From the IMG/VR virus record IMGVR_UViG_3300028800_000062, positions 62,001-126,000 of that record: 64,000 bases of DNA; one strand, given 5' to 3'. Of the stretch, positions 1-64,000 are shown piece by piece; position 1 is the stretch's first letter, and each line of letters opens with the position of its first letter. Below the pieces are notes generated by a model, which was not told the DNA's origin, ran no database searches, and was given only the letters and a program-made list of their open reading frames with translations. Source of the stretch: a virus. The position numbers and the translations under genes were made by a program.

Positions 1-336
1 GAGGATGTCAAAGCCAAGATCATTCAGGAAGAAGGCCTAGACTACCACGATTTCAATATCTTCGACGACCGCGCGGCGACACTGTGGCGCAAACCTTACC
101 TGGACGGCGCCGTACGGGAACTGACTGAGGGGAACAACAAATCCGTGGAAGACCTACGCCAGGCTGTGGAGAATATGATGCTGGCCGGCGGATCTAAGGA
201 GTCGGAAGTGCGGATCACGTCCCTCAGTTCCCGCAAGCAGCGCCAGAACCTGAAAATACGAGTGGAAGAACAACCGGATGAAGACATCCTGCGGGATGTG
301 CGTCGGAATCCGGAGGCTTACCTGAATCAGAACTAG
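1..336 (+). CDS. Hypothetical protein, 3' end only
   Basis: The reading frame is open from the first base to the TAG at 334-336, so this is the last 111 residues of a gene that begins outside the window. An in-frame GTG at 145 is not needed as a start because coding-like sequence continues upstream. The protein is charged and hydrophilic with no membrane segment. I do not recognise a family. It lies 17 bases before the secreted beta-helix gene on the same strand and probably belongs to the same transcript. Confidence 0.7.
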   Translation, partial: EDVKAKIIQEEGLDYHDFNIFDDRAATLWRKPYLDGAVRELTEGNNKSVEDLRQAVENMMLAGGSKESEVRITSLSSRKQRQNLKIRVEEQPDEDILRDVRRNPEAYLNQN

Positions 337-353
337 TCTTGGAGATTATTCCT

Positions 354-3299
354 ATGTATAAGACGTTTCTTTTGATGATCTTCACCACTATTTCGGTCTT
401 TGCCCAGTGCCCGGCAGGCACGGTGAATGTAAAACTGCTGCCAGGCTTCTGGGCTTGCGTGCCTTCCGGATCTGTAGGGTCAAAGTCGACACCTCCTCCA
501 GTAATACCTCCCGCGTCCATGACTTCCGCGGCTGATGCCGCCTACTTGTCCAAAGGCAACAACGCTGTCGTACGAACGGTGCAGTCTAAACTGTCGGATA
601 TCTATAATCTTGCGGATTACGGTGGGGTCTGTGACGGAACGACGGACAACACTGCGGCTTTCTCCAATGCGATCGCGGCCGTGGTGGCAACCGGCGGTGG
701 TCAACTGCAGCTTCCGTCCGGAACTTGTATGAGCGGAACGATCAACCTGCCGGAAGGTGTGGCATTTGCAATGGTAGGCCAGGGCGTGGACGCAACGACG
801 ATCAAGTTGAAGAACGGCGTGAACGCAGACCTGATTACGCAGGCGGACTTCGGTGCTTTGACAGGGTCGGACACCGCGGTTGGATTATTCCGCGTGAAGT
901 TGTCGGCAATGACGCTGGACGGTAACAAAACACACCAAGCCGGCACGTCCTGGGTACTGCGGACCTACGGGCACGGCAACTATTGGTCGGACCTGGTGAT
1001 CCAGAACGGATTGACCGGAGGTAGATATAGCGAGTGGGCTTTGGACGCGTCGTTCTCAGCGCCGGCTAACGATCTGGAAGACTCATACACCAACGTGAAG
1101 ACGATCTTCAATGGAGTCACGCAGGCACTCTCGACCGTAACACTCACGTTTAACGCCACTTATGGGAGTGGTTACACGCACTTCATCACGATCGGTGCGA
1201 ACACGTACTCATACATTCAGCAATTGAACGACACCTCGGCGACAATCGCCCAGGCGTTATTGAGCTTGATCACTGATCGGAACGCAACGGCTACGGCGAG
1301 TGGACAGACTGCGATTGTGCTGACGGCCGCGGCAAACAGTGGCGCAACGGTGAGCGTATCGGCTTCAGACGGTAATGCAGGTGGTAGTCTGATCGAGAGT
1401 CAGTCCGGGGACGGGTTTCTGTTTCGCGGACCGCATGACTCGGTGTTTCAGGACTTCATCAGTTACGGCAACACAGGATGGGGCCTGCACAACCAGACCA
1501 GCTCGACTTATAACGGCGGAGGTCTGCACTTCTCCCATCTCAATGTTTACATGAATACGCTGGGCGGCGCTTACAACGAAGACGGAATGGTGTGCAATGA
1601 TTGTGCGCTGACCACGGCGACAGGACTGGGGCACTTGATCGCGCAGTATTCCGGATCTACTACGATCACGGCGGGAACCTGGGCCGGGCCTGTCGGGTTT
1701 GAGTGCCGGAACGCGTCGGACAGTTTGCAGGGGATTGTGGTGAACACTACAGTGGATGGAATGTTCCTCAACGGCTGCGAATACTCGCGTATCGACGTGA
1801 CTACTTTTCAGACCAATAGCCCAATGTTCCGAGTGAAGTCGTCGGCAACTAATAACACCATCATAGTGAACGGAGAGAGCACCGCAAGCACTGTGTTGTT
1901 CGATCCGTCAGGGTTAAGTGCCTTTCCCGCTACCAACTGCGTGCAGGTCAACGTCCATGGTCCGGCCGGATCCATGGCGCACAAGTATTATCAGCCCTGC
2001 ATAGACTCAGCTCTCCAAATCGATAATACTAATCAGTTTGTAGGTGTCAATGTAACTCCCATTTATGCACTGGATGTCCAGCCGCCGCAGCCCTCGAGCA
2101 TCACGTACGGCTTTTCAACAACCTGCACCGGATGTGCGACCGGTTACACGCACTTCATTACCGTAGGTAGCAGCACTTACACCCATATACAAGCGGGTGG
2201 GGACACTTCGGCGGGAATTGCCGCGGCGCTGTGCGCCTCGATCACGACGGCGCCGGACACGAACGCCACCTGCACGGTCAATAACAACTTTGTGATTCTG
2301 ACGGCGGCGAACAATAATCGCACGTATGTGGCGCTGAATGCATCCGACCAGGATGGGGTGGCAAACCTGTTCGAGAACCTAAGTGGCTATTCAACACCGG
2401 TTCGTGTTTCCAACCCGGCCCAGAATGCGGCATTGCTACTGGAACAACAGGGATCCACAAACTATCTGATTTCCGCGCAGGCAAACCTGACTAGTCCGGC
2501 ACAACTGCAATTGCAAGGTCCATCGAGTTCCGCGTTGCAGACCTTTAACATCCTGGGCAAGAACATTGGGTTCTACAATCAGGATGCCTCTAACGCCTGG
2601 TTGTCGGTGATGATCCAGGGTGGTTTGAACCAGGGAACCAACCCGTATTTGACGGTGCAAAGCAAGGCAGGCGCGGTGCAGTTCCAGATTACGTCGACAG
2701 GAGCGCTGCTCGCTAACACAAACGTCACCAGCCCCCAGTTCTGTATTCAGTCTAGTTGTATTAGCGCGTGGACCGCCGCGCAGATCACTAATGCCTTGGA
2801 TTCTACCCAGACTTATGCTAACCCTGCCTGGTTAACAGGTGTGACCTTCGGCGGCACGGTCCTGGGTTCCACCGGCGGCACGATTTATAACAGCGCCGGC
2901 ACGGGGGATTCCTTACTGGTATTGAGAAGCAGTTCCAGTCAGGCCGCGGACGGAAAGGGAATTCTGCAGATCCAGAATAGCGCGGGAAGTAAGATCGCAC
3001 AGATCAATTATGACGGAGGGTACTGGGAAGGTGACGGGACTAATTACAAATTCGCTTTCCAGACTTCTACTCTTGGACTGTCGAGCGATGCGGTATTTGC
3101 ATTCAAGAACGCGAACAATGCCTTTTCCGGAGCCTATGATTTAGGCTTCGTCCGAGGCACCGTAGGTGTGCTCAAGATCACGAACGGATCCAGCGGATAC
3201 GGGGCGGTCGATGCTTCAGGGTATAGTGCCTCTGGAGTGGCCGGAGTAACGTCCACAACCTGCACGCAGTGGACAAACGGTCTGTGCACTCACAATTAA
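354..3299 (+). CDS. Secreted pectate-lyase-like beta-helix protein (tail-spike type)
   Basis: 981 residues. I chose ATG 354, not the upstream in-frame TTG at 339, because GGAG at 341-344 sits at good spacing and the protein then opens with a Sec signal peptide (MYKTFLLMIF...SVFA, cleavage before Q). Residues about 84-110 (NLADYGG then DGTTDNTAAF) match the start of the pectate lyase superfamily 3 / phage tail-spike right-handed beta-helix fold, which usually binds or cleaves polysaccharide. Two copies of a roughly 80-residue module (about 259-340 and 581-667) share GYTHFITxG. The C-terminal third is fibre-like, Ser/Gly/Asn rich. Role inferred: carbohydrate-active surface protein. The signal peptide is odd for a virion component. 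Catalytic residues were not identified. Confidence 0.75.
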   Translation: MYKTFLLMIFTTISVFAQCPAGTVNVKLLPGFWACVPSGSVGSKSTPPPVIPPASMTSAADAAYLSKGNNAVVRTVQSKLSDIYNLADYGGVCDGTTDNTAAFSNAIAAVVATGGGQLQLPSGTCMSGTINLPEGVAFAMVGQGVDATTIKLKNGVNADLITQADFGALTGSDTAVGLFRVKLSAMTLDGNKTHQAGTSWVLRTYGHGNYWSDLVIQNGLTGGRYSEWALDASFSAPANDLEDSYTNVKTIFNGVTQALSTVTLTFNATYGSGYTHFITIGANTYSYIQQLNDTSATIAQALLSLITDRNATATASGQTAIVLTAAANSGATVSVSASDGNAGGSLIESQSGDGFLFRGPHDSVFQDFISYGNTGWGLHNQTSSTYNGGGLHFSHLNVYMNTLGGAYNEDGMVCNDCALTTATGLGHLIAQYSGSTTITAGTWAGPVGFECRNASDSLQGIVVNTTVDGMFLNGCEYSRIDVTTFQTNSPMFRVKSSATNNTIIVNGESTASTVLFDPSGLSAFPATNCVQVNVHGPAGSMAHKYYQPCIDSALQIDNTNQFVGVNVTPIYALDVQPPQPSSITYGFSTTCTGCATGYTHFITVGSSTYTHIQAGGDTSAGIAAALCASITTAPDTNATCTVNNNFVILTAANNNRTYVALNASDQDGVANLFENLSGYSTPVRVSNPAQNAALLLEQQGSTNYLISAQANLTSPAQLQLQGPSSSALQTFNILGKNIGFYNQDASNAWLSVMIQGGLNQGTNPYLTVQSKAGAVQFQITSTGALLANTNVTSPQFCIQSSCISAWTAAQITNALDSTQTYANPAWLTGVTFGGTVLGSTGGTIYNSAGTGDSLLVLRSSSSQAADGKGILQIQNSAGSKIAQINYDGGYWEGDGTNYKFAFQTSTLGLSSDAVFAFKNANNAFSGAYDLGFVRGTVGVLKITNGSSGYGAVDASGYSASGVAGVTSTTCTQWTNGLCTHN

Positions 3300-3312
3300 G
3301 GAGTAGTCTTCA

Positions 3313-4722
3313 ATGAAGAACCTAGCCATACTGACCATGATCTTTGCAGGCGTCGCCTCCGCGCAATCTGCAGGCACCGCCTCCACGCAATGTCCTGCAG
3401 GCTCCAAACTGGTTGAGGTCCTGCGAGGCAGTTGGCAATGTACACCTCAGGCAAGCAGCGGAAAGAGCGCCAGCGCGCTTCCGGCAGCCCTTCCAACTTC
3501 TGTCATATTGGCTTCACGTACCAGCGCCACGGGATATGAACTCGCGGCCTGGGGAGATTCGTTGATTGCGGGCGGAGCTAATCAGACTGGATTGCAAGGA
3601 CCGCTGGCTACGCTACTGGGCCGGCCCGTCTATAACGGAGGCGTAGGGGGACAGACTTGTGCGCAGATCTCAGCCCGTATGCTGGCGGCAACAGACAAGA
3701 AGGGTCGCTTTGTTATTATATGGGCGGGCGTTAATGACTCCGGCAACAATTTCGCCACGGTGCCTGCTTGTATTGCCGGCATGGTTGCTTCCCTGGAGCA
3801 GCCTACCCGGTTCCTGGTAATCTCCCTGCTGCCGAACTCCGCCTGGGTCGGTACTTCCGCATTCACAGCCATGCAGGCCACAAATGCGGCTTTGAAGGCA
3901 GCCTATCCAAACAACTATTACGACGCGCTCGGGTACTTGCTCACGCAAGGCACCGGGACCGGACAGGACCAAATCGATGCGGCGGGTGGAATGACTCCGA
4001 CTTCGCTTCGCGCCGATGCCATCCATCCAACTACCGCGACCAATGTTCTATTGGCAAACCAGGTCGCCGCTTGGATTATAGCGCAGGATACACTGCAACT
4101 AGGCGCCGTACCGGTGTCCTCGATCAGCGACATCTTTGCCTCTCCGCCGGCACTGGGCGGAAATGTTCCACAGTCCGCCACACATACTCGCATGAACGTA
4201 CTCTCAGGTGGAACCTGGGACTACGGCACAGACCCCGCTACCGGCGGTACCGGGACCGGAATCGCGATCGGAACCAACATCGTCCCGGCGTATCACACAC
4301 TCACACTGGCGAGCAATTTGCTGGCTATGGGTGCCGGCGGCTTTACTCCGACAGACCCTATCGATATCCGGTCTTTCGGCGTGATCTCGATCGGTCAATC
4401 GAGCGGGTATGCCAACGTACTCAGCGCAGGACCCGGCAACACCATCCTAAAAGGCGCGGCCATCTACTTACAGGCTCCGGCCGGGACCAATATGCTTGGC
4501 ATCGGAACCGTCCGAGTATGCGTTGGACAGTCCTCGTGCTCAGTATCAGGCACAGGTCAGTTTGCCAACAAGGGAAACACGATTCGCTTTGCTGATGCGG
4601 CGCGCACGCCGGCCAGCAGTTCGGAAGCCTGCAATGCCGGCGAAGCATTCTTCGACGCCACATATTTGTACGTGTGCACGGCTACGAACACGATCAAACG
4701 CCTGACATTGACTGCTTTCTAA
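3313..4722 (+). CDS. Secreted SGNH/GDSL-family hydrolase with fibre-like C-terminus
   Basis: 469 residues, ATG 3313 preceded by AAGGAG. Signal peptide MKNLAILTMIFAGVASA. Residues about 75-245 carry the SGNH blocks: WGDSL with nucleophile Ser83, GGVGGQT as the glycine block, GVND with Asn141, and DAIHP with Asp235 and His238. This is the catalytic set of lipase/acetylesterase enzymes that often remove acetyl groups from polysaccharides. The C-terminal part (about 290-469) is low-complexity and fibre-like. The N-terminal CPAG...W.C pattern resembles the start of the preceding secreted protein, so the two may share an anchoring region. Likely role: deacetylation of a capsule, exopolysaccharide or cell wall. 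Confidence 0.78.
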   Translation: MKNLAILTMIFAGVASAQSAGTASTQCPAGSKLVEVLRGSWQCTPQASSGKSASALPAALPTSVILASRTSATGYELAAWGDSLIAGGANQTGLQGPLATLLGRPVYNGGVGGQTCAQISARMLAATDKKGRFVIIWAGVNDSGNNFATVPACIAGMVASLEQPTRFLVISLLPNSAWVGTSAFTAMQATNAALKAAYPNNYYDALGYLLTQGTGTGQDQIDAAGGMTPTSLRADAIHPTTATNVLLANQVAAWIIAQDTLQLGAVPVSSISDIFASPPALGGNVPQSATHTRMNVLSGGTWDYGTDPATGGTGTGIAIGTNIVPAYHTLTLASNLLAMGAGGFTPTDPIDIRSFGVISIGQSSGYANVLSAGPGNTILKGAAIYLQAPAGTNMLGIGTVRVCVGQSSCSVSGTGQFANKGNTIRFADAARTPASSSEACNAGEAFFDATYLYVCTATNTIKRLTLTAF

Positions 4723-4728
4723 AGTGTA

Positions 4729-7700
4729 ATGAATCCTCTATCTCAAGCCTTTCGAGCACTCGGACCGCGGGCAGCGACTGCGGCGGGTGCTCTAGCTGTG
4801 GCAGCTCCCTGGTTCCTCAAGAATGACGACCGGGGCTACCTGCAGACGGCGGCCTTCACCACTCCCCTGATCGCCGCCGGTTTCACGGCTCTTCCCGGGG
4901 CCATGTCCGGTGTCTGGAATATGTCTACAGAGATCGGACAACTCTGGAGCAACCGCGCCTTCCTGGGACAGGATTATCCGCAACTTCTGAAGGGCTATCG
5001 CCGGCAGGGAACTAGTGTGCGGCGGTCCATGCATAAATATGTGCAGGCTCAGGGACAAGACTGGTACGCATCCATCCGACCTACCCAGGAAGACTGGTCC
5101 GGCCAGGCATTCGATCTTCTCGGCAAATACCGCAACCAGGCGAAAGAACTGCGGCAGTCAGTGCACGGCCGCGGCGCCGGCGTCAGCGCGCGGGAGTTTC
5201 GGCCGCAGATCGAGCAGGATCTCAAGCATCGCATTCTATTGTCGCGGACTGTAGAAGAGGCCCGCATGGCGGGACTGACTCCGGAGAAGGCCGCGGAAAG
5301 AAGCCACCTGTTACAACCCAAACTGCGGTCCTGGGACCAGATTGAGCAAGTAGTCAAGGAGCACAGTGGGAACCAGGACTTCCTGCGGACTTTCGCCCGG
5401 CGCGCGCAGCGACTCGACGACTTGAACCTGGGCAAGCGGGTCTCCGGGGCGCAACTGCTAAAAACCAGTACCTACGAACGCCAGAACCTAGGTTTTGCAA
5501 TCATGCAGGCGCGCCAGGCCGAGAACGGCCATTTGCTGAAACGTCTGCAACTGGCGGAAGAAGCCATTCACAACAAGTGGATCCAGAAGGCGGATGTCAT
5601 TTATCAGGGCGAACAAGCGATAGGCCTGGAGCTGTTCAACCACCGGGGAAGATCTTTCAATTTGCCTCTGATTGGGAGTCAGGACAAGGTCGTCTCGATG
5701 GGGCCGGGGTGGAATCACCGAGGAACGTTTGCGCAGCTGTGGGATGAGAAGGGTATCCGTCTACCCGATATATCCGTGCTTGAAAACCTCAGCGATTGGA
5801 AGGACGCCAAACAGGCGGCCGTTTCCAGTTTCCAGTGGGGAGGTATCACCGATCGCACCGATACTGTCGATGCCGCCCTGCACGAGGACTTGAAAGGTAG
5901 CGTATCTCCTAAGTGGGCCCTGGCAGAGCGCAGCCTACGCGCCAATCCGGATCCGTTCGGAACGCACGCCGGTGGCAAGCGCTGGAAAGACCTGACAGAC
6001 GCCGAGAAGCACGCGGCGGAGATGTCCGCCATGGAGAAATACGATCTGACCAAGGTGGGCGGCGAGGGCGGCATCGCTTTCGGCAAGCTTGAGTCCCGCC
6101 TGGCGGAAGGCAATTCCATCGGTTTAGTGCCCTCGCCCACTCATCAGGATCCCGGTTACCGGTCATTCTCCAAGGACTTTTATATCGACCCGGAGAGTAT
6201 CAAAGACCTGGATAAGCCGCACCTCAGCTCGACGTTCTTCAAAGAGCAGCTGGGTGTCGAAGCTGGTGAAATGCCGGAGTTTTCCGCCCGATTCGGCGAG
6301 ATCACGCCGCAGGTCAAGTCCATGTACGGGGACATTCCGGCGGAGGCCGAGCGTGCGGCGCAGGAGGCCGTCAAAGAAGACCGCAGGTTCCTGTTGCAGG
6401 CCAAACGCGCGCATATCGATCACTTGCAAGACCTGGTGGAGAAGGGCAAGGGCGTAATCCGGCATCCCCAGGCGAGCAAAGATGTGATCGGAGATATCCA
6501 GCGGGACATCGAGCATTACAATCATCAGATCCGTTCTCTGAAGTCCAAGAAGTTGTCCCAACTGGAGATGCGCCAGCAGTTCGGAGCCACTCGGGAGTAC
6601 CTGGAGTTCCAGGGTGAACTGCAGAATAAGTTGCGTACAGCATTGGGTCCAGAGTATGAGACTCATCTGACAGGCTCCCTGCTCAAGCACATTCAGCGAG
6701 GAGCGGAAGCCACGGAAGCTGAGCGGGTTCTCGCAGGCCAGGTATCCCAACGCGTCCTGCGTGAATTGGTTGCAGATCCGCTGAATATCATTGCCGCCCG
6801 CGGTTACCAGACGCTAGGTGAAACGATCTTCAATACCGGCGATCGGCTGAGCGGCGTGAAGGGCATGCTAGACCGTAAGTTGAGTCTGTCAGAACTGTGG
6901 CAGGAGAAGGGCGCCGCCTTGCAACAGGGGGATGTCATTGGATTTGATGAGCATGGCAAACCCATCGCGGCGCGTACCGAGAGTGTGGTGCAGGACGTGG
7001 TTGGCAACGATGTTATCCTGCGCGAGCGCTTCGGCATTGCAGGCGCTAAGGGTGAAGGTCCTGGGGCTAAGGGTCTGTTCCACTCCGCCATTTATAACAA
7101 AGAGGACCTGCTCCCCAGACAGGTCCGGTTGAACAACCTGGTAACCGAGTTAACAGGTGTAGGTGGAGTTATTCCGGAACAGGTAGAAGGCCTGGCACTG
7201 GCTGAGTACTCCGCGTTCAAGACCAAGAATCCGATGGCCGATCTGCTCGAAGTCTCCGTGGATATTGCGGAACAACTGGTCAAAGGAAAGCATCTCAAAT
7301 CCGAACAGTTCCTGCAGGATTTGCAGAACAATCACTTCATCTATCGTAACGGCCGGTACGAGGAACAGTTTGCGGACGTATACCAGATGAGCCGGCAGGA
7401 TGCGGCACAGCGTTATTACGACCTGAGCAAGAAGGCGGAACATTATCTTGACGACGTGGGCAATGAGTCCGGTCACTTCGTGCTGGACGCCTTCCAACGC
7501 ACCACGGCTGCACAGCAACGGGCCGGACGCCAGACCGATTCACTTTCTCAATGGGTCTTTAAGAACTACCGGCAAGGCGCGGTTCGACTGTGGGATCACA
7601 CCCGCTTGAACCGCCCGGCACAAACCGGAGTCACCTATGACATGCTCTACGAAATGCAGCGCGCCGGGCATACCGAGGGAATGCGTGACATCTTCGAGAA

Positions 7701-9906
7701 CATCAGGTATCCGCAGGGCGATCCGGCTATGGCGCGCGAAGTCCAGAATTATCTGGCCGCCGGCGACTATGTGAACAAGCCCATAGGCGCAGCCTTGCAG
7801 CTCGATGAGATCGAGAATCTGGACTACCGCCTGTCGACGATAGAATCCCGCATGGGCAAAAGCGTCTTCAACCCGGAGTTTGCGCCCAATAACCTGTCGA
7901 TAGACCTGGGTGGCGTGCTGAAGGAAGTCAAACTGGGCGGCGAATCCGTCAATCTTCGTTACCTGCCGAAACTGGGGATGGACGCCTACAAAGGCGGCGC
8001 CAACGCTTATGGTTCCGGAGAGTGGGCGGCCAGTGAGCTCGAGCACGGTATGCATGACGCTTTGTCGGCTGCCGCCGGCATCGACTGGGCCAATCCGGAA
8101 TCGCATCAGATGAACAACCTGCGCACTAAAGTCTCCGAATACATGGAGAAGCTTTCTACTGAGTTAGGAGGAAAGGACGGTGTGCTGCGCGCGGATATGA
8201 CGCATCGCGCTGGAATCTACGGCGTAGCGGCGGAGCGTTCCAGCAGCGTAGGGGGCACGGCGCCATTCGAGATGAGCATTCCGAAGAGTATGGCCGAGGG
8301 CATCGAAGACCAGGCCCTGCGCACGGACGTTCTGAGCGGTAACGGGTACGCGGCTCTATTCCGCGATCCCAACTCCGCGGCTATGTATATGCGCGTGCGG
8401 GTAGATCCCACGGCCCATCTTGATCCGAACGAGTTCGGCATTCACTCCAGGGTGCGATCCGCCTTCCAGATGGACCATGACAAGGATTGGATGAAAGCAC
8501 TGTTTGTAACCAAGCAGGGCGCCCTTGAAGAAGCCCGGAAGGCAATTACAGATCAAGCCAGTCCTCAGTGGCAGAACCTGTTGGCCGCTGAGATGTTTCA
8601 AGGTACCGAGAATCCGCAGAATATCACCGGCCGGGCCTTTGCCGCCGAGGCGGAAGAGAAGGGTTGGAGCGGAGCCGGCAACTATCTGGACAACCTGCGC
8701 AAGGGATTATCGGATAGTGTGGAGGCCTCCAGGGCCCAGAGTTTCCGGGCGCGCTTATTCCACGGGTACACCGGTCATTTCTCGAACATGACGACCCGGC
8801 TGCAACTGATGTTGGCGAACAGCCCGGACTTGCTACCCGGGGACCGGGATTATTCAGCCTTCTCTTCCCTGTTATTCGATGTCAGGCAAACAGCTATTTC
8901 CGCTGGCAAGGGGAAGATGGGTGTGGGCGCGGAGCCTCTCGCAGTGCTGGCGAATCTGAATAAGTCGATCAATCAGGGCGAGGCAGGGTTGGATCTGTTT
9001 CAGCAGTCCATGAGTATGGTTGCTCGCGGCACGGGATTCACCGGTATCTACGACCAGGCCGCCGCGGATGTTACAGGTGTGGGTCTGGAAGAGGCCCGCA
9101 ACATTCTGGGAAACGAGAGTTTGCAGTTTGGGGATGAGGCCAATAACCTACTGCTATGGACCAAGGGCGGGCACGGCCGGGAAAGCATGCGGAAGCTGCT
9201 GGCGAGTCCCAATAACCTGAAGGCCAAACGCCTGACATCGTACCTGACCAGGGGTGAAATCAGCGTAGATGATGCGCTGGAGATGTCCCAGATACGGGAC
9301 ATGTCCCCGGAGATGATTGGCGGCATTCTGAAACAGCGTTCCTCTTCCGGAGTCCTGCATAGCATGGCGGAATCCGTTGCCGGAGAATCGGGCGGCCGGA
9401 TGTCCGATCGGGTCTCCCGCACGCTGGGCATGCTCAATGAAGGTGCCCGGGAAGGCTGGTCTTCCGCAGGCAAGACTCTGAAGCCGGCGGGCAAAGTGTT
9501 GGCCGCTGGGTTGGGATTAGCGGCGATCGCAGGCGTCATGACCGCGACCGCATCCAGCAACAAATACCGGCCGGAAGAAGAAATAGGAGTGAACGACCAG
9601 ATCCCCGGTGAGCCGGTTGCAGGATCTCGGGCGAGTGTCAATCCGAAACGCACGGAACAACCTGCGCGACCCTCCCCGCGGACCATCGTGGCGGCCAATA
9701 TGCGGCATGCGGTTGACCTTGAGATCCGTGCGAAGACTCCGGACCACGCCTCCTCCGTGGAAATGGCCAAGAATATCCAGCGGTTTACCGATACCGGCGG
9801 CGTTTCGAATGTGACCGTACAGCACTCCGGCGGCTGGCAGAAGAGCGCCAGCAAGTTACGCATGCAGGAACGGATTCGGGAAGAGTTAGATAAGCACCAA
9901 AGTTAG
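4729..9906 (+). CDS. Giant protein with two RNA-polymerase-like motifs (putative virion RNA polymerase)
   Basis: 1725 residues, ATG 4729, six bases after the preceding stop. Two stretches resemble the catalytic barrels of multisubunit-type RNA polymerases. At 769-796, FGIAGAKGEGPGAKGLF followed by EDLLP resembles the beta-subunit GDKMAGRHGNKG...EDMP region, with Lys774 and Lys781 in the place of the two catalytic-site lysines. At about 1215-1260, YAALFRDPNSA then FQMDHDKDWM resembles the beta-prime RxP...DxDGD block, with Asp1249, Asp1251 and Asp1253 as a DxDxD metal site (Gly replaced by Lys). The order beta-like then beta-prime-like in one chain fits crAss-type virion polymerases, where the motif is also altered. 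Hydrophobic stretches lie near 15-60 and 1590. The neighbour is a tail hub/transglycosylase, which suits an ejected protein. Alternative: a tape-measure or internal virion protein. Confidence 0.55.
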   Translation: MNPLSQAFRALGPRAATAAGALAVAAPWFLKNDDRGYLQTAAFTTPLIAAGFTALPGAMSGVWNMSTEIGQLWSNRAFLGQDYPQLLKGYRRQGTSVRRSMHKYVQAQGQDWYASIRPTQEDWSGQAFDLLGKYRNQAKELRQSVHGRGAGVSAREFRPQIEQDLKHRILLSRTVEEARMAGLTPEKAAERSHLLQPKLRSWDQIEQVVKEHSGNQDFLRTFARRAQRLDDLNLGKRVSGAQLLKTSTYERQNLGFAIMQARQAENGHLLKRLQLAEEAIHNKWIQKADVIYQGEQAIGLELFNHRGRSFNLPLIGSQDKVVSMGPGWNHRGTFAQLWDEKGIRLPDISVLENLSDWKDAKQAAVSSFQWGGITDRTDTVDAALHEDLKGSVSPKWALAERSLRANPDPFGTHAGGKRWKDLTDAEKHAAEMSAMEKYDLTKVGGEGGIAFGKLESRLAEGNSIGLVPSPTHQDPGYRSFSKDFYIDPESIKDLDKPHLSSTFFKEQLGVEAGEMPEFSARFGEITPQVKSMYGDIPAEAERAAQEAVKEDRRFLLQAKRAHIDHLQDLVEKGKGVIRHPQASKDVIGDIQRDIEHYNHQIRSLKSKKLSQLEMRQQFGATREYLEFQGELQNKLRTALGPEYETHLTGSLLKHIQRGAEATEAERVLAGQVSQRVLRELVADPLNIIAARGYQTLGETIFNTGDRLSGVKGMLDRKLSLSELWQEKGAALQQGDVIGFDEHGKPIAARTESVVQDVVGNDVILRERFGIAGAKGEGPGAKGLFHSAIYNKEDLLPRQVRLNNLVTELTGVGGVIPEQVEGLALAEYSAFKTKNPMADLLEVSVDIAEQLVKGKHLKSEQFLQDLQNNHFIYRNGRYEEQFADVYQMSRQDAAQRYYDLSKKAEHYLDDVGNESGHFVLDAFQRTTAAQQRAGRQTDSLSQWVFKNYRQGAVRLWDHTRLNRPAQTGVTYDMLYEMQRAGHTEGMRDIFENIRYPQGDPAMAREVQNYLAAGDYVNKPIGAALQLDEIENLDYRLSTIESRMGKSVFNPEFAPNNLSIDLGGVLKEVKLGGESVNLRYLPKLGMDAYKGGANAYGSGEWAASELEHGMHDALSAAAGIDWANPESHQMNNLRTKVSEYMEKLSTELGGKDGVLRADMTHRAGIYGVAAERSSSVGGTAPFEMSIPKSMAEGIEDQALRTDVLSGNGYAALFRDPNSAAMYMRVRVDPTAHLDPNEFGIHSRVRSAFQMDHDKDWMKALFVTKQGALEEARKAITDQASPQWQNLLAAEMFQGTENPQNITGRAFAAEAEEKGWSGAGNYLDNLRKGLSDSVEASRAQSFRARLFHGYTGHFSNMTTRLQLMLANSPDLLPGDRDYSAFSSLLFDVRQTAISAGKGKMGVGAEPLAVLANLNKSINQGEAGLDLFQQSMSMVARGTGFTGIYDQAAADVTGVGLEEARNILGNESLQFGDEANNLLLWTKGGHGRESMRKLLASPNNLKAKRLTSYLTRGEISVDDALEMSQIRDMSPEMIGGILKQRSSSGVLHSMAESVAGESGGRMSDRVSRTLGMLNEGAREGWSSAGKTLKPAGKVLAAGLGLAAIAGVMTATASSNKYRPEEEIGVNDQIPGEPVAGSRASVNPKRTEQPARPSPRTIVAANMRHAVDLEIRAKTPDHASSVEMAKNIQRFTDTGGVSNVTVQHSGGWQKSASKLRMQERIREELDKHQS

Positions 9907-9919
9907 TGAGTTCACCATT

Positions 9920-12900
9920 ATGAGCCTTTTACTGAGTGACACGCCCGGAGAAAACGACGGCGGCTATTTCCGCATTGGCGATGTGATCTTAAGGATTCCA
10001 CCGGAGTCCATATCCACCAACAAGGTCACGGATAACGAAGAGGTGTCTACCTTACGTGCCAAGTACCCCATGTACGTCAAAGATGGTCATTCGCGCTGGG
10101 ATGTGACTGTGACCTGGAAGGCTTTGGTCACTAACGACGGAGGCACTCCGGATTACACTCAGTGGGTTTCGCTGCAGCGGATTCTGGCCATGTTCAAAGC
10201 CGCACCGTTTGTGCAGGTGGAGAGCGGGCACCTTCGGCAACTGGTGATGGCGGATCCTGAATTAGACCGGGCCGACCGGACTGCCCGCATGGCTTTCGCG
10301 TTGCGCCAGCTTCGAGTGGACACTCTCCCTGATATTCCACAGGGTCTACAGTGCACCCTGACTATGAGCTGGTTCAATTACCTGCCCTATTCGACGGATT
10401 TCGGATATTTAGACCCCAATGGCCAGCCGGAAGACGCCACCCAATACACCCAGTTCACCGACTATATCGATACCTGGTTGAGCGAGAACCTGCAGGGGCC
10501 TCCGGATCCATTTGACGGCCGGCCGGATCTCTCGAAGAAGTTCGGCTATCCGGACCTATCATTGTGGAACCAGCAAACCCCCGGTACAGTAAAGTTGCAT
10601 TGGCGCCAGTATTGTGTGGTTCCTATCGACGACCAGACCGCACCATCAGCTTCAGCTCCAGCGGCGCCTTCTCAGCCAACCGGTATTCCCAGCTCCAAAC
10701 TGTCTTCCGGACCTGCTGATATTCGTGCGAAGATCACCCAGGCGGCACAAGCCCAGGGAGTGGATCCGGCGTTGGCCCTCGCTGTTGCCTACCACGAGAG
10801 CCGCTTCAATCCCACCGCCAAGAATCCGAACAGCAGCGCTTATGGGGTATTTCAAATCATTCCCCGCTGGCATCCGGAGATCAATCAGTATCCCAACAAA
10901 GGCGTGCAGGACGTCGACTCCAACATTCAGGTGGGAGTTGGGTATTTGAAACAGTGCCTCAACCACTACAACGGAAACCAGAAAGAAGCCTTGTGGGCCT
11001 ACAACCAGGGAGAGGGCGCTGTAGATAACTTCCTGCGCGGTAAGACCTCCGCTTTACCCAATGGGACCGTTCAGTATGCGGACGCCGTCCTGCAGATGGC
11101 CTACCAGGGAACTCCCCAAGTAAAGAGCACGCCGGTGGCGGATGCATCGCCGCTGAAGTCTGCGGCACCTGTACAGGCGGCCGCGCCCAGCACGGATACT
11201 TGGCCGGAGCCGGTAGAAACCAAGGTTAACAACCTGATTGCTAAGGGCTGGTGGGCAGATCACAACACGGAGCGGGCCGTATTCCTGTACAAACCGCATC
11301 AGATCGAGTTTCAGGATGAGGAACACGGCGGCGGTCCCAACCTGGATTGCTGTTACCCGGTACAGATATCCGTGGTATTCGTCAACAAGATTGCCGTGCA
11401 GCCGCTGCGCGGTTATCAGTATCCGGTGATGCAACACCTGGGCCCGGCCGGGACTATGATTTCGGTAGGATTTCTCTCCAACGCCCTGCCGGCGGGCGAT
11501 TCCGAACCGGTACACTCCGGGCCGGCTAAGATGGCAGGCATGTGCTCTGCACTCGAAGATCAGTTCCATAGGCTGCAGGGGGAGTGGCGCTCGATTTATG
11601 CTATCCACCGCATGCAGGCTGTGATCGTCGAGAACCAGGTTCTGAACGCGCTGGGTATCTACGGCACCCTGGTCAACAACTTCAATAGTGAGACGCTGCC
11701 AGAGTCGGCTTCCCTGGCGCAGGCGGCCCTGAGCCTGGTGCAGTACGAGAATGTATTCGAGGAGATCGGATCTTATAGGGTCAACGGGCTAACAGGGGCC
11801 AGTGCAGCCGTGTTGAACCAGATCATGACCGACGGCACCTTGGCCACGGCCAGCAAGGGTCCCGGGGGCGATGCTTATAAACCGCTGACGCAGTATCAGT
11901 CCGATAAGCAATCGCAAAATCCCGCGCCGGTGATGCAGATGATGCAGGACAGCCGCTATCAGACACCGGTAGTTCCCATGCCGGTAAAGCTGACTGCCGA
12001 TCAGCAGCAGACGCTGGTTCAGGCCATTGCTTCGAACAAAACTCAGGCGTCCGCGAGCACCGCGGCAGACTCCACCCTGGTTGCCCAGAACATGGCAGGC
12101 GTGCCTACTTTCAACGCTTCAGGCACCAGTCTGACAGGCGGAGGGATTACGCAGGTGGATCCGGAGCTGGCCTCCCGCATTCAGTCCGGGTCTTTCTCAT
12201 ATAACGATTACTTCCAGTTTGTCCATTCGCCGGGGCTCTCCGGCAATGCGTCGATCCAGTCCCTCAATCAGAGCGTCAATCAGGTCATTGCCAACCAGGT
12301 GCCCGCCGACCAGGCGCCCATGACCAAGCTATACCAGTCGGTATTCGACTATCAGAGTAAGTACAACGCTGCCTTTGTGGCGGCCGTAGGTCAGATGCAG
12401 TTCGATCCAACAACTGCCAGTAAATTCACCAACGCGGTAAATCCCAACGGACCCGGAAGTGACGATGCGAATAAGAACCACGGATCCTACCGGGACCTGG
12501 GGCTGAAGACCCTGTCGCTGGGGAACGGACTGGACTTCAATCCAGGATACTATTTCACCAATAACGAGAAGAAGCAACGTCAGGCCTTGCGCGATCAGTT
12601 GACATACGCCGTGTCGGCTTCCAATGCTGCGCTGAGTTATTTCAACAAGGCGACCTCCAATGCCTCCTCGGCGCCGGCTGACAATTCGATACAAAACAGC
12701 GATTCGCAGAATCCCGCCGCGATGAACGTCAATACGGAGATGATTCTGGAGCGCACGGTGACCCCTTTCAAGTCCATGAAGCGGGCCTTTCCGACCTTCA
12801 AGCTGTTTCTGGTGGAAGAAGACAACACCGGACCTTTCTTCATGTTCGACAACTTCTACTGCTACTCCTCAGTGCTGAACATGGAAATCATCCGTTACCA

Positions 12901-15307
12901 GGACAAGCCGGATATGGCCGTGATTCAACTGACCAACCTGGCGAATCTACTATCGCACAAAGTGTTCGATTCGAGTGCGTCCGGCAAGCAGGAATACAAT
13001 TTGTCTAATCTGCAGGATGTACCTGGAAGCAGTGTAGGAGGGCCGGTAACCGGAGGCATGGGCGGCGCGGTGCAGGCGCGTAAGACGCCCGCCGGAGTGG
13101 TGCTTGAACAGGAAAAGATCCTGAATCTGTCCAAAGGCTATAATGCACAGGTGAAGGACGTCCCGCTGCAGTACTACCCCCTGCAGACTGGGGCCAAGAT
13201 CCAGATCCGCATGGGTTACACCAACAACCCGGATTTGCTCTATCCAGTATTCACTGGAAAAGTAACTCAGATCGAAGGCGAAGACATCCTGACCATCACC
13301 GCCCAGAGCTTCATGCTGGAGTTGATGGATAAGGATCACAATGAGCTGCGCAGCGACGGGTACTTTAATCTGAGCACGGTTTCCGAGACCATCCGCAACT
13401 GGGGCGTGCCTACGAAAGGGGCGGCCTACGGGGGTTGGACTTTCCTGCGGGATTCCGGAACTGCAGGGTGTGTCATGTCAGACGTGCTGAAGTGCAGCGG
13501 AGCCCGGCACTTTGGACACTGGCAGGTAAACCCGGTGCAGAAGAATACGCCGTTCATGCGCGGTTTCGGCTGGATTGAGTTGACGGCCGCGGCCGCCGGC
13601 GCCCTGGGCGCTTCCAAGATCCAGTCCGTAACGCAAGCCTTGCAGGACCGGAGAGATGAGAATATCCTCATTAACCAGCTGATCAGTACGGACGGCACCG
13701 TAGCCCAGCAGCGCATCAAGCGCGCCGATCAGTTTGAGAAGCCGGCGGAGATCTTCGCCTCGGTCTATGGGATTCCAGACGATCCTGAGATCACTCCCTG
13801 GACGATCCTGAGAGACATTTCCCGCCGATACCCGGAGTATCGTCTGCTGGAGCGGCCCTACGGGTTCCCCTACGGTTGCGACGGAACCCTGGTCTTTGCG
13901 CATCCGAACGACCTGTATATCACGCGTCCCAAGATGGCCAACAGCGCTGAAGCTACGGCCATGAACATCACCAATAACGGCAAGTTTGAAGATTGGTTCA
14001 CACCCGTGCAGCGCGCCAAGATAGTAGCCCTGCCCGGCATGAGCGACCTGGCCGCCGATGCCGCCCGTTATATTCTGATGAATGTCACCAACCCGTCCGG
14101 CAGTAAAGCCCCGGCCACGTCCAACCGGTATACGTCGGCGGAGCGTCTCGGGGAACAGACTGCCAGTTGGATCGATCAGGGAGGGTTGACCACTTTCAAT
14201 GCTATTTTGAACGGATATGCCGACTATGCCGCACAGAAGACGGCATTGTCTAAAGTGGTCCAGATCTTCGAGTTCGGCCTCGGCGACCTGCAGGGGCATG
14301 CTAATGACCTGCGCATGACGGTGAGAGCCATTCAGAACGACGCGATCAGCCACATCAACCTGCCGGCGGATCGGCAGAACAGCACAGCCTCGGACCCGTC
14401 TTCGCCCGCCTACCTGCAACCTGTGCGCAAATGGCACGTGATCAGCACCGACAATATCATCCACAACGGCATCACCATCAACGAGCAGATCTTCAACGCG
14501 GTGCGCATCAACAAGGACATTATCAAGGCCAATATTAACATTCCGGACTACTACACCCGGGTGCTCGACTGCAATAAGCTGATCATCGAGCCGGACCGTA
14601 ACCTGGGGGTTGCGGGAGGTCCCGGAACGCTCGAACGGGCCTACGCTCAGAGTTTCCTGCGCGAAGAGGTCGGTAAGATGTACCGGGGAGAGCTGGTAAT
14701 CACCGGCGTGCCGGAAATGGATCCGGGCGACGGGATTATGCTGTTGGATTCCACCACAGGTACCGCGGGCCCACTTGAGATCGAAAGCGTGATCCATTCC
14801 TTCGATCAAGAAATGGGGTATATCACGGTGGTCCGGCCGCGGGCCATGGTGGTGACTAATGAAGCCACCACGCTTGGCATTATTGCGGCCTTCAACAATC
14901 TGAACTTGTTTCAAGAGCTGGGCGCATTGGGACGGGACCTCTCTTCAACACCTCAGGCTGCTGCAGCCACTGCGGTAGGCGCCACAGCCGCTGTAACCAC
15001 AGCTGGTCTGGCGGTCTCCACAGCTGTGGCTGCGGGTGTATCGTTGACCGGCGTGGGATTGGCGGTGGTGGTCGGCATGTTGTTGACCTACGTCGTGTTG
15101 GCCGACATGAAGCAGGAATCTCTGCCGCTCATCGTGGCGCCGCTAAACCGTTATGGACGTCCCTGGGTGGGAGGCCTGAATGGATGGGCTCTCACGGATC
15201 TGCACACCTACGTGGAGAAGCGTTTCCAACAGTTCTGGAACTTCGAGATCGCGCCCACTTTGCAGGGATTCAAGAACCTCAAAGGCATCGTCGACAGCTA
15301 CACCTAG
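9920..15307 (+). CDS. Giant tail hub / virion-associated lytic transglycosylase
   Basis: 1795 residues, ATG 9920; only a weak ribosome site is visible. Residues about 255-375 form a soluble lytic transglycosylase domain: catalytic Glu293 in AYHESRFNP, then AYGVFQIIP and ALWAYNQG, the classic order. The N-terminus (RIGDVILRIPP...) and the segments around LYPVFTGKVTQIEGEDIL (about 1108) and the C-terminal PGDGIMLLDS look like phage tail-hub/baseplate protein. A hydrophobic stretch lies near residues 1680-1730 (AVGATAAVTTAGLAVSTAVA and VVGMLLTYVVLA), consistent with membrane insertion during injection. Role: peptidoglycan cleavage as the tail crosses the envelope, probably together with delivery of the preceding giant protein. 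Confidence 0.75.
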   Translation: MSLLLSDTPGENDGGYFRIGDVILRIPPESISTNKVTDNEEVSTLRAKYPMYVKDGHSRWDVTVTWKALVTNDGGTPDYTQWVSLQRILAMFKAAPFVQVESGHLRQLVMADPELDRADRTARMAFALRQLRVDTLPDIPQGLQCTLTMSWFNYLPYSTDFGYLDPNGQPEDATQYTQFTDYIDTWLSENLQGPPDPFDGRPDLSKKFGYPDLSLWNQQTPGTVKLHWRQYCVVPIDDQTAPSASAPAAPSQPTGIPSSKLSSGPADIRAKITQAAQAQGVDPALALAVAYHESRFNPTAKNPNSSAYGVFQIIPRWHPEINQYPNKGVQDVDSNIQVGVGYLKQCLNHYNGNQKEALWAYNQGEGAVDNFLRGKTSALPNGTVQYADAVLQMAYQGTPQVKSTPVADASPLKSAAPVQAAAPSTDTWPEPVETKVNNLIAKGWWADHNTERAVFLYKPHQIEFQDEEHGGGPNLDCCYPVQISVVFVNKIAVQPLRGYQYPVMQHLGPAGTMISVGFLSNALPAGDSEPVHSGPAKMAGMCSALEDQFHRLQGEWRSIYAIHRMQAVIVENQVLNALGIYGTLVNNFNSETLPESASLAQAALSLVQYENVFEEIGSYRVNGLTGASAAVLNQIMTDGTLATASKGPGGDAYKPLTQYQSDKQSQNPAPVMQMMQDSRYQTPVVPMPVKLTADQQQTLVQAIASNKTQASASTAADSTLVAQNMAGVPTFNASGTSLTGGGITQVDPELASRIQSGSFSYNDYFQFVHSPGLSGNASIQSLNQSVNQVIANQVPADQAPMTKLYQSVFDYQSKYNAAFVAAVGQMQFDPTTASKFTNAVNPNGPGSDDANKNHGSYRDLGLKTLSLGNGLDFNPGYYFTNNEKKQRQALRDQLTYAVSASNAALSYFNKATSNASSAPADNSIQNSDSQNPAAMNVNTEMILERTVTPFKSMKRAFPTFKLFLVEEDNTGPFFMFDNFYCYSSVLNMEIIRYQDKPDMAVIQLTNLANLLSHKVFDSSASGKQEYNLSNLQDVPGSSVGGPVTGGMGGAVQARKTPAGVVLEQEKILNLSKGYNAQVKDVPLQYYPLQTGAKIQIRMGYTNNPDLLYPVFTGKVTQIEGEDILTITAQSFMLELMDKDHNELRSDGYFNLSTVSETIRNWGVPTKGAAYGGWTFLRDSGTAGCVMSDVLKCSGARHFGHWQVNPVQKNTPFMRGFGWIELTAAAAGALGASKIQSVTQALQDRRDENILINQLISTDGTVAQQRIKRADQFEKPAEIFASVYGIPDDPEITPWTILRDISRRYPEYRLLERPYGFPYGCDGTLVFAHPNDLYITRPKMANSAEATAMNITNNGKFEDWFTPVQRAKIVALPGMSDLAADAARYILMNVTNPSGSKAPATSNRYTSAERLGEQTASWIDQGGLTTFNAILNGYADYAAQKTALSKVVQIFEFGLGDLQGHANDLRMTVRAIQNDAISHINLPADRQNSTASDPSSPAYLQPVRKWHVISTDNIIHNGITINEQIFNAVRINKDIIKANINIPDYYTRVLDCNKLIIEPDRNLGVAGGPGTLERAYAQSFLREEVGKMYRGELVITGVPEMDPGDGIMLLDSTTGTAGPLEIESVIHSFDQEMGYITVVRPRAMVVTNEATTLGIIAAFNNLNLFQELGALGRDLSSTPQAAAATAVGATAAVTTAGLAVSTAVAAGVSLTGVGLAVVVGMLLTYVVLADMKQESLPLIVAPLNRYGRPWVGGLNGWALTDLHTYVEKRFQQFWNFEIAPTLQGFKNLKGIVDSYT

Positions 15308-15329
15308 TAGCTATACTAGCAATGGGTGA

Positions 15330-15920
15330 GTGCCCAAGCCGGAGCTTTCCACATTCAAGGCTGTAATCTCACCCTGTTCGACGTGTACGAACTATAATAC
15401 CGACGCCTCTACGGGTCTGCCGCTGTGTCCTCGGAGATTCTGGCTCGAGCAGAAGAAGGCCGCCGACGCTGGCGGGAACTGCGCGACGCCTCCAGACTAC
15501 CTGCTGGAGTCCGGGACGGAGCAACAGGACCAATATTCCAACCCGGTTTATTCCCAGAACACCAGCAGTGTGATTGTCTGGGTGGCGGCCCTGTTTGAGA
15601 ACTTGCAGACCCTGCAGTCCGATGGCAGCCCTCTGACTGGCAGCATTCTGGATCCCGGGTTCGACACCAAATATATCCGCTGCCGGGACCTTCCGGTGCA
15701 TCCGGACGAGAGCTGGGCAGGCATGATCCACCGCGGGACTTGGAAGGAAATGGACCAGTTGATCGTGCATCCCATGTCTACCGAGAACCAGCAACAGAGC
15801 GGTGTTTTGAACGACAGCCCCTCCGACCTGCAGTTTGGCGGCGTGGCGCGTAAGACGAACTTTGCCTTTAACTTCAATCTGGTGTCGCCCACCAGCGACA
15901 GGATTTGCTCCGGAACCTAA
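15330..15920 (+). CDS. Hypothetical protein with N-terminal Cys cluster
   Basis: 196 residues from GTG 15330; no in-frame ATG lies nearby. The N-terminus has CSTCTNY and LCPRRF, a possible metal site or disulfide pair. The remainder is a mixed soluble protein without membrane segments. It follows the tail hub by 22 bases and precedes another small protein by 4 bases, so a baseplate or tail accessory role is likely from position alone. Family not recognised. Confidence 0.65.
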   Translation: MPKPELSTFKAVISPCSTCTNYNTDASTGLPLCPRRFWLEQKKAADAGGNCATPPDYLLESGTEQQDQYSNPVYSQNTSSVIVWVAALFENLQTLQSDGSPLTGSILDPGFDTKYIRCRDLPVHPDESWAGMIHRGTWKEMDQLIVHPMSTENQQQSGVLNDSPSDLQFGGVARKTNFAFNFNLVSPTSDRICSGT

Positions 15921-15924
15921 AGCC

Positions 15925-16287
15925 ATGCTGGTACCCCGCAATAGTAATGTGGATCTCATTACACCCGCCAACACGCCGCGCCTTTTGCACGCTGGCGAGG
16001 AGTGGTTGGGCTCAGACTACCCGCATGTACTCGTCCAGGACAGTTCGCTGCGGTTGATGGGCAGCCTGACCAAAGGCGTTTCGATAGACCCGGACTTTGG
16101 AGTCACACTACAAGGCCCTGTCAGCATTCCGGAGTCGCCGGATCACATCCAGATCTCGACTTACTGGGCCATGAACCCCATGTTGCTAGCCTCCATCGGA
16201 TCGAGCGCCTGTATGCCCATACCTCCGCTGGTACCCAATACCCCGGCCGTCTTGGACGGCAGCTCGGATATGGGAGGGTTGTTTTGA
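15925..16287 (+). CDS. Hypothetical tail-region protein
   Basis: 120 residues from ATG 15925 (MLVPRNSNVDLI). The frame is open further upstream but that part overlaps the previous gene out of frame, so the internal ATG is preferred. The protein is acidic, Pro-rich at the C-terminus and without membrane segments. It lies between the tail hub and small Cys-rich or secreted proteins. Its stop overlaps the TTG start of the next gene. Function unknown. Confidence 0.6.
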   Translation: MLVPRNSNVDLITPANTPRLLHAGEEWLGSDYPHVLVQDSSLRLMGSLTKGVSIDPDFGVTLQGPVSIPESPDHIQISTYWAMNPMLLASIGSSACMPIPPLVPNTPAVLDGSSDMGGLF

Positions 16288-16448
16288 GCACTTGCACCAA
16301 CTCGTGCAAACTGCGTGAAGCCCAGCAACAGAAGGACAGTGCGTGTCCTTGCAGGACCTGCCCTTACTTGTTGGAGATGCTTTCCCGCTTGGATCTATAT
16401 GCGGCCGCGAATGTGGTCCGTGAGGCTGTCAAGCATAGCAACGATTGA
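16284..16448 (+). CDS. Small Cys-rich protein, possible zinc binder
   Basis: 54 residues from TTG 16284, overlapping the previous stop (TTGA) and preceded by GGGAGGG at 16272-16278, which decides this start. It has CTNSC near the N-terminus and CPCRTC in the middle, five cysteines in a short span, followed by an amphipathic helix. A small zinc-binding protein or a disulfide-bonded peptide are both possible. Translationally coupled to its neighbours. Confidence 0.6.
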   Translation: MSTCTNSCKLREAQQQKDSACPCRTCPYLLEMLSRLDLYAAANVVREAVKHSND

Positions 16449-16455
16449 GGAGAAG

Positions 16456-16998
16456 ATGATGCGTTTTCTATTAGTTGGAATCGTAGGTCTGCTGTTCGCT
16501 TTTAGCGTAATGGCGGCGCCGGCGCAGCCTCCGGCTGTAGTGGCTGTGTACGGTTATGATGCCAGCAACAATCTGCTCTACATCTGCCAGGCGTCGCAGC
16601 TAGGCACACCTGCGCTCACTTGGGCCATAGGCGGTCAGTTGAGCAGCCTGGCAGTTACTGCCAACGTGGCTACCGCCACTTTCTCTTCGGCGCCCGGCTT
16701 ATACCCTGGAGCTTTGTTGAACGTGGTGGGAGCCGGATCTCTGAACGGCTATTATCCCGTTAGTACCGTCAGTGGAAGCACGGTCACCTTTTCCACTCCA
16801 GCTGTGACATCTGGGACATACTCTTACGCCGGAGTGCAGATTGTCAGTTCCGCACCCCTGCTTACGGCACCCGTCTGGAGTATCCAGAAGTTCACGTGGT
16901 CTGCCACCGGACTACTGCAGACCAGTTATTGGGTGACGCTTCCTTTAAGCGATGGCATTTATGCCACCCAGCCCTGTACCAACGCGCTGTTGTATTGA
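16456..16998 (+). CDS. Small secreted protein
   Basis: 180 residues from ATG 16456 (or 16459), preceded by GAGGAG at 16447-16452. The first 25 residues form a Sec signal peptide (MRFLLVGIVGLLFAFSVMAA). The mature part is rich in Thr, Ser, Val and Ala in alternating patterns, suggesting beta structure as in fibre tips or immunoglobulin-like domains. No catalytic motif seen. It lies in the run of secreted proteins before the gp25-like baseplate gene. Confidence 0.68.
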   Translation: MMRFLLVGIVGLLFAFSVMAAPAQPPAVVAVYGYDASNNLLYICQASQLGTPALTWAIGGQLSSLAVTANVATATFSSAPGLYPGALLNVVGAGSLNGYYPVSTVSGSTVTFSTPAVTSGTYSYAGVQIVSSAPLLTAPVWSIQKFTWSATGLLQTSYWVTLPLSDGIYATQPCTNALLY

Positions 16999-17007
16999 GA
17001 GGTGGCT

Positions 17008-17772
17008 ATGCGAACAGTTCTTATCTTTCTAGCGGTATGTGGTGCAGCATTTGCGCAGTGCGGTCCGAACGGCAAAGCAATCCCTAATCCGTTCGGCTCT
17101 ACGCCGGCTCTCATCTGCACCGGTGTCAGTTCCACCGCGGGGAGCGGCAGTCCATTCGTCATGGGGACGGTCTACTCCGGAGCTGCTACTTTCGGCGCTT
17201 CCATTCCGGACGGTGTTTGTTCCACCACGTCCTATACGGCATCCGGCCTGGTGGCTGGCACGACTTTAGTCGGCAACTGGGCCAATGCGCCCGCGGGAAC
17301 CTTTGGAACGGTGTCCTCATCCACCAACACTGTCAATGTCAACCTGTGCAACTTGTCGGGCGGGAGTCTGACTCCGTCTTTTTCCATGAGCGTGGTGACA
17401 GCATCAAGTGCCAGCGGGGTGGTCACTCCTTCGCCCTATACCTCCGTAACAGACGCTTCTCCGGTGTCCTGGAATCTCGGCAGCGCCATCGTGACCAATG
17501 CATCGATTACCTTGAGTCACACCACCGGCACGCGCGCCCTCAATCTATCGAACGCGGTAGCAGGAGGCCTGTACACTCTGGTGGTTACAGAGGATGCCAC
17601 AGGCGGCGCCGCTTTAACCGGAGGCACCGGTTGCACCTGGGTTATTCAAGGTGGCACCGGGAACCACATCTTTCCCCTCACCACCACAGCGTCCGCCAAG
17701 AACCTGATCACGGTGAACTTCGACGGCACTAGTTGCTGGACAACGGTAAGGGCCGGCTTCACCGGAATGTAA
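17008..17772 (+). CDS. Secreted beta-rich protein sharing a domain with the neighbouring fibre
   Basis: 254 residues from ATG 17008 with GAGAGG upstream. Signal peptide MRTVLIFLAVCGAAFA, cleavage before Q. Residues about 52-131 (FGASIPDGVC...NWANAPAGT...VNLCNLSG) resemble residues about 496-576 of the 1045-residue fibre at 18233, so the two are paralogous modules. The C-terminus (about 160-254) carries TRALNLSNAVAGGLYTLVV and looks like a separate beta-sandwich. Probably a fibre accessory or surface-exposed secreted protein. Confidence 0.7.
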   Translation: MRTVLIFLAVCGAAFAQCGPNGKAIPNPFGSTPALICTGVSSTAGSGSPFVMGTVYSGAATFGASIPDGVCSTTSYTASGLVAGTTLVGNWANAPAGTFGTVSSSTNTVNVNLCNLSGGSLTPSFSMSVVTASSASGVVTPSPYTSVTDASPVSWNLGSAIVTNASITLSHTTGTRALNLSNAVAGGLYTLVVTEDATGGAALTGGTGCTWVIQGGTGNHIFPLTTTASAKNLITVNFDGTSCWTTVRAGFTGM

Positions 17773-17783
17773 AGGCTGAGAGA

Positions 17784-18236
17784 ATGCTAGAAGACTTCGG
17801 TTGGACCTCACGCGGCGGTTTGATGCTGGACGGCTCAGGCGATATTGCCATGACCGCGGTTGATGGCGCAGATAGTCTGATTTCCATGGTGCGCACCCGG
17901 GTCAAGGCGGAATTACGCGCCTGGAAGCTGTATACCATCGGAGCCGATCTGCAGAACCGGGTGGGTGATCTGATGGGACCGGAACTGGAGATTGCCATCC
18001 AGCGCCAGGTAACGCGCGCTCTCACCGCGGATAATCTATTGCCTGCCGGCTCATTCCAGGTACAGACCCTACCGGACCTCAACCGGATGTATGTGCTGGT
18101 ATATATCGGACAGACTCTGATTACCAGCGTGACTTTGAGTCAGCCGCAAACGTCCCCATCCACAACTTCCATGGCGGTCAACACGCCGATTCCCGGCAGC
18201 GCTATTCCAGGCGTCGCCATCCCAGGACTCTCATGA
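17784..18236 (+). CDS. Baseplate wedge protein, W/gp25/XkdS-like
   Basis: 150 residues from ATG 17784, preceded by GAGAG. The layout matches small baseplate proteins of the W/gp25 family: a short N-terminal strand, a GDIAMTAVDGADSLISMV segment in the place of the family's conserved opening, then RTRVKAELRAWKLY and paired strands near the end. The Pro/Gly-rich C-terminus is an extra tail. In contractile-tail phages this protein starts sheath polymerisation. It is unusual here in being about 28 kb away from, and on the opposite strand to, baseplate J. Similarity is modest and judged by eye. Confidence 0.5.
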   Translation: MLEDFGWTSRGGLMLDGSGDIAMTAVDGADSLISMVRTRVKAELRAWKLYTIGADLQNRVGDLMGPELEIAIQRQVTRALTADNLLPAGSFQVQTLPDLNRMYVLVYIGQTLITSVTLSQPQTSPSTTSMAVNTPIPGSAIPGVAIPGLS

Positions 18237-21200
18237 AACGATTCTTCGGTCTTCTTATCCTGTGTGCCGCCGGACTGCATGGACAGCCTAAATATCCAGC
18301 CGCTGTGGTTTCCGGCGTGGACTTGCCCACTCTCACCAATAATGTGCAGACCTACCTGACGTCCGCGGCGAGTTCGACGGATACCACACTACAGGTGCTG
18401 TCAACCGCTGCGTTTAACCTTCCGGCCGACGGGTCCCTGGTAGTGAACTCGGATAACGAGTTCATTCATGTCTGCAGTAAAACTACGACTACTCTCACAG
18501 TATGCATAGGCGGACGCGGTTATGACAACAGTGCCGCTACCGCGCATGTGGCGTACCGCGTGGTGAAGGAAATCATCGTAGCCCGATCCATCAACCAGCT
18601 GAATTCTGAGGTGACGTCAATCGAGACTGCCCTGGGGCCGAATCTGTCCAATGTCCAGGGGTTATTTCAGACGTGGCTCGCTTTGAATGGTGGAAGTGGT
18701 GGCGGTGCTTTCGTCCAGACCAATTCTGACTGGAACGCATCTACAGGCGTAGCACAGATCCTGAATAAGCCGACCATTCCCTCCAATACCTCGCAGATCA
18801 CCGAGAGCGGCAACCTGTATTTCACCAATGCCCGCGTCCTGGCGGCCATGTCCGGTCTATATCAATCACCGATCAACGGCGCGCCTGGCACCTGGCCCAG
18901 CCTCGCCTCCGTGGCAACATCGGGCAGTTACAATGACCTGGCCAATAAGCCCACGCTGTCCTCGCTCGGGGGTCTCACTAATCCTATGACCACGGCGGGT
19001 GATTTCCTGGTTGGAGGGGCCAGCGGCGCTCCACTTCGAGTAGCAGTTCCCGGTAACGGCACCTGGTGCCCGAACTGGTCTTCTGGGACCGTCACCTGGA
19101 TTACCTGTCCCGGCGCCGGCGGATCCGGAATTACATCCATTTCAATGACGGTTCCTTCCGGGTTCTCCGTAGCCGGCTCACCTCTCACGGCCAACGGCAC
19201 TCTGGCCATTACCTTGGCCAGCCAGACAGCAAAGTACGTACTGATTGCACCGTCCAGCAATGGAGTACCGACCTGGAGAGCGCTCACAGCCGGGGACATT
19301 CCCGCTTTAGCCTATCAGGCAACAATTACAGGAGCACCGGGCACCTGGCCTAGTTTTGCAGCAGTGGCCACGTCAGGAAGCTACACAGACCTGTCGAACA
19401 AGCCGACTATTCCAGCTTCCCAGATCAACTCCGATTGGAATGCCAGTTCCGGCCTGGCCCAGATCCTGAACAAACCAACCATTCCCGCGGCACAGGTCAA
19501 CTCCGACTGGAACGCTGCCTCAGGGCTGGCCCAGATTCTGAATAAGCCGAGCATGTACACGACGATTTATAGCACAGGGTTGTCCATGCCCCAGCGGACG
19601 TCCATCAACCTGATCGCGGGTACTAATATGACGGTGGGCTGTGTGGATAACTCCGGAGCCGCCCGTACGGATTGCACGTTCTCTTCAAGTGGAGGGGGCG
19701 GCACAGGCGGGTCTTCCGGAACCTATACAGGCACTGTCACCTTCGGAACGATTCCGGATGGTGACTGCGCTATCTCTACCTATTCCGCTGGCGGTATGGC
19801 GGCCGGTTCCAGCTTGACTGCGAACTGGGCCAACGCGCCTTCGGGAACGATCGGACAGGCCTGGGGCGATACCAACCTGATCTACGTGGATCTCTGTAAC
19901 TTCTCCGGGGCGGCCATCACTCCGGCATTCTCCCTGACCGCGTCTGTAGGCGGAGGCTCCGGCAGCGGCGCTGGTATGTCATCCCAACTGGGCGACCTGG
20001 CTACCGTCCGTAGTACCGGTTCCGTGTTGACTATAGGCGCCAGCTGCACTTCCAGCGTGCCTTGCAACGTACGCTTCGGAACCACCAGTTATTCGATCAC
20101 CACACAGGCTACGGTCACTTTGGGCGGCAGCACGTTAGGAACAGTCTTCATCTACCTCACCCCTAGTGGAACGCTTACGGCGGGGAGCTCGGGTCCGAGC
20201 CTGACCTGCTCTTCCGGCTGCCTGGTGGCCACTGGGGTTACAGGTTTCCCGACCAGTGCGTTGCCGATTGCCTCCTGGACTACTTCGGCGCCAGGCGTAT
20301 GGGATACGGCCGGCGGCGCAGACTTCCGGGCCTTCCTGAGCGTTGCCCCCAGTCTGGCGAACAACGCTGGTATTACACTCACCGGCAGCAGTTCCGGTTA
20401 CACGATTGGCACCGATAATTCGATCGTTCCTTTCAAGTATTCGGGCATCGCCGCACCTGGAACAGTGACCGGCAACTTATCGGGTGACTTTTATAATGAC
20501 ACGGTCAACCACAACCTGTATGTCTGTAATGCAGCATTCGGCACGTCCGCGCCGGCCTGCACTTCCGTAACAGCCGGACAATGGATGCTGGTCAATGGGT
20601 CAGGCGGTAGCAGCTACACGTTCCGCAACAATCTTGTGAATACCTCGGGCACGGTGGACTTCACGCCGGTGGATGCCAGCGTCATGGATGCCATGGATGA
20701 TTTCCTACCTTCGAAGAACAGTAATGGCGCGATAGGAACTCTGCATTGGGGGGTGTCCACATTAGGTACCTCTTGCGGCAGTAACATGGTGGCCAGCCAG
20801 TCTAATCATCCGGGTATCTTCCAGATCGTGAGCGGCAGCACTCCAGGTGATGGCTGTTCTTTAACCCTGTCGGACAACACCGAAGGTGCTCTTTATCCTT
20901 TCATCAACTTCGGGTCCGCCGCCGGACTGTCCTGGGAAATCCAGGCCATAGTGCAGACTGACGTCAGTGGAGTAGGGAACGCGAAGTACTTGGTGGGTTT
21001 CAGTGATAGCCAATCAACCTACCACCCGGCCAGCGGTAATGACATTGCAATTCGGTATGACCATTCCGGCGGAGGGTGCGTTTCGAATGAAAGCACCACC
21101 ACTTGGGTTTACGAAGTTAGTGTTGGCGGAACTAAGACGTGCGTGAATAGCGGTGTTGCGATTGCTTCGAACACCTGGTATCACCTGCGCATATACTCCA

Positions 21201-21370
21201 CCGCGCCAGGCACTATTCAGTTTCAGATCAACGGAGCGAACGCTGGCAGCATTGCAACGGCTCCCACGGCTAACATGGCGCCCCAGTTCCTCACCACGAG
21301 TACAGGCGGCTCTCAGGAGTCATTGTTTGTGGACTGGTGGGCCATGAAGATTCAAGGGTTGACTCGATGA
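18233..21370 (+). CDS. Tail-fibre-type protein with NKPTIP repeats and signal peptide
   Basis: 1045 residues, ATG 18233 overlapping the previous stop (ATGA). N-terminal signal peptide MKRFFGLLILCAAGLHG. Residues about 160-440 hold alternating repeats of the phage-fibre kind: DWNASxGxAQILNKPTIP and GAPGTWPSxAxVATSGSY. A domain at about 496-576 is shared with the protein at 17008. Residues about 580-745 look like a fibre shaft and the C-terminus (about 840-1045) resembles a lectin-like jelly roll (FLVG/YHLRIY strands). Likely a receptor-binding or surface carbohydrate-binding protein. The signal peptide conflicts with simple cytoplasmic tail assembly. Confidence 0.72.
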   Translation: MKRFFGLLILCAAGLHGQPKYPAAVVSGVDLPTLTNNVQTYLTSAASSTDTTLQVLSTAAFNLPADGSLVVNSDNEFIHVCSKTTTTLTVCIGGRGYDNSAATAHVAYRVVKEIIVARSINQLNSEVTSIETALGPNLSNVQGLFQTWLALNGGSGGGAFVQTNSDWNASTGVAQILNKPTIPSNTSQITESGNLYFTNARVLAAMSGLYQSPINGAPGTWPSLASVATSGSYNDLANKPTLSSLGGLTNPMTTAGDFLVGGASGAPLRVAVPGNGTWCPNWSSGTVTWITCPGAGGSGITSISMTVPSGFSVAGSPLTANGTLAITLASQTAKYVLIAPSSNGVPTWRALTAGDIPALAYQATITGAPGTWPSFAAVATSGSYTDLSNKPTIPASQINSDWNASSGLAQILNKPTIPAAQVNSDWNAASGLAQILNKPSMYTTIYSTGLSMPQRTSINLIAGTNMTVGCVDNSGAARTDCTFSSSGGGGTGGSSGTYTGTVTFGTIPDGDCAISTYSAGGMAAGSSLTANWANAPSGTIGQAWGDTNLIYVDLCNFSGAAITPAFSLTASVGGGSGSGAGMSSQLGDLATVRSTGSVLTIGASCTSSVPCNVRFGTTSYSITTQATVTLGGSTLGTVFIYLTPSGTLTAGSSGPSLTCSSGCLVATGVTGFPTSALPIASWTTSAPGVWDTAGGADFRAFLSVAPSLANNAGITLTGSSSGYTIGTDNSIVPFKYSGIAAPGTVTGNLSGDFYNDTVNHNLYVCNAAFGTSAPACTSVTAGQWMLVNGSGGSSYTFRNNLVNTSGTVDFTPVDASVMDAMDDFLPSKNSNGAIGTLHWGVSTLGTSCGSNMVASQSNHPGIFQIVSGSTPGDGCSLTLSDNTEGALYPFINFGSAAGLSWEIQAIVQTDVSGVGNAKYLVGFSDSQSTYHPASGNDIAIRYDHSGGGCVSNESTTTWVYEVSVGGTKTCVNSGVAIASNTWYHLRIYSTAPGTIQFQINGANAGSIATAPTANMAPQFLTTSTGGSQESLFVDWWAMKIQGLTR

Positions 21371-24300
21371 AGATTCTCGTCCTACTCACGATTTGTGCTT
21401 GTTCCGGGTGGGCTGCCATCACCGGTTTTCAGGTGCAGGGTACCACGTCCACCCAGGTTCTGGTCTCTTATAAAGCGCCGGATGCCAATGCGTGCACGAT
21501 TCAAGTTAGTCAGAGCGCGAGTCTGACGCCGCTGGCACTCGATGTGGACCCTGCCACGTTTGCGAATTCCAATCTCGATCTGAGCCGGCCTAGCACCGTG
21601 ACTAGTGGAATGTCCAGAACGTTGCTGATCGGCCAACGCACGGTGCAATATGCGACCGCTGGGACATACTCAGGTGTCCGGCACTTTTCCCGCGCACTCC
21701 AGGCTTATACGCCTTACTTCGGAATGATTACCTGTCCCTCCACCGGGGATACGTACAACTTCACGTTTTCCACCGGCAACATTCCGCTGGGCATGTCCTA
21801 CGGGGATCCGTTACCGGCCGATCCCGCCGATCCGGGAAATCAACCCTGGCCGGAGGCGGTGGGAGGCTTGTCCCCGGAATCCTTCATCGACCCTTTTACC
21901 GGAACCTATCTCACGCGCCTGGGCCTGCGTTCGAATAACTTCGGGTATTGGGGCAGCTTTCCATTCGGATCAGCCTTTAATCAGGGTCAGTTTCCATGCG
22001 ACAGCGCGGGGCCGTGGACCAACCCCTGCGGCACGATCGTGACCGGAGGCGCCGGCAGCGTGACCGTACTCAATAGCCAGGCGCCCCTCATCATCCGGCC
22101 GCCGCTCGCCGGAGGCAATGCCTTCAATGGAGGGTATGGGTCCAACAATTACGGCAGCATGTGGACACTCGATCAGTTTGCGGTTTCTCTGACCGGGCTG
22201 GGCAGCTCGACCACTTCCGCATTCCGTGTCCTGGATGTCTGTCTGTCACTTAACGGCGGCGCTTCCTGCGCCAACTCCGCACAGCAGATCACCATGGGCC
22301 AGACCAGCAGCGTGCAGAAGGCCGGCCAGTACAACACCACGCAGTATGGAGTCATTCCCTGGTTGCTTGATACCAAGCCCAGACTGAACGTACAGGAGGC
22401 CTCGCCACACTCAGGAGCGGCTACCGTGAGCGGGAATACCGTCACCTGGGTTTCCGGCAACCTGTTCAGTCTTTATTGGGTGACGGGCGGTAATGGCACG
22501 GTCCGGCTATCGACTGTCTCAAGCAGCGACGCCTGCGCCACACCTCCCAATACCACCAGTTCGACGGAATACACCATCCTGGGTATGCCCGATGGAAATC
22601 ACCTGACGGTGTCCGGAACTCCTCCCGCGGGCAGTGTGTACTGGTGTGCTGACAATTTCGCTGTCATGGTGTGGCGCGATCAGGCGCCCTCCGACGGAAG
22701 CAGTATCACGCTCACGGCCGCTTCCATGGCCGCCATCGAGAGCACTTCTCCCACTTATCCGGATAACGGCGCGGACCACGCCTGCTTCAACAAGCTGGTG
22801 CAGGGTGGATACTTCTGCCTCTATGGCGGCCTTTACTGGATCAATCCTCAGACAGGTGCCTCTGCCTACTACGGTTACATGACGGCCCCGTCCAACAACC
22901 AGAGCGGGCAGGCGATCACTAATCCGTGGCATACCATAGGCATCATCCCAGCCAGTGAGTCAGCCAACATCGATCAATCGCAGAATGTCCTGACGTTTTA
23001 CACTACCGCGATCGATCCGACGAGTGCCACCGCACTGGTGATTCAAGGGGTATTCAATCCCACGACGATCGCAACTCCGGCGGCGCCTTACGTCAACGGG
23101 AGTCAGATTGGCAGCGCCAATGTGATCGGAAGCACGGCCTATTCCGTCACCTACAACAACGGTCTGACCTTTTCCAATCTCACGCCGCAGGTCAGTTTGA
23201 ATCAAGGAATTGTGGCTCAGATGGCCACACTCGACCCGACCTTCAAGGTCTCCCAGATAGGGTCGCCGTGGAATTGTCAAGCCTACGGGTTCTCAGGATC
23301 CCTCTTCTATTTAGGATGCTACACGAGTTATGAAGATGGTCCTGGTTGGATTCTGGCCTTCTCTCCAGGGGACGGCAATCCAGCGCATGCCGGCCAAGCC
23401 GGAGGGCCTCAGATTGTAGGGGCGATCAGCACTTTCAACACGCCCAGCAATGCGCCGGTTACCCCCGGGTATGTGGGGATGTACGGCCATGGCCTGCACG
23501 CTGTGGTGGAAGCCGACAGTGGCTGGGTGCAGGTCAACACGCACTTCCTGCAGCCGATCAACACCAGCAACAACACGTTGCCGGCAACCGGGGTGGATTG
23601 CTCTACCTACGGCCTGGCCAGCGGAAAGCAATGCACACTGCTGAACATCAACAGTTATACGCATGCTTCGGTGACCAGCTATGAGCCTTATTATGCATCG
23701 CCTTCCACTCCATTCACCGGAGCTCCCGGGGAAACCCGCACAGCACAGATCGGGGATACTGCCTGCGTGGCAGTCAGTACGTCGGGGAGCTGCAGCTATA
23801 CCAGCTCTCAGGAATTGCTGACGCTGGTAGCGAAGAACTATCAGGGAGTGCAGGGCGCCTGGGTCTTTCAGCGCAACGGCTACGGTGTAGAGAAGGCGAT
23901 CGCTACTGGGCCTATCACCCTCTGGTGGGCCGCGATCGCTGCGAACATGCCTCCCGGCAGCGCTGCGGCAGGATCTTTCAGTGTCTACTGGAACCCGGTG
24001 ACGGGTTGCGCCGGCTCGCCCGATCCGCACGGCAATTGTATGACGACCGATACCAATGAGACGGCCGGACACGGAGAATGGCGCAATGGCGGTGAAGCGG
24101 TGACTACCAACGTGCCGGACTGGTCGGTACCCATTATGGGTTGGGGCAGTGTATATCAAACCACTCTGGGAAATGTGCCCGGCATCCTCAGCTTGAACCC
24201 GACCAACGTGACACCTGATGTGACTCCCGGCATAAACTACGTGAACGACGAGCCTCCCTTTGCTGGAGTGTATGGTCATCCTTTCGGCTTCGACGCCGGC

Positions 24301-25329
24301 AGTCACCCGAATGCGCCGGGAAACCTGGCTCCAGCCAACGAGCAGATCCGCGCATTCGACAACGTCCCTCTACAGGGCGGCCAGAATGAACCGACCTGGG
24401 TGAGTATTTCCGGGCAACTCTATACCGCGGCGCCGGCATCCAATCTGGACGCTGACGATCCTTTTGGTTACGGATCCATTATAGCCATGAACCGTAAATT
24501 GTATGCCCAGGGAGCCAGCTGTGGACCCCATCCGCTGACGGATATAAGCGGACCGGCATCGAGTATTTCGACCTCTACTGCCAGCTCCTACACTTATTGC
24601 TTCGCGCGCACCGCGGGCGAATGTTATTCCGGTAGTTCGGTGGGTCAAGTCTATGTGAACTGCCCGGGAGTGACAGCAGTTACCTGTCAAGGTTCTGGGA
24701 TTCACGGCGGGGCGCCCTTCGGGGCCGGTGCGGATATTTGCCTGGGCAATATCAACAATACGGCCAATGCGGTCCGTCAGTTCACATTGGACCGGACGGA
24801 CATGGCCGGATTGCGCAGCCGCACCGTGGTTGCCGCCACGGCGCGCACCCGCATGGTGTACGGGTTCGAGAACAATGAGTTAGTGCCGGACAACTCCTGG
24901 CTGTTGTACCGCTCGGATTGGCTGGACTTTCAGCGCGCGGAGATGTGGGCGGCTAAGCTGCCGCCGTATCCGCCTGTCGATTCGGTGACGCGCAATACCT
25001 TCGTGCCTGTGACGGTCAGCCTGAGACCGGCTGCCGGCCTGCAGGTCAACAACGCCATCGTCGAGTTTGGGTATCAGGAATATGGGAATACGCTGCTCAA
25101 CTGTACTACGCGTAACGATATCTGCGTGTCCGCATCGAACGTCAGGATTTCCGGTACGCAACCGTTTTCCTTCATCTCTGAAAACCCGGCCGGGTTGGCC
25201 TGCGCCACCGGCTGCACTCTCGTGATTCCGGCCCTTTCGCAGAGAGTCCTGTATTACCGGGTCGTGTATCGTAGTCTAACTAACAGTGTGTTGTACACGG
25301 GTCCACTGACGTCAGTGGTGGTTCCGTAA
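21367..25329 (+). CDS. Very large secreted protein, function unknown
   Basis: 1320 residues from ATG 21367, overlapping the previous stop (ATGA). Signal peptide MKILVLLTICACSGWAA. Residues about 20-110 (ITGFQVQGTTSTQVLVSY) look like a fibronectin-III or similar beta-sandwich. The middle contains many paired cysteines and aromatic residues, as in extracellular proteins; the C-terminus (about 1240-1320) again looks like a beta-sandwich. No catalytic motif recognised. It sits between two fibre-like proteins. A secreted adhesin, glycan-binding protein or fibre component are all possible. Confidence 0.65.
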   Translation: MKILVLLTICACSGWAAITGFQVQGTTSTQVLVSYKAPDANACTIQVSQSASLTPLALDVDPATFANSNLDLSRPSTVTSGMSRTLLIGQRTVQYATAGTYSGVRHFSRALQAYTPYFGMITCPSTGDTYNFTFSTGNIPLGMSYGDPLPADPADPGNQPWPEAVGGLSPESFIDPFTGTYLTRLGLRSNNFGYWGSFPFGSAFNQGQFPCDSAGPWTNPCGTIVTGGAGSVTVLNSQAPLIIRPPLAGGNAFNGGYGSNNYGSMWTLDQFAVSLTGLGSSTTSAFRVLDVCLSLNGGASCANSAQQITMGQTSSVQKAGQYNTTQYGVIPWLLDTKPRLNVQEASPHSGAATVSGNTVTWVSGNLFSLYWVTGGNGTVRLSTVSSSDACATPPNTTSSTEYTILGMPDGNHLTVSGTPPAGSVYWCADNFAVMVWRDQAPSDGSSITLTAASMAAIESTSPTYPDNGADHACFNKLVQGGYFCLYGGLYWINPQTGASAYYGYMTAPSNNQSGQAITNPWHTIGIIPASESANIDQSQNVLTFYTTAIDPTSATALVIQGVFNPTTIATPAAPYVNGSQIGSANVIGSTAYSVTYNNGLTFSNLTPQVSLNQGIVAQMATLDPTFKVSQIGSPWNCQAYGFSGSLFYLGCYTSYEDGPGWILAFSPGDGNPAHAGQAGGPQIVGAISTFNTPSNAPVTPGYVGMYGHGLHAVVEADSGWVQVNTHFLQPINTSNNTLPATGVDCSTYGLASGKQCTLLNINSYTHASVTSYEPYYASPSTPFTGAPGETRTAQIGDTACVAVSTSGSCSYTSSQELLTLVAKNYQGVQGAWVFQRNGYGVEKAIATGPITLWWAAIAANMPPGSAAAGSFSVYWNPVTGCAGSPDPHGNCMTTDTNETAGHGEWRNGGEAVTTNVPDWSVPIMGWGSVYQTTLGNVPGILSLNPTNVTPDVTPGINYVNDEPPFAGVYGHPFGFDAGSHPNAPGNLAPANEQIRAFDNVPLQGGQNEPTWVSISGQLYTAAPASNLDADDPFGYGSIIAMNRKLYAQGASCGPHPLTDISGPASSISTSTASSYTYCFARTAGECYSGSSVGQVYVNCPGVTAVTCQGSGIHGGAPFGAGADICLGNINNTANAVRQFTLDRTDMAGLRSRTVVAATARTRMVYGFENNELVPDNSWLLYRSDWLDFQRAEMWAAKLPPYPPVDSVTRNTFVPVTVSLRPAAGLQVNNAIVEFGYQEYGNTLLNCTTRNDICVSASNVRISGTQPFSFISENPAGLACATGCTLVIPALSQRVLYYRVVYRSLTNSVLYTGPLTSVVVP

Positions 25330-25345
25330 TAGGACTGAGATCTCT

Positions 25346-27049
25346 ATGATTACCAAAAGGTTGATTGCTTTCGTGCTGCTGGCTGGCGGGTTGTTCGGCC
25401 AACAGCCGATCAAGAGAAACATGATCTGCGTGGCGGCCAGCGGGTCGGGCACTGCTTATGCCTGTAACATCGCATCGGCTCCTTCTGCGTATACCCTGAG
25501 TGAACGTTATCTGTTCAAAGCGGATGTGGCCAACACCGGCGCTGCGACTATTTCCTTCAACGGTATTGGCGCAGTACCGATCGTGAAGCTGGTGGGTGGG
25601 GTCGCCACCAATCTGGCCGCCGGGGATATCCAACTCGGCGAATGGGTTAGTGTGATCTATGACAACACCGGCAGTCCGGTAATGCAGAAGCAGTCCATTC
25701 CGCAGGTTGTCGCGGACTGGAATGCCGCTTCCGGGCTGGCGCAAATCCTCAACAAGCCTACTATCCCAACCGGCGCTCCCAGCACCTGGCCCAGCTTCGC
25801 TGGTGTGGCAACATCCGGTAGCTACTCCGACTTGTCGAACAAGCCGACTGTGCCTGCAGCAGCGAGCACCACACCTGTAATGAATGGAACCGCAGCGATT
25901 GGATCCGCGGCAACCTACGCGAAAGCCGATCACGTTCACCCTACTGATACTTCCAGGCAGGCCACCATCACCGGAGCTCCCGGGACCTGGCCTAGTGCCT
26001 TTGCACCGGTTGCTCCCACGGTATCGACGCTGGGCGGAATCAACGCAAAGGATTGTTCCGTAGGTGGCCAGGTCATGCAGAAAGTCAACACGGATGGCAG
26101 TGTGACCTGTGTCAACCAAACTGGCGGAGGAATGGCCGACCCTGGTTCAAACGGCCTGTTGAAGCGCACGGGCATCAACACTACAGCAGTCGCTATAGAC
26201 GGACTGGGTGGCGATTACGTGTCGGCCGCCTCGGTCAATAACGGCACTTTGCCCATGAGCATTCTGAGCCTGCTGGTGGCCAATGGCATCACTGCCACCG
26301 GTAACATTTACGCCAACAGCACCAGTCTCGTAGCAGGTTGTGTGGTGCTCTCCGATTCCAACGCGGTGCACGATATGGGACTGTGCGCCCCGAGTTCCGG
26401 ATATTCAGGTTTCCTGAATCTTCCCACCGCCGCCGGCACTCTCAATCAGTTTCTGCTCAGTGACGGGAACGGGGGGCTCGTGTTCTCAGGCACGGCTCCG
26501 GCGGGAGCTGTAGTAGGTACCACGGACGCCCAGAACCTGAGCAATAAGGTCATCGATGGAGTGTCTGCGACCACGATGGCGTTCATGGATGCGACGTCTT
26601 CCATCCAGACCCAGTTGAATACCAAGTTCGCTACGGCGAATGCCGCCGCGGCTGCCACTCTAGGAGTTCCGATACCGCTAGGCTGTTCGGGATCGTCCAC
26701 CGCTAATACAACCGGGGGTGTCACTTACCTCTGGCCCTCCGGAGGTACTTATAGCTGTGCTAGCGGCACAGCGCCTGTAGGCATCATGGGTATCCCGATG
26801 CCCTACAACTGCACAGTCAAGTCGATGTATGTCAAAGTCAGCGCAGCCCCTGCCACAGGCAGCGATGCGGTAACGTTGTACCACAACGGCACAGCGAGCG
26901 CAGTGACTTGTTCTATAGGCCCGGGTCTCTCTTGTAATGACACGGCGCACAGCAGCGTGTTTTCCGCAGGTGACACTCTGGCGGTCGGTGTGGCTGTGCA
27001 GGCGTCGGATGCCATTGCAAATATCCGAGTTGGGGTTTCCTGCCAATGA
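25346..27049 (+). CDS. Tail-fibre-type protein with signal peptide and NKPTIP repeats
   Basis: 567 residues, ATG 25346. Signal peptide MITKRLIAFVLLAGGLFG before QQ. Residues about 127-175 carry the same DWNAASGLAQILNKPTIP and TWPSFAGVATSGSYSDL repeats as the fibre at 18233, followed by DHVHPTDTSRQ, a common fibre motif. The C-terminal 120 residues form a separate Cys-containing beta domain, probably the tip. The two repeat-bearing genes could exchange tips by recombination. Role inferred: receptor or glycan binding. Confidence 0.72.
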   Translation: MITKRLIAFVLLAGGLFGQQPIKRNMICVAASGSGTAYACNIASAPSAYTLSERYLFKADVANTGAATISFNGIGAVPIVKLVGGVATNLAAGDIQLGEWVSVIYDNTGSPVMQKQSIPQVVADWNAASGLAQILNKPTIPTGAPSTWPSFAGVATSGSYSDLSNKPTVPAAASTTPVMNGTAAIGSAATYAKADHVHPTDTSRQATITGAPGTWPSAFAPVAPTVSTLGGINAKDCSVGGQVMQKVNTDGSVTCVNQTGGGMADPGSNGLLKRTGINTTAVAIDGLGGDYVSAASVNNGTLPMSILSLLVANGITATGNIYANSTSLVAGCVVLSDSNAVHDMGLCAPSSGYSGFLNLPTAAGTLNQFLLSDGNGGLVFSGTAPAGAVVGTTDAQNLSNKVIDGVSATTMAFMDATSSIQTQLNTKFATANAAAAATLGVPIPLGCSGSSTANTTGGVTYLWPSGGTYSCASGTAPVGIMGIPMPYNCTVKSMYVKVSAAPATGSDAVTLYHNGTASAVTCSIGPGLSCNDTAHSSVFSAGDTLAVGVAVQASDAIANIRVGVSCQ

Positions 27050-28677
27050 GACGTCTCCTGTGGTTAGTCTTGCTGGTCGCGCCAGTCTTCGCGCAGACTT
27101 GCAATATTCTGACACCGAGCAACTGTAAGGACACTGGTTCGCCGGTTGGTTTTACCGGCAACCAGGCCTGCTCGGCGACGGACTTACTGCCTGGCGGAGC
27201 TTGCCAGAACGGCCTGTATGCCCAGTCTCCCACACTGAAGTCCTTCGTGACCGGTTTGTCTACTTCTTTGCCGGCATTGACGAGTTGGGCCGCGGCACAG
27301 CCGGCCAAGCCGCCAATCTATTTCTCAGGCGAACTGGTGCCGCTGTCCATGAATTACGTCAACCTGGATTCGCACTCCTGCGGAGGTTCCGGGGTGACCA
27401 AGTCCCTCAGTCCCTGCCCCTGGAACAATTACCTGAATGCCAACGCCTGGACGGATAAGCTGGTCAACGCACCACCATCCGGTGTGGGCTTGAACTCGCT
27501 GGATATCAATATCTGGACCAGCCCTCTGTTTACCTCGTCAACCTACGCGGCCGCCTGCACGAGTTATATCGCTGCAGGTGGCGGCAACATCTGTTCTTCG
27601 ATCGTGGCCAGCGTGACGGCCAACAGTCCGCAGGGTGCCTGTACGCAATGCACCGCCTCCAATATCGCCTGGTGGGCGCGCGGACTGACCACCTACCAGA
27701 ATGCGATCGCGCATATCAAGGCTAAGGCAGGTGTGCGGCTCCGGCTGGCACCAATGATCAATGGCGATACGCTGCTGGCCTGCAACATGAATCAGGGAGT
27801 TGGCAACTGGACCGCTCAACAGTTGCAGGATTGTATGATTCCCGCCGAAATCGCCATGGCAGCCTTGTGGAGTGTGGATGATCTTTCCATCTGGCACGAA
27901 CCTTGTGGCGTGGCCAAGCTGGTAATGAACGGCGGGACAGGTGGTTGTGTGCCGGCTGTTAGCGACCTGCACGCTATGATCACGATGGCTATCCCGCTAC
28001 TGAATGCCGCTTCCATCAACCCCAATATTCAGTTGGGTGCAGGTGTGACCGCGGGTGATATCGGAGGCATTCCGTATAATGCCAGCAATTCCGGCAACTA
28101 CTGGTCGGACTGGTTCACGATCCCTGGATTGAACTTCCAAGGTATCGACGCTTATCCTATTTCTAGTCAGCCGAGCAGCAACTACTTCACTTATACGATC
28201 AACGTCTTCACCATGATGACCCAGGACGCAATCGCGCATGGCAAGAAAGTATGGGACAGCGAGTCGGCGCCGCCGAGATGGGAAACCACAAATGCGTCGA
28301 TCGGTGCCGGTGAAAGCTCCGCTTACCTGGGGTGCGGCGATCAGGAGTGGTATAACGACGGAACCGGGCCGGCCTGGCTGCTCGCCTATACGTCTTATGG
28401 GCGGGCCGTAGGGCTAACCGGCTTCAGTCTGTTCGGTACGGAGATGTGGCTCGTCCAATCGACGGATCCAAACAATAACCACTGCAGTTCGAGCGGGGAT
28501 GGAACTCCGGGGCAATTCGACCAGTGGGCTCTCAATGCAGCGATCACCAATGCTCCGCTCTCCCCTTTGGGAACAGTGATGGGTCAAATCACATCGGATA
28601 ATTCCACGGATACGGTGCCGGGAGTCTCTTTGACAGGTAGGGCACGGCTGACCGGCCGCGCGAGATTAGGACGGTAA
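27046..28677 (+). CDS. Secreted clan GH-A-like glycoside hydrolase
   Basis: 543 residues, ATG 27046 overlapping the previous stop (ATGA). Signal peptide MRRLLWLVLLVAPVFA before Q. The pattern of a TIM-barrel retaining glycosidase is visible: SIWHEP at 282-286 with probable acid/base Glu285 (clan GH-A usually has NEP), an aromatic-rich GIDAYPIS strand near 367, and KKVWDSESAPPRW with candidate nucleophile Glu406. The short C-terminal tail repeats LTGRARL. Substrate unknown; a host exopolysaccharide or capsule is the likely target. It closes the run of secreted proteins. Confidence 0.65.
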   Translation: MRRLLWLVLLVAPVFAQTCNILTPSNCKDTGSPVGFTGNQACSATDLLPGGACQNGLYAQSPTLKSFVTGLSTSLPALTSWAAAQPAKPPIYFSGELVPLSMNYVNLDSHSCGGSGVTKSLSPCPWNNYLNANAWTDKLVNAPPSGVGLNSLDINIWTSPLFTSSTYAAACTSYIAAGGGNICSSIVASVTANSPQGACTQCTASNIAWWARGLTTYQNAIAHIKAKAGVRLRLAPMINGDTLLACNMNQGVGNWTAQQLQDCMIPAEIAMAALWSVDDLSIWHEPCGVAKLVMNGGTGGCVPAVSDLHAMITMAIPLLNAASINPNIQLGAGVTAGDIGGIPYNASNSGNYWSDWFTIPGLNFQGIDAYPISSQPSSNYFTYTINVFTMMTQDAIAHGKKVWDSESAPPRWETTNASIGAGESSAYLGCGDQEWYNDGTGPAWLLAYTSYGRAVGLTGFSLFGTEMWLVQSTDPNNNHCSSSGDGTPGQFDQWALNAAITNAPLSPLGTVMGQITSDNSTDTVPGVSLTGRARLTGRARLGR

Positions 28678-28689
28678 GCGAGGATCCCT

Positions 28690-28935
28690 ATGTTTCAGTC
28701 TTTTAGCGATGTACAAACGGCTGTGGATGCACTGACTGCGCGGGTCAATGCTCTCGATGGGCAGAATCTCCCGAATCCGTCCACAGCCGCCATCAATGTG
28801 TTGCAGGCTAATGTTGCCGGCGCTCAGGAGACCATCAATCAGCTGGTGCTCACCCTGGATTCCCAATTACAGGACCTGCAGACCACAGTCAATAACCTGC
28901 AACTGGCGGTGAACCGGCTCAACGGCATATCATGA
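28690..28935 (+). CDS. Small coiled-coil protein
   Basis: 81 residues, ATG 28690 with GAGG upstream. Nearly the whole chain is heptad-like (VQTAVDALTARVNAL, LQDLQTTVNNLQLAVNRL), predicting a trimeric or dimeric coiled coil. There is no signal peptide or membrane segment. Its stop overlaps the start of the next gene (ATGA). Perhaps a trimerising adaptor or chaperone for the fibres. Confidence 0.7.
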   Translation: MFQSFSDVQTAVDALTARVNALDGQNLPNPSTAAINVLQANVAGAQETINQLVLTLDSQLQDLQTTVNNLQLAVNRLNGIS

Positions 28936-29111
28936 TTCTGAATCTGACTGAATCGGAGATCGAGGTGTTGTGGTGGGCGGTTGGAAACAGCCGCCGCGTC
29001 CTGCATCCGGATCCGGCCACTAATGTGACCTGTCAATGTTCTTGTTGTACGGCTTTTCGCAGAGTGGATGAGCGCTTCCGGGACGTGGTCGCCAACCGGC
29101 ACCGCGTCTAA
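28932..29111 (+). CDS. Small Cys-rich protein
   Basis: 59 residues, ATG 28932 overlapping the previous stop (ATGA). The sequence begins MILNLTESEIEVLWWAV and contains CQCSCCTAF, four cysteines in six residues, then a basic helix. It may bind a metal ion. It is the last gene of the plus-strand block, and its stop overlaps by four bases the stop end of the convergent gene. Function unknown. Confidence 0.6.
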   Translation: MILNLTESEIEVLWWAVGNSRRVLHPDPATNVTCQCSCCTAFRRVDERFRDVVANRHRV

Positions 29112-29827
29112 CGGAAGGCTCCCGCGGCGGCGGCGCCGGTGAGCATGCCGGCCGCGGTCGGGGCAATGGCGCCGGTGATGGATAACGGGATCCGAAGCCA
29201 GTTGGGAAGAGGCTTGGTAGCGATCGCCAGGTTCGTCATCATGTGTTCCGTAGCCTGGCTGGCCTTGGCGCTGGCATCCGTGGTAATGGCCACGTTGTGA
29301 CCGATGTCCTTCCAGGTGACTAGCATACTTGGCAGTGCGCGCTGAAAGTCCCGGCTGGATTCGGCCAGCTCGCCGGCGGTGACTTTTGAGGCCGCCACCA
29401 GTCCCAGCAGCTGCGGATGCAGATCCTTGATGGTCTTATCCGTATCAAGCACCGTCTGATCCAGGTGCGCGGTGATCGCTCCGGCGTTCTGGAGTACCGG
29501 CTGCAGATCGGTGCGCAGCCCATGCACTTCGCCTACCGCAGTATCCACACGTTCGAGACCTTCCTGAATACTGACATGCGCGGTATCCACACCGTGGCGG
29601 ATCTCAGTCTGGGACGCGAAACGCAGATCCGTGAGCTGCCCGTGCACTTCCTTCAGTAATTCTCCGCGTGTACGATCGAGCTGTGCATTGATCAAGGACC
29701 GGGTCTTGTCCGATTCCCTCTGGGCCACGCCGAACTGAGCTTTGACCAGCGCGCGGGCGTCCAGGAGCAGCAGGCACAGACAGATGGTAACGGCGACAGC
29801 GCAGCCGGCGTAGATGTATTTACCCAT
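29108..29827 (-). CDS. Membrane-anchored coiled-coil protein
   Basis: 239 residues, ATG at 29827 inside the end of the upstream gene (ATGGGTAA). Residues about 5-22 are a transmembrane segment (YIYAGCAVAVTICLCLLLL). About 25-190 is long, charged and helical, consistent with a coiled coil. The C-terminus (about 205-239) is hydrophobic and Gly/Ala rich (LSITGAIAPTAAGMLTGA). Topology resembles chemoreceptor- or spanin-like helical rods, but I see no family signature. Its position next to a Gly-zipper protein suggests an envelope-interacting virion or lysis component. Confidence 0.6.
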   Translation of the reverse strand: MGKYIYAGCAVAVTICLCLLLLDARALVKAQFGVAQRESDKTRSLINAQLDRTRGELLKEVHGQLTDLRFASQTEIRHGVDTAHVSIQEGLERVDTAVGEVHGLRTDLQPVLQNAGAITAHLDQTVLDTDKTIKDLHPQLLGLVAASKVTAGELAESSRDFQRALPSMLVTWKDIGHNVAITTDASAKASQATEHMMTNLAIATKPLPNWLRIPLSITGAIAPTAAGMLTGAAAAGAFR

Positions 29828-30410
29828 GGAGAAAAGCTCCTTCTTTGCCTAGATATTGGCGAGCGTTCAGCAGGCTGCGCGACATTTCCTGCGCGGCGGC
29901 CTGGCGCATCGTCCAGGCGGGCTCGCTATCCACGTAATCGCCTCCGGTCTGCAGCCTGGTCATGTTCCGGCCGGCGTCGGCGGCATACTGCATCGCTTTG
30001 CCAACAGAGGCCTGCAACATCGGATCGAGAACAAAGCCTCCCACCAGGCCTCCCAGGCCGCCTCCTAAAGCCGTGCCGATGGCCATACCGAGGAAGGGCG
30101 TGGCGCCGGCAGCAAATGCGGACAGTTTGTGGCGATGGGGTGCTTGTGCCGCGCTGAATAGCGCGATCGGTAAACCGAAAGTGAGATAACCGCCCAGCAG
30201 GGAACCGCCCGCTAATTTGCCAGCGTCGTTCAGGTGCGGTCCAGCTTCCTTGATACCTGCCCAAGCCGTGGCTCCGCGCTTTCCCCGCTCGGCAAACATG
30301 GCGGGGATGATTCCCTGCCGGGAAACCAGGTTTCCCCAGTTGCCGGGCCACAGCATCCGGGCCATGTCATCGACTTGCCCGCCTACTATCGGAACTCCGA
30401 ATATGTTCAT
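29820..30410 (-). CDS. Gly-zipper hydrophobic protein, possible internal/ejected virion protein
   Basis: 196 residues, ATG at 30410 overlapping the upstream stop (TGATG). The central region has glycine-zipper hydrophobic runs (GGSLLGGYLTFGLPIALF, then GMAIGTALGGGLGGLVGGF) of the type that inserts into membranes. N- and C-termini are polar. Such proteins occur as channel-forming ejection proteins or holin-like factors; no family was recognised. Confidence 0.55.
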   Translation of the reverse strand: MNIFGVPIVGGQVDDMARMLWPGNWGNLVSRQGIIPAMFAERGKRGATAWAGIKEAGPHLNDAGKLAGGSLLGGYLTFGLPIALFSAAQAPHRHKLSAFAAGATPFLGMAIGTALGGGLGGLVGGFVLDPMLQASVGKAMQYAADAGRNMTRLQTGGDYVDSEPAWTMRQAAAQEMSRSLLNARQYLGKEGAFLHG

Positions 30411-30868
30411 CAGGCAGCCTTGGCGTATCCCATCAGGCGGTCTTTGGCGCCCTTCGGGTCTTTAACGATCTGGTGTTCCCAGAGAAGCATCAGGTGGTAA
30501 CCGGCGTTGGTCAGGAAAGTAAACCGTCGCGCATCCCGCCGGCGCCAGCGCAATTGTTGCTTGGTCAGACTCGAAGTTGGGTTACATACCGGGCAGCTGT
30601 GCCAATAACAGCCCTGGACTTCCAGTACGGTTTGTGGCGGCAGGAAGAAGTCCACGTGCGTCCTGGAGATGGCATGCTCCGACTTATAGGGGATGCCCAG
30701 TTCCAGCAGCCAGCCTTCGACGATCGCCTCGATTCCGGATTGCTTGTGTACCTTGCGCTGAATTGTGTGCCAGGAGTGTCCCCGGCGGGCTTTGGCCTTA
30801 GCCGAGACCACCAGGCGCAGCTTGCGTTTGCGCGCGGGAGGTTTAGTCCCTTTGCACTTCCGGGCCAT
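30410..30868 (-). CDS. Vsr-like (very short patch repair type) endonuclease
   Basis: 152 residues, ATG 30868 overlapping the upstream stop (TAATG). After a basic N-terminal 40 residues, the chain shows the restriction-endonuclease-like core: Asp73 in HVDFFLP, then LEVQGCYWHSCPVC (Glu83, Gln85, His90, Cys92, Cys95), closely paralleling the Vsr VDGCFWHxH block, and NAGYHLMLLWEHQI matching the Vsr C-terminal strand. Vsr enzymes nick at T:G mismatches. Here it could act in repair, homing or packaging. Its location inside a structural cluster is unusual. Confidence 0.7.
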   Translation of the reverse strand: MARKCKGTKPPARKRKLRLVVSAKAKARRGHSWHTIQRKVHKQSGIEAIVEGWLLELGIPYKSEHAISRTHVDFFLPPQTVLEVQGCYWHSCPVCNPTSSLTKQQLRWRRRDARRFTFLTNAGYHLMLLWEHQIVKDPKGAKDRLMGYAKAA

Positions 30869-31653
30869 TAGAGCGCCCGAGCAAGTACGTGTAGGATCCC
30901 CGTCGGCGCGGTTGTGTCTGTGATCAGGTTTACGGTCAATCCTGAACCGTTCGCCAGTTTGACGAAGTCGCCGACCACGACGGCATCGAAAGTAGCTGGA
31001 GTGCCGTGACCTGTGGGCGTATCCGCGTCCACCGGGATCTCGATGCTGAACGTGGGGGTGTAATTATTGTCAGCAAAAGGCGGTGAGAACAGCACGGTGA
31101 CCGGATTGATGCCGGCCGGTAGGGCGGTGAACGGGAGAGACAGGCCACGGAAGTTACTGGCCGCCAGGGTAGCGCTCGAAACGCTGGCCGCCATGCTGTT
31201 CAACGTGGTCTGAATACTCAGTACGGAGTTCTGCAGCGCCTGCACGGAGTTCTGCAGGTTGTTCTGGTTGGTGGTGGCCAGGCGGGTCTGCAGGGCCAGA
31301 ATCTGGGCATTGACGCTGTCCATGGAGGCACTGAGGGATTGCTGCGCGTTGGAGAGCGAGGACAGTACATCCGACACCAGGTAGAAGTTGCCGTTCTGGT
31401 CGTGAAACAACGGACTGTCGATACTGCGGCTGGCGTAGGCGGTGGACCCGTCGAGTCCGGAAGCCGCGGCAGTCGGCAGGGCATTAATCACCGGCAGGAT
31501 CTGTTCATTAACCAGGTTGCAGATCTCCGCCAGGTCGTTCAGGACTTCTTCCTGGAAGGCGTTGAAATCGGAACTGGAGGGGGATCCGTTCAGCGGAACT
31601 TTGGCCACCACGGTGGTCAGCTCTACGGTGGGCAGATCAAGGTTCGTATTCAT
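30868..31653 (-). CDS. Phage appendage protein with coiled coil and C-terminal beta domain
   Basis: 261 residues from ATG 31653; an in-frame GTG at 31674 would add seven residues but has no clear ribosome site. Residues about 30-170 are helical with Gln/Asn/Ser heptads (NAQILALQTRLATTNQNNLQ). Residues about 175-261 form a beta domain (LPAGINPVTVLFSPPF). The arrangement is that of a short fibre or fibre connector. Downstream of the appendage-protein run. Confidence 0.6.
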   Translation of the reverse strand: MNTNLDLPTVELTTVVAKVPLNGSPSSSDFNAFQEEVLNDLAEICNLVNEQILPVINALPTAAASGLDGSTAYASRSIDSPLFHDQNGNFYLVSDVLSSLSNAQQSLSASMDSVNAQILALQTRLATTNQNNLQNSVQALQNSVLSIQTTLNSMAASVSSATLAASNFRGLSLPFTALPAGINPVTVLFSPPFADNNYTPTFSIEIPVDADTPTGHGTPATFDAVVVGDFVKLANGSGLTVNLITDTTAPTGILHVLARAL

Positions 31654-31696
31654 TGGTAAAAGGTACCCTTTCACCAGTTGTTAGTATAGGTGCGGA

Positions 31697-32962
31697 TCAA
31701 TAAACGTTCTCGAGATAAGCACCCGTAAAGATGGGGGTTAATGCCCGGTTGGCACTGGACAACTGCACTCGCAGAGTGGCTGGAACCTGCGCCGGACCTT
31801 GGACGTAGATTACCTGGAACGTGCGGCCGCTTTCGTTCGAGAAGTCCCCGTTGATGATGGGCACGCGGAGCAGCTGCCATTGCAGGTTGACTTCCTGTAC
31901 ACCGACGTACTCGTGCGTCAGTCCCGGCTGCAGCTGTGTAGGATCCAGCCCGTAAGCCACGTTCATGTATTCGTTGGCTGCTACATCCAACACATCGAGA
32001 GAGCTCGGGTATATTGAGGCAGGCAGCATGTAGGGATTCTGGCTGCCAGTGGGGCATAGAACCCAGCTGGTGTTGATCTGAGTGTTCTGTGCCACATCCG
32101 TAACTCCCGGCAAAGACAGGATGTCGTCGGGATTGACCTTTTGTGGCAATTGGTCGCCCAGGGTCAGATAGTAGTTTAGGCCGGCGGGCGCCCGGAAGCG
32201 CACCTGGCTGGTAACCGGCGCGATCATCACCGGCTTGCTCACGAATTCCGAATACAGCTGGTAATCGACGATGTACACGTTCAGGTTCGACAAGCCGAAA
32301 GTGAAAGCGGTTCCGCTCAGAGTATCCGGATGCGTTGGCGTGATCTCCACCCGAAGATACTGAAAAGATTGGTTATTGAACCAGGCATTGACCCTGGATC
32401 CATTCTGCGAAACGCCGGCCGCCGCTTCCCAGGTGACTCCGGTCTGGCTGCCGTAGACCTGGATGACAGGGGTTCCAGGAGGCATGGTGGCGTCAAATAC
32501 CAGCAGCGTAAGGGCCTGCGCATTATAAAGCTGGAGTTCGAAGATGCCGGTGGGCATGGAGTCGTCGGTCAGGCTGACCTGGTACATGTCGCCGAACTGG
32601 TTCACCGTGCCGGTAGCCGAGGAAAAGACCGTCGACTTGATATTAGCCTCCACCAGGGTCGTCGATTCACGCAGAGTGACCGCCTGGCTGTCCGCCCGCA
32701 CCGCGGCGCTGGTCAGGGTCTGGTCAATATCCAGAAAGTCGCTGGTGATGAACCGGCAGGCGATATCCGGCGAGAGCAGTCGCACGGCCCGTTGCCGGCG
32801 GGAGGTCAGCGCATTGAAATCCTGCTCGAAGCGAAACAGGGTGTCCTGCTGAACCTGCGCCATGGCCGCCAGCACTTGGCTGCCGGTGTTCTGCAGTGCA
32901 GACAGCAGCCCCATCAGCTGGCTGGCGGATGACGCCGTGTTATCGCTCAAGTTGGTAGACAT
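31697..32962 (-). CDS. Virion appendage protein, helical N-terminus plus jelly-roll
   Basis: 421 residues, ATG 32962 overlapping the upstream stop. Residues 1-75 are helical; about 100-210 look like a discoidin/F5-8C-type jelly roll (VIQVYGSQTGVTWEAA then FQYLRVEITP); the C-terminal half is a further beta domain ending in FTGAYLENVY. The next two upstream genes have the same general plan, so the three may be diverged paralogues of one appendage protein. No enzymatic motif. Confidence 0.6.
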   Translation of the reverse strand: MSTNLSDNTASSASQLMGLLSALQNTGSQVLAAMAQVQQDTLFRFEQDFNALTSRRQRAVRLLSPDIACRFITSDFLDIDQTLTSAAVRADSQAVTLRESTTLVEANIKSTVFSSATGTVNQFGDMYQVSLTDDSMPTGIFELQLYNAQALTLLVFDATMPPGTPVIQVYGSQTGVTWEAAAGVSQNGSRVNAWFNNQSFQYLRVEITPTHPDTLSGTAFTFGLSNLNVYIVDYQLYSEFVSKPVMIAPVTSQVRFRAPAGLNYYLTLGDQLPQKVNPDDILSLPGVTDVAQNTQINTSWVLCPTGSQNPYMLPASIYPSSLDVLDVAANEYMNVAYGLDPTQLQPGLTHEYVGVQEVNLQWQLLRVPIINGDFSNESGRTFQVIYVQGPAQVPATLRVQLSSANRALTPIFTGAYLENVY

Positions 32963-34497
32963 TAGAATGTTCTCCTGAAACTGACTTGGTACAGCCGGGG
33001 CGTGTAATATCCTTTGCGAGCCACCAGGCCGGCATTGGCTAAAGCGGAGGTCTGGTAGCAGATCAGCACGTTGGGCATGCCTTCCGAGCTGGAGAAGGTC
33101 AGCGTATTGCCGTTGAACTGATAGACATCCGGACCCAGCAGAGCGTTGCTCTGGTAAACGGTCAGGGTATTGGGAAGCGGCGTCTCCTGCAATACCAAAG
33201 ACCGGGTGTCGTTGCTGGGCGGGTTCTGCGGCTGGATGTTGATCTTGATGCTGCGCTGCAGGATGTTATTGCCCATATCTAGCGTGGCGATGTTGTTGAT
33301 CTGGAACCAGCCGGTGGTCGCCGGATCCGCGCCTGGGTCATTGATGGGCGAGGCGGCTTGCGCAAAGTTGGCGTCCAGCCTCTGCAGCATAGCGCGGTAC
33401 CAGCAGGTGGTTGCACCAAGATCGATCTCTTGGCCCGGCACAAGCCCCTGGAAGCTGAGCCCGTCATAACTGATTTGATGGGTAATCGAAGTCAACTGGT
33501 CGGCCTGGTGTGAAACGGCATCGAAGTTGACCATTCCCAAGCTGTCAAAGGTGATCGGATCGGTTTGTACTGAAGCTGTGGTGTCGTAGGTGCGTGCGGA
33601 GAAATAGATGTTGCGCAGGGAGATCTGATTGGCGCCGGTTTGGTCCTCGAGCACCAGGCGTAATTGCGAGACATGCCGCGGATCGAAGTCCAGTGTGACA
33701 TCTCCGGAAAACTTGTTGGAGCTGCCATCGAGAGACAAGTCTTCCGCCTGCAGTTCGGCGCGCAGGTCTTCGATGAGCACTCCGTCCGGCGACGAGACCA
33801 ACTTGTTCAGATAAATTCCCTGATAGCTGTTGAGTTCAATGGTGATCCGGTTCAGGATCGTCGGCGTGGCAAAGGTGAAGAACAGTTCCAGCAGGGATCC
33901 ATTCCAGGTCACGTAGGTGGTCAGATCTCCATCCAGCAGGTCGCTAAGGTTGCCGGTCAGTGTCCCCGTATCGCAGTTCACACCCAGGACCACCGTGGAG
34001 GGAACCGCCGGCTGATCCGTGAGCAGTGGCAGGAATGCCGCGCCCACGCCGAAGTCGATCGAGGCAGAGGTGTGTGCCGCGTCGAGCACCTCGTTATCGA
34101 TGAAGTTCTCCTGATACTTCTGGCGGGTGGAGGTATAGACCTGTTTTCGCACCTGCTGGCGCAGTGAGTTCTGGGTAGTGGCTGCCAGATTGAATAACTG
34201 GGCCGCGTCTTGTTCGAGGGCCAGCAGCTGCTGACTGATGCCGAGGGCATCTTGGCTGAGTAGGCTCAGGTTCTGGTATATATCATCCGCCACCGCCGGG
34301 GTCTCACCATGCAAGGGGACCAGCCGGGAGACCTGGTTGCCCTGGGCTATGATGGCATTCAACAGGCTGTAGATCTGGGATTGCAACTCGACTTGCGTGG
34401 GCATGGAGAGACTTCGTGCAGTCTGCAGCAGATTGTTGAGCCTGGACTGCAGAAGTTGGTCTCCACTCGATAAGTTGAGATTGTTGAGAGTAGACAT
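32962..34497 (-). CDS. Virion appendage protein with discoidin-like domain
   Basis: 511 residues, ATG 34497. Residues 1-140 are helical (QVELQSQIYSLLNAIIAQ). Residues about 165-290 have the F5/8C/discoidin look: LLDGDLTTYVTW, then LLELFFTFATPTILNRITI and RHVSQLRLVLED. Such domains bind glycans or other proteins. The C-terminus (about 400-511) is another beta domain. Likely a structural protein of the tail tip or of side fibres. Confidence 0.62.
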   Translation of the reverse strand: MSTLNNLNLSSGDQLLQSRLNNLLQTARSLSMPTQVELQSQIYSLLNAIIAQGNQVSRLVPLHGETPAVADDIYQNLSLLSQDALGISQQLLALEQDAAQLFNLAATTQNSLRQQVRKQVYTSTRQKYQENFIDNEVLDAAHTSASIDFGVGAAFLPLLTDQPAVPSTVVLGVNCDTGTLTGNLSDLLDGDLTTYVTWNGSLLELFFTFATPTILNRITIELNSYQGIYLNKLVSSPDGVLIEDLRAELQAEDLSLDGSSNKFSGDVTLDFDPRHVSQLRLVLEDQTGANQISLRNIYFSARTYDTTASVQTDPITFDSLGMVNFDAVSHQADQLTSITHQISYDGLSFQGLVPGQEIDLGATTCWYRAMLQRLDANFAQAASPINDPGADPATTGWFQINNIATLDMGNNILQRSIKINIQPQNPPSNDTRSLVLQETPLPNTLTVYQSNALLGPDVYQFNGNTLTFSSSEGMPNVLICYQTSALANAGLVARKGYYTPRLYQVSFRRTF

Positions 34498-34498
34498 G

Positions 34499-36493
34499 TT
34501 AGACCGTGGTTACCTGCAGGAGAAACCGCTCCATTACCGCGTACGGATCCCGCAACACAACTTTGAGATAGAACTGGACCTTGGAGGTGGTTGGAATGGT
34601 GGAAGGTGGAATATAGGAGAAGACCGCTCCAGGCGATATCGGGTAGCCGTTGGGATTCGAAGTCAGCATGGAAGAGGTGACCTGAATCTGGCCGGCGTTG
34701 AAGGGCACGTCGAGCAGATAGAACTGAGCCGTGCCGCAATACTGCGCATCCATCCGGAGAAGTTCTGGAGTGCCTTCCACTTCAAACGGACCGGAGACAA
34801 TTACCCCATAGTCCTGCGGCATGGTGACCTGGTTGTCTTCGCCGCGGATGTCGGTAATCCCCAGATCGTATTGCACTCCGTTGATCTGTGCCGGCTGCGA
34901 GATGTTGATGCGCCGGAAGGAGAATGGCAACACGGCTTGAATACTGACCAGGGCGTCGCGGCGCAACTTATCAGTGGGATCGACGGTGTAACTTTGGTAA
35001 GAGTAATTCTCCTGATATAGCGTCAGTGTGAGACAGGATACCAGCTGCCGGTCAAAGCGAATGGACATCGCCCGATCAAGCAAAACATCTCCGCTCCAGA
35101 TGGTGGATGCCGTATCCGTAGTAAGGCCGGTGGCCTCAAGCGACAGGATGTGCGCCGGAAAAGTACTGAAGGGAGCCAGGTGCAGACCGTCCATGTAGGT
35201 CGGCTTATCCAACTGCACTGTGAGCGTGGCGGTGACCCCGTAGGTAGCTGCCACAGGTGTGTCAATACGCAGCAGATATTCGTCGAGGATCGTCTGCAAC
35301 GGCTCGAGAAATACACCCAGCGGATTGTTCTGATCGTCCAAAATAGGGAATTGGTTATCCTGGATCTGCAGCGGACCGTTGCTGTTCCAGTAGGGATTCG
35401 AGGCGTCGAATACCAGGATGGAACTCCAGTCCTGCTGGTTGAGCGAGCTCTGGTAACCGGGCAGCAAGGCAGTGAACAGAATCGTCAGGGATTTATTGGC
35501 AGTGGAACTCTTTGCCACGAAGCGGCCTAGGGAGTCCACGGTATAATCGATACCCACGTCGTAGCTTTGAGCGTTATCGAGCACCGTGAATTGATCTCCG
35601 GTGACCGGGTAATTGCTGAAGGCGATCGGCACCCCGGCGTCCAGGGTATTGATGGAGGCTTGTATCAGCTGTTCCACCTTGAGGATGCGAACGTAAATCG
35701 GGACATTGCCTGCTGCATTCTGGCCGGAAACCGTCATCACTTCGTTGAAGGATGCGTTCGCCGGAGCCTGCAGCAATGTGACCACCGGAGACTCATAAGT
35801 GAGCAAAGGGCTGCCGTACAGCATGCTCAGCTGGGCGTAATCCGTCCCGGTCTCGTTGTCCAATTCCTGAGCTCCATCCGGAAACTGCCAGGTTAAAGTG
35901 ACGGGAGGATATTGGACCTGTTGAGATGGCACCCCCAGGCCGAACCGCAGGGGTTCACTCTCAAATCCGTCTACCGGATTGAGCATGACGCCAACATCCT
36001 GTACCTGCGCGGTGTAAAGCACTCCGTTGCTCGGATCGGTGAGCGGGATCGTGGAGTCCGTGGGCCCGTGGGTGGCGGCGAAGTCCTGGTAGAACTGGGT
36101 GGCGCCGGATAGTGGACCCTGCCGGGCTACCCATAGCTCGAGATTGCCTTCCGCGAGCAACTGGTCGATCAGCCCGGATTCACTTTCAAGCAGGGTGAGT
36201 AGTCTGCCTATCTTGGTATTGAAGTCCTGTCGTTCCTGGTCGAGCGCGTTGTACCGGGCACTGAGCAGACTCAACATGTAGGTGATCTGATCCGCGGTGG
36301 CGCGATCGCCGGCGGCCAGCATGGGCAATGAAGAGAAATCCTGAGCAGCCTGCTGGAGTTGCGCAATGACGGTCGCGTTCACAAGCGCGCCGCCGCCGTA
36401 GTCTCCAGTAGCCAGGGACTGATTGAGCAGGTCCAATAACTGGTCGTAGTGTTTCGCAACCAGGCCGGACGGATAAGACCCTAGAAGATTCAT
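34499..36493 (-). CDS. Large virion appendage protein
   Basis: 664 residues from ATG 36493, preceded by AAGGAGG and overlapping the stop of the 53-residue gene upstream (ATGA). These signals favour it over an upstream in-frame ATG at 36568. Residues about 1-130 are helical with a coiled-coil segment (SARYNALDQERQDFNTKIGR). The remainder is beta-rich with a possible jelly roll at about 415-500. Resembles the two downstream proteins in plan. No enzymatic motif seen. Confidence 0.62.
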   Translation of the reverse strand: MNLLGSYPSGLVAKHYDQLLDLLNQSLATGDYGGGALVNATVIAQLQQAAQDFSSLPMLAAGDRATADQITYMLSLLSARYNALDQERQDFNTKIGRLLTLLESESGLIDQLLAEGNLELWVARQGPLSGATQFYQDFAATHGPTDSTIPLTDPSNGVLYTAQVQDVGVMLNPVDGFESEPLRFGLGVPSQQVQYPPVTLTWQFPDGAQELDNETGTDYAQLSMLYGSPLLTYESPVVTLLQAPANASFNEVMTVSGQNAAGNVPIYVRILKVEQLIQASINTLDAGVPIAFSNYPVTGDQFTVLDNAQSYDVGIDYTVDSLGRFVAKSSTANKSLTILFTALLPGYQSSLNQQDWSSILVFDASNPYWNSNGPLQIQDNQFPILDDQNNPLGVFLEPLQTILDEYLLRIDTPVAATYGVTATLTVQLDKPTYMDGLHLAPFSTFPAHILSLEATGLTTDTASTIWSGDVLLDRAMSIRFDRQLVSCLTLTLYQENYSYQSYTVDPTDKLRRDALVSIQAVLPFSFRRINISQPAQINGVQYDLGITDIRGEDNQVTMPQDYGVIVSGPFEVEGTPELLRMDAQYCGTAQFYLLDVPFNAGQIQVTSSMLTSNPNGYPISPGAVFSYIPPSTIPTTSKVQFYLKVVLRDPYAVMERFLLQVTTV

Positions 36494-36651
36494 TGCCGCG
36501 CCGCCTCCTTTACGGCATCGGAAACCGCTTTCCAGCTTTTCTTGATCCGGGGCGGCAGGGCCATCCATTCAGGCAGGATCTTGCCAGTCATGGGACAACG
36601 TCCCTGATTCTCCGTACGGTAGGTTTCGTATGCGATGCCAGCGAGTGTCAT
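36490..36651 (-). CDS. Small protein, possible DNA-binding HMG-like or chaperone
   Basis: 53 residues, ATG 36651, overlapping both the upstream stop and the downstream start as ATGA junctions, which strongly supports a real gene. It contains CPMTGKILPEWMALPP and a basic, Trp-containing helix KKSWKAVSDAVKEAA. No family recognised. Translationally coupled to the appendage genes on both sides. Confidence 0.6.
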   Translation of the reverse strand: MTLAGIAYETYRTENQGRCPMTGKILPEWMALPPRIKKSWKAVSDAVKEAARQ

Positions 36652-37196
36652 AACACGTCCAAATCAATTCCAAGAGAGAGTCGATATTGCCCAAACTGAG
36701 CCACACCAAACGGTACCCGCAACCGCAGTTGCAGCACCGCCTGGTTGGTGGGAGGGAAAGGCCCCAGCTGTCCGTCCGGCGCGCCCAGGGCTACAGCGCT
36801 CCCCTTCAGCGCCACCCAGGTCGACGGGTCCGACTCAAGGCCATGGTCGGAATCGAACAGAGTCCAGGTGATTCCCTGGTCAAAGCTGATCTCATATCCT
36901 CCTCCCAGTGCCGGCCACACCTGCTGTACCTGCGCCGCGGAATCCCCGGTTAGGTACAACCTGATATTGCTGTAGGTCTGTACATTACCGGTCACCGACT
37001 GACCTTCGAGCTGTGCCTCCAGCCGGTAGTCGCAAGCCGGGTTGCGCAGCACCACGGACTGAATGGTGCTATATTGCGCCGGGAATAGCACACCCTCGAG
37101 CAGTGCCTGGTATTGCCAGGTCTCCTCGGCGAAATCTCCGCCGCGATAAACGATGCTTCCGGTCGGATCGGTCCACTGAACGTGTAGAGGTAGCAT
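36648..37196 (-). CDS. Small beta-rich virion protein
   Basis: 182 residues, ATG 37196 with AGGA upstream. It opens MLPLHVQWTDPTGSIVYRGG and is composed mostly of alternating strands without membrane segments or Cys pairs. Position within the appendage operon suggests a baseplate or fibre-connector role. No family recognised. Confidence 0.6.
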   Translation of the reverse strand: MLPLHVQWTDPTGSIVYRGGDFAEETWQYQALLEGVLFPAQYSTIQSVVLRNPACDYRLEAQLEGQSVTGNVQTYSNIRLYLTGDSAAQVQQVWPALGGGYEISFDQGITWTLFDSDHGLESDPSTWVALKGSAVALGAPDGQLGPFPPTNQAVLQLRLRVPFGVAQFGQYRLSLGIDLDVL

Positions 37197-37201
37197 GATT
37201 C

Positions 37202-38758
37202 CTAAACTCCGTAACCTGCCAGCGCCCCGTCGGCAGGGTAATCGTCTCCGGTCGATGGATCGTAATACCGGACCAGTGCCATGGTTCCCATGGGGATCAC
37301 TGCGTTGATTTTGGCCTGGATCTGAGCAGCGGTGAACTGGTTGAGTATGGAAAGCGGCAGCTCGACTACCAGGGCGCCGCCGGCAGGATAGGGCTTACCG
37401 TCGAGAAAGCCGAGATCCCAGAAGTTGGCAGCTTGCGGGATTGACTGATATGCGGGCGCCAGGCCGCCGCCGCGCTGTCGGACATCGGTCACGGTGATCT
37501 GGTTCAATCCAACTGAAAAACCCACCACCAGGCTGCCGAAGTAGGTCTTGACTCCTGTCGAAGGGCTGGGGTCATTCGTCGAGATCACGTTATTGTTGAT
37601 GTCCCGGACCTCGTGATAAACCACGTGTTTGGGATCTACGGTGGGCTGCGGCTTATAGTAAAAGAACAGAACCATCTCTTTGACCGCCGGGTTAGAGTAA
37701 GGGTTCACGTCCAGTCCACGGTAAATGAAATCCATTTCACTGTAGGAATAGAAACCGAATACCTGGTCGGTAGGGTCCAAATCCACCTGCGTTTGCACTC
37801 GACCGTTCTTGGAATCGATGTCCACCATCTGGGAAAGGCGCCAGGGAAACAGATAGCCTTTATCGGCCGGCTGCTGCAGGTTGGGAGGCAGGCCTTCCAA
37901 AGCGTACTTCAACTGGTAATTGGAGTCGTAGACCAGAATATCCGGATATTGCCGCTGCACCGGATCGAACCAGATGCCGGGCCGCTCGAACTCGATGAGG
38001 TTATTAGCCAGCACCTTGCCGGGTACCCAGCTGGCCAGCTGAAAAGGTAGCACAGGCTGAAAGGGCTGCTGGCCCCATTCCGGCGCCACCGGTCGCAGAT
38101 TGAAGCGGATGCGCGGATACCAGGGATCGTTCGGATGCGTGTTATAGGGGGGCAGCACGGTGTAACCGTTGACCGCCGTAAAACGCAACCGGAAAGTGGT
38201 GTTGCCATCCACCACGGTGATCAATCCAAGGGAATTGAAGATGTAACTGCTGGGGCCGACGGAGTCACTCTGCGACATCACCGGCTGATATTGCAGCAGC
38301 TTGGTGCAATACACCTGGTTGTAGTAATAGTTGATCCAATAAGGACTGCCGTCGAAGGAGTGATAGACGGTCGCCCCGTCGATCAGGTAATTCTCTGTGC
38401 TGACGTTGCCCGCGAGGTCCGTGATCGTAATATTGGTTACCTGATCGCTCGGCAGGGCGTGCTGATAGTAGAGAGGGTTTCCCGAGTTGTCGATCTGATT
38501 GGTGATCTCGAAGAACTGGTTCTGCACCATGTACTGAGATGCCCCGCTGAAGACCACAGTGTTGTTGACTACTTTGGCATCCACCGGGGTTCCGGAAGGA
38601 ACCGGCGTTACGGTAAAGGCGCCGGACAGAAAAGGCGTGCTGTTGACCGTTGTCAGGTCGCTGGCAAGGTAAGGTTTGGCGCTGATGCTGGCAATAGCCA
38701 CAGCACCATCCGGTAAGGCACGCCCGTAATAAAGTTGTGCGACTCCAAGGCTGTCCAT
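37202..38758 (-). CDS. Virion appendage protein
   Basis: 518 residues, ATG 38758; the region upstream of this start is pyrimidine-rich and lacks a clear ribosome site, so coupling to the upstream gene eight bases away is likely. Beta-rich with many Tyr and Pro residues (PYNTHPNDPWYPRIRF, FFYYKPQ). No enzymatic motif. Probably structural, part of the tail tip or side fibre complex. Confidence 0.6.
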   Translation of the reverse strand: MDSLGVAQLYYGRALPDGAVAIASISAKPYLASDLTTVNSTPFLSGAFTVTPVPSGTPVDAKVVNNTVVFSGASQYMVQNQFFEITNQIDNSGNPLYYQHALPSDQVTNITITDLAGNVSTENYLIDGATVYHSFDGSPYWINYYYNQVYCTKLLQYQPVMSQSDSVGPSSYIFNSLGLITVVDGNTTFRLRFTAVNGYTVLPPYNTHPNDPWYPRIRFNLRPVAPEWGQQPFQPVLPFQLASWVPGKVLANNLIEFERPGIWFDPVQRQYPDILVYDSNYQLKYALEGLPPNLQQPADKGYLFPWRLSQMVDIDSKNGRVQTQVDLDPTDQVFGFYSYSEMDFIYRGLDVNPYSNPAVKEMVLFFYYKPQPTVDPKHVVYHEVRDINNNVISTNDPSPSTGVKTYFGSLVVGFSVGLNQITVTDVRQRGGGLAPAYQSIPQAANFWDLGFLDGKPYPAGGALVVELPLSILNQFTAAQIQAKINAVIPMGTMALVRYYDPSTGDDYPADGALAGYGV

Positions 38759-38765
38759 ATAGGTT

Positions 38766-40742
38766 TTAGGAAGAAGGAGAAATACTGATGACTGTGATAT
38801 AGACCCACCAGTTCGTCGGATCTGAGGGGGCTGTGCCGTTGATTTGGATCTGCGCTTGCCAGTTATTGGCGGCGTTCGGCGGAATGAGCTGTAGCGCGGT
38901 GAAGTTCATCCGCGGGATGACGGAAAGAGAAGGAATGGCTACGGTGAATCCGCGGTTCCAGTTCTGTGTCGGAAACGGCATGATGTCCCCGTGGCGCAGG
39001 GCTCCATACCCGAAGGCCACTTTGTAGTTGCCCAGCTGCAGGATGTTCCAGTTGAAGGGCTGCGGGTTGGTCTGCGTGGCCGGAGAACTGGAATTGGTTA
39101 ATGTAGGAGTGCCGGAGGCCGCTACGCCGGTAATGTGGGTACCGTCAAATCCCAATACCTGGCCGCTGGTTAGCGCGGCGAGATTGAGGGGCTTCCCTTG
39201 TAGGGCGGATACAGCCGTGGCTGTGGGTGCACCGGTGACATCTCCCTGCAGGTTGGGAATGGATCCACCTCCGGACACCGGCGGCGCCGGCCGCAGAGTG
39301 CCGTTTGAATACGTGAGCACGTCGCCGTTGGCGATCGCCGAATTGTCGCTGCGGGTCTTGGCCACAGGCATACCCTCAAGGGCCACCACAGTTGTACTGC
39401 CCGGGGTACCGTTGACGTCACCTGAAAGCGTGGTGATCGGGGTTCCGCCTCCGCCGCCGCTGCTGCCACCACTTGAGCCGGCTGATAATCCTTTGAGCGC
39501 CATGCCCACCCAGATCATGAAGCCAGTCAGGGTGCTGATTCCAGTCAACCCGGCATCTGCTAAGGCCGGCAGGATCTGTGGATTGGCGATCAGAAGATCG
39601 CCGCCCAGGGTCAAACCTCCCATGGGATTCCCCTGCGAGTCCTTCACCGCGAAAGCGTAGTGACCGGTGGCGGCTCCGGATCCGCCCGGCGTGGCGGCAT
39701 AGGCTTCGAAGTTCTGCGTGTCGCTGACACTGACCGGAGGGTGGGTCAACCCGCTGCGGTCGAGCGGTTTGCCGATGTGATAGCTGAGATCGAGCGGCTG
39801 AGCGGTCTTGTTCTCAAGAGCGGTGAGCCGGTTGCCGTAGCCTGTGAGCACTCCCAGGATGGCCAGGATGTTTGAGTAGGTCCAATCCAGGAAGTCCGTC
39901 AGCTTCGCGCGAAGCGTATCGTAGAAACTCACGTTCGTCGAGACGCCGGGCGGCGTGTTCTGGTATAGCTGGCTATTGATGGGCGTCTGTTGGCCGGCGA
40001 CCGGAACCAGGACACTGACCTTGGTTGTGTCGACAGAGTTGGGGAGAGGCACACGTTGATCGGAAAGCCTGGGATCGTTCGTGGCCGCCGCCACACCTCC
40101 GCTGGTCGAGGTGGAAAGCTGCACGAAACCAGCCTGCTGTGTATTTGCCAGGGCTGCCGTATTGGCATTCAGCAGAATGGACGCAGTCTGTACATTGCCT
40201 GACTTATTGAGCTGCACGACCTGCAGAGCCGTGGTGCTTTTCGAGAGCATCCGGATGGGATCCAGAGGTTCCTGGCTATAGGATTGATCGGTGCTCAAAA
40301 TCAACTGGAGCTGTCCGCGGTTAGCGGTGGCTTCCCCGGTGACGGCATCTGTCAGACTGACGTCCACCAGGCATCCGGACTGTCCGTTATAAGTGCCGTC
40401 GGAAGTGACTCTCCAAAGCACCCAATGCAGGTAGATGTAACCGATACCGCCCACCGGCAGGTTGAGGGTGGTATCCGGCAAGGGCTCCCAAGCCCCATTG
40501 CAGTACACCTTCATGCCCGCTGAGGAGGCCCGGCCGAGAGTTGCCAGGTTACCGTTGATCGAGATGGTTCCATTCGAGATGGCCCCTTCCCGGAACAGGG
40601 TATCGCCAGCATTCAAGTCCTTGGCGACCTGCATGTTCTGCAAGGCTAGGACCTCGGATTGTTCCAGGATGCGGGCGCCCTCGAATTCGACATATCGGTA
40701 TCCTGCGCCATTCTGTGTGGAGCGAACGTCTAACCATGCCAT
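38766..40742 (-). CDS. Tail fibre protein
   Basis: 658 residues from ATG 40742 (an in-frame TTG at 40751 is less likely). The N-terminus (MAWLDVRSTQNGAGYRYVE) looks like a baseplate-attachment domain. NDPRLSDQRVP at about 235 is a common fibre motif. Residues about 420-560 contain two Ala/Gly/Ser-rich LSGDVNGTPGSTTVVALEG and LQGDVTGAPTATAVSALQG repeats typical of fibre shafts. The last 70 residues form a compact beta tip. No signal peptide, so it is more ordinary than the plus-strand fibres. Confidence 0.72.
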   Translation of the reverse strand: MAWLDVRSTQNGAGYRYVEFEGARILEQSEVLALQNMQVAKDLNAGDTLFREGAISNGTISINGNLATLGRASSAGMKVYCNGAWEPLPDTTLNLPVGGIGYIYLHWVLWRVTSDGTYNGQSGCLVDVSLTDAVTGEATANRGQLQLILSTDQSYSQEPLDPIRMLSKSTTALQVVQLNKSGNVQTASILLNANTAALANTQQAGFVQLSTSTSGGVAAATNDPRLSDQRVPLPNSVDTTKVSVLVPVAGQQTPINSQLYQNTPPGVSTNVSFYDTLRAKLTDFLDWTYSNILAILGVLTGYGNRLTALENKTAQPLDLSYHIGKPLDRSGLTHPPVSVSDTQNFEAYAATPGGSGAATGHYAFAVKDSQGNPMGGLTLGGDLLIANPQILPALADAGLTGISTLTGFMIWVGMALKGLSAGSSGGSSGGGGGTPITTLSGDVNGTPGSTTVVALEGMPVAKTRSDNSAIANGDVLTYSNGTLRPAPPVSGGGSIPNLQGDVTGAPTATAVSALQGKPLNLAALTSGQVLGFDGTHITGVAASGTPTLTNSSSPATQTNPQPFNWNILQLGNYKVAFGYGALRHGDIMPFPTQNWNRGFTVAIPSLSVIPRMNFTALQLIPPNAANNWQAQIQINGTAPSDPTNWWVYITVISISPSS

Positions 40743-40747
40743 ATTGT

Positions 40748-43195
40748 TCAATACCTCGGTACGTTGACCAGGGAAGGCAGAATGAGCGCGCCTCCCAGTC
40801 GATTGATGTTGAGCCGGCCCATATTCGGGCGCAGATAGTCCGATACTCCGGAGTTGTCATTGATTGTTGGCGGAGGAGCCAGGCTGAGGAGAATCTGGTT
40901 GCTGATGACACCCGTATCGGGGGCCATCACACTCAGCGTGACGTGACCGACAAAAGCCAGGAAGAAGCTGCCTATGGTGCTTGATTGCGGCAACGCCGTG
41001 GGAAATACCAGGCTGGATACAAATCCGCTGAATGCCGGATCGGTGGAAGCGTGGCCCTGGGCATCCAGCGCTTGCAGGGGAAGGACCGGCTGGTTGCCGG
41101 CCATCCATAAGGCCCGCGCTCCGTTGGTGGTGTAACCTGCAGTACCCGGCGTCCCACTGACAGACCACGCGATCTCGCCTAGATTGGGATCTGCGCCTAC
41201 CATGCCGAAGAACGGATTATTGTTGGCCACCTGATACAGGCGCACCAGCCATCCATCGTCGACGTTCCACAGTTGCTGCAGGGCGATCTGCGTCGGCAGA
41301 TGCACCGTGGCGCCGGATACGGAGCTGAGCGCCAGATACTGCCCGTACACCTGCGGAGGCAGATACAGGAAAGTGGCTGTTCCATCACCGCCGGTTACCA
41401 GGGACACGGCCTGAGACACGGGATTCTGATAATTGATGCTGCCTTGGAAGTCCGAAGTGACCAACAGCTCGAGTTCCGCGTTAGGCACTTCTTCATCAGT
41501 TGAGTATCCGTATGCCGCGGCGAGCAGCATGGCATAATCGTTCTCGTAGTAGACCGGCCCGAAGGACACCAGGTCCACCATCAACGCGTAGGACTGGGGT
41601 GTTATGATCCTGGGCTTGTCCGCGAACAATTGGATGGACTGCACTCTCCGGCGGCGGTGGTCGAGGAACAGGTAGCCTCCTGCAATTCCCGCAAAGGCAG
41701 GGTTCAGGTCCACGGCTGTTAACAGTGCGTCGGTGCTGGGGTTCCCGGCCGCCTCGTAAATGACGGCAACGGCCGGCGTGGCGTCCACATAGATGTCCCG
41801 GCCGGGAGCATCCAGGGGAAAGTTAATGGTAAGTTTCCCGGAAGTCGGATCATAACTCCAGGTAGAAACCGTTTCTTCCAGATATTGTCCGAAGGCACCC
41901 AGAAACACACGCAGGATCTGACCTACCGGAAATATGGGGATGTTATAGATTCCGCTGGGACCTTCCGGGGCTGTACCTACAAAGAGCGTGGGCAAAGTGA
42001 AGGCCTGGTTGAGAGTCACCGTACCCTGTGTGCGGTTGATGAGATACTGATAAGCTGGACCGTCTGGATCGAAGCTTCCTACCTGATACTGGTATTCTGT
42101 GCTGGCGCGGTATTCCTGCCGGTAGTCGATGCCGTAAGTGCCAACAAATACAGGCAGTTGCGGCTTGACGCCCTGACTCAGGGTCAGTACCTGTCCGTTG
42201 TCGGTGACCGGGAAGATCTCGAGCTGGCCGGCGTCCGAAGGCAGGTAATAGCGGTCGGGGCCTATGAAATATGTCCCTGGATTGATCCGTGGGCGAATAG
42301 CGTGAGGAGTGTCCGCGTCGAGCGACTTCTCAATGTCAATCACCGCTAGGTCATTGCCATCGCCGATGCCTGAGATGAACTTCTCCAATCCGATCGCTGT
42401 GACATCCAGGTCCCAGGTCGTCGGCATAACCGTCTGGGCGTTGGCAGAACTCTGGTCACGCCAGCGGTAGGATCCCCAGTTAAAACCTGGCAGCTGCTCC
42501 GGGATCTGCCTGCTGGCCGGAAACACCCGGAAGATCTGGTCTAAGGTTTCATCGCCGCGATACACGTGGCCGGGAGCGCTGGCACTGATTCCAGTGAACC
42601 CTAATTCGGGGATGGAGAACTGACTGGTGGATAATCCCCAGTCGGTCAATTCTCCAGCATCGCCGGCGGGCACAGTGATCTGGACATCGACCTGGGCCAG
42701 CACAGACGGGTTGGCCCCATCCATGGAAGACCCGGACTGGAAACTGAACAAGGCAGGCGTCCCGGGGATGCCAAACCGGGTACTTCCACCGGGCCGCAAA
42801 GCCAGGCTGACGCTCCCTGAAGAGGACATTACCAACAAGCCGGTGGCGCCGGTATACGTCAGGATTGGATACACCGAGGAGCCAGCCGGCAGGATCATCG
42901 GAATGGATCCCGATCCCGTGGCCGGAATTCCGGACAGCACCGATCCTGTTTTACCGGTGTAGCTGATGACGGCACCCAGGATCGAGAGATGGCCGGCCAC
43001 GGGAAGTGCGCCGGTATCCGATACGTACAAGGTAGTGTCCCCGGGATTGGCCGTTGCCATCAGGAGAACCGAGTAGGTGTCCGCCAGCCATAACGAGAAC
43101 GTCTTGGTGATCCCTTTGGTGGGAGCCAGTACCCAGAGCGGATTGCTGCCGGTTACCGGTATGGTCAGGGCTGCATCTTTGAAGAAAGTAAGCAT
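40748..43195 (-). CDS. Large virion protein, baseplate or fibre
   Basis: 815 residues, ATG 43195, four bases from the upstream stop. It opens MLTFFKDAALTIPVTGSNP, similar to N-terminal domains of phage structural proteins that sit on the baseplate. The rest is beta-rich and repetitive in composition, with no membrane segment and no catalytic motif. The C-terminus ends GRLNINRLGGALILP. Family not recognised. Confidence 0.6.
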   Translation of the reverse strand: MLTFFKDAALTIPVTGSNPLWVLAPTKGITKTFSLWLADTYSVLLMATANPGDTTLYVSDTGALPVAGHLSILGAVISYTGKTGSVLSGIPATGSGSIPMILPAGSSVYPILTYTGATGLLVMSSSGSVSLALRPGGSTRFGIPGTPALFSFQSGSSMDGANPSVLAQVDVQITVPAGDAGELTDWGLSTSQFSIPELGFTGISASAPGHVYRGDETLDQIFRVFPASRQIPEQLPGFNWGSYRWRDQSSANAQTVMPTTWDLDVTAIGLEKFISGIGDGNDLAVIDIEKSLDADTPHAIRPRINPGTYFIGPDRYYLPSDAGQLEIFPVTDNGQVLTLSQGVKPQLPVFVGTYGIDYRQEYRASTEYQYQVGSFDPDGPAYQYLINRTQGTVTLNQAFTLPTLFVGTAPEGPSGIYNIPIFPVGQILRVFLGAFGQYLEETVSTWSYDPTSGKLTINFPLDAPGRDIYVDATPAVAVIYEAAGNPSTDALLTAVDLNPAFAGIAGGYLFLDHRRRRVQSIQLFADKPRIITPQSYALMVDLVSFGPVYYENDYAMLLAAAYGYSTDEEVPNAELELLVTSDFQGSINYQNPVSQAVSLVTGGDGTATFLYLPPQVYGQYLALSSVSGATVHLPTQIALQQLWNVDDGWLVRLYQVANNNPFFGMVGADPNLGEIAWSVSGTPGTAGYTTNGARALWMAGNQPVLPLQALDAQGHASTDPAFSGFVSSLVFPTALPQSSTIGSFFLAFVGHVTLSVMAPDTGVISNQILLSLAPPPTINDNSGVSDYLRPNMGRLNINRLGGALILPSLVNVPRY

Positions 43196-43198
43196 GAC

Positions 43199-43993
43199 TT
43201 AGTCGCCCCAGTAGCTTTGGTCTAGGCCCATAACGTTCCACAGATATTCCTGTAACTGATACACAATCTGGCCGTTGCTGCCGGTTGCGATCCGGGCCAT
43301 TCCTGGATCCGTGAGTGAGATCAAACCGACAGGCGCCGCGATCAAACTGTAGGGCAACAGCCTGTATTGATAGGTGATCTGACAGTCGTCCGGCACCGGA
43401 CTGGCGAACCGCAGGGTTTGTCCGTCGGCACTGTAAGCGTATGCAGGTACTGTGACGCTAAAGCTCTCCGACCCCTGAACCAGTGCGCCATACTGCAGAT
43501 GCACGGTCTGGCCTGAGATGTTCTCCGCCAGGATCTGGTTGGTGTTGGACTGTCGCACCAGTTGCAGCGTCAGCCCATCCTCGCCGAGCAGTGTCGCAGA
43601 AAAGCCGGCCACCAGGTTGATGGCGTCTGTAAGTCCGGAGAATGTCTGCCATTGCCAGAAATTGTCCACCGTGAGCGTCACCAGCGGAAGGGTGACGGGG
43701 ACGCCTGCAGTTGTGAGGACCAAACCAGCCAGGGAACTGGTGATCGTCGAGTCGGCGGGACCGTTGATCTGAATGGCCTGGGACATGGATAGCCCTAGAG
43801 CCAGGCAGATCTGATTCATCAAACCTATGTAGCTGGCGTCCCGCCGGGAAATCACCGCCAGTGCCAGCCGGTCGAGGTAATCCGCCGCCGGCTCGCCGGG
43901 TAGACGATCGATGCCCACCAGCACACCCAGGGAGTCCGCGTAGGTGGAGCTGTTGATCTGTTGGATGTTTGGGCCTGTAACTTCGACGATCAC
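43199..43993 (-). CDS. Probable baseplate/tail protein (gpI-like position)
   Basis: 264 residues from GTG 43993. This start is preferred over an upstream in-frame ATG at 44053 because AAAGGA lies just before it and the GTG overlaps the stop of a 42-residue gene (GTGA). Residues about 20-75 (LPGEPAADYLDRLALAVISR) resemble the tail protein I / gp48 region that follows baseplate J in many phages, but this is weak. The C-terminus is beta-rich. Confidence 0.55.
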   Translation of the reverse strand: MIVEVTGPNIQQINSSTYADSLGVLVGIDRLPGEPAADYLDRLALAVISRRDASYIGLMNQICLALGLSMSQAIQINGPADSTITSSLAGLVLTTAGVPVTLPLVTLTVDNFWQWQTFSGLTDAINLVAGFSATLLGEDGLTLQLVRQSNTNQILAENISGQTVHLQYGALVQGSESFSVTVPAYAYSADGQTLRFASPVPDDCQITYQYRLLPYSLIAAPVGLISLTDPGMARIATGSNGQIVYQLQEYLWNVMGLDQSYWGD

Positions 43994-44118
43994 TTGGATC
44001 CTTTCTTCTTGGGAAGCGGCGGAGGCCAGTGTTCCGGCCGGCCAGGCTTCCACAGATCGTTGGGGCGTTGTGGTGCAATGATGCCGTATTTCCGTGGTCT
44101 TGCTGTAGCGCTTTTCAT
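43990..44118 (-). CDS. Small basic Pro-rich protein
   Basis: 42 residues, ATG 44118 overlapping the upstream stop (ATGA), stop overlapping the next start (GTGA). The protein is basic and Pro-rich (MKSATARPRKYG ... PPLPKKKGSK) without membrane segments. Both junctions argue that it is translated. Function unknown. Confidence 0.55.
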   Translation of the reverse strand: MKSATARPRKYGIIAPQRPNDLWKPGRPEHWPPPLPKKKGSK

Positions 44119-45611
44119 GCGGTCAACCTGATGGAATCGTATTGATCCGTGGTGTACACGGACCGTGAACCTGGATCGAAGATGTATGCGTCGTACTGGA
44201 AACGCACCGGCACCAGATAACTGCCGGTCCAGATCCAGGGGCGCTGCCGGGCATCAAAACCCAGACCGGCGATATCAGAAACTACTTCGCTTAGATCCAG
44301 CTGCACGGCCGAAAAGGCGAAGTTGCCGTAAACCTGCACGTCCTGAGTGATGAGGTTATTCAGATCGGAGCACTCCAGGGTGAACACGTAGGTTCCCGTC
44401 CACGGCAGTTGCAGGCTCATGTTGGGCAGTGGCCCTCCGATCCATCCGGAAGCACCATCCAAACTGGCCAGAGTACCGGAAGACGTCACTACGTAGCTCA
44501 TTCCATTCGGAGCATCTACCCGCAACCGGCACTGCCTCAGGTTGCCTGAGGTCTCGTGTGGAATGGCATGGATAGCCACCGCGGCAATCTGCCCCACATG
44601 GGTTTGATCGTAAGACAAGCTCAAACTGTACAGGGGCTCGGTGGTGATGACTGCCCGGCTCAACATGTCCGGCATCGGTTCCCGCCGGTCGGCGTAATAC
44701 AGGTTGGTGCCCGCGTAGAGGAACAAACCGTATGTGTTCGGTTCGACCGTCAGGCCAAGCATGTTGGATGGCAGCAGGCAGCTGTGCACAACCTCAAATC
44801 CGGACCAGCGGTTGATGGCGTAGACTTCCTGCAGGTGCAGGGAATCCAAAGTCCAATAACGCCGGAAGGTTACGTCCCGGTAGGCGGCCAGCGAGACCGG
44901 CCGCATATCGTCGGGCTGGTAGGGGCAACCAAATGGAAACAGCAGCACCTGAAGGGTGGCGCCGGACGGTAATCCGAAGACCTGAATATCATCGACGGAC
45001 TGCCAGGTCCCGCGCGTGCTGAACAATCCATTGTCATTGATCGAAACCGTTTCCGATTGCGATAGTAGGTCGGCCGCCCAGTAGTCACAAGGATAAGTCC
45101 GGCCTTTAAGGATTACCGTGATATTACTGCTGAAGTTTCCCAGGTCGGTGACCCAGAAATAGAGCTGATTGGGCAGAGGGAGGTCCAGAGATCCGCCATC
45201 CTGAGGATCGTCCGTGCCGCTGAAAGTAATCAGCACAGGGTCGCCGCAGGCTACCGTAGAGCGATCCGGGTCGGGCACTATGGCCGTGGGGACCGGAATC
45301 GTATCGTCGTAGGGTTGTAGGCTGACGTAAGTGCCGTTGCGGAGGCCTTCGACTTTAGTGGGCCCGGTTGCAGGCAGGCTCATAGGCACCGGAACCCTGT
45401 AGTAGATTCCGCGGCCGTCCAGATTGGCCGGGCAGGTGTCGAAGGACTGCGCGTCGATCTCCCGCTGCATGCGAGTTTCGCCTTCCTCGAGTGATATGGC
45501 CGCGGCATTGAGCAGTTGCCCGTCCAACGTGAACGGTAATTCTCTGCTGCGTGGGTCCAGGTGGTCGAAGTAATTGCGCAGTGCCTGCGTGCGGTGAGAA
45601 TGATGAATCAT
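44115..45611 (-). CDS. Virion structural protein
   Basis: 498 residues, ATG 45611 overlapping the upstream stop (TGATG). Residues 1-70 are helical, the remainder beta-rich. The segment SYVVTSSGTLASLDGASGW and the C-terminal strands (YLVPVRFQYDAYIFD) suggest stacked beta domains. No enzymatic motif. Position between an outer-membrane-like protein and tail genes suggests a baseplate or fibre role. Confidence 0.6.
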   Translation of the reverse strand: MIHHSHRTQALRNYFDHLDPRSRELPFTLDGQLLNAAAISLEEGETRMQREIDAQSFDTCPANLDGRGIYYRVPVPMSLPATGPTKVEGLRNGTYVSLQPYDDTIPVPTAIVPDPDRSTVACGDPVLITFSGTDDPQDGGSLDLPLPNQLYFWVTDLGNFSSNITVILKGRTYPCDYWAADLLSQSETVSINDNGLFSTRGTWQSVDDIQVFGLPSGATLQVLLFPFGCPYQPDDMRPVSLAAYRDVTFRRYWTLDSLHLQEVYAINRWSGFEVVHSCLLPSNMLGLTVEPNTYGLFLYAGTNLYYADRREPMPDMLSRAVITTEPLYSLSLSYDQTHVGQIAAVAIHAIPHETSGNLRQCRLRVDAPNGMSYVVTSSGTLASLDGASGWIGGPLPNMSLQLPWTGTYVFTLECSDLNNLITQDVQVYGNFAFSAVQLDLSEVVSDIAGLGFDARQRPWIWTGSYLVPVRFQYDAYIFDPGSRSVYTTDQYDSIRLTA

Positions 45612-46102
45612 CAGAATGTGCGCCCGATACCGAGTTCAAACTTGGAAGTCATGGAAGATCCACTCGAAACAGCCTTCACGCCGACTGTAAACATGGTCTG
45701 CTTCCGAGAATAGGCCAGCATGCCTCCGCCGGAGAATGTTCCTACCATGGACGGGCTGGTGGAACTGCCTCCATCGGCCAGGGCAATGAGTGAAAAGGGA
45801 CCGGATACAGCTACTACCATCGCTACGCCGGTGCGGACCTGGGATTGCTGTCCGGTCATTTCGATCGTGGTCATGGAGTAAAGTCCCCCCACACAGCCAT
45901 AGACCGGGTTTTCTGACGCAGTGCAGACCTGCACACCAAGCTTGATGCCGAAGGTAACCCATCCTACCGCCACCGGGGATCCGTAGGGAGTCACCCCGGC
46001 GCCCGCGAAGGCAAAGTAACTGGTCTGGGAAACCGGTGGAGTTACAGGAGTTTGCGCGAAGATCGGAAGCACGAACAGAAGAACGGCAAGTAGGCGTCTC
46101 AT
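45611..46102 (-). CDS. Small secreted beta-barrel-like (outer-membrane) protein
   Basis: 163 residues, ATG 46102 with AAGGAAAGG upstream. Signal peptide MRRLLAVLLFVLPIFA before Q. The mature part has alternating hydrophobic strands rich in Gly and Ser, with two Cys in one probable loop, and the last residue is Phe (GIGRTF). A C-terminal Phe after an amphipathic strand is the classic recognition signal for outer-membrane barrel insertion. An eight-stranded barrel is the best guess. Placed among virion genes, it could mask or replace a receptor, or serve as an envelope anchor. Confidence 0.5.
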   Translation of the reverse strand: MRRLLAVLLFVLPIFAQTPVTPPVSQTSYFAFAGAGVTPYGSPVAVGWVTFGIKLGVQVCTASENPVYGCVGGLYSMTTIEMTGQQSQVRTGVAMVVAVSGPFSLIALADGGSSTSPSMVGTFSGGGMLAYSRKQTMFTVGVKAVSSGSSMTSKFELGIGRTF

Positions 46103-46114
46103 TAGAACCTTTCC

Positions 46115-47314
46115 TTAATTAGTGATGGCTAGGGAAATTGCAGTGGGAATCTCTTCCGTGATTACTCGTTCTCCCAGAGCTGGAGTGTAGTTCGCAATCA
46201 GGAAGCGGCTATAGCGGGTGCCGTCTGTACGGCTGCGCCAGATGAGTACATTGCCCAACGGACGGTTCGGGTCTCCCACATCTAGGATCCTCGAGTCTGA
46301 GTTCAGGATCTGGTCGGCGATATCGTTCAGCACCAAGGTGTCACCGATAGCCAGATTGTTGATGTAGTTCTCGACAGCGGAAACCGCGGCCGCTACGATG
46401 GAGGTCTGGTCACTCTGACTGGCAGATGCCGTCAGGGTCAGGGTGGTCGCCAGGCTGATCCCCACCAGATCCGGCGCCACGGCAATACCCGTGAGCGGAA
46501 AGGCGACCGTGTTGTTGATTGCCTGCTGTACACTCTGTAACAGCGCCGCCGAACCATCCGAAGCAATGCCGTAGACATAACAGGTGAACGTGCCCGCGGC
46601 CGGCGCAAACACTACGTCCTGAATCCCAGGAATCTGCAGGATCTGAAAGCGCAGCGCCGCCTCATTGGCTCCATTCTGCGCCTGCAGCTTTAATCTGATC
46701 CGATACCGGTAATCATCATCGAGCTCGGCATCGCGCCCGCCCACAATTCCATAATTGTTGGTCACCAACAGCGACCCATACCGGCTCTCGGTATAGTTGG
46801 TGAAATTCGACTGCGAGAAGATCCCGGAGGCCGCGTTGCCCGCCGCGCCCGAATACAGAGCCGTGGCACTAAAGGACATCGAGCTGGCCGCCGCCGGCAG
46901 CGTCATAGGGTCCGCGATATACACCGGCCCGTTCACCCCCGCCGCCGTATAAATGCGCACCCCCGAAGGAATCACAATGTCCTGGCCACTGTTGATTGAA
47001 CCAAAAGTCCCATTGCGGACAAACCACTCAAAGTTCTGATCGCCAATATCCACGCTGGCAGTCTGCTGCGCCAGGCGCGGCACACCGAAGATCTCCCCGA
47101 TCAAATCCAGGCTGGTATCGGTGGCAAAAGGCAGAAGCGACTGGGCAATATTCAGGAACTGGCGGTTCTCCAGCTCGGCCAGCTCGTTGGCCACGATGTC
47201 GCCGAACGCCCGCGCCTTGCCTCCCGGCGCCAGCTGCCGGATGCCGGTGGCGGAGAGGGCAGCCAGGATGTCGGATTGGTAACCGGAATAGTTCTTCGGA
47301 GACTGAATAGCCAT
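46115..47314 (-). CDS. Baseplate J-like protein (gp47/XkdT family)
   Basis: 399 residues from ATG 47314, preferred over an upstream in-frame ATG at 47452 that overlaps the next gene. Recognisable family layout: TDTSLDLIGEIFGVPRL, then an IVIPSGVRIYTA strand, the AGNAASG turn, and GGRDAELDDDYRYRIRL followed by NGANEAALRF and IPGIQDVVF. Baseplate J forms the arms of the wedge that trigger tail contraction in myophages and also occurs in some siphophages. This is the clearest structural landmark of the minus-strand block. Confidence 0.85.
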   Translation of the reverse strand: MAIQSPKNYSGYQSDILAALSATGIRQLAPGGKARAFGDIVANELAELENRQFLNIAQSLLPFATDTSLDLIGEIFGVPRLAQQTASVDIGDQNFEWFVRNGTFGSINSGQDIVIPSGVRIYTAAGVNGPVYIADPMTLPAAASSMSFSATALYSGAAGNAASGIFSQSNFTNYTESRYGSLLVTNNYGIVGGRDAELDDDYRYRIRLKLQAQNGANEAALRFQILQIPGIQDVVFAPAAGTFTCYVYGIASDGSAALLQSVQQAINNTVAFPLTGIAVAPDLVGISLATTLTLTASASQSDQTSIVAAAVSAVENYINNLAIGDTLVLNDIADQILNSDSRILDVGDPNRPLGNVLIWRSRTDGTRYSRFLIANYTPALGERVITEEIPTAISLAITN

Positions 47315-47322
47315 AAGAGCGC

Positions 47323-47811
47323 CTATTGCCCCATGATGGGAATGATCTGCACGGAGGATCCGAGATCGGTGAATACCTGGGTTGAAATGATGCTGGCCCC
47401 GTTCAGCGTGTTCCAGGTGGGTGGCAACTGTGGGCAGCTGTTGGTCTGGCAATAGGTCTGTAGGGCAGGTACTCCAATCAATCGAATGGAAGCTTGCATC
47501 AGCAGATCCTGTATCGAGGAGAATTTGGCTTTAACCACGAAGGAGCCATCAGCTTGTTGTATCTTCCAAGTTTGCCCGGTAACGAATGACTGCAGGGCAC
47601 TAACTTGATAGTTTGGCAACGGCTGAATCACCACAATTGGAACCGGCGCCGGGGTTGGGGTGCGCATATCGAGTGTGATCATGGTGACGGTGCCTGGTTG
47701 AAATGTCTGGCAGGTCTGCGCCCCGGTGCCTAAAGACCAGCATACGTTCACTGGTTGTTGAGCCAGCATCGTGATTGCACCGGCCAAAAGTAAGAGAATG
47801 ACTTTCTTCAT
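47323..47811 (-). CDS. Small secreted protein
   Basis: 162 residues from ATG 47811 with GAGG upstream. Signal peptide MKKVILLLLAGAITMLA before Q. The mature part is a mixed alpha/beta chain with two Cys pairs (CWSLGTGAQTC, CQTNSC). No family recognised. It lies between baseplate J and the S74 fibre and shares the secretion-signal style of the plus-strand proteins. Confidence 0.65.
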   Translation of the reverse strand: MKKVILLLLAGAITMLAQQPVNVCWSLGTGAQTCQTFQPGTVTMITLDMRTPTPAPVPIVVIQPLPNYQVSALQSFVTGQTWKIQQADGSFVVKAKFSSIQDLLMQASIRLIGVPALQTYCQTNSCPQLPPTWNTLNGASIISTQVFTDLGSSVQIIPIMGQ

Positions 47812-47818
47812 CGTTGCC

Positions 47819-50104
47819 TCAGAACTGAGTAAGAGTGTGGAAACTATACACGCCGCTGGCGGACTTGCCGCAAACCTGCTCGTTATCGCCCAGCAGGTCG
47901 TCCTCGACGAAGAAATGCTGACCACGAGTGGTCTGGTTACACATTAGGGGCTGGGACACATCCACCGGCTGTACTGTTTGCACCGCTAGATTCTTTACAG
48001 CATTAACCAACACGTAAGTCAGCGCACCTGGGTTGAGATCGTAGAGCTGCGTAGGCTCCGCGTCGGTGGGATTCAACTTCGCCGAAAAGGTCCCAACGCT
48101 GTACGGGATTACGTTCATAGCATCCTGAGCCAGCAATCCGATGCCGGTCATGCCGGCGGTCAAACCAGCCAGGCCGTTGTATTCAAACGCCACCGGATTC
48201 AAAGCATTGATAGTACTGAGGCCGTCAAGAAAAGGTCGGATATTGGTCTTCAGCCGGGCATCTGAATATACGGTCCAGGTAGCGGTAGCGGCTTTGGATG
48301 CTGAGTCGGTAGATAGTTCCAACTGATGGGTGGGGTTGGTGACACCGATTCCGATGTTGCCACTTGAATTGATAAAGAGGCGCGTACCGCCGGCGGTGGC
48401 CAGGGCGATTGAAGCGTTTGCATCGCCATTATTGATAGTAAAATCCCCGGTTGCGTGCTTTAGAATGTCCACGATGGCGATGCCGGTCCCTGCCGAGTTT
48501 TCCGTAATCATACGCAGATCGAAGCCACTCGCGGCAGGTGCGGTATTGGAATTGTATAAGTCTAGGTAACCTAAGGAAGCGTTGGAGCTGAGGAACCTTC
48601 CTACGCTGGAATTGGAACCTTCCGCTTGAAAGATGTAAGTAGGATTTGTGACCCCGATGCCTAGACTTCCACCGGCTGTCCATCGACCGTACTCCGTGAA
48701 CGTTTGCGTAGAACCGTTAAATTTGCCGAATGCAATGTTCCCACCAGCAGCCCCGGCGTAGATTTGCAGCGTACTCGCCGCGATTCCCAGTCCGTATGAA
48801 TCGACTCCGCCTGAATCGTAGACGTACAACTTATTCGATGCAACGGATGACCCGAGAGACAACAGTGCACTTGGAGCAGTTGTTCCGACGCCTACATTCC
48901 CTCCGGTATAATCCGCGGTCGATCCATTCAGAGTCCACAGTCCCACATTGTTCGGGATGCCGCTCAGACGCGCCCAAGGTACTGTACCTGAAGACAGCGT
49001 GCCAACAGCTGTAATGAAACTACTCCCGGCCCAGGTAGAGAGCGCTGTGTTCTGCACGTTGCCAAGGCCCACTTTGTTGGCGCTGATGTTTAGCCAGGGG
49101 GGATCGCTGTAGGAACCGTTGGTGTAAACCCCATTGGTCACCGTACTCGCGTTCGTAGCCGTGGTGGCGTTGCCTGAGATGTTGATGGAATAGGTCCCGC
49201 TGGTGATCTTCGTCGCATAGTTCCCGGCGGCCAGAGCTGCGATCGGAATGCTCGCCGCGGTCAGGCCCGCTCCGGACCCGTTGAATTGACCGGTGATCGT
49301 TGCGTTACCCGCCACCTGTAAGGTATCGATCCCATTATCGGTGGCAGTTCCAGCCAACACCCGACCGGTATAAGACAGAGCCCCGCTCAGGACGGTCCAG
49401 GGGTTGGCCGCGTTGGTCACGGTGGATATAGAAGTCACGCGGCCAGCAGCATCGATGGTAAGGACTGGGATGGCAGAGGTACTGCCGTAGGTACCTACCG
49501 CGGCGCCGGAGGCCGGCAGCTGCGACACGCTGATGGAAGGGGAGCACCAGAATGGAGGACCGGCTACTGAACCATTTCCCTGAGAACACAACGTATGGAT
49601 CGTGGTTGAATTCAGACCGTGCAGGATCGAAAGAGCATTATCACCCGATCCGTAGATCAGATCGCCGACGGCGTAGTGGGAATTGCCTATATCCATGAAT
49701 GCGGTGGGGTCGTTGGCCAGCGGAATCGCGGTAGAGAGGTTCCAGGTAGGACCTGCGATCATATAATTCTGCGTATAGACCAGCTGGCTACCCGCGTAAA
49801 TATTCACCTGATAGTAGGTCTGTCCAAGTACGGTGCCGCAGGAGATGATGTCGTTGCCCACCAGGGTTCCGCGCAGGATGCCGGCCGGGTTGGGGACCAT
49901 GGTCGCCGTAGCCGGCACGATGATGGAGGAGCCTATAACCAGGGGGATATTGCCGCCGCAGTTCTCCAGGGTGAATTGCACGGTGCGATTGGAGCTCATC
50001 GGCTGCCCGGTGAGATTCACGATGTTGCCGCTGATCACCGTGGCCGGAAGGGAACGAAGCAGGAGCAATAGGCCGGCGGCCAAACGTAAATAACGCAAGG
50101 TCAA
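47819..50104 (-). CDS. Tail fibre/spike with C-terminal S74 intramolecular chaperone
   Basis: 761 residues, ATG 50104, overlapping the end of the upstream gene. Residues 1-25 form a hydrophobic signal-like segment (LRLAAGLLLLLRSLPATVIS). The central part is fibre shaft with VGLGNVQNTALS and repeated GNVGVGTTAP / GSLGIGVTNPT motifs. The C-terminal domain begins at Ser614 (SDARLKTNI, Lys619), the Ser-Lys dyad of peptidase S74, followed by NPVAFEYNG and GLLAQDA. S74 domains trimerise the fibre and then cut themselves off, so mature fibre should end near residue 613. The last 50 residues extend beyond the usual chaperone. Confidence 0.82.
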   Translation of the reverse strand: MTLRYLRLAAGLLLLLRSLPATVISGNIVNLTGQPMSSNRTVQFTLENCGGNIPLVIGSSIIVPATATMVPNPAGILRGTLVGNDIISCGTVLGQTYYQVNIYAGSQLVYTQNYMIAGPTWNLSTAIPLANDPTAFMDIGNSHYAVGDLIYGSGDNALSILHGLNSTTIHTLCSQGNGSVAGPPFWCSPSISVSQLPASGAAVGTYGSTSAIPVLTIDAAGRVTSISTVTNAANPWTVLSGALSYTGRVLAGTATDNGIDTLQVAGNATITGQFNGSGAGLTAASIPIAALAAGNYATKITSGTYSINISGNATTATNASTVTNGVYTNGSYSDPPWLNISANKVGLGNVQNTALSTWAGSSFITAVGTLSSGTVPWARLSGIPNNVGLWTLNGSTADYTGGNVGVGTTAPSALLSLGSSVASNKLYVYDSGGVDSYGLGIAASTLQIYAGAAGGNIAFGKFNGSTQTFTEYGRWTAGGSLGIGVTNPTYIFQAEGSNSSVGRFLSSNASLGYLDLYNSNTAPAASGFDLRMITENSAGTGIAIVDILKHATGDFTINNGDANASIALATAGGTRLFINSSGNIGIGVTNPTHQLELSTDSASKAATATWTVYSDARLKTNIRPFLDGLSTINALNPVAFEYNGLAGLTAGMTGIGLLAQDAMNVIPYSVGTFSAKLNPTDAEPTQLYDLNPGALTYVLVNAVKNLAVQTVQPVDVSQPLMCNQTTRGQHFFVEDDLLGDNEQVCGKSASGVYSFHTLTQF

Positions 50105-50538
50105 ACTCCTTTTACGTGCATGAGACTCTGAACGAGACGCACTACGTAGTAGCCAAATGAGGCGACCCCCATAATGCAGCTGAGGATGAGTCCCACGGCC
50201 ATGTAGCCTCCGCGGGCGAGCGTCAGGACTTTGTCCTTCTGCTTTTCACCCTTTTCCAGGTCGTCAATCCGCGAGCCGCTCTGTTCCAGTCTTTCTTTCA
50301 CCAGCGCGACTTCTCGCTCTTGGAGCGCATTCTGTACCGCCTGTGCGATGTTGATCTTTTCGTGTTCGGCGATCTTGCCGTTCAACCGCGCCAAGTGATC
50401 TATGGTTTGGCTCCCGATGGCCTTTAGGCTGGAAACATCCGTTGCCATCCCGTTCAACCGGGTGTCTACCCCGGCAAACCGGTCATTCATTTCGTGGCGC
50501 AGCTCTTTCAGCTCAGCAAAGATCCGATCCTCTGTCAT
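50101..50538 (-). CDS. XhlA/holin-like coiled-coil membrane protein
   Basis: 145 residues, ATG 50538. Residues about 1-95 are a charged coiled coil (MTEDRIFAELKELRHEMNDR, then QEREVALVKERLEQ), followed by a basic turn and a transmembrane segment at about 110-135 (GYMAVGLILSCIMGVASFGY). This is the layout of XhlA-type hemolysin/holin accessory proteins. The endolysin gene lies immediately upstream, supporting a lysis role. Confidence 0.6.
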   Translation of the reverse strand: MTEDRIFAELKELRHEMNDRFAGVDTRLNGMATDVSSLKAIGSQTIDHLARLNGKIAEHEKINIAQAVQNALQEREVALVKERLEQSGSRIDDLEKGEKQKDKVLTLARGGYMAVGLILSCIMGVASFGYYVVRLVQSLMHVKGV

Positions 50539-50647
50539 GTGGCGGCCTCCCTATACAACGCCACACAGGAGGGTACCAGGGTAAAACAAAAGGAAAAACA
50601 AGAGAGGAATGGAGGAACCGGTCCATGGTGGGTGTTTAAGTCCGAGC

Positions 50648-51346
50648 CTAAGACGGCTTCTCGTCCTTTGCTAGTATAGCGGCGGGCTCTATCAGGAGCT
50701 GGCGGTAGGGAAAATAATCGATGTTGGGCAAGCCGTTTGTGGTGAGCGACATAACGGCATTGAAGTTCTCCGTGAAGCGGTTGGCGTGCGCGCCAGTGCC
50801 GCGGGGATACTGGCGCAGACGCCAACGATTCCCGGGAAGGGCCTCCTGGTACAAGCCTCCGGCGTTGTAAGCACAGGCGGCATAAACCGGGTCAAACCCG
50901 GTAATAGGTTTTAATTGCAATAGATAGGAGGCACAAGCCTCCAGGGAATTGGTGGGATTGATCAGCCAGGCGCGGTCGATCTTCGGGTTGTGCATGACGG
51001 AACGCGCGGTGCTGATCAGGAGCTGGCAAAAGCCGGCGCTGATCCGGCTGGGAGTCTCCTCATCGGAAATATAGCCCGGCTCTTCGCGAATGGAGGTTTC
51101 CGGATGAATAGGGGCGCCCTCGGTCAACGCGCAGGCCGCCAACAGTTCGAATGGAACGCGCTTGTCATTGGAGACTTTCCCAAACAAGGGAGCATAGAGA
51201 TCCGTGTAATGCTTGGCGCGCTGTTGCACGGCGGCGCCGGGCAGTACCAAACCCAAACCTTCAATCTCTAACCCCTGCATTCCCACTCTCCAGCGCACAC
51301 CGCCGGGAAACTTCGCATGGAATTCATTCAAGTTGACGTCAGGCAT
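50648..51346 (-). CDS. Endolysin, lytic-transglycosylase-like
   Basis: 232 residues from ATG 51346, preceded by GGAG; a GTG six bases upstream is the alternative. Residues about 60-175 match the lytic transglycosylase pattern: catalytic Glu76 in ACALTEGAPI, ISAGFCQLLI in the place of the GxxQI strand, and YAACAYNAGGLY for the AYNAG block. No signal peptide. Together with the adjacent XhlA-like protein it forms a lysis pair. About 110 bases without a gene separate them. Confidence 0.72.
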   Translation of the reverse strand: MPDVNLNEFHAKFPGGVRWRVGMQGLEIEGLGLVLPGAAVQQRAKHYTDLYAPLFGKVSNDKRVPFELLAACALTEGAPIHPETSIREEPGYISDEETPSRISAGFCQLLISTARSVMHNPKIDRAWLINPTNSLEACASYLLQLKPITGFDPVYAACAYNAGGLYQEALPGNRWRLRQYPRGTGAHANRFTENFNAVMSLTTNGLPNIDYFPYRQLLIEPAAILAKDEKPS

Positions 51347-52442
51347 GTTCACACTCCACTACGGCTTGCTGCAACAAGCGCAAGATCTTGCTGTAAGACG
51401 ATCGGACGGTTTGTACTGGAATCAGCAGGGCATCCGCCACCTTTTCCCAAGTGAACTCCCGGACGAACACCAGATAAAGCAGATACCGGTCAATTTGAGA
51501 TAAGTCCCGAAACAGAGGGTCTTCCGTGTGCTTGACCCAGTCCAGATTGATCTCGCCTAGGTCCAACGGATGCAGATGGTTAATTACATTCACTGCCCAC
51601 CATTTCCCAGAGCGTTCCACAAACGCACCAGTGGAATTAAGAACAGCGCCGTCATCCCGGCCATCTGATTTCTCGCGGCCGAAGTCGAGGGAATAGATTC
51701 CTTCCTTGGTTTCGATCTCCGATCGGCCATGTTCGATGTACTGCTGGAGATAATACCGGAACCACGTCTGTAGGTAATATGTAAATCCGATGGGTCCGGC
51801 ATGCAGGTACTTGGCTGGGGGCGGCCAGGCAGCAGCCTTCCGCCGATATCGGCGCGGGCAGCCGACTTCCGGTGCCGGCTCCAGAAACCCATGGCGGCAG
51901 AGGATGCGCACAAAGCGAGTCCCGTCAAAGTCCAGGTGCTGGTTGAGTTCATCAATAGAAAAGTCATCTCCACAGGGTTTCTTCTTCTTCAGAATGGCCA
52001 CCACTTCCGCCACCTTGTCGGAATAGAGTGGATCGTACTTCTTGGCGGCCTTGAGCAGTTGTTCCATCAATACGTCGTAGATCTCATCCGATCCGAACCC
52101 TTTGAAAACCAGATGGAATGTGCGACATACCTGTAAGGTAGTAGCCTTGCTCATCTTCGTACCCTTGGGCACGAAATACTGGATGAACTGCTTGGTGTCA
52201 GCGTTAACCACCTTGGACATCCCGTCGAAACTGACGGGCATATGACCGCGGCAGATCATCAACAGGTACTTCATCAGATACCCGTGGAAAGCCTGGACTA
52301 TCTCGAGAAACTTGGCCCGTTTCTCTGCACCTTCTTCGAGCAGCGCATACTCGCTGCCCAGCCGGTTGGTCTCATCCAACGATAAGACCTTGCTTTCCCA
52401 GCCGGACGCATAATGGGACGCCGGCAATAAGACGGACTTCAT
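51339..52442 (-). CDS. Divergent sigma-factor-like transcription regulator
   Basis: 367 residues, ATG 52442. Residues about 45-70 (KFLEIVQAFHGYLMKYLLMI) resemble sigma region 2 helices. Residues about 315-360 (LSQIDRYLLYLVFVREF, then WEKVADALLIPVQTVRSSY) match sigma region 4 helix-turn-helix. The middle has a predicted winged or helical DNA-binding segment near 160-200. Phage sigma-like proteins redirect host polymerase to late promoters. Situated just upstream of the lysis genes and the structural operon, which would suit a late activator. Inference by eye. Confidence 0.5.
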   Translation of the reverse strand: MKSVLLPASHYASGWESKVLSLDETNRLGSEYALLEEGAEKRAKFLEIVQAFHGYLMKYLLMICRGHMPVSFDGMSKVVNADTKQFIQYFVPKGTKMSKATTLQVCRTFHLVFKGFGSDEIYDVLMEQLLKAAKKYDPLYSDKVAEVVAILKKKKPCGDDFSIDELNQHLDFDGTRFVRILCRHGFLEPAPEVGCPRRYRRKAAAWPPPAKYLHAGPIGFTYYLQTWFRYYLQQYIEHGRSEIETKEGIYSLDFGREKSDGRDDGAVLNSTGAFVERSGKWWAVNVINHLHPLDLGEINLDWVKHTEDPLFRDLSQIDRYLLYLVFVREFTWEKVADALLIPVQTVRSSYSKILRLLQQAVVECEHA

Positions 52443-52494
52443 ATCGGACCCCTTCTCTCCAGGAGGAGGGTTGTACGGCTGTCTATGCAGCCTG

Positions 52495-53154
52495 TTAAAT
52501 GAAACTATCTAGCGAGTTGGTATCTTCGCTCTCTGCTGTCTTCAGGATCTCGTCCAGCCGATTGAGATCCTGGGTACTGCTGGTCTTGATCTTCTTGGGG
52601 CGAGGGGTGACCACTTTAGCCGGCAGAAGGCCCAGGCATTTGCGCCGGGTGTACTCACCGATCAAACAGGCCTCCGCACGGCCGTCATGCTTCACCAGAG
52701 TCAGGTAAGACACGGCGCCCTTGATGATTTGCTGGGCTTTCAGAATGGAGTCGGCTTTATCGCTCCCCGAGAGTCCGAATACCTTCTTCCAGACCTGCGG
52801 AGTAATATAGTCCAGGGTCAAGCCTAGGGCACCGATAATGCCCTCCCAGGTCCCTACGCCACGGCCCATCGAGAACATGCTGGTGACACCCTGTTCCGGC
52901 CGCGCTGAAACCTGTTCGAGCCCAATCATCTGTACATTTCCCTGGTCCTGCGCCAAACGCAACAGCTGGACCATAGACCCGACCATATAGTGCTTCTTGT
53001 GCATGGCGCCGCCGCTCTTGCTCTTCTTGCCCTTCTGAACCACACTGATCACCGGGGTATCGGAAACCGATACCAGCGTTCCGGACGCATCCAGCACAGC
53101 TAGCGCGCCGCTCAGCCCGGGATCAATGCCAATGTAAAAGTCGTTGTTCATCAT
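52495..53154 (-). CDS. RuvC-like Holliday junction resolvase
   Basis: 219 residues, ATG 53154 or 53151. RNase-H-fold signature: IGIDPGLSGALAVLD (Asp11), MIGLEQVSARP (Glu in the second acidic position), and VKHDGRAEACLIGEY near 155-170 for the last acidic cluster. Phage RuvC-like enzymes resolve branched DNA before packaging. The C-terminal 40 residues are charged and probably flexible. A promoter and operator-like sites lie just upstream. Confidence 0.78.
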   Translation of the reverse strand: MMNNDFYIGIDPGLSGALAVLDASGTLVSVSDTPVISVVQKGKKSKSGGAMHKKHYMVGSMVQLLRLAQDQGNVQMIGLEQVSARPEQGVTSMFSMGRGVGTWEGIIGALGLTLDYITPQVWKKVFGLSGSDKADSILKAQQIIKGAVSYLTLVKHDGRAEACLIGEYTRRKCLGLLPAKVVTPRPKKIKTSSTQDLNRLDEILKTAESEDTNSLDSFI

Positions 53155-53164
53155 CGCCTGCCTG

Positions 53165-53172
53165 TTTAGAAT
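53165..53172 (+). promoter_or_regulatory. TTTAGAA half-site near the resolvase promoter
   Basis: TTTAGAAT at 53165-53172 overlaps the -10 box of the predicted minus-strand promoter. It is the half-site of the palindrome at 53313 and of the imperfect palindrome at 55748. Confidence 0.4.
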
Positions 53173-53198
53173 ATAACATACTGTTAGTTAGACCACAA
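53170..53198 (-). promoter_or_regulatory. Predicted promoter for the resolvase gene
   Basis: Read on the minus strand: TTGTGG (53198-53193), a 17-base spacer, and TATATT (53175-53170), about 16 bases before the resolvase ATG. Close to the sigma-70 consensus in spacing and -10 box. Confidence 0.5.
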
Positions 53199-53242
53199 GG
53201 GAAAAAGAGTAGGGAAATGTCTGAAATAGGGGAAAAAAGGCC

Positions 53243-53271
53243 TTGACAGCCGGCAGCAGAAGATTTAGAAT
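53243..53271 (+). promoter_or_regulatory. Promoter-like sequence reading rightwards
   Basis: TTGACA at 53243-53248, 17-base spacer, TAGAAT at 53266-53271, overlapping a TTTAGAAT half-site. It would transcribe antisense to the genes at 53372-55724. No plus-strand gene follows nearby, so it may make an antisense or regulatory RNA, or be a chance match. Confidence 0.3.
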
Positions 53272-53312
53272 CGAACCAGGTCCGGACCTTCCTCGAGAAG
53301 GCACAAGCTGGA

Positions 53313-53327
53313 TTTAGAACTTCTAAA
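53313..53327. promoter_or_regulatory. Operator-like palindrome TTTAGAACTTCTAAA
   Basis: Perfect 7-base inverted repeat around a single central base. Its half-site recurs at 53165 and 53264, and an imperfect palindrome lies at 55748. Suggests the binding site of a dimeric phage repressor, whose gene I cannot name. Confidence 0.5.
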
Positions 53328-53371
53328 CTCGGGGGCCGGCGGCTCGTACAGAGTCTCCGGCTCTTCCCGTA

Positions 53372-53740
53372 TCAGTAACCGCGACGGACAATCTCTTCCG
53401 CCTCTTCCATGGAAATCGTCTTCTTGTCTACGGCGCCATTGAACCGCCGCAGATCCTGGCCCCCTTCTGGAAAACGAATCAGGTAGAGATCCCCATGGAC
53501 ATCCTCCACTACCATCGTTATACGGTTGGGGGACACACCCCAGCGCTCGCAGATATGGACCGCCAGGCTATCCACGCTGGCCAAGGCTCCCAAGCCGACA
53601 TCCCAGTCGGTATCTGTGATCCAAGCCGTGGTCCAGAATGAACCGATAAACAATCGAACGCGCGCCTTTGAAGGCCGGTCGTTCTGCGTCATATAGACCA
53701 AAGGACGGTCCATATTCGGCTTGGGTAATGCAACAGTCAA
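53372..53740 (-). CDS. Hypothetical early protein
   Basis: 122 residues from TTG 53740; GGAGG seven bases upstream decides this start over an internal ATG at residue 10. The chain is a compact alpha/beta protein (RLFIGSFWTTAWITDTDW, DLYLIRFPEGG) without membrane segments. Last gene of the replication block. Function unknown. Confidence 0.6.
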   Translation of the reverse strand: MTVALPKPNMDRPLVYMTQNDRPSKARVRLFIGSFWTTAWITDTDWDVGLGALASVDSLAVHICERWGVSPNRITMVVEDVHGDLYLIRFPEGGQDLRRFNGAVDKKTISMEEAEEIVRRGY

Positions 53741-53743
53741 ACT

Positions 53744-54136
53744 TTAACCTCCTGCTTGCGATTCCAGGCGTACGGGCCGGTAGCCCTTGGCGGTCTTCGA
53801 CAACCGTCCCTTCTTCGTCAGCTCATAGATAGCGGAATAGATCCGGCTCGATTTGGTATCTGCATTCAGGTATTGTGCGTCTCGCAGCAATTGAATAATT
53901 GCACCCGTAGGTAACGCACGGCGCGATGTTTTCAGGACTTCATAAACCGCGTCGGTAGTGGGTAAGCCATGCAATGCAACCTGGTCTAAATGCTCTCCCA
54001 AACGAGGTGTGGGCTCCGATGCAGCTTTGGCCGGCTTATGATTGAGTACGGAACTCAAGGTGTCCCGTGCGGATTCCAAATTGTGTAGTTCCTGCCGGCG
54101 TTGTTCAATGAGTGTGTCCAGTTCAGACAAATCCAT
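53744..54136 (-). CDS. Winged-helix protein with N-terminal coiled coil
   Basis: 130 residues, ATG 54136 with GAGG upstream. Residues 1-30 are a coiled coil (LSELDTLIEQRRQELHNLES). Residues about 58-122 look like a HARE/winged-helix domain: TDAVYEVLKTSRRALPTGAI then SSRIYSAIYELTKKGRL and KGYRPV. Such domains bind DNA. It is a candidate for the protein that recognises the TTTAGAA sites, but there is no direct evidence. Confidence 0.6.
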   Translation of the reverse strand: MDLSELDTLIEQRRQELHNLESARDTLSSVLNHKPAKAASEPTPRLGEHLDQVALHGLPTTDAVYEVLKTSRRALPTGAIIQLLRDAQYLNADTKSSRIYSAIYELTKKGRLSKTAKGYRPVRLESQAGG

Positions 54137-54140
54137 GTGG

Positions 54141-54599
54141 CTACCTCGGTAAAAAGATGCGGATGTCTACATCCGTCAGACTGCCTAATTCTTTGTCGAG
54201 AATAGAACGAACTTCGGCAAATTGCAAGCCTCCCAGGCCACAACCGAGAGCCGGCACGGCAATCGAAGCGATCCCGATCGACCGTATCGCGCGACGGATT
54301 TCCGCAATTCCCTGCCCCACCCATTCGATCCGCGAAGGCTGCTTCCAGTGGTCCTTGGTGGCCACATTGAACACCCATTCGGGAAAGACTCCGTCCGGAT
54401 TGACCTTGACTGGCTGTAGGTTGCCTGGTTGCAGCTGCCCCTGCGCGCAGAAGCGTTTGTACTCCGCAAACATGCGCGGCCAGTGCATGCGAAACTGCAA
54501 CGCCAGGCCGGCGCCCATCACACCTTGTGTGTTGACGGCATTGACCAGCGCCTGGCAGCCGCTGGTGAGTATATTACCAGATGTCAAATAACTCAGCAT
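54141..54599 (-). CDS. Macrodomain ADP-ribose hydrolase, DarG/TARG1 type
   Basis: 152 residues, ATG 54599 with GGAGG upstream. Single-domain macro fold: SGNIL, LVNAVNTQGVMGAGLALQF (Asn20, Asn23, Gly-rich loop), VFNVATKDHWKQPSRIEW with Lys82, and PALGCGLGGL at 117-125. The TKxHW lysine corresponds to the catalytic lysine of DarG and TARG1, which remove ADP-ribose from DNA thymidine or from protein Glu. In a phage replication operon it would fit a defence against DarT-type ADP-ribosylating toxins. Other roles in NAD metabolism are possible. Confidence 0.8.
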   Translation of the reverse strand: MLSYLTSGNILTSGCQALVNAVNTQGVMGAGLALQFRMHWPRMFAEYKRFCAQGQLQPGNLQPVKVNPDGVFPEWVFNVATKDHWKQPSRIEWVGQGIAEIRRAIRSIGIASIAVPALGCGLGGLQFAEVRSILDKELGSLTDVDIRIFLPR

Positions 54600-54609
54600 G
54601 TTTCCTCCT

Positions 54610-54846
54610 TTACCATTTCGATAGCAGAGTCAACCGCTCATAACTGTCCCGGCGGTCGCGTTGCTGGGATGTGGCCACGCCGGCATTGCAATCGACTTCG
54701 CAGGCATTGTAGTCATCCCATTCCGCAGCATTCAGCATGGACTTCAATTTGTCGCGAAACTCAGTGTGCCGGATCCACGACCGCGCGCCCTGCACCAAAG
54801 GAGAACCGGATTGGGGCAGAGGGTTTGATTTGTCGTTTGTATTCAT
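54610..54846 (-). CDS. Hypothetical protein
   Basis: 78 residues, ATG 54846 overlapping the upstream stop (ATGA). Polar, with two Cys (ACEVDCNAG) and a charged helix in the middle. Coupled to the replication gene and followed ten bases later by the macrodomain. Function unknown. Confidence 0.6.
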   Translation of the reverse strand: MNTNDKSNPLPQSGSPLVQGARSWIRHTEFRDKLKSMLNAAEWDDYNACEVDCNAGVATSQQRDRRDSYERLTLLSKW

Positions 54847-55724
54847 GGAAATCCTTTCATTTTGCGTTGTTTCATCATAGCCTCAACAATCGGCCGTAAT
54901 CCAGGGGCGCCGACGCGTTCGCATTCACAGAGACCGCAGACCGTTTCTCCGGAAGGCAACTGCTTCCAGGACCGGGTCTGACATCTGGGACAAAACGCGA
55001 CGCTTGCGTCGCTGCTTACGGTTCTTAAAGGTTTAAGACTGTATGTCCTGCTGGCAGGACTACCTAGTCTCGCTGGCAGGACTTCTTGTGGAAAAGAAGT
55101 CTCGCTGGCAGGACTACTAGTCTCGCCCGCAGGACTACTTTGGGGAAATTCCAAAGAAGTCCCGGCAGCAGGACTACTTTCCAAGGAAGTCGTGTCAGGC
55201 TCCGATACGGAAGTGACTGAGGATGCAGTGCTTGCGTGAAAAGAAGTCTCGCTGGCAGGACTTCTTCGCACCGTTTGTGGATCGCCGGACCGGCGGCCCA
55301 TCAGAATTACCGGATCGCCACTGTACAGCACATCCAGATTCACGCAGTATTCATGCACGGCGCCCTTGTGGTAACCATCCTTGCGAATCAATCCGCAAGC
55401 CAGAATGGGAGCCAGGTGGACATGCACATTCGAGCGGGTCACGCCCATCCCTGCCCGGCCGGCAATGCCGTTGGCAAACTGGTCGACCGAGATAGGATCC
55501 GTTGATTTGCCGAAACCGAGAGTCTGGCGCAGGATAAACTCCACCGCGCGGTACTCCGGAGGCTTCAGTACACCAGCCCAGTGATCCTGCAGCGCGAGCA
55601 TGGCTTTGGCAAACTTCACCAGGTGCGCCTGGTCCCGCAATCTCTGGAGTTCGTCCCAAGGGAATACAGAAGTACTTGACTTCCCTTCCGCAGGCTGTGC
55701 TACACTTCTGCTGATACGGTTCAT
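54843..55724 (-). CDS. Replication initiation protein, O-like
   Basis: 293 residues, ATG 55724. Residues about 52-120 form a winged helix like the N-terminal domain of lambda-type O proteins: LKPPEYRAVEFILRQTLGFG, ISVDQFANG, and ILACGLIRKDG. Residues about 150-225 are a Ser/Thr/Pro linker with repeated SPAxETSF. Residues about 243-265 hold CPRCQ...CGLCEC, a probable zinc ribbon. The repeats in the linker DNA are a candidate origin. O proteins bind origin iterons and recruit helicase. A helicase loader was not found nearby. Confidence 0.7.
   Translation of the reverse strand: MNRISRSVAQPAEGKSSTSVFPWDELQRLRDQAHLVKFAKAMLALQDHWAGVLKPPEYRAVEFILRQTLGFGKSTDPISVDQFANGIAGRAGMGVTRSNVHVHLAPILACGLIRKDGYHKGAVHEYCVNLDVLYSGDPVILMGRRSGDPQTVRRSPASETSFHASTASSVTSVSEPDTTSLESSPAAGTSLEFPQSSPAGETSSPASETSFPQEVLPARLGSPASRTYSLKPLRTVSSDASVAFCPRCQTRSWKQLPSGETVCGLCECERVGAPGLRPIVEAMMKQRKMKGFP
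55050..55262. repeat. Iteron-like repeats inside the O-like gene, candidate origin
   Basis: Six copies of a 12-base unit close to GCTGGCAGGACT start at 55050, 55072, 55104, 55125, 55164 and 55251; the first three and the last are identical. Copies are flanked by AAGAAGTC / GACTTCTT arms, giving a hairpin around 55241-55266. They encode the SPAxETSF repeats on the minus strand. In lambda the origin iterons lie within gene O, so these are a candidate origin. Simple expansion of a coding repeat is the alternative. Confidence 0.4.
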
Positions 55725-55747
55725 AGGCCGTTCACTACTCGTCGGAA

Positions 55748-55761
55748 TTTAGAATCCTAAA
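55748..55761. promoter_or_regulatory. Imperfect operator palindrome TTTAGAATCCTAAA
   Basis: Symmetric at 12 of 14 bases and similar to the palindrome at 53313. It lies in the leader of the O-like gene, next to a hairpin. Suggests shared control of the two minus-strand blocks. Confidence 0.45.
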
Positions 55762-55789
55762 GAGGTCCTGCTCGCTACAGGGCCTCTTT
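55759..55789. promoter_or_regulatory. Leader hairpin of the O-like gene
   Basis: AAAGAGGTCC (55759-55768) pairs with GGGCCTCTTT (55780-55789) with one wobble pair and an 11-base loop. It lies in the transcribed leader, about 35 bases before the ATG. No long T-run follows on either strand, so attenuation or protein binding is as likely as termination. Confidence 0.4.
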
Positions 55790-55801
55790 GCATTTCCGAT
55801 T

Positions 55802-55830
55802 ACGATATCAGTAAACTCCTACCATAACAA
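55802..55830 (-). promoter_or_regulatory. Predicted leftward promoter for the replication block
   Basis: On the minus strand: TTGTTA (55830-55825), 17-base spacer, TATCGT (55807-55802). Transcription would begin near 55795 and give a leader of about 70 bases. The -10 box is imperfect. Confidence 0.35.
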
Positions 55831-55883
55831 GAGCGTGGCGCATTTTGGATGCAGTTCGTCAGCTTGCAACCTTGTCAGCTTGG

Positions 55884-55991
55884 CATGCAGGCAGGCAGGC
55901 ATTTGCACATGCAGCCAGCCATGCAGCTTGGCATGCAAGTGTTCATGCAGTCATACATGCAGCCAGTCATGCAGATGCACATACAGCCACC
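55884..55991 (+). repeat. Partition-site iteron array, nine 12-bp units
   Basis: CATGCAG or a close variant recurs every 12 bases at 55884, 55896 (degenerate), 55908, 55920, 55932, 55944, 55956, 55968 and 55980. The unit is CATGCAG plus five variable bases. It ends 15 bases before the -35 box of parA. Regular 12-base arrays beside parA are typical centromere/operator sites bound by small ribbon-helix-helix partners. The same unit returns in inverted orientation after the second gene. Confidence 0.8.
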
Positions 55992-56006
55992 AAACTGTCT
56001 GACCAG

Positions 56007-56035
56007 TTGACAAGCCACGCAGCTGCCTGTATAGT
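56007..56035 (+). promoter_or_regulatory. Near-consensus sigma-70 promoter of parA
   Basis: TTGACA at 56007-56012, exactly 17 bases, TATAGT at 56030-56035. The ATG of parA begins nine bases after the -10 box and no ribosome site is seen, so the transcript is probably leaderless or nearly so. Confidence 0.75.
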
Positions 56036-56043
56036 TGGCAAAC

Positions 56044-56763
56044 ATGTCAACAGTCATTGCAGTTGCCAACCAGAAAGGCGGTTGCGGCAAGACCACGGTC
56101 ACCCTGAATCTGGCCGCCGGCCTGGCCGAGGCAGGGAAGCAAGTCCTTGTAATTGATGCAGATCCGCAGGGAACCGCACAATACTGGCGGAGCCTGCGGC
56201 AGGACAACAACCCACCCTTCCAACTCATCACGCTGGCCTCGGCCGTCATCCATGAGGAGATCCGGGGACTCCTCGAGCACTCCGAGTACGATATCTTCCT
56301 GATCGACTGTCCGCCCGGCGGCAACCTGAAAGGGCAGGGAACTGCCCAGATCACCCGCGCCGCGCTCCTGGTGGCGAACATGGTCATCATCCCGGTGGTG
56401 CCGAGCGGCCCCGATTACTGGGCAGCGCAGGATATGCTCCTGCTTATTGAAAGCGCCCAGCTCATCAATCCGCAGTTGATCCCCATGGTGCTGATCAACC
56501 GCAAGAATCCCACCACCCGGACGGGCAGGGAAGCCCGCGTGGCGGCCGAACATTTCCACCTCTCCGTCTTCGAGACCGAAATCATCCAGCGTACGGCCAT
56601 TATCGACAGCATGCTGGACGGCCGGACCGTGCTCGAATATCACCGCGGCAATCAATCGATCGCCGAGTTTCAACTCTTAACCAAGGAGGTCCTGGACATC
56701 AATGAGCGAACCCAAACCAAGTCTGTTGAACAGCATGCGACGTCCACCGTCATCGGAGGTTGA
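56044..56763 (+). CDS. parA: ParA-family partition ATPase
   Basis: 239 residues from ATG 56044 (an in-frame TTG at 56035 falls in the -10 box and is rejected). Deviant Walker A KGGCGKTT at 11-18 with the ParA signature lysine, DADPQGTAQYW as the switch region, and DIFLIDCPPGG as Walker B. No N-terminal DNA-binding domain, so it belongs to the small ParF-like class that works with a ribbon-helix-helix partner. It would drive segregation of the phage genome as a plasmid. Confidence 0.9.
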   Translation: MSTVIAVANQKGGCGKTTVTLNLAAGLAEAGKQVLVIDADPQGTAQYWRSLRQDNNPPFQLITLASAVIHEEIRGLLEHSEYDIFLIDCPPGGNLKGQGTAQITRAALLVANMVIIPVVPSGPDYWAAQDMLLLIESAQLINPQLIPMVLINRKNPTTRTGREARVAAEHFHLSVFETEIIQRTAIIDSMLDGRTVLEYHRGNQSIAEFQLLTKEVLDINERTQTKSVEQHATSTVIGG

Positions 56764-57016
56764 ACGCGCCTTTGTGGAGGGCGGGGAAGTCCAACCCAAA
56801 CCGATCCGGAGTCCCATCGAGAACCTGGATATCGCCAGGCTGCAGCGCCCGAAACGGGTTCTGCGGGTGCATGCAACCTTCAATCTTCCCGATCGGATCC
56901 AGACCCGGTTGAAGAAGATCTCAAACCGGACCGATATCGACATGGTCGACATCGTGGCCGCCGCGCTCGACAAATACCTGGATACGCTGGCCGCGCACTT
57001 CAATATAGAGGACTGA
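56702..57016 (+). CDS. Ribbon-helix-helix ParB/ParG-type partition partner
   Basis: 104 residues, ATG 56702 with AAGGAGG upstream inside the end of parA, overlapping it by 62 bases. The first 50 residues are flexible; residues about 55-100 (RVHATFNLPDRIQTRLKKIS then DMVDIVAAALDKYLDTL) form a strand-helix-helix unit like ParG or Omega. Such proteins bind iterons, stimulate ParA through their N-terminal tail and repress their own promoter. Arrays on both sides support this job. Confidence 0.78.
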   Translation: MSEPKPSLLNSMRRPPSSEVERAFVEGGEVQPKPIRSPIENLDIARLQRPKRVLRVHATFNLPDRIQTRLKKISNRTDIDMVDIVAAALDKYLDTLAAHFNIED

Positions 57017-57067
57017 ATTTGTAAACCTTAGGTAGGCAAATCCGGGGAAAGTTAAACCACAGCCAAG

Positions 57068-57115
57068 CTGCATATGCAGCTGCATGATAGGCTGCACGTG
57101 CAACTGCATGTGTAA
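57068..57115 (-). repeat. Second iteron array, four 12-bp units in inverted orientation
   Basis: CTGCATA, CTGCATG, CTGCACG and CTGCATG begin at 57068, 57080, 57092 and 57104, again exactly 12 bases apart. CTGCATG is the reverse complement of the upstream unit CATGCAG. With the upstream array they bracket the partition genes. Confidence 0.75.
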
Positions 57116-57278
57116 TCGTAGGCAACGGTGTTTCGCCGCTGATCCTGGAAACAGCCGGAAGTGGCAGCGCTTCGACAATCGTCGGCAACCAATCAACTGA
57201 TTCTACTGCACTTGGATAGCGCATGGTAGATGCCGGAGAACGGCAGCGATTATGCGCACCTGCGCAATACGGCCTCCC

Positions 57279-57308
57279 AATGCACGATAAGGGTACATAT
57301 CGTGCATT
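57279..57308. promoter_or_regulatory. Perfect 10-base inverted repeat
   Basis: AATGCACGAT (57279-57288) and ATCGTGCATT (57299-57308) with a 10-base gap. The centres of the arms are about two helical turns apart, as for an operator, and it could also form a hairpin. No T-run follows. Confidence 0.45.
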
Positions 57309-57390
57309 CGCTCCAAATGGGGGTATTATCGCTAGCTCAAACTCGATCGCATCCAAGCAGACCCCTATTTGCGGCATCCTTATCACCTGA

Positions 57391-57450
57391 TATCTTCAAG
57401 AAGAACTCGCCAATAGACGACCTATTCAAGGCGCGAAGCGAGTTTGCACT
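57391..57450 (+). repeat. Diverged direct repeat, copy 1
   Basis: Begins TATCTTCAAG and continues with GAACTCGCC, AGACG and GCGAGTTTGCA. It resembles 57608-57663 at roughly three of four positions when small gaps are allowed, indicating an old duplication. It leads into the small membrane protein gene at 57473. Confidence 0.45.
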
Positions 57451-57472
57451 TGAGAATCGGAGGAATACCCTT

Positions 57473-57574
57473 ATGATGCACGACCCTATCATCATCATCA
57501 TTGATGGGCTGTTGAAGTGGATAGCATTCCTGCTGGCGACCCACTGCACTGCGCCTTTCTTTCTCCTACACTGA
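57473..57574 (+). CDS. Very small membrane protein
   Basis: 33 residues from ATG 57473 with GGAGGA at 57459-57464. The chain is almost entirely hydrophobic (PIIIIIDGLLKWIAFLLATH) and ends CTAPFFLLH. A single transmembrane segment is expected. Its last 31 bases recur before the HNH gene. Could be a toxin-like peptide, a holin-like peptide or a membrane regulator. Translation is supported only by the ribosome site. Confidence 0.4.
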   Translation: MMHDPIIIIIDGLLKWIAFLLATHCTAPFFLLH

Positions 57575-57575
57575 A
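57545..57575 (+). repeat. 31-base direct repeat, copy 1
   Basis: 31 bases identical to 58219-58249 except for one base. The core CGCCTTTCTTTCTCCTACAC is followed by TGAA. It encodes the C-terminal PFFLLH of the small membrane protein. Such exact conservation amid diverged flanks suggests recent duplication or a functional site. Confidence 0.7.
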
Positions 57576-57607
57576 ACACGCCAACTGGCGCCGCTCCTGG
57601 AATGTGC

Positions 57608-57663
57608 TATCTTCAAGGGAACCCGCCGAAAGACGTCCTTCGAGGCGCAGGGCGAGTTGCAGT
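57608..57663 (+). repeat. Diverged direct repeat, copy 2
   Basis: Counterpart of 57391-57450, beginning TATCTTCAAG and sharing CGCC, AAAGACG and GCGAGTTGCA. No gene with a ribosome site follows immediately. Confidence 0.4.
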
Positions 57664-57715
57664 ATAATGAAGGAAGGCCTGCAGGCCAGTCGAAACCGAC
57701 CTGCAGGATCGAAGA

Positions 57716-57811
57716 CTACTTGGAACGGCGTTTGATCCGTTTTACACGGATCTTGACCGTGATCGCCACTGTAATGACGATCGTAGCGGTGATACCGAGG
57801 ATAGACATCAT
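57716..57811 (-). CDS. Very small basic membrane protein
   Basis: 31 residues, ATG 57811 (or 57808) preceded by GAGGAGG. A hydrophobic segment (SILGITATIVITVAITV) is followed by a strongly basic tail (KIRVKRIKRRSK), typical of single-pass phage peptides with the tail in the cytoplasm. Function unknown. Confidence 0.55.
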   Translation of the reverse strand: MMSILGITATIVITVAITVKIRVKRIKRRSK

Positions 57812-57840
57812 CCCTGGCCACCTCCTCTCCGTCCACACAG

Positions 57841-57869
57841 CCGGGCCTGGTTTACAGGACCAGACCCGG
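57841..57869. terminator. Strong hairpin between two small membrane genes
   Basis: CCGGGCCTGGT (57841-57851) pairs with ACCAGACCCGG (57859-57869) with one mismatch and a 7-base loop. It lies between the minus-strand genes at 57945 and 57716. No T-run follows, so it may be a weak terminator or RNA-stabilising element. Confidence 0.4.
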
Positions 57870-57944
57870 TCCGTTCTGGACGCCGAAACGTCCCGGTAGC
57901 CGTGCAACGGAAACCCGATCATACCACCAGAAGGTCAGGCGACC

Positions 57945-58103
57945 TTACACTCGGTTCACCAGCAGGATGACCCACACTCCCATCGACAAGAGCGTAAGGG
58001 CCAGGAAGAACATGGCAATCGCACGAATGGACTTCAGCGATTGATCGATAGAGACCAGACGGTCCTGGACTATGACTATCGGAAGATGTTTGATTGATCC
58101 CAT
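57945..58103 (-). CDS. Small membrane protein
   Basis: 52 residues, ATG 58103 with AAAGGAG upstream. A polar N-terminal half (MGSIKHLPIVIVQDRLVSID) is followed by one transmembrane segment (AIAMFFLALTLLSMGVWVIL) near the C-terminus. An overlapping frame in the same place lacks this pattern and was rejected. Function unknown. Confidence 0.55.
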   Translation of the reverse strand: MGSIKHLPIVIVQDRLVSIDQSLKSIRAIAMFFLALTLLSMGVWVILLVNRV

Positions 58104-58218
58104 CCATAGGATTCTCCTTTATTTCGCTGGCAATTCCAGATTGTGCTATATCACCAGGTGAACTCAGCTTTGCCAATGCCACCCGTCTATGTTCATTTCC
58201 TGCCCTCGTGAATGTCAT

Positions 58219-58249
58219 TGCACTTCGCCTTTCTTTCTCCTACACTGAA
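58219..58249 (+). repeat. 31-base direct repeat, copy 2
   Basis: Same sequence as 57545-57575 with one base changed. It ends four bases before the HNH ATG and would encode CTSPFFLLH in the frame matching copy 1, closing a 19-codon frame from an ATG near 58191. On the minus strand it reads AGGAGAAAG, ribosome-site-like. Confidence 0.7.
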
Positions 58250-58252
58250 TCC

Positions 58253-58591
58253 ATGCCCATACGGGCTGAATACCGACATTACTACAACTCCGGCTGGCGC
58301 CGCTTCCGCCTGGAACGCCTGGCAGCCGCTGGCTACCGCTGCGCGCACTGCTATCGCTGGAATTCCCGGCTGAACCTGGCGCATCTGACCCATGATCCCA
58401 CCAGCCGCGCGGCGCTGGCAGTGCTGTGCCCCAGCTGCCACGCCAAGAACGATACGGCCCAGCGCCTGGCGATGACCCGGCGGACCTGGGCGGAGCGCCG
58501 TGGTCAACTATGGCTGAGCGAGGAGCTGCGCTGGGCGCCCTATCCAGCCTGGACTTGGCCGGGCGGCTTGCAGCAGTTAGTATTGTTCTGA
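58253..58591 (+). CDS. HNH endonuclease
   Basis: 112 residues from ATG 58253; no good ribosome site precedes it and the frame is open upstream, so the start is uncertain. The HNH/zinc core is clear: RCAHC, LNLAHLTHDP with the general-base His, and VLCPSCHAKND supplying the second Cys pair and the final Asn/His region. A free-standing homing or packaging-associated nuclease is likely. The surroundings show repeats and duplication, consistent with a mobile gene. Confidence 0.75.
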   Translation: MPIRAEYRHYYNSGWRRFRLERLAAAGYRCAHCYRWNSRLNLAHLTHDPTSRAALAVLCPSCHAKNDTAQRLAMTRRTWAERRGQLWLSEELRWAPYPAWTWPGGLQQLVLF

Positions 58592-58840
58592 TATCACAAG
58601 ATTCCCAAAACCGGTGCCAGCGGGTTACAATGGGAACTGGAGCCAGCACCCGTCGCAAGCCGGGCGCTGGATTGGATCACTCGATTTAGTCAGCTATTCA
58701 AGGTGGTTCTATATAGACCACCTCCCTTAAGCGCCCGGCGTTCCCGCGTCGGGCGCTTGGCGTTTATGTGCGGTAAGCTGGCATATCGCGTGGGAATCCA
58801 CGTCTGCGTAGGAATTGTAATTAAACAACAGGAAATTCGT
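58592..58840. other. Intergenic stretch with two hairpins
   Basis: About 250 bases. AGGTGGT / ACCACCT (58701-58723) forms one stem enclosing TATATA. AAGCGCCCGGCG / CGTCGGGCGCTT (58729-58758) forms a 12-base stem with a 6-base loop. I checked for a tRNA and saw no T-loop or acceptor pairing. A small structured RNA or a terminator after the HNH gene are possible. Confidence 0.45.
58729..58758 (+). terminator. 12-base-pair hairpin, possible terminator
   Basis: Stem AAGCGCCCGGCG with CGTCGGGCGCTT, one G:T pair, loop TTCCCG. Followed by GGCGTTTA, so only a short T stretch. Could end the HNH transcript. Confidence 0.45.
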
Positions 58841-58891
58841 ATGAAAACCGGCTTGACTTACTACGTAGTTACCAGTACGATTACTACATGA
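58841..58891 (+). CDS. 16-residue peptide coupled to the next gene
   Basis: ATG 58841 with AGGAA upstream; peptide MKTGLTYYVVTSTITT, whose stop overlaps the ATG of the 77-residue gene (ATGA). Thr/Tyr/Val rich. It may be a leader peptide controlling the downstream gene by coupling. Confidence 0.35.
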   Translation: MKTGLTYYVVTSTITT

Positions 58892-59121
58892 AAGGTGGCT
58901 TCATCGCAATTCACTTAGAATCATGCCGACAACTCCGCAGTCAAATGGATGCGTTACTCGGTCTGGACCGAGACCACCAAAGCTCTGTCTCGCAACGAAT
59001 TCCAGCCGAAATGATCAACATATCCCGAGACCTCAACCGGTATATGGAATGGGTTGCCATGAACAAGGAATACCTGGAAGCCTTGAATAGCTCCAAAGAA
59101 TTCCTTGCCGCTGCCAATTGA
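58888..59121 (+). CDS. Hypothetical helical protein
   Basis: 77 residues, ATG 58888 overlapping the stop of the 16-residue frame. Helical and polar (CRQLRSQMDALLGLDRDHQS, RDLNRYMEWVAMNKEYLEAL), no membrane segment. Convergent with the operon at 59186 and separated from it by a terminator hairpin. Function unknown. Confidence 0.6.
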   Translation: MKGGFIAIHLESCRQLRSQMDALLGLDRDHQSSVSQRIPAEMINISRDLNRYMEWVAMNKEYLEALNSSKEFLAAAN

Positions 59122-59149
59122 AACGTCCGTAGACTGACCATTTAAGACG

Positions 59150-59182
59150 GGGTATTCCCCAAGATGAACAGGGGAATACTCC
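59150..59182. terminator. Bidirectional terminator between convergent genes
   Basis: GTATTCCCC (59152-59160) pairs with GGGGAATAC (59171-59179), 9 perfect pairs and a 10-base loop, followed by AATTTATT. It lies between the ends of the plus-strand gene at 59121 and the minus-strand gene at 59186. Confidence 0.65.
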
Positions 59183-59185
59183 AAT

Positions 59186-59398
59186 TTATTCCTCAGTAAT
59201 ATGAATGGGGCTACGGCTGGTCAAGTGGAACACTGAAGAAAGTGGACCGACCTCCAACCGGATCCAAACATGCTTCTCGGTCATCCGCTCGATATGGGCG
59301 CTGGTATCGTTGTGGGCCAATACTATATCCTCTGGAGCGTCTTCCGGATCCCGGCGGATCCGCAACTTCCCCGAATCCGTAAGTCTCTTCTTCGACAT
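59186..59398 (-). CDS. Hypothetical protein
   Basis: 70 residues from ATG 59398, overlapping the upstream stop (TGATG); a GTG three bases earlier is the alternative. Charged, beta-type chain (KHVWIRLEVGPLSSVFHLTS) without membrane segments. Last gene of the right-hand minus-strand operon. Confidence 0.6.
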   Translation of the reverse strand: MSKKRLTDSGKLRIRRDPEDAPEDIVLAHNDTSAHIERMTEKHVWIRLEVGPLSSVFHLTSRSPIHITEE

Positions 59399-59787
59399 CA
59401 CAGGGCCTCCACGACTTCCTGCGCCTGAATGATGGCCAAACGTTTGTTCGTCTCGGCAAGTTGGGCGATCTCAGGGATCATGGGATCCAACTGGGCGGCG
59501 ATTTCCTCGAGCTTACGGGCATTCTTCCGCTTCAGAGGCAGTAACATGCCCTTGAGCCCGGAATGTTCGCCGCCGATCGAGATGACCCGGGTCTTGTAGG
59601 TCCGGCCCTCATAGGAGCCTTCCTCAATCGTGGTAGGTGTGAGGTAAATGTAGATACCCCGCCGACTTACACCGCCTGTGAGGAAATTGCTCCCGCCGAC
59701 TTCGTAACCCACTTTGACCTGCAGGCTGAAACCTATTTCTGCAGTATCGTACTCGTAATCTTCGTTATTCAATGTAAGGTTCGTCAT
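59398..59787 (-). CDS. Hypothetical protein
   Basis: 129 residues, ATG 59787. An N-terminal beta half (GFSLQVKVGYEVGGSNF, GIYIYLTPTTIEEGSY) is followed by a helical C-terminal half (KNARKLEEIAAQLDPMIPEI). No family recognised. About 90 bases separate it from the next gene upstream. Confidence 0.6.
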   Translation of the reverse strand: MTNLTLNNEDYEYDTAEIGFSLQVKVGYEVGGSNFLTGGVSRRGIYIYLTPTTIEEGSYEGRTYKTRVISIGGEHSGLKGMLLPLKRKNARKLEEIAAQLDPMIPEIAQLAETNKRLAIIQAQEVVEAL

Positions 59788-59879
59788 GACCTACTCCTTG
59801 CTCCAACACCTCTCCGGCGGAATCAGTAGTTGTCTCCTCCGTAACCGCCGTCGAAGACACCATCCAGTATTCTCCCCAC

Positions 59880-60023
59880 TTACAGTTCGTCGAATTCGAT
59901 CTTCCAGTCCTCGGCTTCCGTCAGGAGCCGCTCCAGGAACTGCTGGTATTCAACGCCGCGCAAACCTTCGGATGCTTCGGACACGGTGTCGCGCACCATT
60001 TGTACTCGATCTTCTATGGACAT
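59880..60023 (-). CDS. Small acidic protein
   Basis: 47 residues, ATG 60023 with AAGGAG six bases upstream. Acidic and helical (MSIEDRVQMVRDTVSEAS, FLERLLTEAEDWKIEFDEL). It overlaps the end of the glucosaminidase-like gene by 74 bases in another frame; the strong ribosome site supports it. Function unknown. Confidence 0.6.
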   Translation of the reverse strand: MSIEDRVQMVRDTVSEASEGLRGVEYQQFLERLLTEAEDWKIEFDEL

Positions 60024-60441
60024 GCTTTCTCCTTGCGCCTAATGACAACATGTGACGGAGCACCCGATCCGGGTAGTCCAACTCGGAGTTGTACACGTGC
60101 AGTTTGCTACGCAGGGTCTTACCGCGATAACGGAATCCACTGCTTAAGTTGTAAGCCACCAATTCGGCGGCCTCCGGAACCGATCCAAAACGCGCCTGGC
60201 CGGAGTCCCATCCAAACCAGTTGTTCCGGGAACGCACGTGCTTGCCGCCGCTGGTTTCGACGATCGTCAAAGCCGGTAACAGCCGCCAGTCTAACCGGTA
60301 ACGGTCAGCAATACGGATGAACGGGACGACGTAGGCCTGCACCGGCCGCCCTTCCAAAGCACGCTCCAGCTGGTCAATTCTCCAGTCCCTGGCCGCGAAG
60401 GCGCAGGTACAGAGCATGCCAATGTAAAGTAGCCTGTGCAT
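59950..60441 (-). CDS. Secreted glucosaminidase/lysozyme-like protein
   Basis: 163 residues from ATG 60441, overlapping the upstream stop (TGATG). N-terminal signal-like segment MHRLLYIGMLCTCAFAA. Residues about 45-110 resemble the lysozyme-like fold of glucosaminidases and lytic transglycosylases: LLPALTIVETSGGKH with candidate catalytic Glu62, then NNWFGWDSG and AELVAYNLS. The basic C-terminus reads through the start of the next gene. Being exported, it could act on the host wall from outside, for example in superinfection or release. Confidence 0.6.
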   Translation of the reverse strand: MHRLLYIGMLCTCAFAARDWRIDQLERALEGRPVQAYVVPFIRIADRYRLDWRLLPALTIVETSGGKHVRSRNNWFGWDSGQARFGSVPEAAELVAYNLSSGFRYRGKTLRSKLHVYNSELDYPDRVLRHMLSLGARRKHVHRRSSTNGARHRVRSIRRFARR

Positions 60442-60578
60442 CACGGTATTAGTCCTCCATCGTCTTCCCAGCGTCCCAACTCGCCGCGGCCGGCTGGGTC
60501 ATAGTAGGGACACCGGGAGGGCAAACGGCACACATTGCAGTCGCGCGCCCCGCATCCGGAAATCCGGGCGAAGCGCAT
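60441..60578 (-). CDS. Small Cys-rich protein
   Basis: 45 residues from ATG 60578; the frame is open further upstream, but that part overlaps the next gene. Cys pattern CGARDCNVC...C followed by PYYDP suggests a zinc or disulfide site. No strong ribosome site. Its stop overlaps the start of the glucosaminidase-like gene. Confidence 0.4.
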   Translation of the reverse strand: MRFARISGCGARDCNVCRLPSRCPYYDPAGRGELGRWEDDGGLIP

Positions 60579-60600
60579 ACAGCAACCAGTGAGAAGAATA

Positions 60601-61017
60601 TTAAACGGCAGGCGGCACCTTGGGAAAGCATGGAGCTGCCGGCCCAAACAACTTGTGAAAGAGCTCGCAGCAGACGTAAGCCGTCAGGTTGTGCCGGGCA
60701 TACAGCCAGGCCGGAAACCCCTCCGGCAAAACCGCAGGCAAAGGCTCATCCTGCGGGATCTCTTCGCCCACTTTATGCGTCGCCGGCCGGCCGCAGTGCG
60801 CACAAGCCTCCCCGGTACAGGAAGCACTGACGAAATGCGAAACCGGCTGCGCCTCTTCTGGCTTATCCAGCAGGCACCGGCAATACTGCTTCAGTACCTT
60901 GGCATGGCATTCCATGGAACATACCCGGGAATGGCTCAGGCTTTCCACAATGCCGCCGAAGTTCGTAGGGTATGGCAACCCACATCCGTTGCAGTAGAGG
61001 GTCTGCTTAGAGAACAT
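60601..61017 (-). CDS. Cys-rich hypothetical protein, probable zinc binder
   Basis: 138 residues, ATG 61017 within the end of the upstream gene. Two Cys clusters: CNGCGLPYP...CSMECH near the N-terminus, reminiscent of a treble-clef or MYM-type zinc finger, and CAHCGRP near the middle. The C-terminus is Pro-rich. Function unknown. Confidence 0.6.
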   Translation of the reverse strand: MFSKQTLYCNGCGLPYPTNFGGIVESLSHSRVCSMECHAKVLKQYCRCLLDKPEEAQPVSHFVSASCTGEACAHCGRPATHKVGEEIPQDEPLPAVLPEGFPAWLYARHNLTAYVCCELFHKLFGPAAPCFPKVPPAV

Positions 61018-61357
61018 CCGGATCCTTCTGTTTCAGCTCCGGCGTAAACTTAGTCCAGCCACCGTTAGGAAGAGGCTTGCCTTTCTCCCGGCGCTTGGGA
61101 AACAGGGTGCCACCTTCCAGTGCCTGGCCGTACTCAAACCGTGCCCGACAGTCGTTGCAGACCATCTCGAAGTAGTCATACTTCCCGGACTTGCGATGCT
61201 GAAAGCGGATGCGAGTTGAGGTGCACGCCCCACAGGCGCACTCTGCCTCGAAGACCTCCTGCAGCTTGGCGATCTCTTTGAAGACGCCCTTCTGGCCGTC
61301 GGCCTCCACTTCAAAAGTGATGCGGCCGTCGCCGGTTCTATAATGGACTTTCATCAT
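61007..61357 (-). CDS. Zinc-ribbon phage protein
   Basis: 116 residues, ATG 61357 overlapping the upstream stop (ATGA). VHYRTGDGRITFEVEADGQK, ACGACTSTRIRF, MVCNDCRARFEYGQ and GGTLFPKR form a pattern I recall from a common phage family with a zinc ribbon, often found near recombination genes. Its biochemical role is not known to me. Confidence 0.6.
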   Translation of the reverse strand: MMKVHYRTGDGRITFEVEADGQKGVFKEIAKLQEVFEAECACGACTSTRIRFQHRKSGKYDYFEMVCNDCRARFEYGQALEGGTLFPKRREKGKPLPNGGWTKFTPELKQKDPDVL

Positions 61358-61551
61358 TCTCCGTTCGGCGGATCCAATTCGTCCGCCCGCTTCCGCAATA
61401 AGGCCGCGGCTTCCTTACGCTCATCCAAAGTTAGAGTTCGGTCATTGAAGCCGGCCTCGCGCCGCATCGATTCAGGCCAGATCGCAACATCCACATTGAC
61501 TCCGTGAAACTGGCGATCAAGCCAACCCTTCCGCAGTAACGCAGCGCTCAT
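61354..61551 (-). CDS. Hypothetical protein
   Basis: 65 residues from ATG 61551, overlapping the upstream stop (ATGA); an earlier in-frame start would overlap the next gene. Charged helical chain (LTLDERKEAAALLRKRADEL). Function unknown. Confidence 0.55.
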   Translation of the reverse strand: MSAALLRKGWLDRQFHGVNVDVAIWPESMRREAGFNDRTLTLDERKEAAALLRKRADELDPPNGE

Positions 61552-61796
61552 TGCAACCTTACCTTCGGCCGGCCGGGATAAGTCTGCCCGATCCACTCAT
61601 CGGCGAGACCTACCGCGGAAGACTCCGTCTCCGCCAGGCCCATCTTGCCGTCGAGCGTCCGGCCGCATTTGACAATGTGCCAGCGCCAGTTCCCGTCGAT
61701 CGTCTGGGTTATCTTGTATTGCACCGGAGCGTCGCCCAGAACATCCACATCCCAGGACCAGGGTTGTATCTGGCTGGCATCTACGTAAGAACGCAT
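61548..61796 (-). CDS. Hypothetical protein
   Basis: 82 residues, ATG 61796. Compact, Trp-rich N-terminal half (QPWSWDVDVLGD, GNWRWHIVKC). No membrane segment. Tightly packed between neighbours. Function unknown. Confidence 0.58.
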   Translation of the reverse strand: MRSYVDASQIQPWSWDVDVLGDAPVQYKITQTIDGNWRWHIVKCGRTLDGKMGLAETESSAVGLADEWIGQTYPGRPKVRLQ

Positions 61797-61799
61797 GAA

Positions 61800-62186
61800 T
61801 TACTCCTGACTATTAGGAATGTCCTCGCGAGGATTGGAAACACGAATCGCCGCCGCCAGGGCCTTGATCTTCTGTGCGGCTGAAAGATGCAAGAGCACCT
61901 TCCGCCAACGGTTCAGGAAGCTGATCTCGTAATCGTTTGCCGTAGCCGCCTCGGTATACCACTTCCAACAGCAGACGCTGTATTGGAGCCATTGACCCTC
62001 TGTAAGCCGCTCTTCCACAGCGTACAGACGATCAAATGTTAGTCGCACAGGATCCCACTCCCTGCTGCGGCCCGCTATAGCCGCGAGCTCCCACCAACCC
62101 AAAGGAGATTGTTGCGTGCAGCACCACGTTGGCAACGCGGGCCGCGGTTCCATAAAGCCGCAGATAATGCTTTCATCGCTGATCAT
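61800..62186 (-). CDS. Hypothetical protein
   Basis: 128 residues from ATG 62186, overlapping the upstream stop (ATGA); the longer frame upstream overlaps the next gene and was rejected. Trp- and Cys-rich middle (QWLQYSVCCWKWYTEA) and a helical C-terminus. No family recognised. Confidence 0.58.
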   Translation of the reverse strand: MISDESIICGFMEPRPALPTWCCTQQSPLGWWELAAIAGRSREWDPVRLTFDRLYAVEERLTEGQWLQYSVCCWKWYTEAATANDYEISFLNRWRKVLLHLSAAQKIKALAAAIRVSNPREDIPNSQE

Positions 62187-62611
62187 TCCCAAATCCCCTT
62201 GCCGCCCTGGCGCGCCGCATCGATCTGTTGCTCCAGCTGGGCTTTGCCATCTCGCGCCTCCGCCAGTGCTTTGAGGATCTCTTCCGGATCCTGTTGGAAA
62301 GTAGCGATAGGCACCATCCGGAGACCTCCCACCGCCGGCTTGCACTGGCCGAACTTCGACCAGATCTGTTGCATATCCGCGGTGACTTCCCATTTCGGCC
62401 GGACCAAACTCAGGATCCGCACCATGTGTTCAAACTCCTTGGCATGAAAAGGAATCTGTACCAGACGCATGGTAGGGATGTTGACGATGACGCCGCCTTT
62501 ATCCAAAAAGGGGCGGGTGGCGTACACTTCGCCGCGCGGCCAAGCCGCCACCCACGCCTGCACCGTACGGAACAGGCGATCGCAAATGCCTGGAAACCAG
62601 ATAGGACTCAT
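62183..62611 (-). CDS. Hypothetical protein
   Basis: 142 residues, ATG 62611 overlapping the upstream stop (ATGA). An alpha/beta N-terminal part with a Trp-rich start is followed by a coiled-coil-like C-terminus (DPEEILKALAEARDGKAQLE). Function unknown. Confidence 0.58.
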   Translation of the reverse strand: MSPIWFPGICDRLFRTVQAWVAAWPRGEVYATRPFLDKGGVIVNIPTMRLVQIPFHAKEFEHMVRILSLVRPKWEVTADMQQIWSKFGQCKPAVGGLRMVPIATFQQDPEEILKALAEARDGKAQLEQQIDAARQGGKGIWE

Positions 62612-63117
62612 GCCGCCCGATACATCTCCGGATCAAGGATCTTCTGGTTCATGAGATAGAACACCAGACTTTCATGGATGCCTTCATCCTCGACCGGCGC
62701 CAGCCACTCGAAGAACCAGGTCTGGCCGCTCACACCATGAGACTTAGCCAGCGTCTTTGGATTTGCCGTCACCTGGTAAATGTGGATCCGCAGCTCCGTC
62801 TGCTTCACCTGCTCATTGAAGATCCAGGCAGGATACCGCTCCGGGTTCTGCTGGCGGCCCATCAGGGCGTCCATGGTCTCCCGGAAGGCCACAAAGATCT
62901 TGCCACTCGGTTTATGGCGCACGCTGGCCAGGTGCTCGTAGAACGTGAGCACATCGCTATCCTTGGGATGGTCGATATGCAGCCGCGGGTCGGGCTCCTT
63001 GCGCTGCGCCGAACCCCCAGGCAGGGGGTATACACTGGCATCCAGGACCTCGAGCTGAGCCATGAACTCCAGGTTGACCGGACGCACCGGCAGGTATAGC
63101 TTTTTGTCTTCCGGCAT
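62608..63117 (-). CDS. Hypothetical protein
   Basis: 169 residues, ATG 63117, one-base overlap with the upstream stop. Soluble, mixed alpha/beta (TDPRLHIDH is absent; visible instead are RLHIDHPKDSDVLTFYEHL and KIFVAFRETMDALMGRQ). No membrane segment or Cys cluster. Function unknown. Confidence 0.58.
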   Translation of the reverse strand: MPEDKKLYLPVRPVNLEFMAQLEVLDASVYPLPGGSAQRKEPDPRLHIDHPKDSDVLTFYEHLASVRHKPSGKIFVAFRETMDALMGRQQNPERYPAWIFNEQVKQTELRIHIYQVTANPKTLAKSHGVSGQTWFFEWLAPVEDEGIHESLVFYLMNQKILDPEMYRAA

Positions 63118-63656
63118 TAGCGCCCCTTCTTGGCTTCCGGACGGGTTTGCAGGTCTTCGACCATCACGCGAACTTCTTCTCCGCGTTGGGCCAAGCCGTC
63201 GACCACTTCCTGCAGGCTGGTTACCTGCGCCATCAAATCCTTCTTCAACTCGACAAATTGCTCGAGCAAAGAAGCAGTGGACGGGTCTTTATCCTCCGCC
63301 TCCGCCGCTTTCGGCTCCGGCTCCAGGGACTTCTCATAAGCAGCCACTGCATCCAGTGCCGTACGCAAGCTGGCCAGATCCTGGCTGGCCGCGCGGCCGC
63401 CGCGAGAACCGCCGATGTTCGGCGCAATCACATGTCCGCAAGGACACATGCGTACCGTGTGATAGGTTTCCGTCAGATACTGAATGTCACCGCCCGGCAT
63501 CGCCGAGTAGGAGTTGGCCTGGTACTGCCGCAGATTGATCTCGTATAACCAATCCGACCCGCACCGCGGACACGGCAAAGGCCGCAAGGCCTGCTGCTGC
63601 AACCGCTGAAACCCGCTCGGTTGATCATTCGAATACGGATTTGTTGTTGGCGTCAT
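63117..63656 (-). CDS. Zinc-finger plus coiled-coil protein
   Basis: 179 residues, ATG 63656 with GAGG upstream. Residues about 29-75 hold CPRCGSDW and MCPCGHV, four cysteines arranged as a zinc ribbon. Residues about 125-175 are helical with heptads (LLEQFVELKKDLMAQVTSLQ). It overlaps the upstream gene by 32 bases. A DNA- or RNA-binding accessory protein is plausible. Confidence 0.6.
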   Translation of the reverse strand: MTPTTNPYSNDQPSGFQRLQQQALRPLPCPRCGSDWLYEINLRQYQANSYSAMPGGDIQYLTETYHTVRMCPCGHVIAPNIGGSRGGRAASQDLASLRTALDAVAAYEKSLEPEPKAAEAEDKDPSTASLLEQFVELKKDLMAQVTSLQEVVDGLAQRGEEVRVMVEDLQTRPEAKKGR

Positions 63657-63798
63657 CGATTACCTCTTTCTTCTTCTTGCAATAAATACAGCGGTCATCT
63701 AAAAACAAGTGCTTACAGGTAGAAAGCACCCGGTTGTCTTGATCCACGCGAAACCGGGACCGTCCGGTTGCAGGATCCACTATCTCCATGTCGTCCAT
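63625..63798 (-). CDS. Small protein with Cys pairs
   Basis: 57 residues from ATG 63798 with GGGAG upstream. STCKHLFLDDRCIYCKKKK looks like a small zinc-binding or treble-clef unit. It overlaps the preceding partial gene by 86 bases in another frame; one of the two might be misjudged. Confidence 0.5.
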   Translation of the reverse strand: MDDMEIVDPATGRSRFRVDQDNRVLSTCKHLFLDDRCIYCKKKKEVIDDANNKSVFE

Positions 63799-64000
63799 CG
63801 CCAGCTCCCTTGATACAAACCTTGGCCTGACAGGTGTCACAGTAGCTGCTGGGCACCGGGTAAGCTTCCTGATCCCGGTCCTGATGCACATAGGCATGCA
63901 CCGCCGACTCCAGATACCGCACCATGCGTTCTTTCATCAACTGGCGGGTATAAGATCCGGTGGCCAGAGAATAATGAATCACATCCACCCGCGGATAAGC
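63713..64000 (-). CDS. Hypothetical protein, 3' end only
   Basis: The frame is open to the window edge; 95 residues are visible. Helical part (TRQLMKERMVRYLESAVHAY) followed by YCDTCQAKVC, a Cys cluster. The last 28 residues overlap the 57-residue gene and look poorly conserved in style. Function unknown. Confidence 0.5.
   Translation of the reverse strand, partial: AYPRVDVIHYSLATGSYTRQLMKERMVRYLESAVHAYVHQDRDQEAYPVPSSYCDTCQAKVCIKGAGDGRHGDSGSCNRTVPVSRGSRQPGAFYL

Follow-up and report, generated by a model that had tools for sequence, protein, structure and literature searches.

A giant protein of 1725 residues, encoded immediately before a baseplate hub gene, is probably a highly divergent RNA polymerase with two barrels on a single chain, housed in a tail or ejection protein. 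The phage to which it belongs is likely contractile-tailed and likely carries the protein in its virion. The gene lies in a window of 64,000 bases that covers positions 62001-126000 of a virus record of 146742 bases. A profile match, the gene position and five invariant residues support placing the protein in a family of hub-adjacent giant phage proteins, and the beta-prime-like catalytic segment of this family is homologous to cellular RNA polymerases, on the evidence of sequence and of the fold of one relative.

The 1725-residue protein and its motifs

The region 4729-9906 on the plus strand is a single uninterrupted frame. The sequence-only reading of this DNA had described a beta-like motif region followed by a beta-prime-like one on a single chain, with all three aspartates of the metal motif kept, and a script check of the frame located both where this reading had put them and in that order. 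The beta-like motif comprises GDVIG at 734 (G734, D735), K774, K781 and EDLLP at 792-796 (E792, D793, P796); the two lysines are presumably the counterparts of K1065 and K1073 in the E. coli beta subunit. The beta-prime-like motif comprises R1212 and P1214, followed by D1249, D1251 and D1253 of DHDKD at 1249-1253. The usual form of the catalytic motif is DxDGD, and in DHDKD the glycine is replaced by lysine. The same reading had placed the gene next to the tail hub, which agrees with the domain and family matches of the downstream protein (Table 1).

Table 1. Features of the 1725-residue protein and its flanking giant genes (positions in the window).
Feature	Position	Strand	Basis
C-terminal end of upstream 1655-aa protein (record C1:57372-62330)	1..330	+	81% identity to L001 P0003
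Candidate single-chain two-barrel virion RNA polymerase, giant protein of 1725 aa	4729..9906	+	Frame, alignment, profile
Beta-like (DPBB-B-like) motif, residues 732-797, GDVIG ... K774-x6-K781-G ... EDLLP	6922..7119	+	Pattern and spacing in 8/22 rows
Beta-prime-like (DPBB-A-like) catalytic segment, residues 1206-1277	8344..8559	+	20-relative model; hhalign
DHDKD, residues 1249-1253, predicted Mg-binding triad	8473..8487	+	Three Asp invariant in 22/22 rows
Possible membrane segment, hydrophobic, near C-terminus, residues about 1586-1609	9484..9555	+	Kyte-Doolittle
C-terminal tail, residues 1660-1725, like tail of KLEB27-3 gp034	9706..9906	+	Alignment by eye, unscored
Baseplate hub of 1795 aa that contains an SLT (lytic transglycosylase) domain	9920..15307	+	PF01464 E 9e-23; phrog_20474 E 4e-39

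The protein contains a single DxDxD, namely DHDKD, against 0.30 expected from composition. The combination RxP-(30..50)-DxDxD occurred in 1.2% of shuffles of the protein, a figure for a motif chosen after looking, and taken alone it is only mildly unusual against chance. The motifs are lifted beyond chance by their conservation, since every motif residue is kept in L001, the single close relative in IMG/VR (72% identical, on a contig that stops before any hub), and R, P and the three D are invariant in 22 aligned rows.

Direct searches with the protein gave no match in Pfam at E<=5, none in PHROGs at E<=1, nothing significant by sequence in the PDB (one chance-like match, E 0.32), nothing useful by tblastn against phages and no direct match to any RNA polymerase model. 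The Pfam and PHROG searches also served as the check for a tape-measure family; the tape-measure-like protein of the locus lies upstream. Across the whole record, no match was found to the RNA polymerase families Rpb1_1, Rpb2_6 and Rpb1_2 or to the RdRP family, for which the model detects only 1 of 14 controls; the T7-type RNA polymerase model detects none of the controls. Kyte-Doolittle windows of 19 residues scoring above 1.5 begin only at residues 1586-1591.

Gene neighbourhood

The hub gene directly follows 4729-9906, and its product is related to gp035 of Bacillus phage KLEB27-3 ('putative baseplate protein'), which is in turn related to ME3_37 of Acinetobacter phage ME3 ('baseplate hub protein'). 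The upstream 1655-residue protein corresponds to the exonuclease-like/tape-measure-like protein P0003 of L001 (L001:2806-7779). P0003 has tail-module counterparts in three phages, the match extending over 39% of its length for MTATph1, 26% for KLEB27-3 and 23% for ME3, and it starts with an apparent DnaQ-like exonuclease motif, seen by eye and unscored. A fibre-like gene (339-3299, +) and a GDSL esterase/tail-fibre-like gene (3313-4722, +) separate the upstream giant from 4729-9906; L001 has a counterpart of the latter and a 157-residue ORF in place of the former.

A second block of tail genes contains a baseplate J-like protein (46115-47452, -) and an endosialidase-chaperone-domain protein (47819-50104, -). 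The phage is probably contractile-tailed because of this baseplate J protein. The product of 51339-52442 (-) weakly resembles region 4 of sigma-70 (PF04545, E 2e-4, 21.3 bits, below the 24.1 cut-off), and a sigma factor is annotated in KLEB27-3 as well. If the phage encodes its own sigma factor alongside a virion polymerase, this would point to transcription being handed over to the host polymerase.

Relatives and gene order before the hub

Scans of genome collections found no relatives, and two viral scans with pieces of the 1725-residue protein recovered the L001 contig alone. Viral scans queried with the window hub or with KLEB27-3 gp034 gave no relatives, and a viral scan with ME3_36 recovered ME3 alone. 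Two hub-based scans yielded 5 and 26 loci. Loci of one contig were merged, as were three sets of different contigs (L022-L025, L032-L033 and L044-L045), all three by coinciding match and motif coordinates rather than by full comparison, leaving 27 distinct phage records that include the window, L001, ME3, KLEB27-3 and MTATph1.

Upstream of the hub, RxP followed 37-45 residues on by DxDxD was present in 24 of the 27 records. ORF boundaries are available for 13 of them (the window, L001, ME3, KLEB27-3, L016-L019, L035, L036, L038, L041 and L044), and in 12 of the 13 the motif lies within the giant ORF immediately preceding the hub ORF, the exception being L001, in which the hub is off the contig. 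In the remaining 11 the motif lies in an open stretch upstream of the hub match. At the motif, KLEB27-3 gp034, annotated as a structural protein, reads ..NRYPTINQSTIQAM..KADYDGDFLS and has a sub-threshold match to Pfam RNA_pol_Rpb1_2 (E 0.015); a sub-threshold match to the same family is found at the motif in L016 (E 0.091).

RxP..DxDxD was not found before the hub in MTATph1, L020 and L032/L033 (3/27 records), all of which show an apparent exonuclease motif by eye. In Moorella phage MTATph1 (L007, 9487-16843), an exonuclease-motif giant is followed by a transposase and then by the hub. The locus contains no DxDxD codon pattern, and the polymerase part has possibly been lost in this phage.

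Conservation and active-site variation

An alignment of 790 residues around DxDxD was made from 22 of the 24 motif records; L037 and L038 were recognised later and omitted. Most of the 22 rows are pairwise 10-20% identical, and the only invariant columns are R1212, P1214, D1249, D1251 and D1253. The same five residues were invariant in further alignments, which were also anchored on DxDxD. Because of this anchoring the conservation of DxDxD is partly selected; that of RxP is unselected.

The fourth position of DxDxD is glycine in 15 rows, serine in four (L039, L041, L043 and L047), glutamine in ME3 (DHDQD) and lysine in the 1725-residue protein and L001. L035 has the RDPN form of the 1725-residue protein, yet DSDGD, and is an intermediate. 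If the family members are polymerases, DxDGD, DxDSD, DHDQD and DHDKD would form a natural active-site series that bears on how far a two-barrel site can drift. The catalytic motif of crAss-like gp66 is altered.

Profile links to RNA polymerases

Built from all 22 rows, a profile of the beta-prime-like segment (A11, 115 residues) gave 117 PDB matches at E<=10, the best 60 of which were all RNA polymerases. With the 1725-residue protein and L001 left out and the 20 relatives realigned (A13), all 43 of 43 PDB matches at E<=1 were RNA polymerase chains (best E 4.2e-5). Where typed, these were largest, beta-prime, Rpb1- or Rpo1N-type subunits, and phiKZ and AR9 chains were included.

When the same 20 rows were extracted from the 22-row alignment and made into a model, the 1725-residue protein came out on top among 517 window ORFs, with a match at residues 1206-1277 (E 2.6e-4) and none of 2000 shuffles scoring as high. 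A stricter 14-row model, from which L035, ME3 and the four rows with DxDSD were dropped, gave the protein 3.5 bits and rank 2 among the window ORFs, with 6 of 2000 shuffles scoring as high, and hhalign placed the beta-prime-like segment at 1207-1276 with P 6.8e-4 and a probability of only 27%. To judge from these results, the protein is genuinely but only thinly tied to the family core, by way of intermediates. Over the whole length, hhalign gave no significant match of the protein to gp034, ME3_36 or a five-member profile, and that profile recovered no polymerase from the PDB.

The proposed beta-like barrel

A search pattern for the beta-like motif, written after inspection of the family, consisted of G[DE]xxG then K-x6-K[GT], 515-550 residues before DxDxD. 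It was found in 8 of 22 rows, namely the 1725-residue protein (spacing 515), L001, L017 (spacing 516), L018, L029, L031, L034 and L040; the other 14 rows do not fit. Among 200000 shuffles, G[DE]xxG..K-x6-K[GT] arose twice at 500-560 residues before DxDxD and 24 times anywhere in the preceding 660 residues. A beta-like profile recovered no polymerase, beta subunits included, from the PDB (the best match was an oxidoreductase, E 0.017), and hhalign of a beta-like segment from six relatives fell best at 730-738, where it covers GDVIG only (P 0.025, probability 1.9%). From motif and spacing, a second barrel in the 1725-residue protein is likely but unproven. The RNA polymerase likeness proposed for both regions in the sequence-only reading is supported for the beta-prime-like segment, by the family profile and the L017 fold described below, whereas the beta-like half is a matter of motif and spacing, with no significant profile match.

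Structure prediction

Structure prediction, suggested earlier as a check on the two barrels, gave no usable fold for the 1725-residue protein itself (AlphaFold2 from two sequences, pLDDT 32.6) and a polymerase-like result for its relative L017. For a 730-residue stretch of L017, AlphaFold2 with 21 sequences reached a mean pLDDT of 66.6, and ten-residue means over 191-540 ranged from 54 to 92, mostly above 65. The model begins at residue 1326, 16 residues past the GD motif (1310), and the second barrel is outside its reach. Foldseek returned 331 PDB matches at E<=0.001, and every one of the best 50 of the 331 was an RNA polymerase complex, with probability 1.00, E between 1.2e-5 and 1.2e-4 and a query TM-score of only about 0.2. 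The best VIA comparison had Z 11.5 over 352 residues at 5.8 A, a range in which helical models can mislead. The uniformly RNA polymerase identity of the listed matches is the stronger point.

Proposed role and alternative explanations

In the proposed mechanism, the beta-like barrel (about residues 730-800) would supply two lysines, K774 and K781, and the beta-prime-like barrel (about 1206-1277) would supply the three Mg-binding aspartates of DHDKD. The protein would be synthesised late, packed in the tail beside the hub, and enter the cell with the phage DNA; the delivered polymerase would then transcribe the first phage genes before the host polymerase is needed. The second barrel, packaging, injection, activity and early-gene role are what we infer for this protein, with packaging, injection and activity suggested by gene position and by the examples of P23-45 gp96 and crAss gp66. 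One giant protein may be both polymerase and tape measure, because orf146 of Bacillus phage 0305phi8-36 has been called a tape measure and the C-terminal tails of the 1725-residue protein and gp034 align by eye.

The protein could instead be a catalytically dead descendant of a polymerase that keeps the fold as a structural tail or ejection protein, such as a tape measure or scaffold. This is judged unlikely. It would accommodate the change of DxDGD to DHDKD here, to DHDQD in ME3 and to DxDSD in four rows, the complete absence of the motif from 3 of 27 records, and the assignment of orf146, the positional equivalent, as a tape measure, which in the account of PMC2147016 came mainly from a correlation with tail length. 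A dead scaffold, however, would not need the three aspartates, the arginine and the proline that are invariant in 22 of 22 rows at mostly 10-20% identity, and L001 has kept them too. A working polymerase that is made after infection and acts in the cell, and is not a virion component, seems improbable. A late operon can hold a polymerase gene, but this gene sits between a tape-measure-like protein and the hub, and its KLEB27-3 counterpart gp034 is annotated as a structural protein. Least credible is a chance resemblance, in which an ordinary tape-measure or fibre protein happens to carry an acidic loop. The shuffle frequency of RxP..DxDxD, the non-significant whole-length profile comparison and the bare detection of the protein by the 14-row model would fit such a coincidence, which is largely excluded by conservation in divergent syntenic relatives, by the 20-row match and by the PDB matches of the family.

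A divergent virion-carried polymerase is the preferred reading of the 1725-residue protein. For the family, the chances appear roughly even that it represents a hidden, widespread group of virion RNA polymerases in large contractile-tailed phages, sited between the hub and a tape-measure-like protein and in many cases joined to, or encoded close to, a DnaQ-like exonuclease. Tail proteins would then bring both transcription and nuclease functions into the cell, and the glycine of DxDGD would have been replaced in some lineages, including this phage. The hub-adjacent family was undescribed in the literature found on KLEB27-3, 0305phi8-36, ME3 and virion or two-barrel RNA polymerases, and members may be among the viral two-barrel RNA polymerases surveyed in PMC10770324 (Supplementary Data 4). 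If the proposal is true, a polymerase of their own in the tail would be a common plan of large contractile-tailed phages, beyond P23-45, crAss-like and N4-like phages, and one ejection machine would combine an exonuclease-like domain with a polymerase. Furthermore, giant proteins now annotated as hypothetical, structural or tape measure would become testable enzymes.

Comparison with known systems

Several kinds of phage RNA polymerase have been described. YonO-like single-chain enzymes of 0305phi8-36 and c-st and multisubunit enzymes of group 1 are covered in PMC7824862, and beta-subunit proteins of another jumbo phage in PMC4870245. The phiKZ and AR9 RNA polymerases, chains of which match the family profile, are split over several subunits, in contrast to the one chain here. 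As described in PMC2147016, orf99 of 0305phi8-36 is a QDE-1-like RNA polymerase of the RdRP family encoded in the right arm, unlike the tail-adjacent 1725-residue protein.

Within the family, KLEB27-3 gp034 occupies the same pre-hub place and has RxP..DxDxD, with DYDGD and an N-terminal exonuclease-like motif (by eye) as features of its own. ME3_36, a hypothetical protein, shares place and family and has its own motif, DHDQD. The 'tape measure' orf146 of 0305phi8-36 would be a positional equivalent, because the two 0305phi8-36 proteins flanking orf146 have annotated homologues in ME3_35 and ME3_37; according to PMC2147016, only the last 60 residues of orf146 aligned with its counterpart.

The closest parallels in design are found outside the family, and they are set beside the 1725-residue protein by description; neither gp96 nor gp66 (6VR4) chains were among the matches listed for the family profiles, Foldseek or VIA. 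The gp66 protein of crAss-like phage phi14:2 (PDB 6VR4) is likewise a single-chain two-barrel polymerase, and PMC10770324 describes virion polymerases of crAss-like phages as fused to large proteins, but the phage group and the gene neighbourhood are different. In Thermus phage P23-45, gp96 is described in the same source as a virion RNA polymerase fused to the tape measure protein that transcribes pre-early genes. The likeness lies in a giant tail protein that would house a DxDxD-bearing polymerase and in the transcription of the first genes proposed to occur during DNA entry (PMC10770324). P23-45 has an extremely long tail of non-contractile type, and its DFDGD occupies residues 779-783, towards the N-terminus of a 5002-residue protein (PMC10770324), whereas the phage studied here has a baseplate J protein and DHDKD at 1249 of 1725 residues, in a protein encoded directly before the hub.
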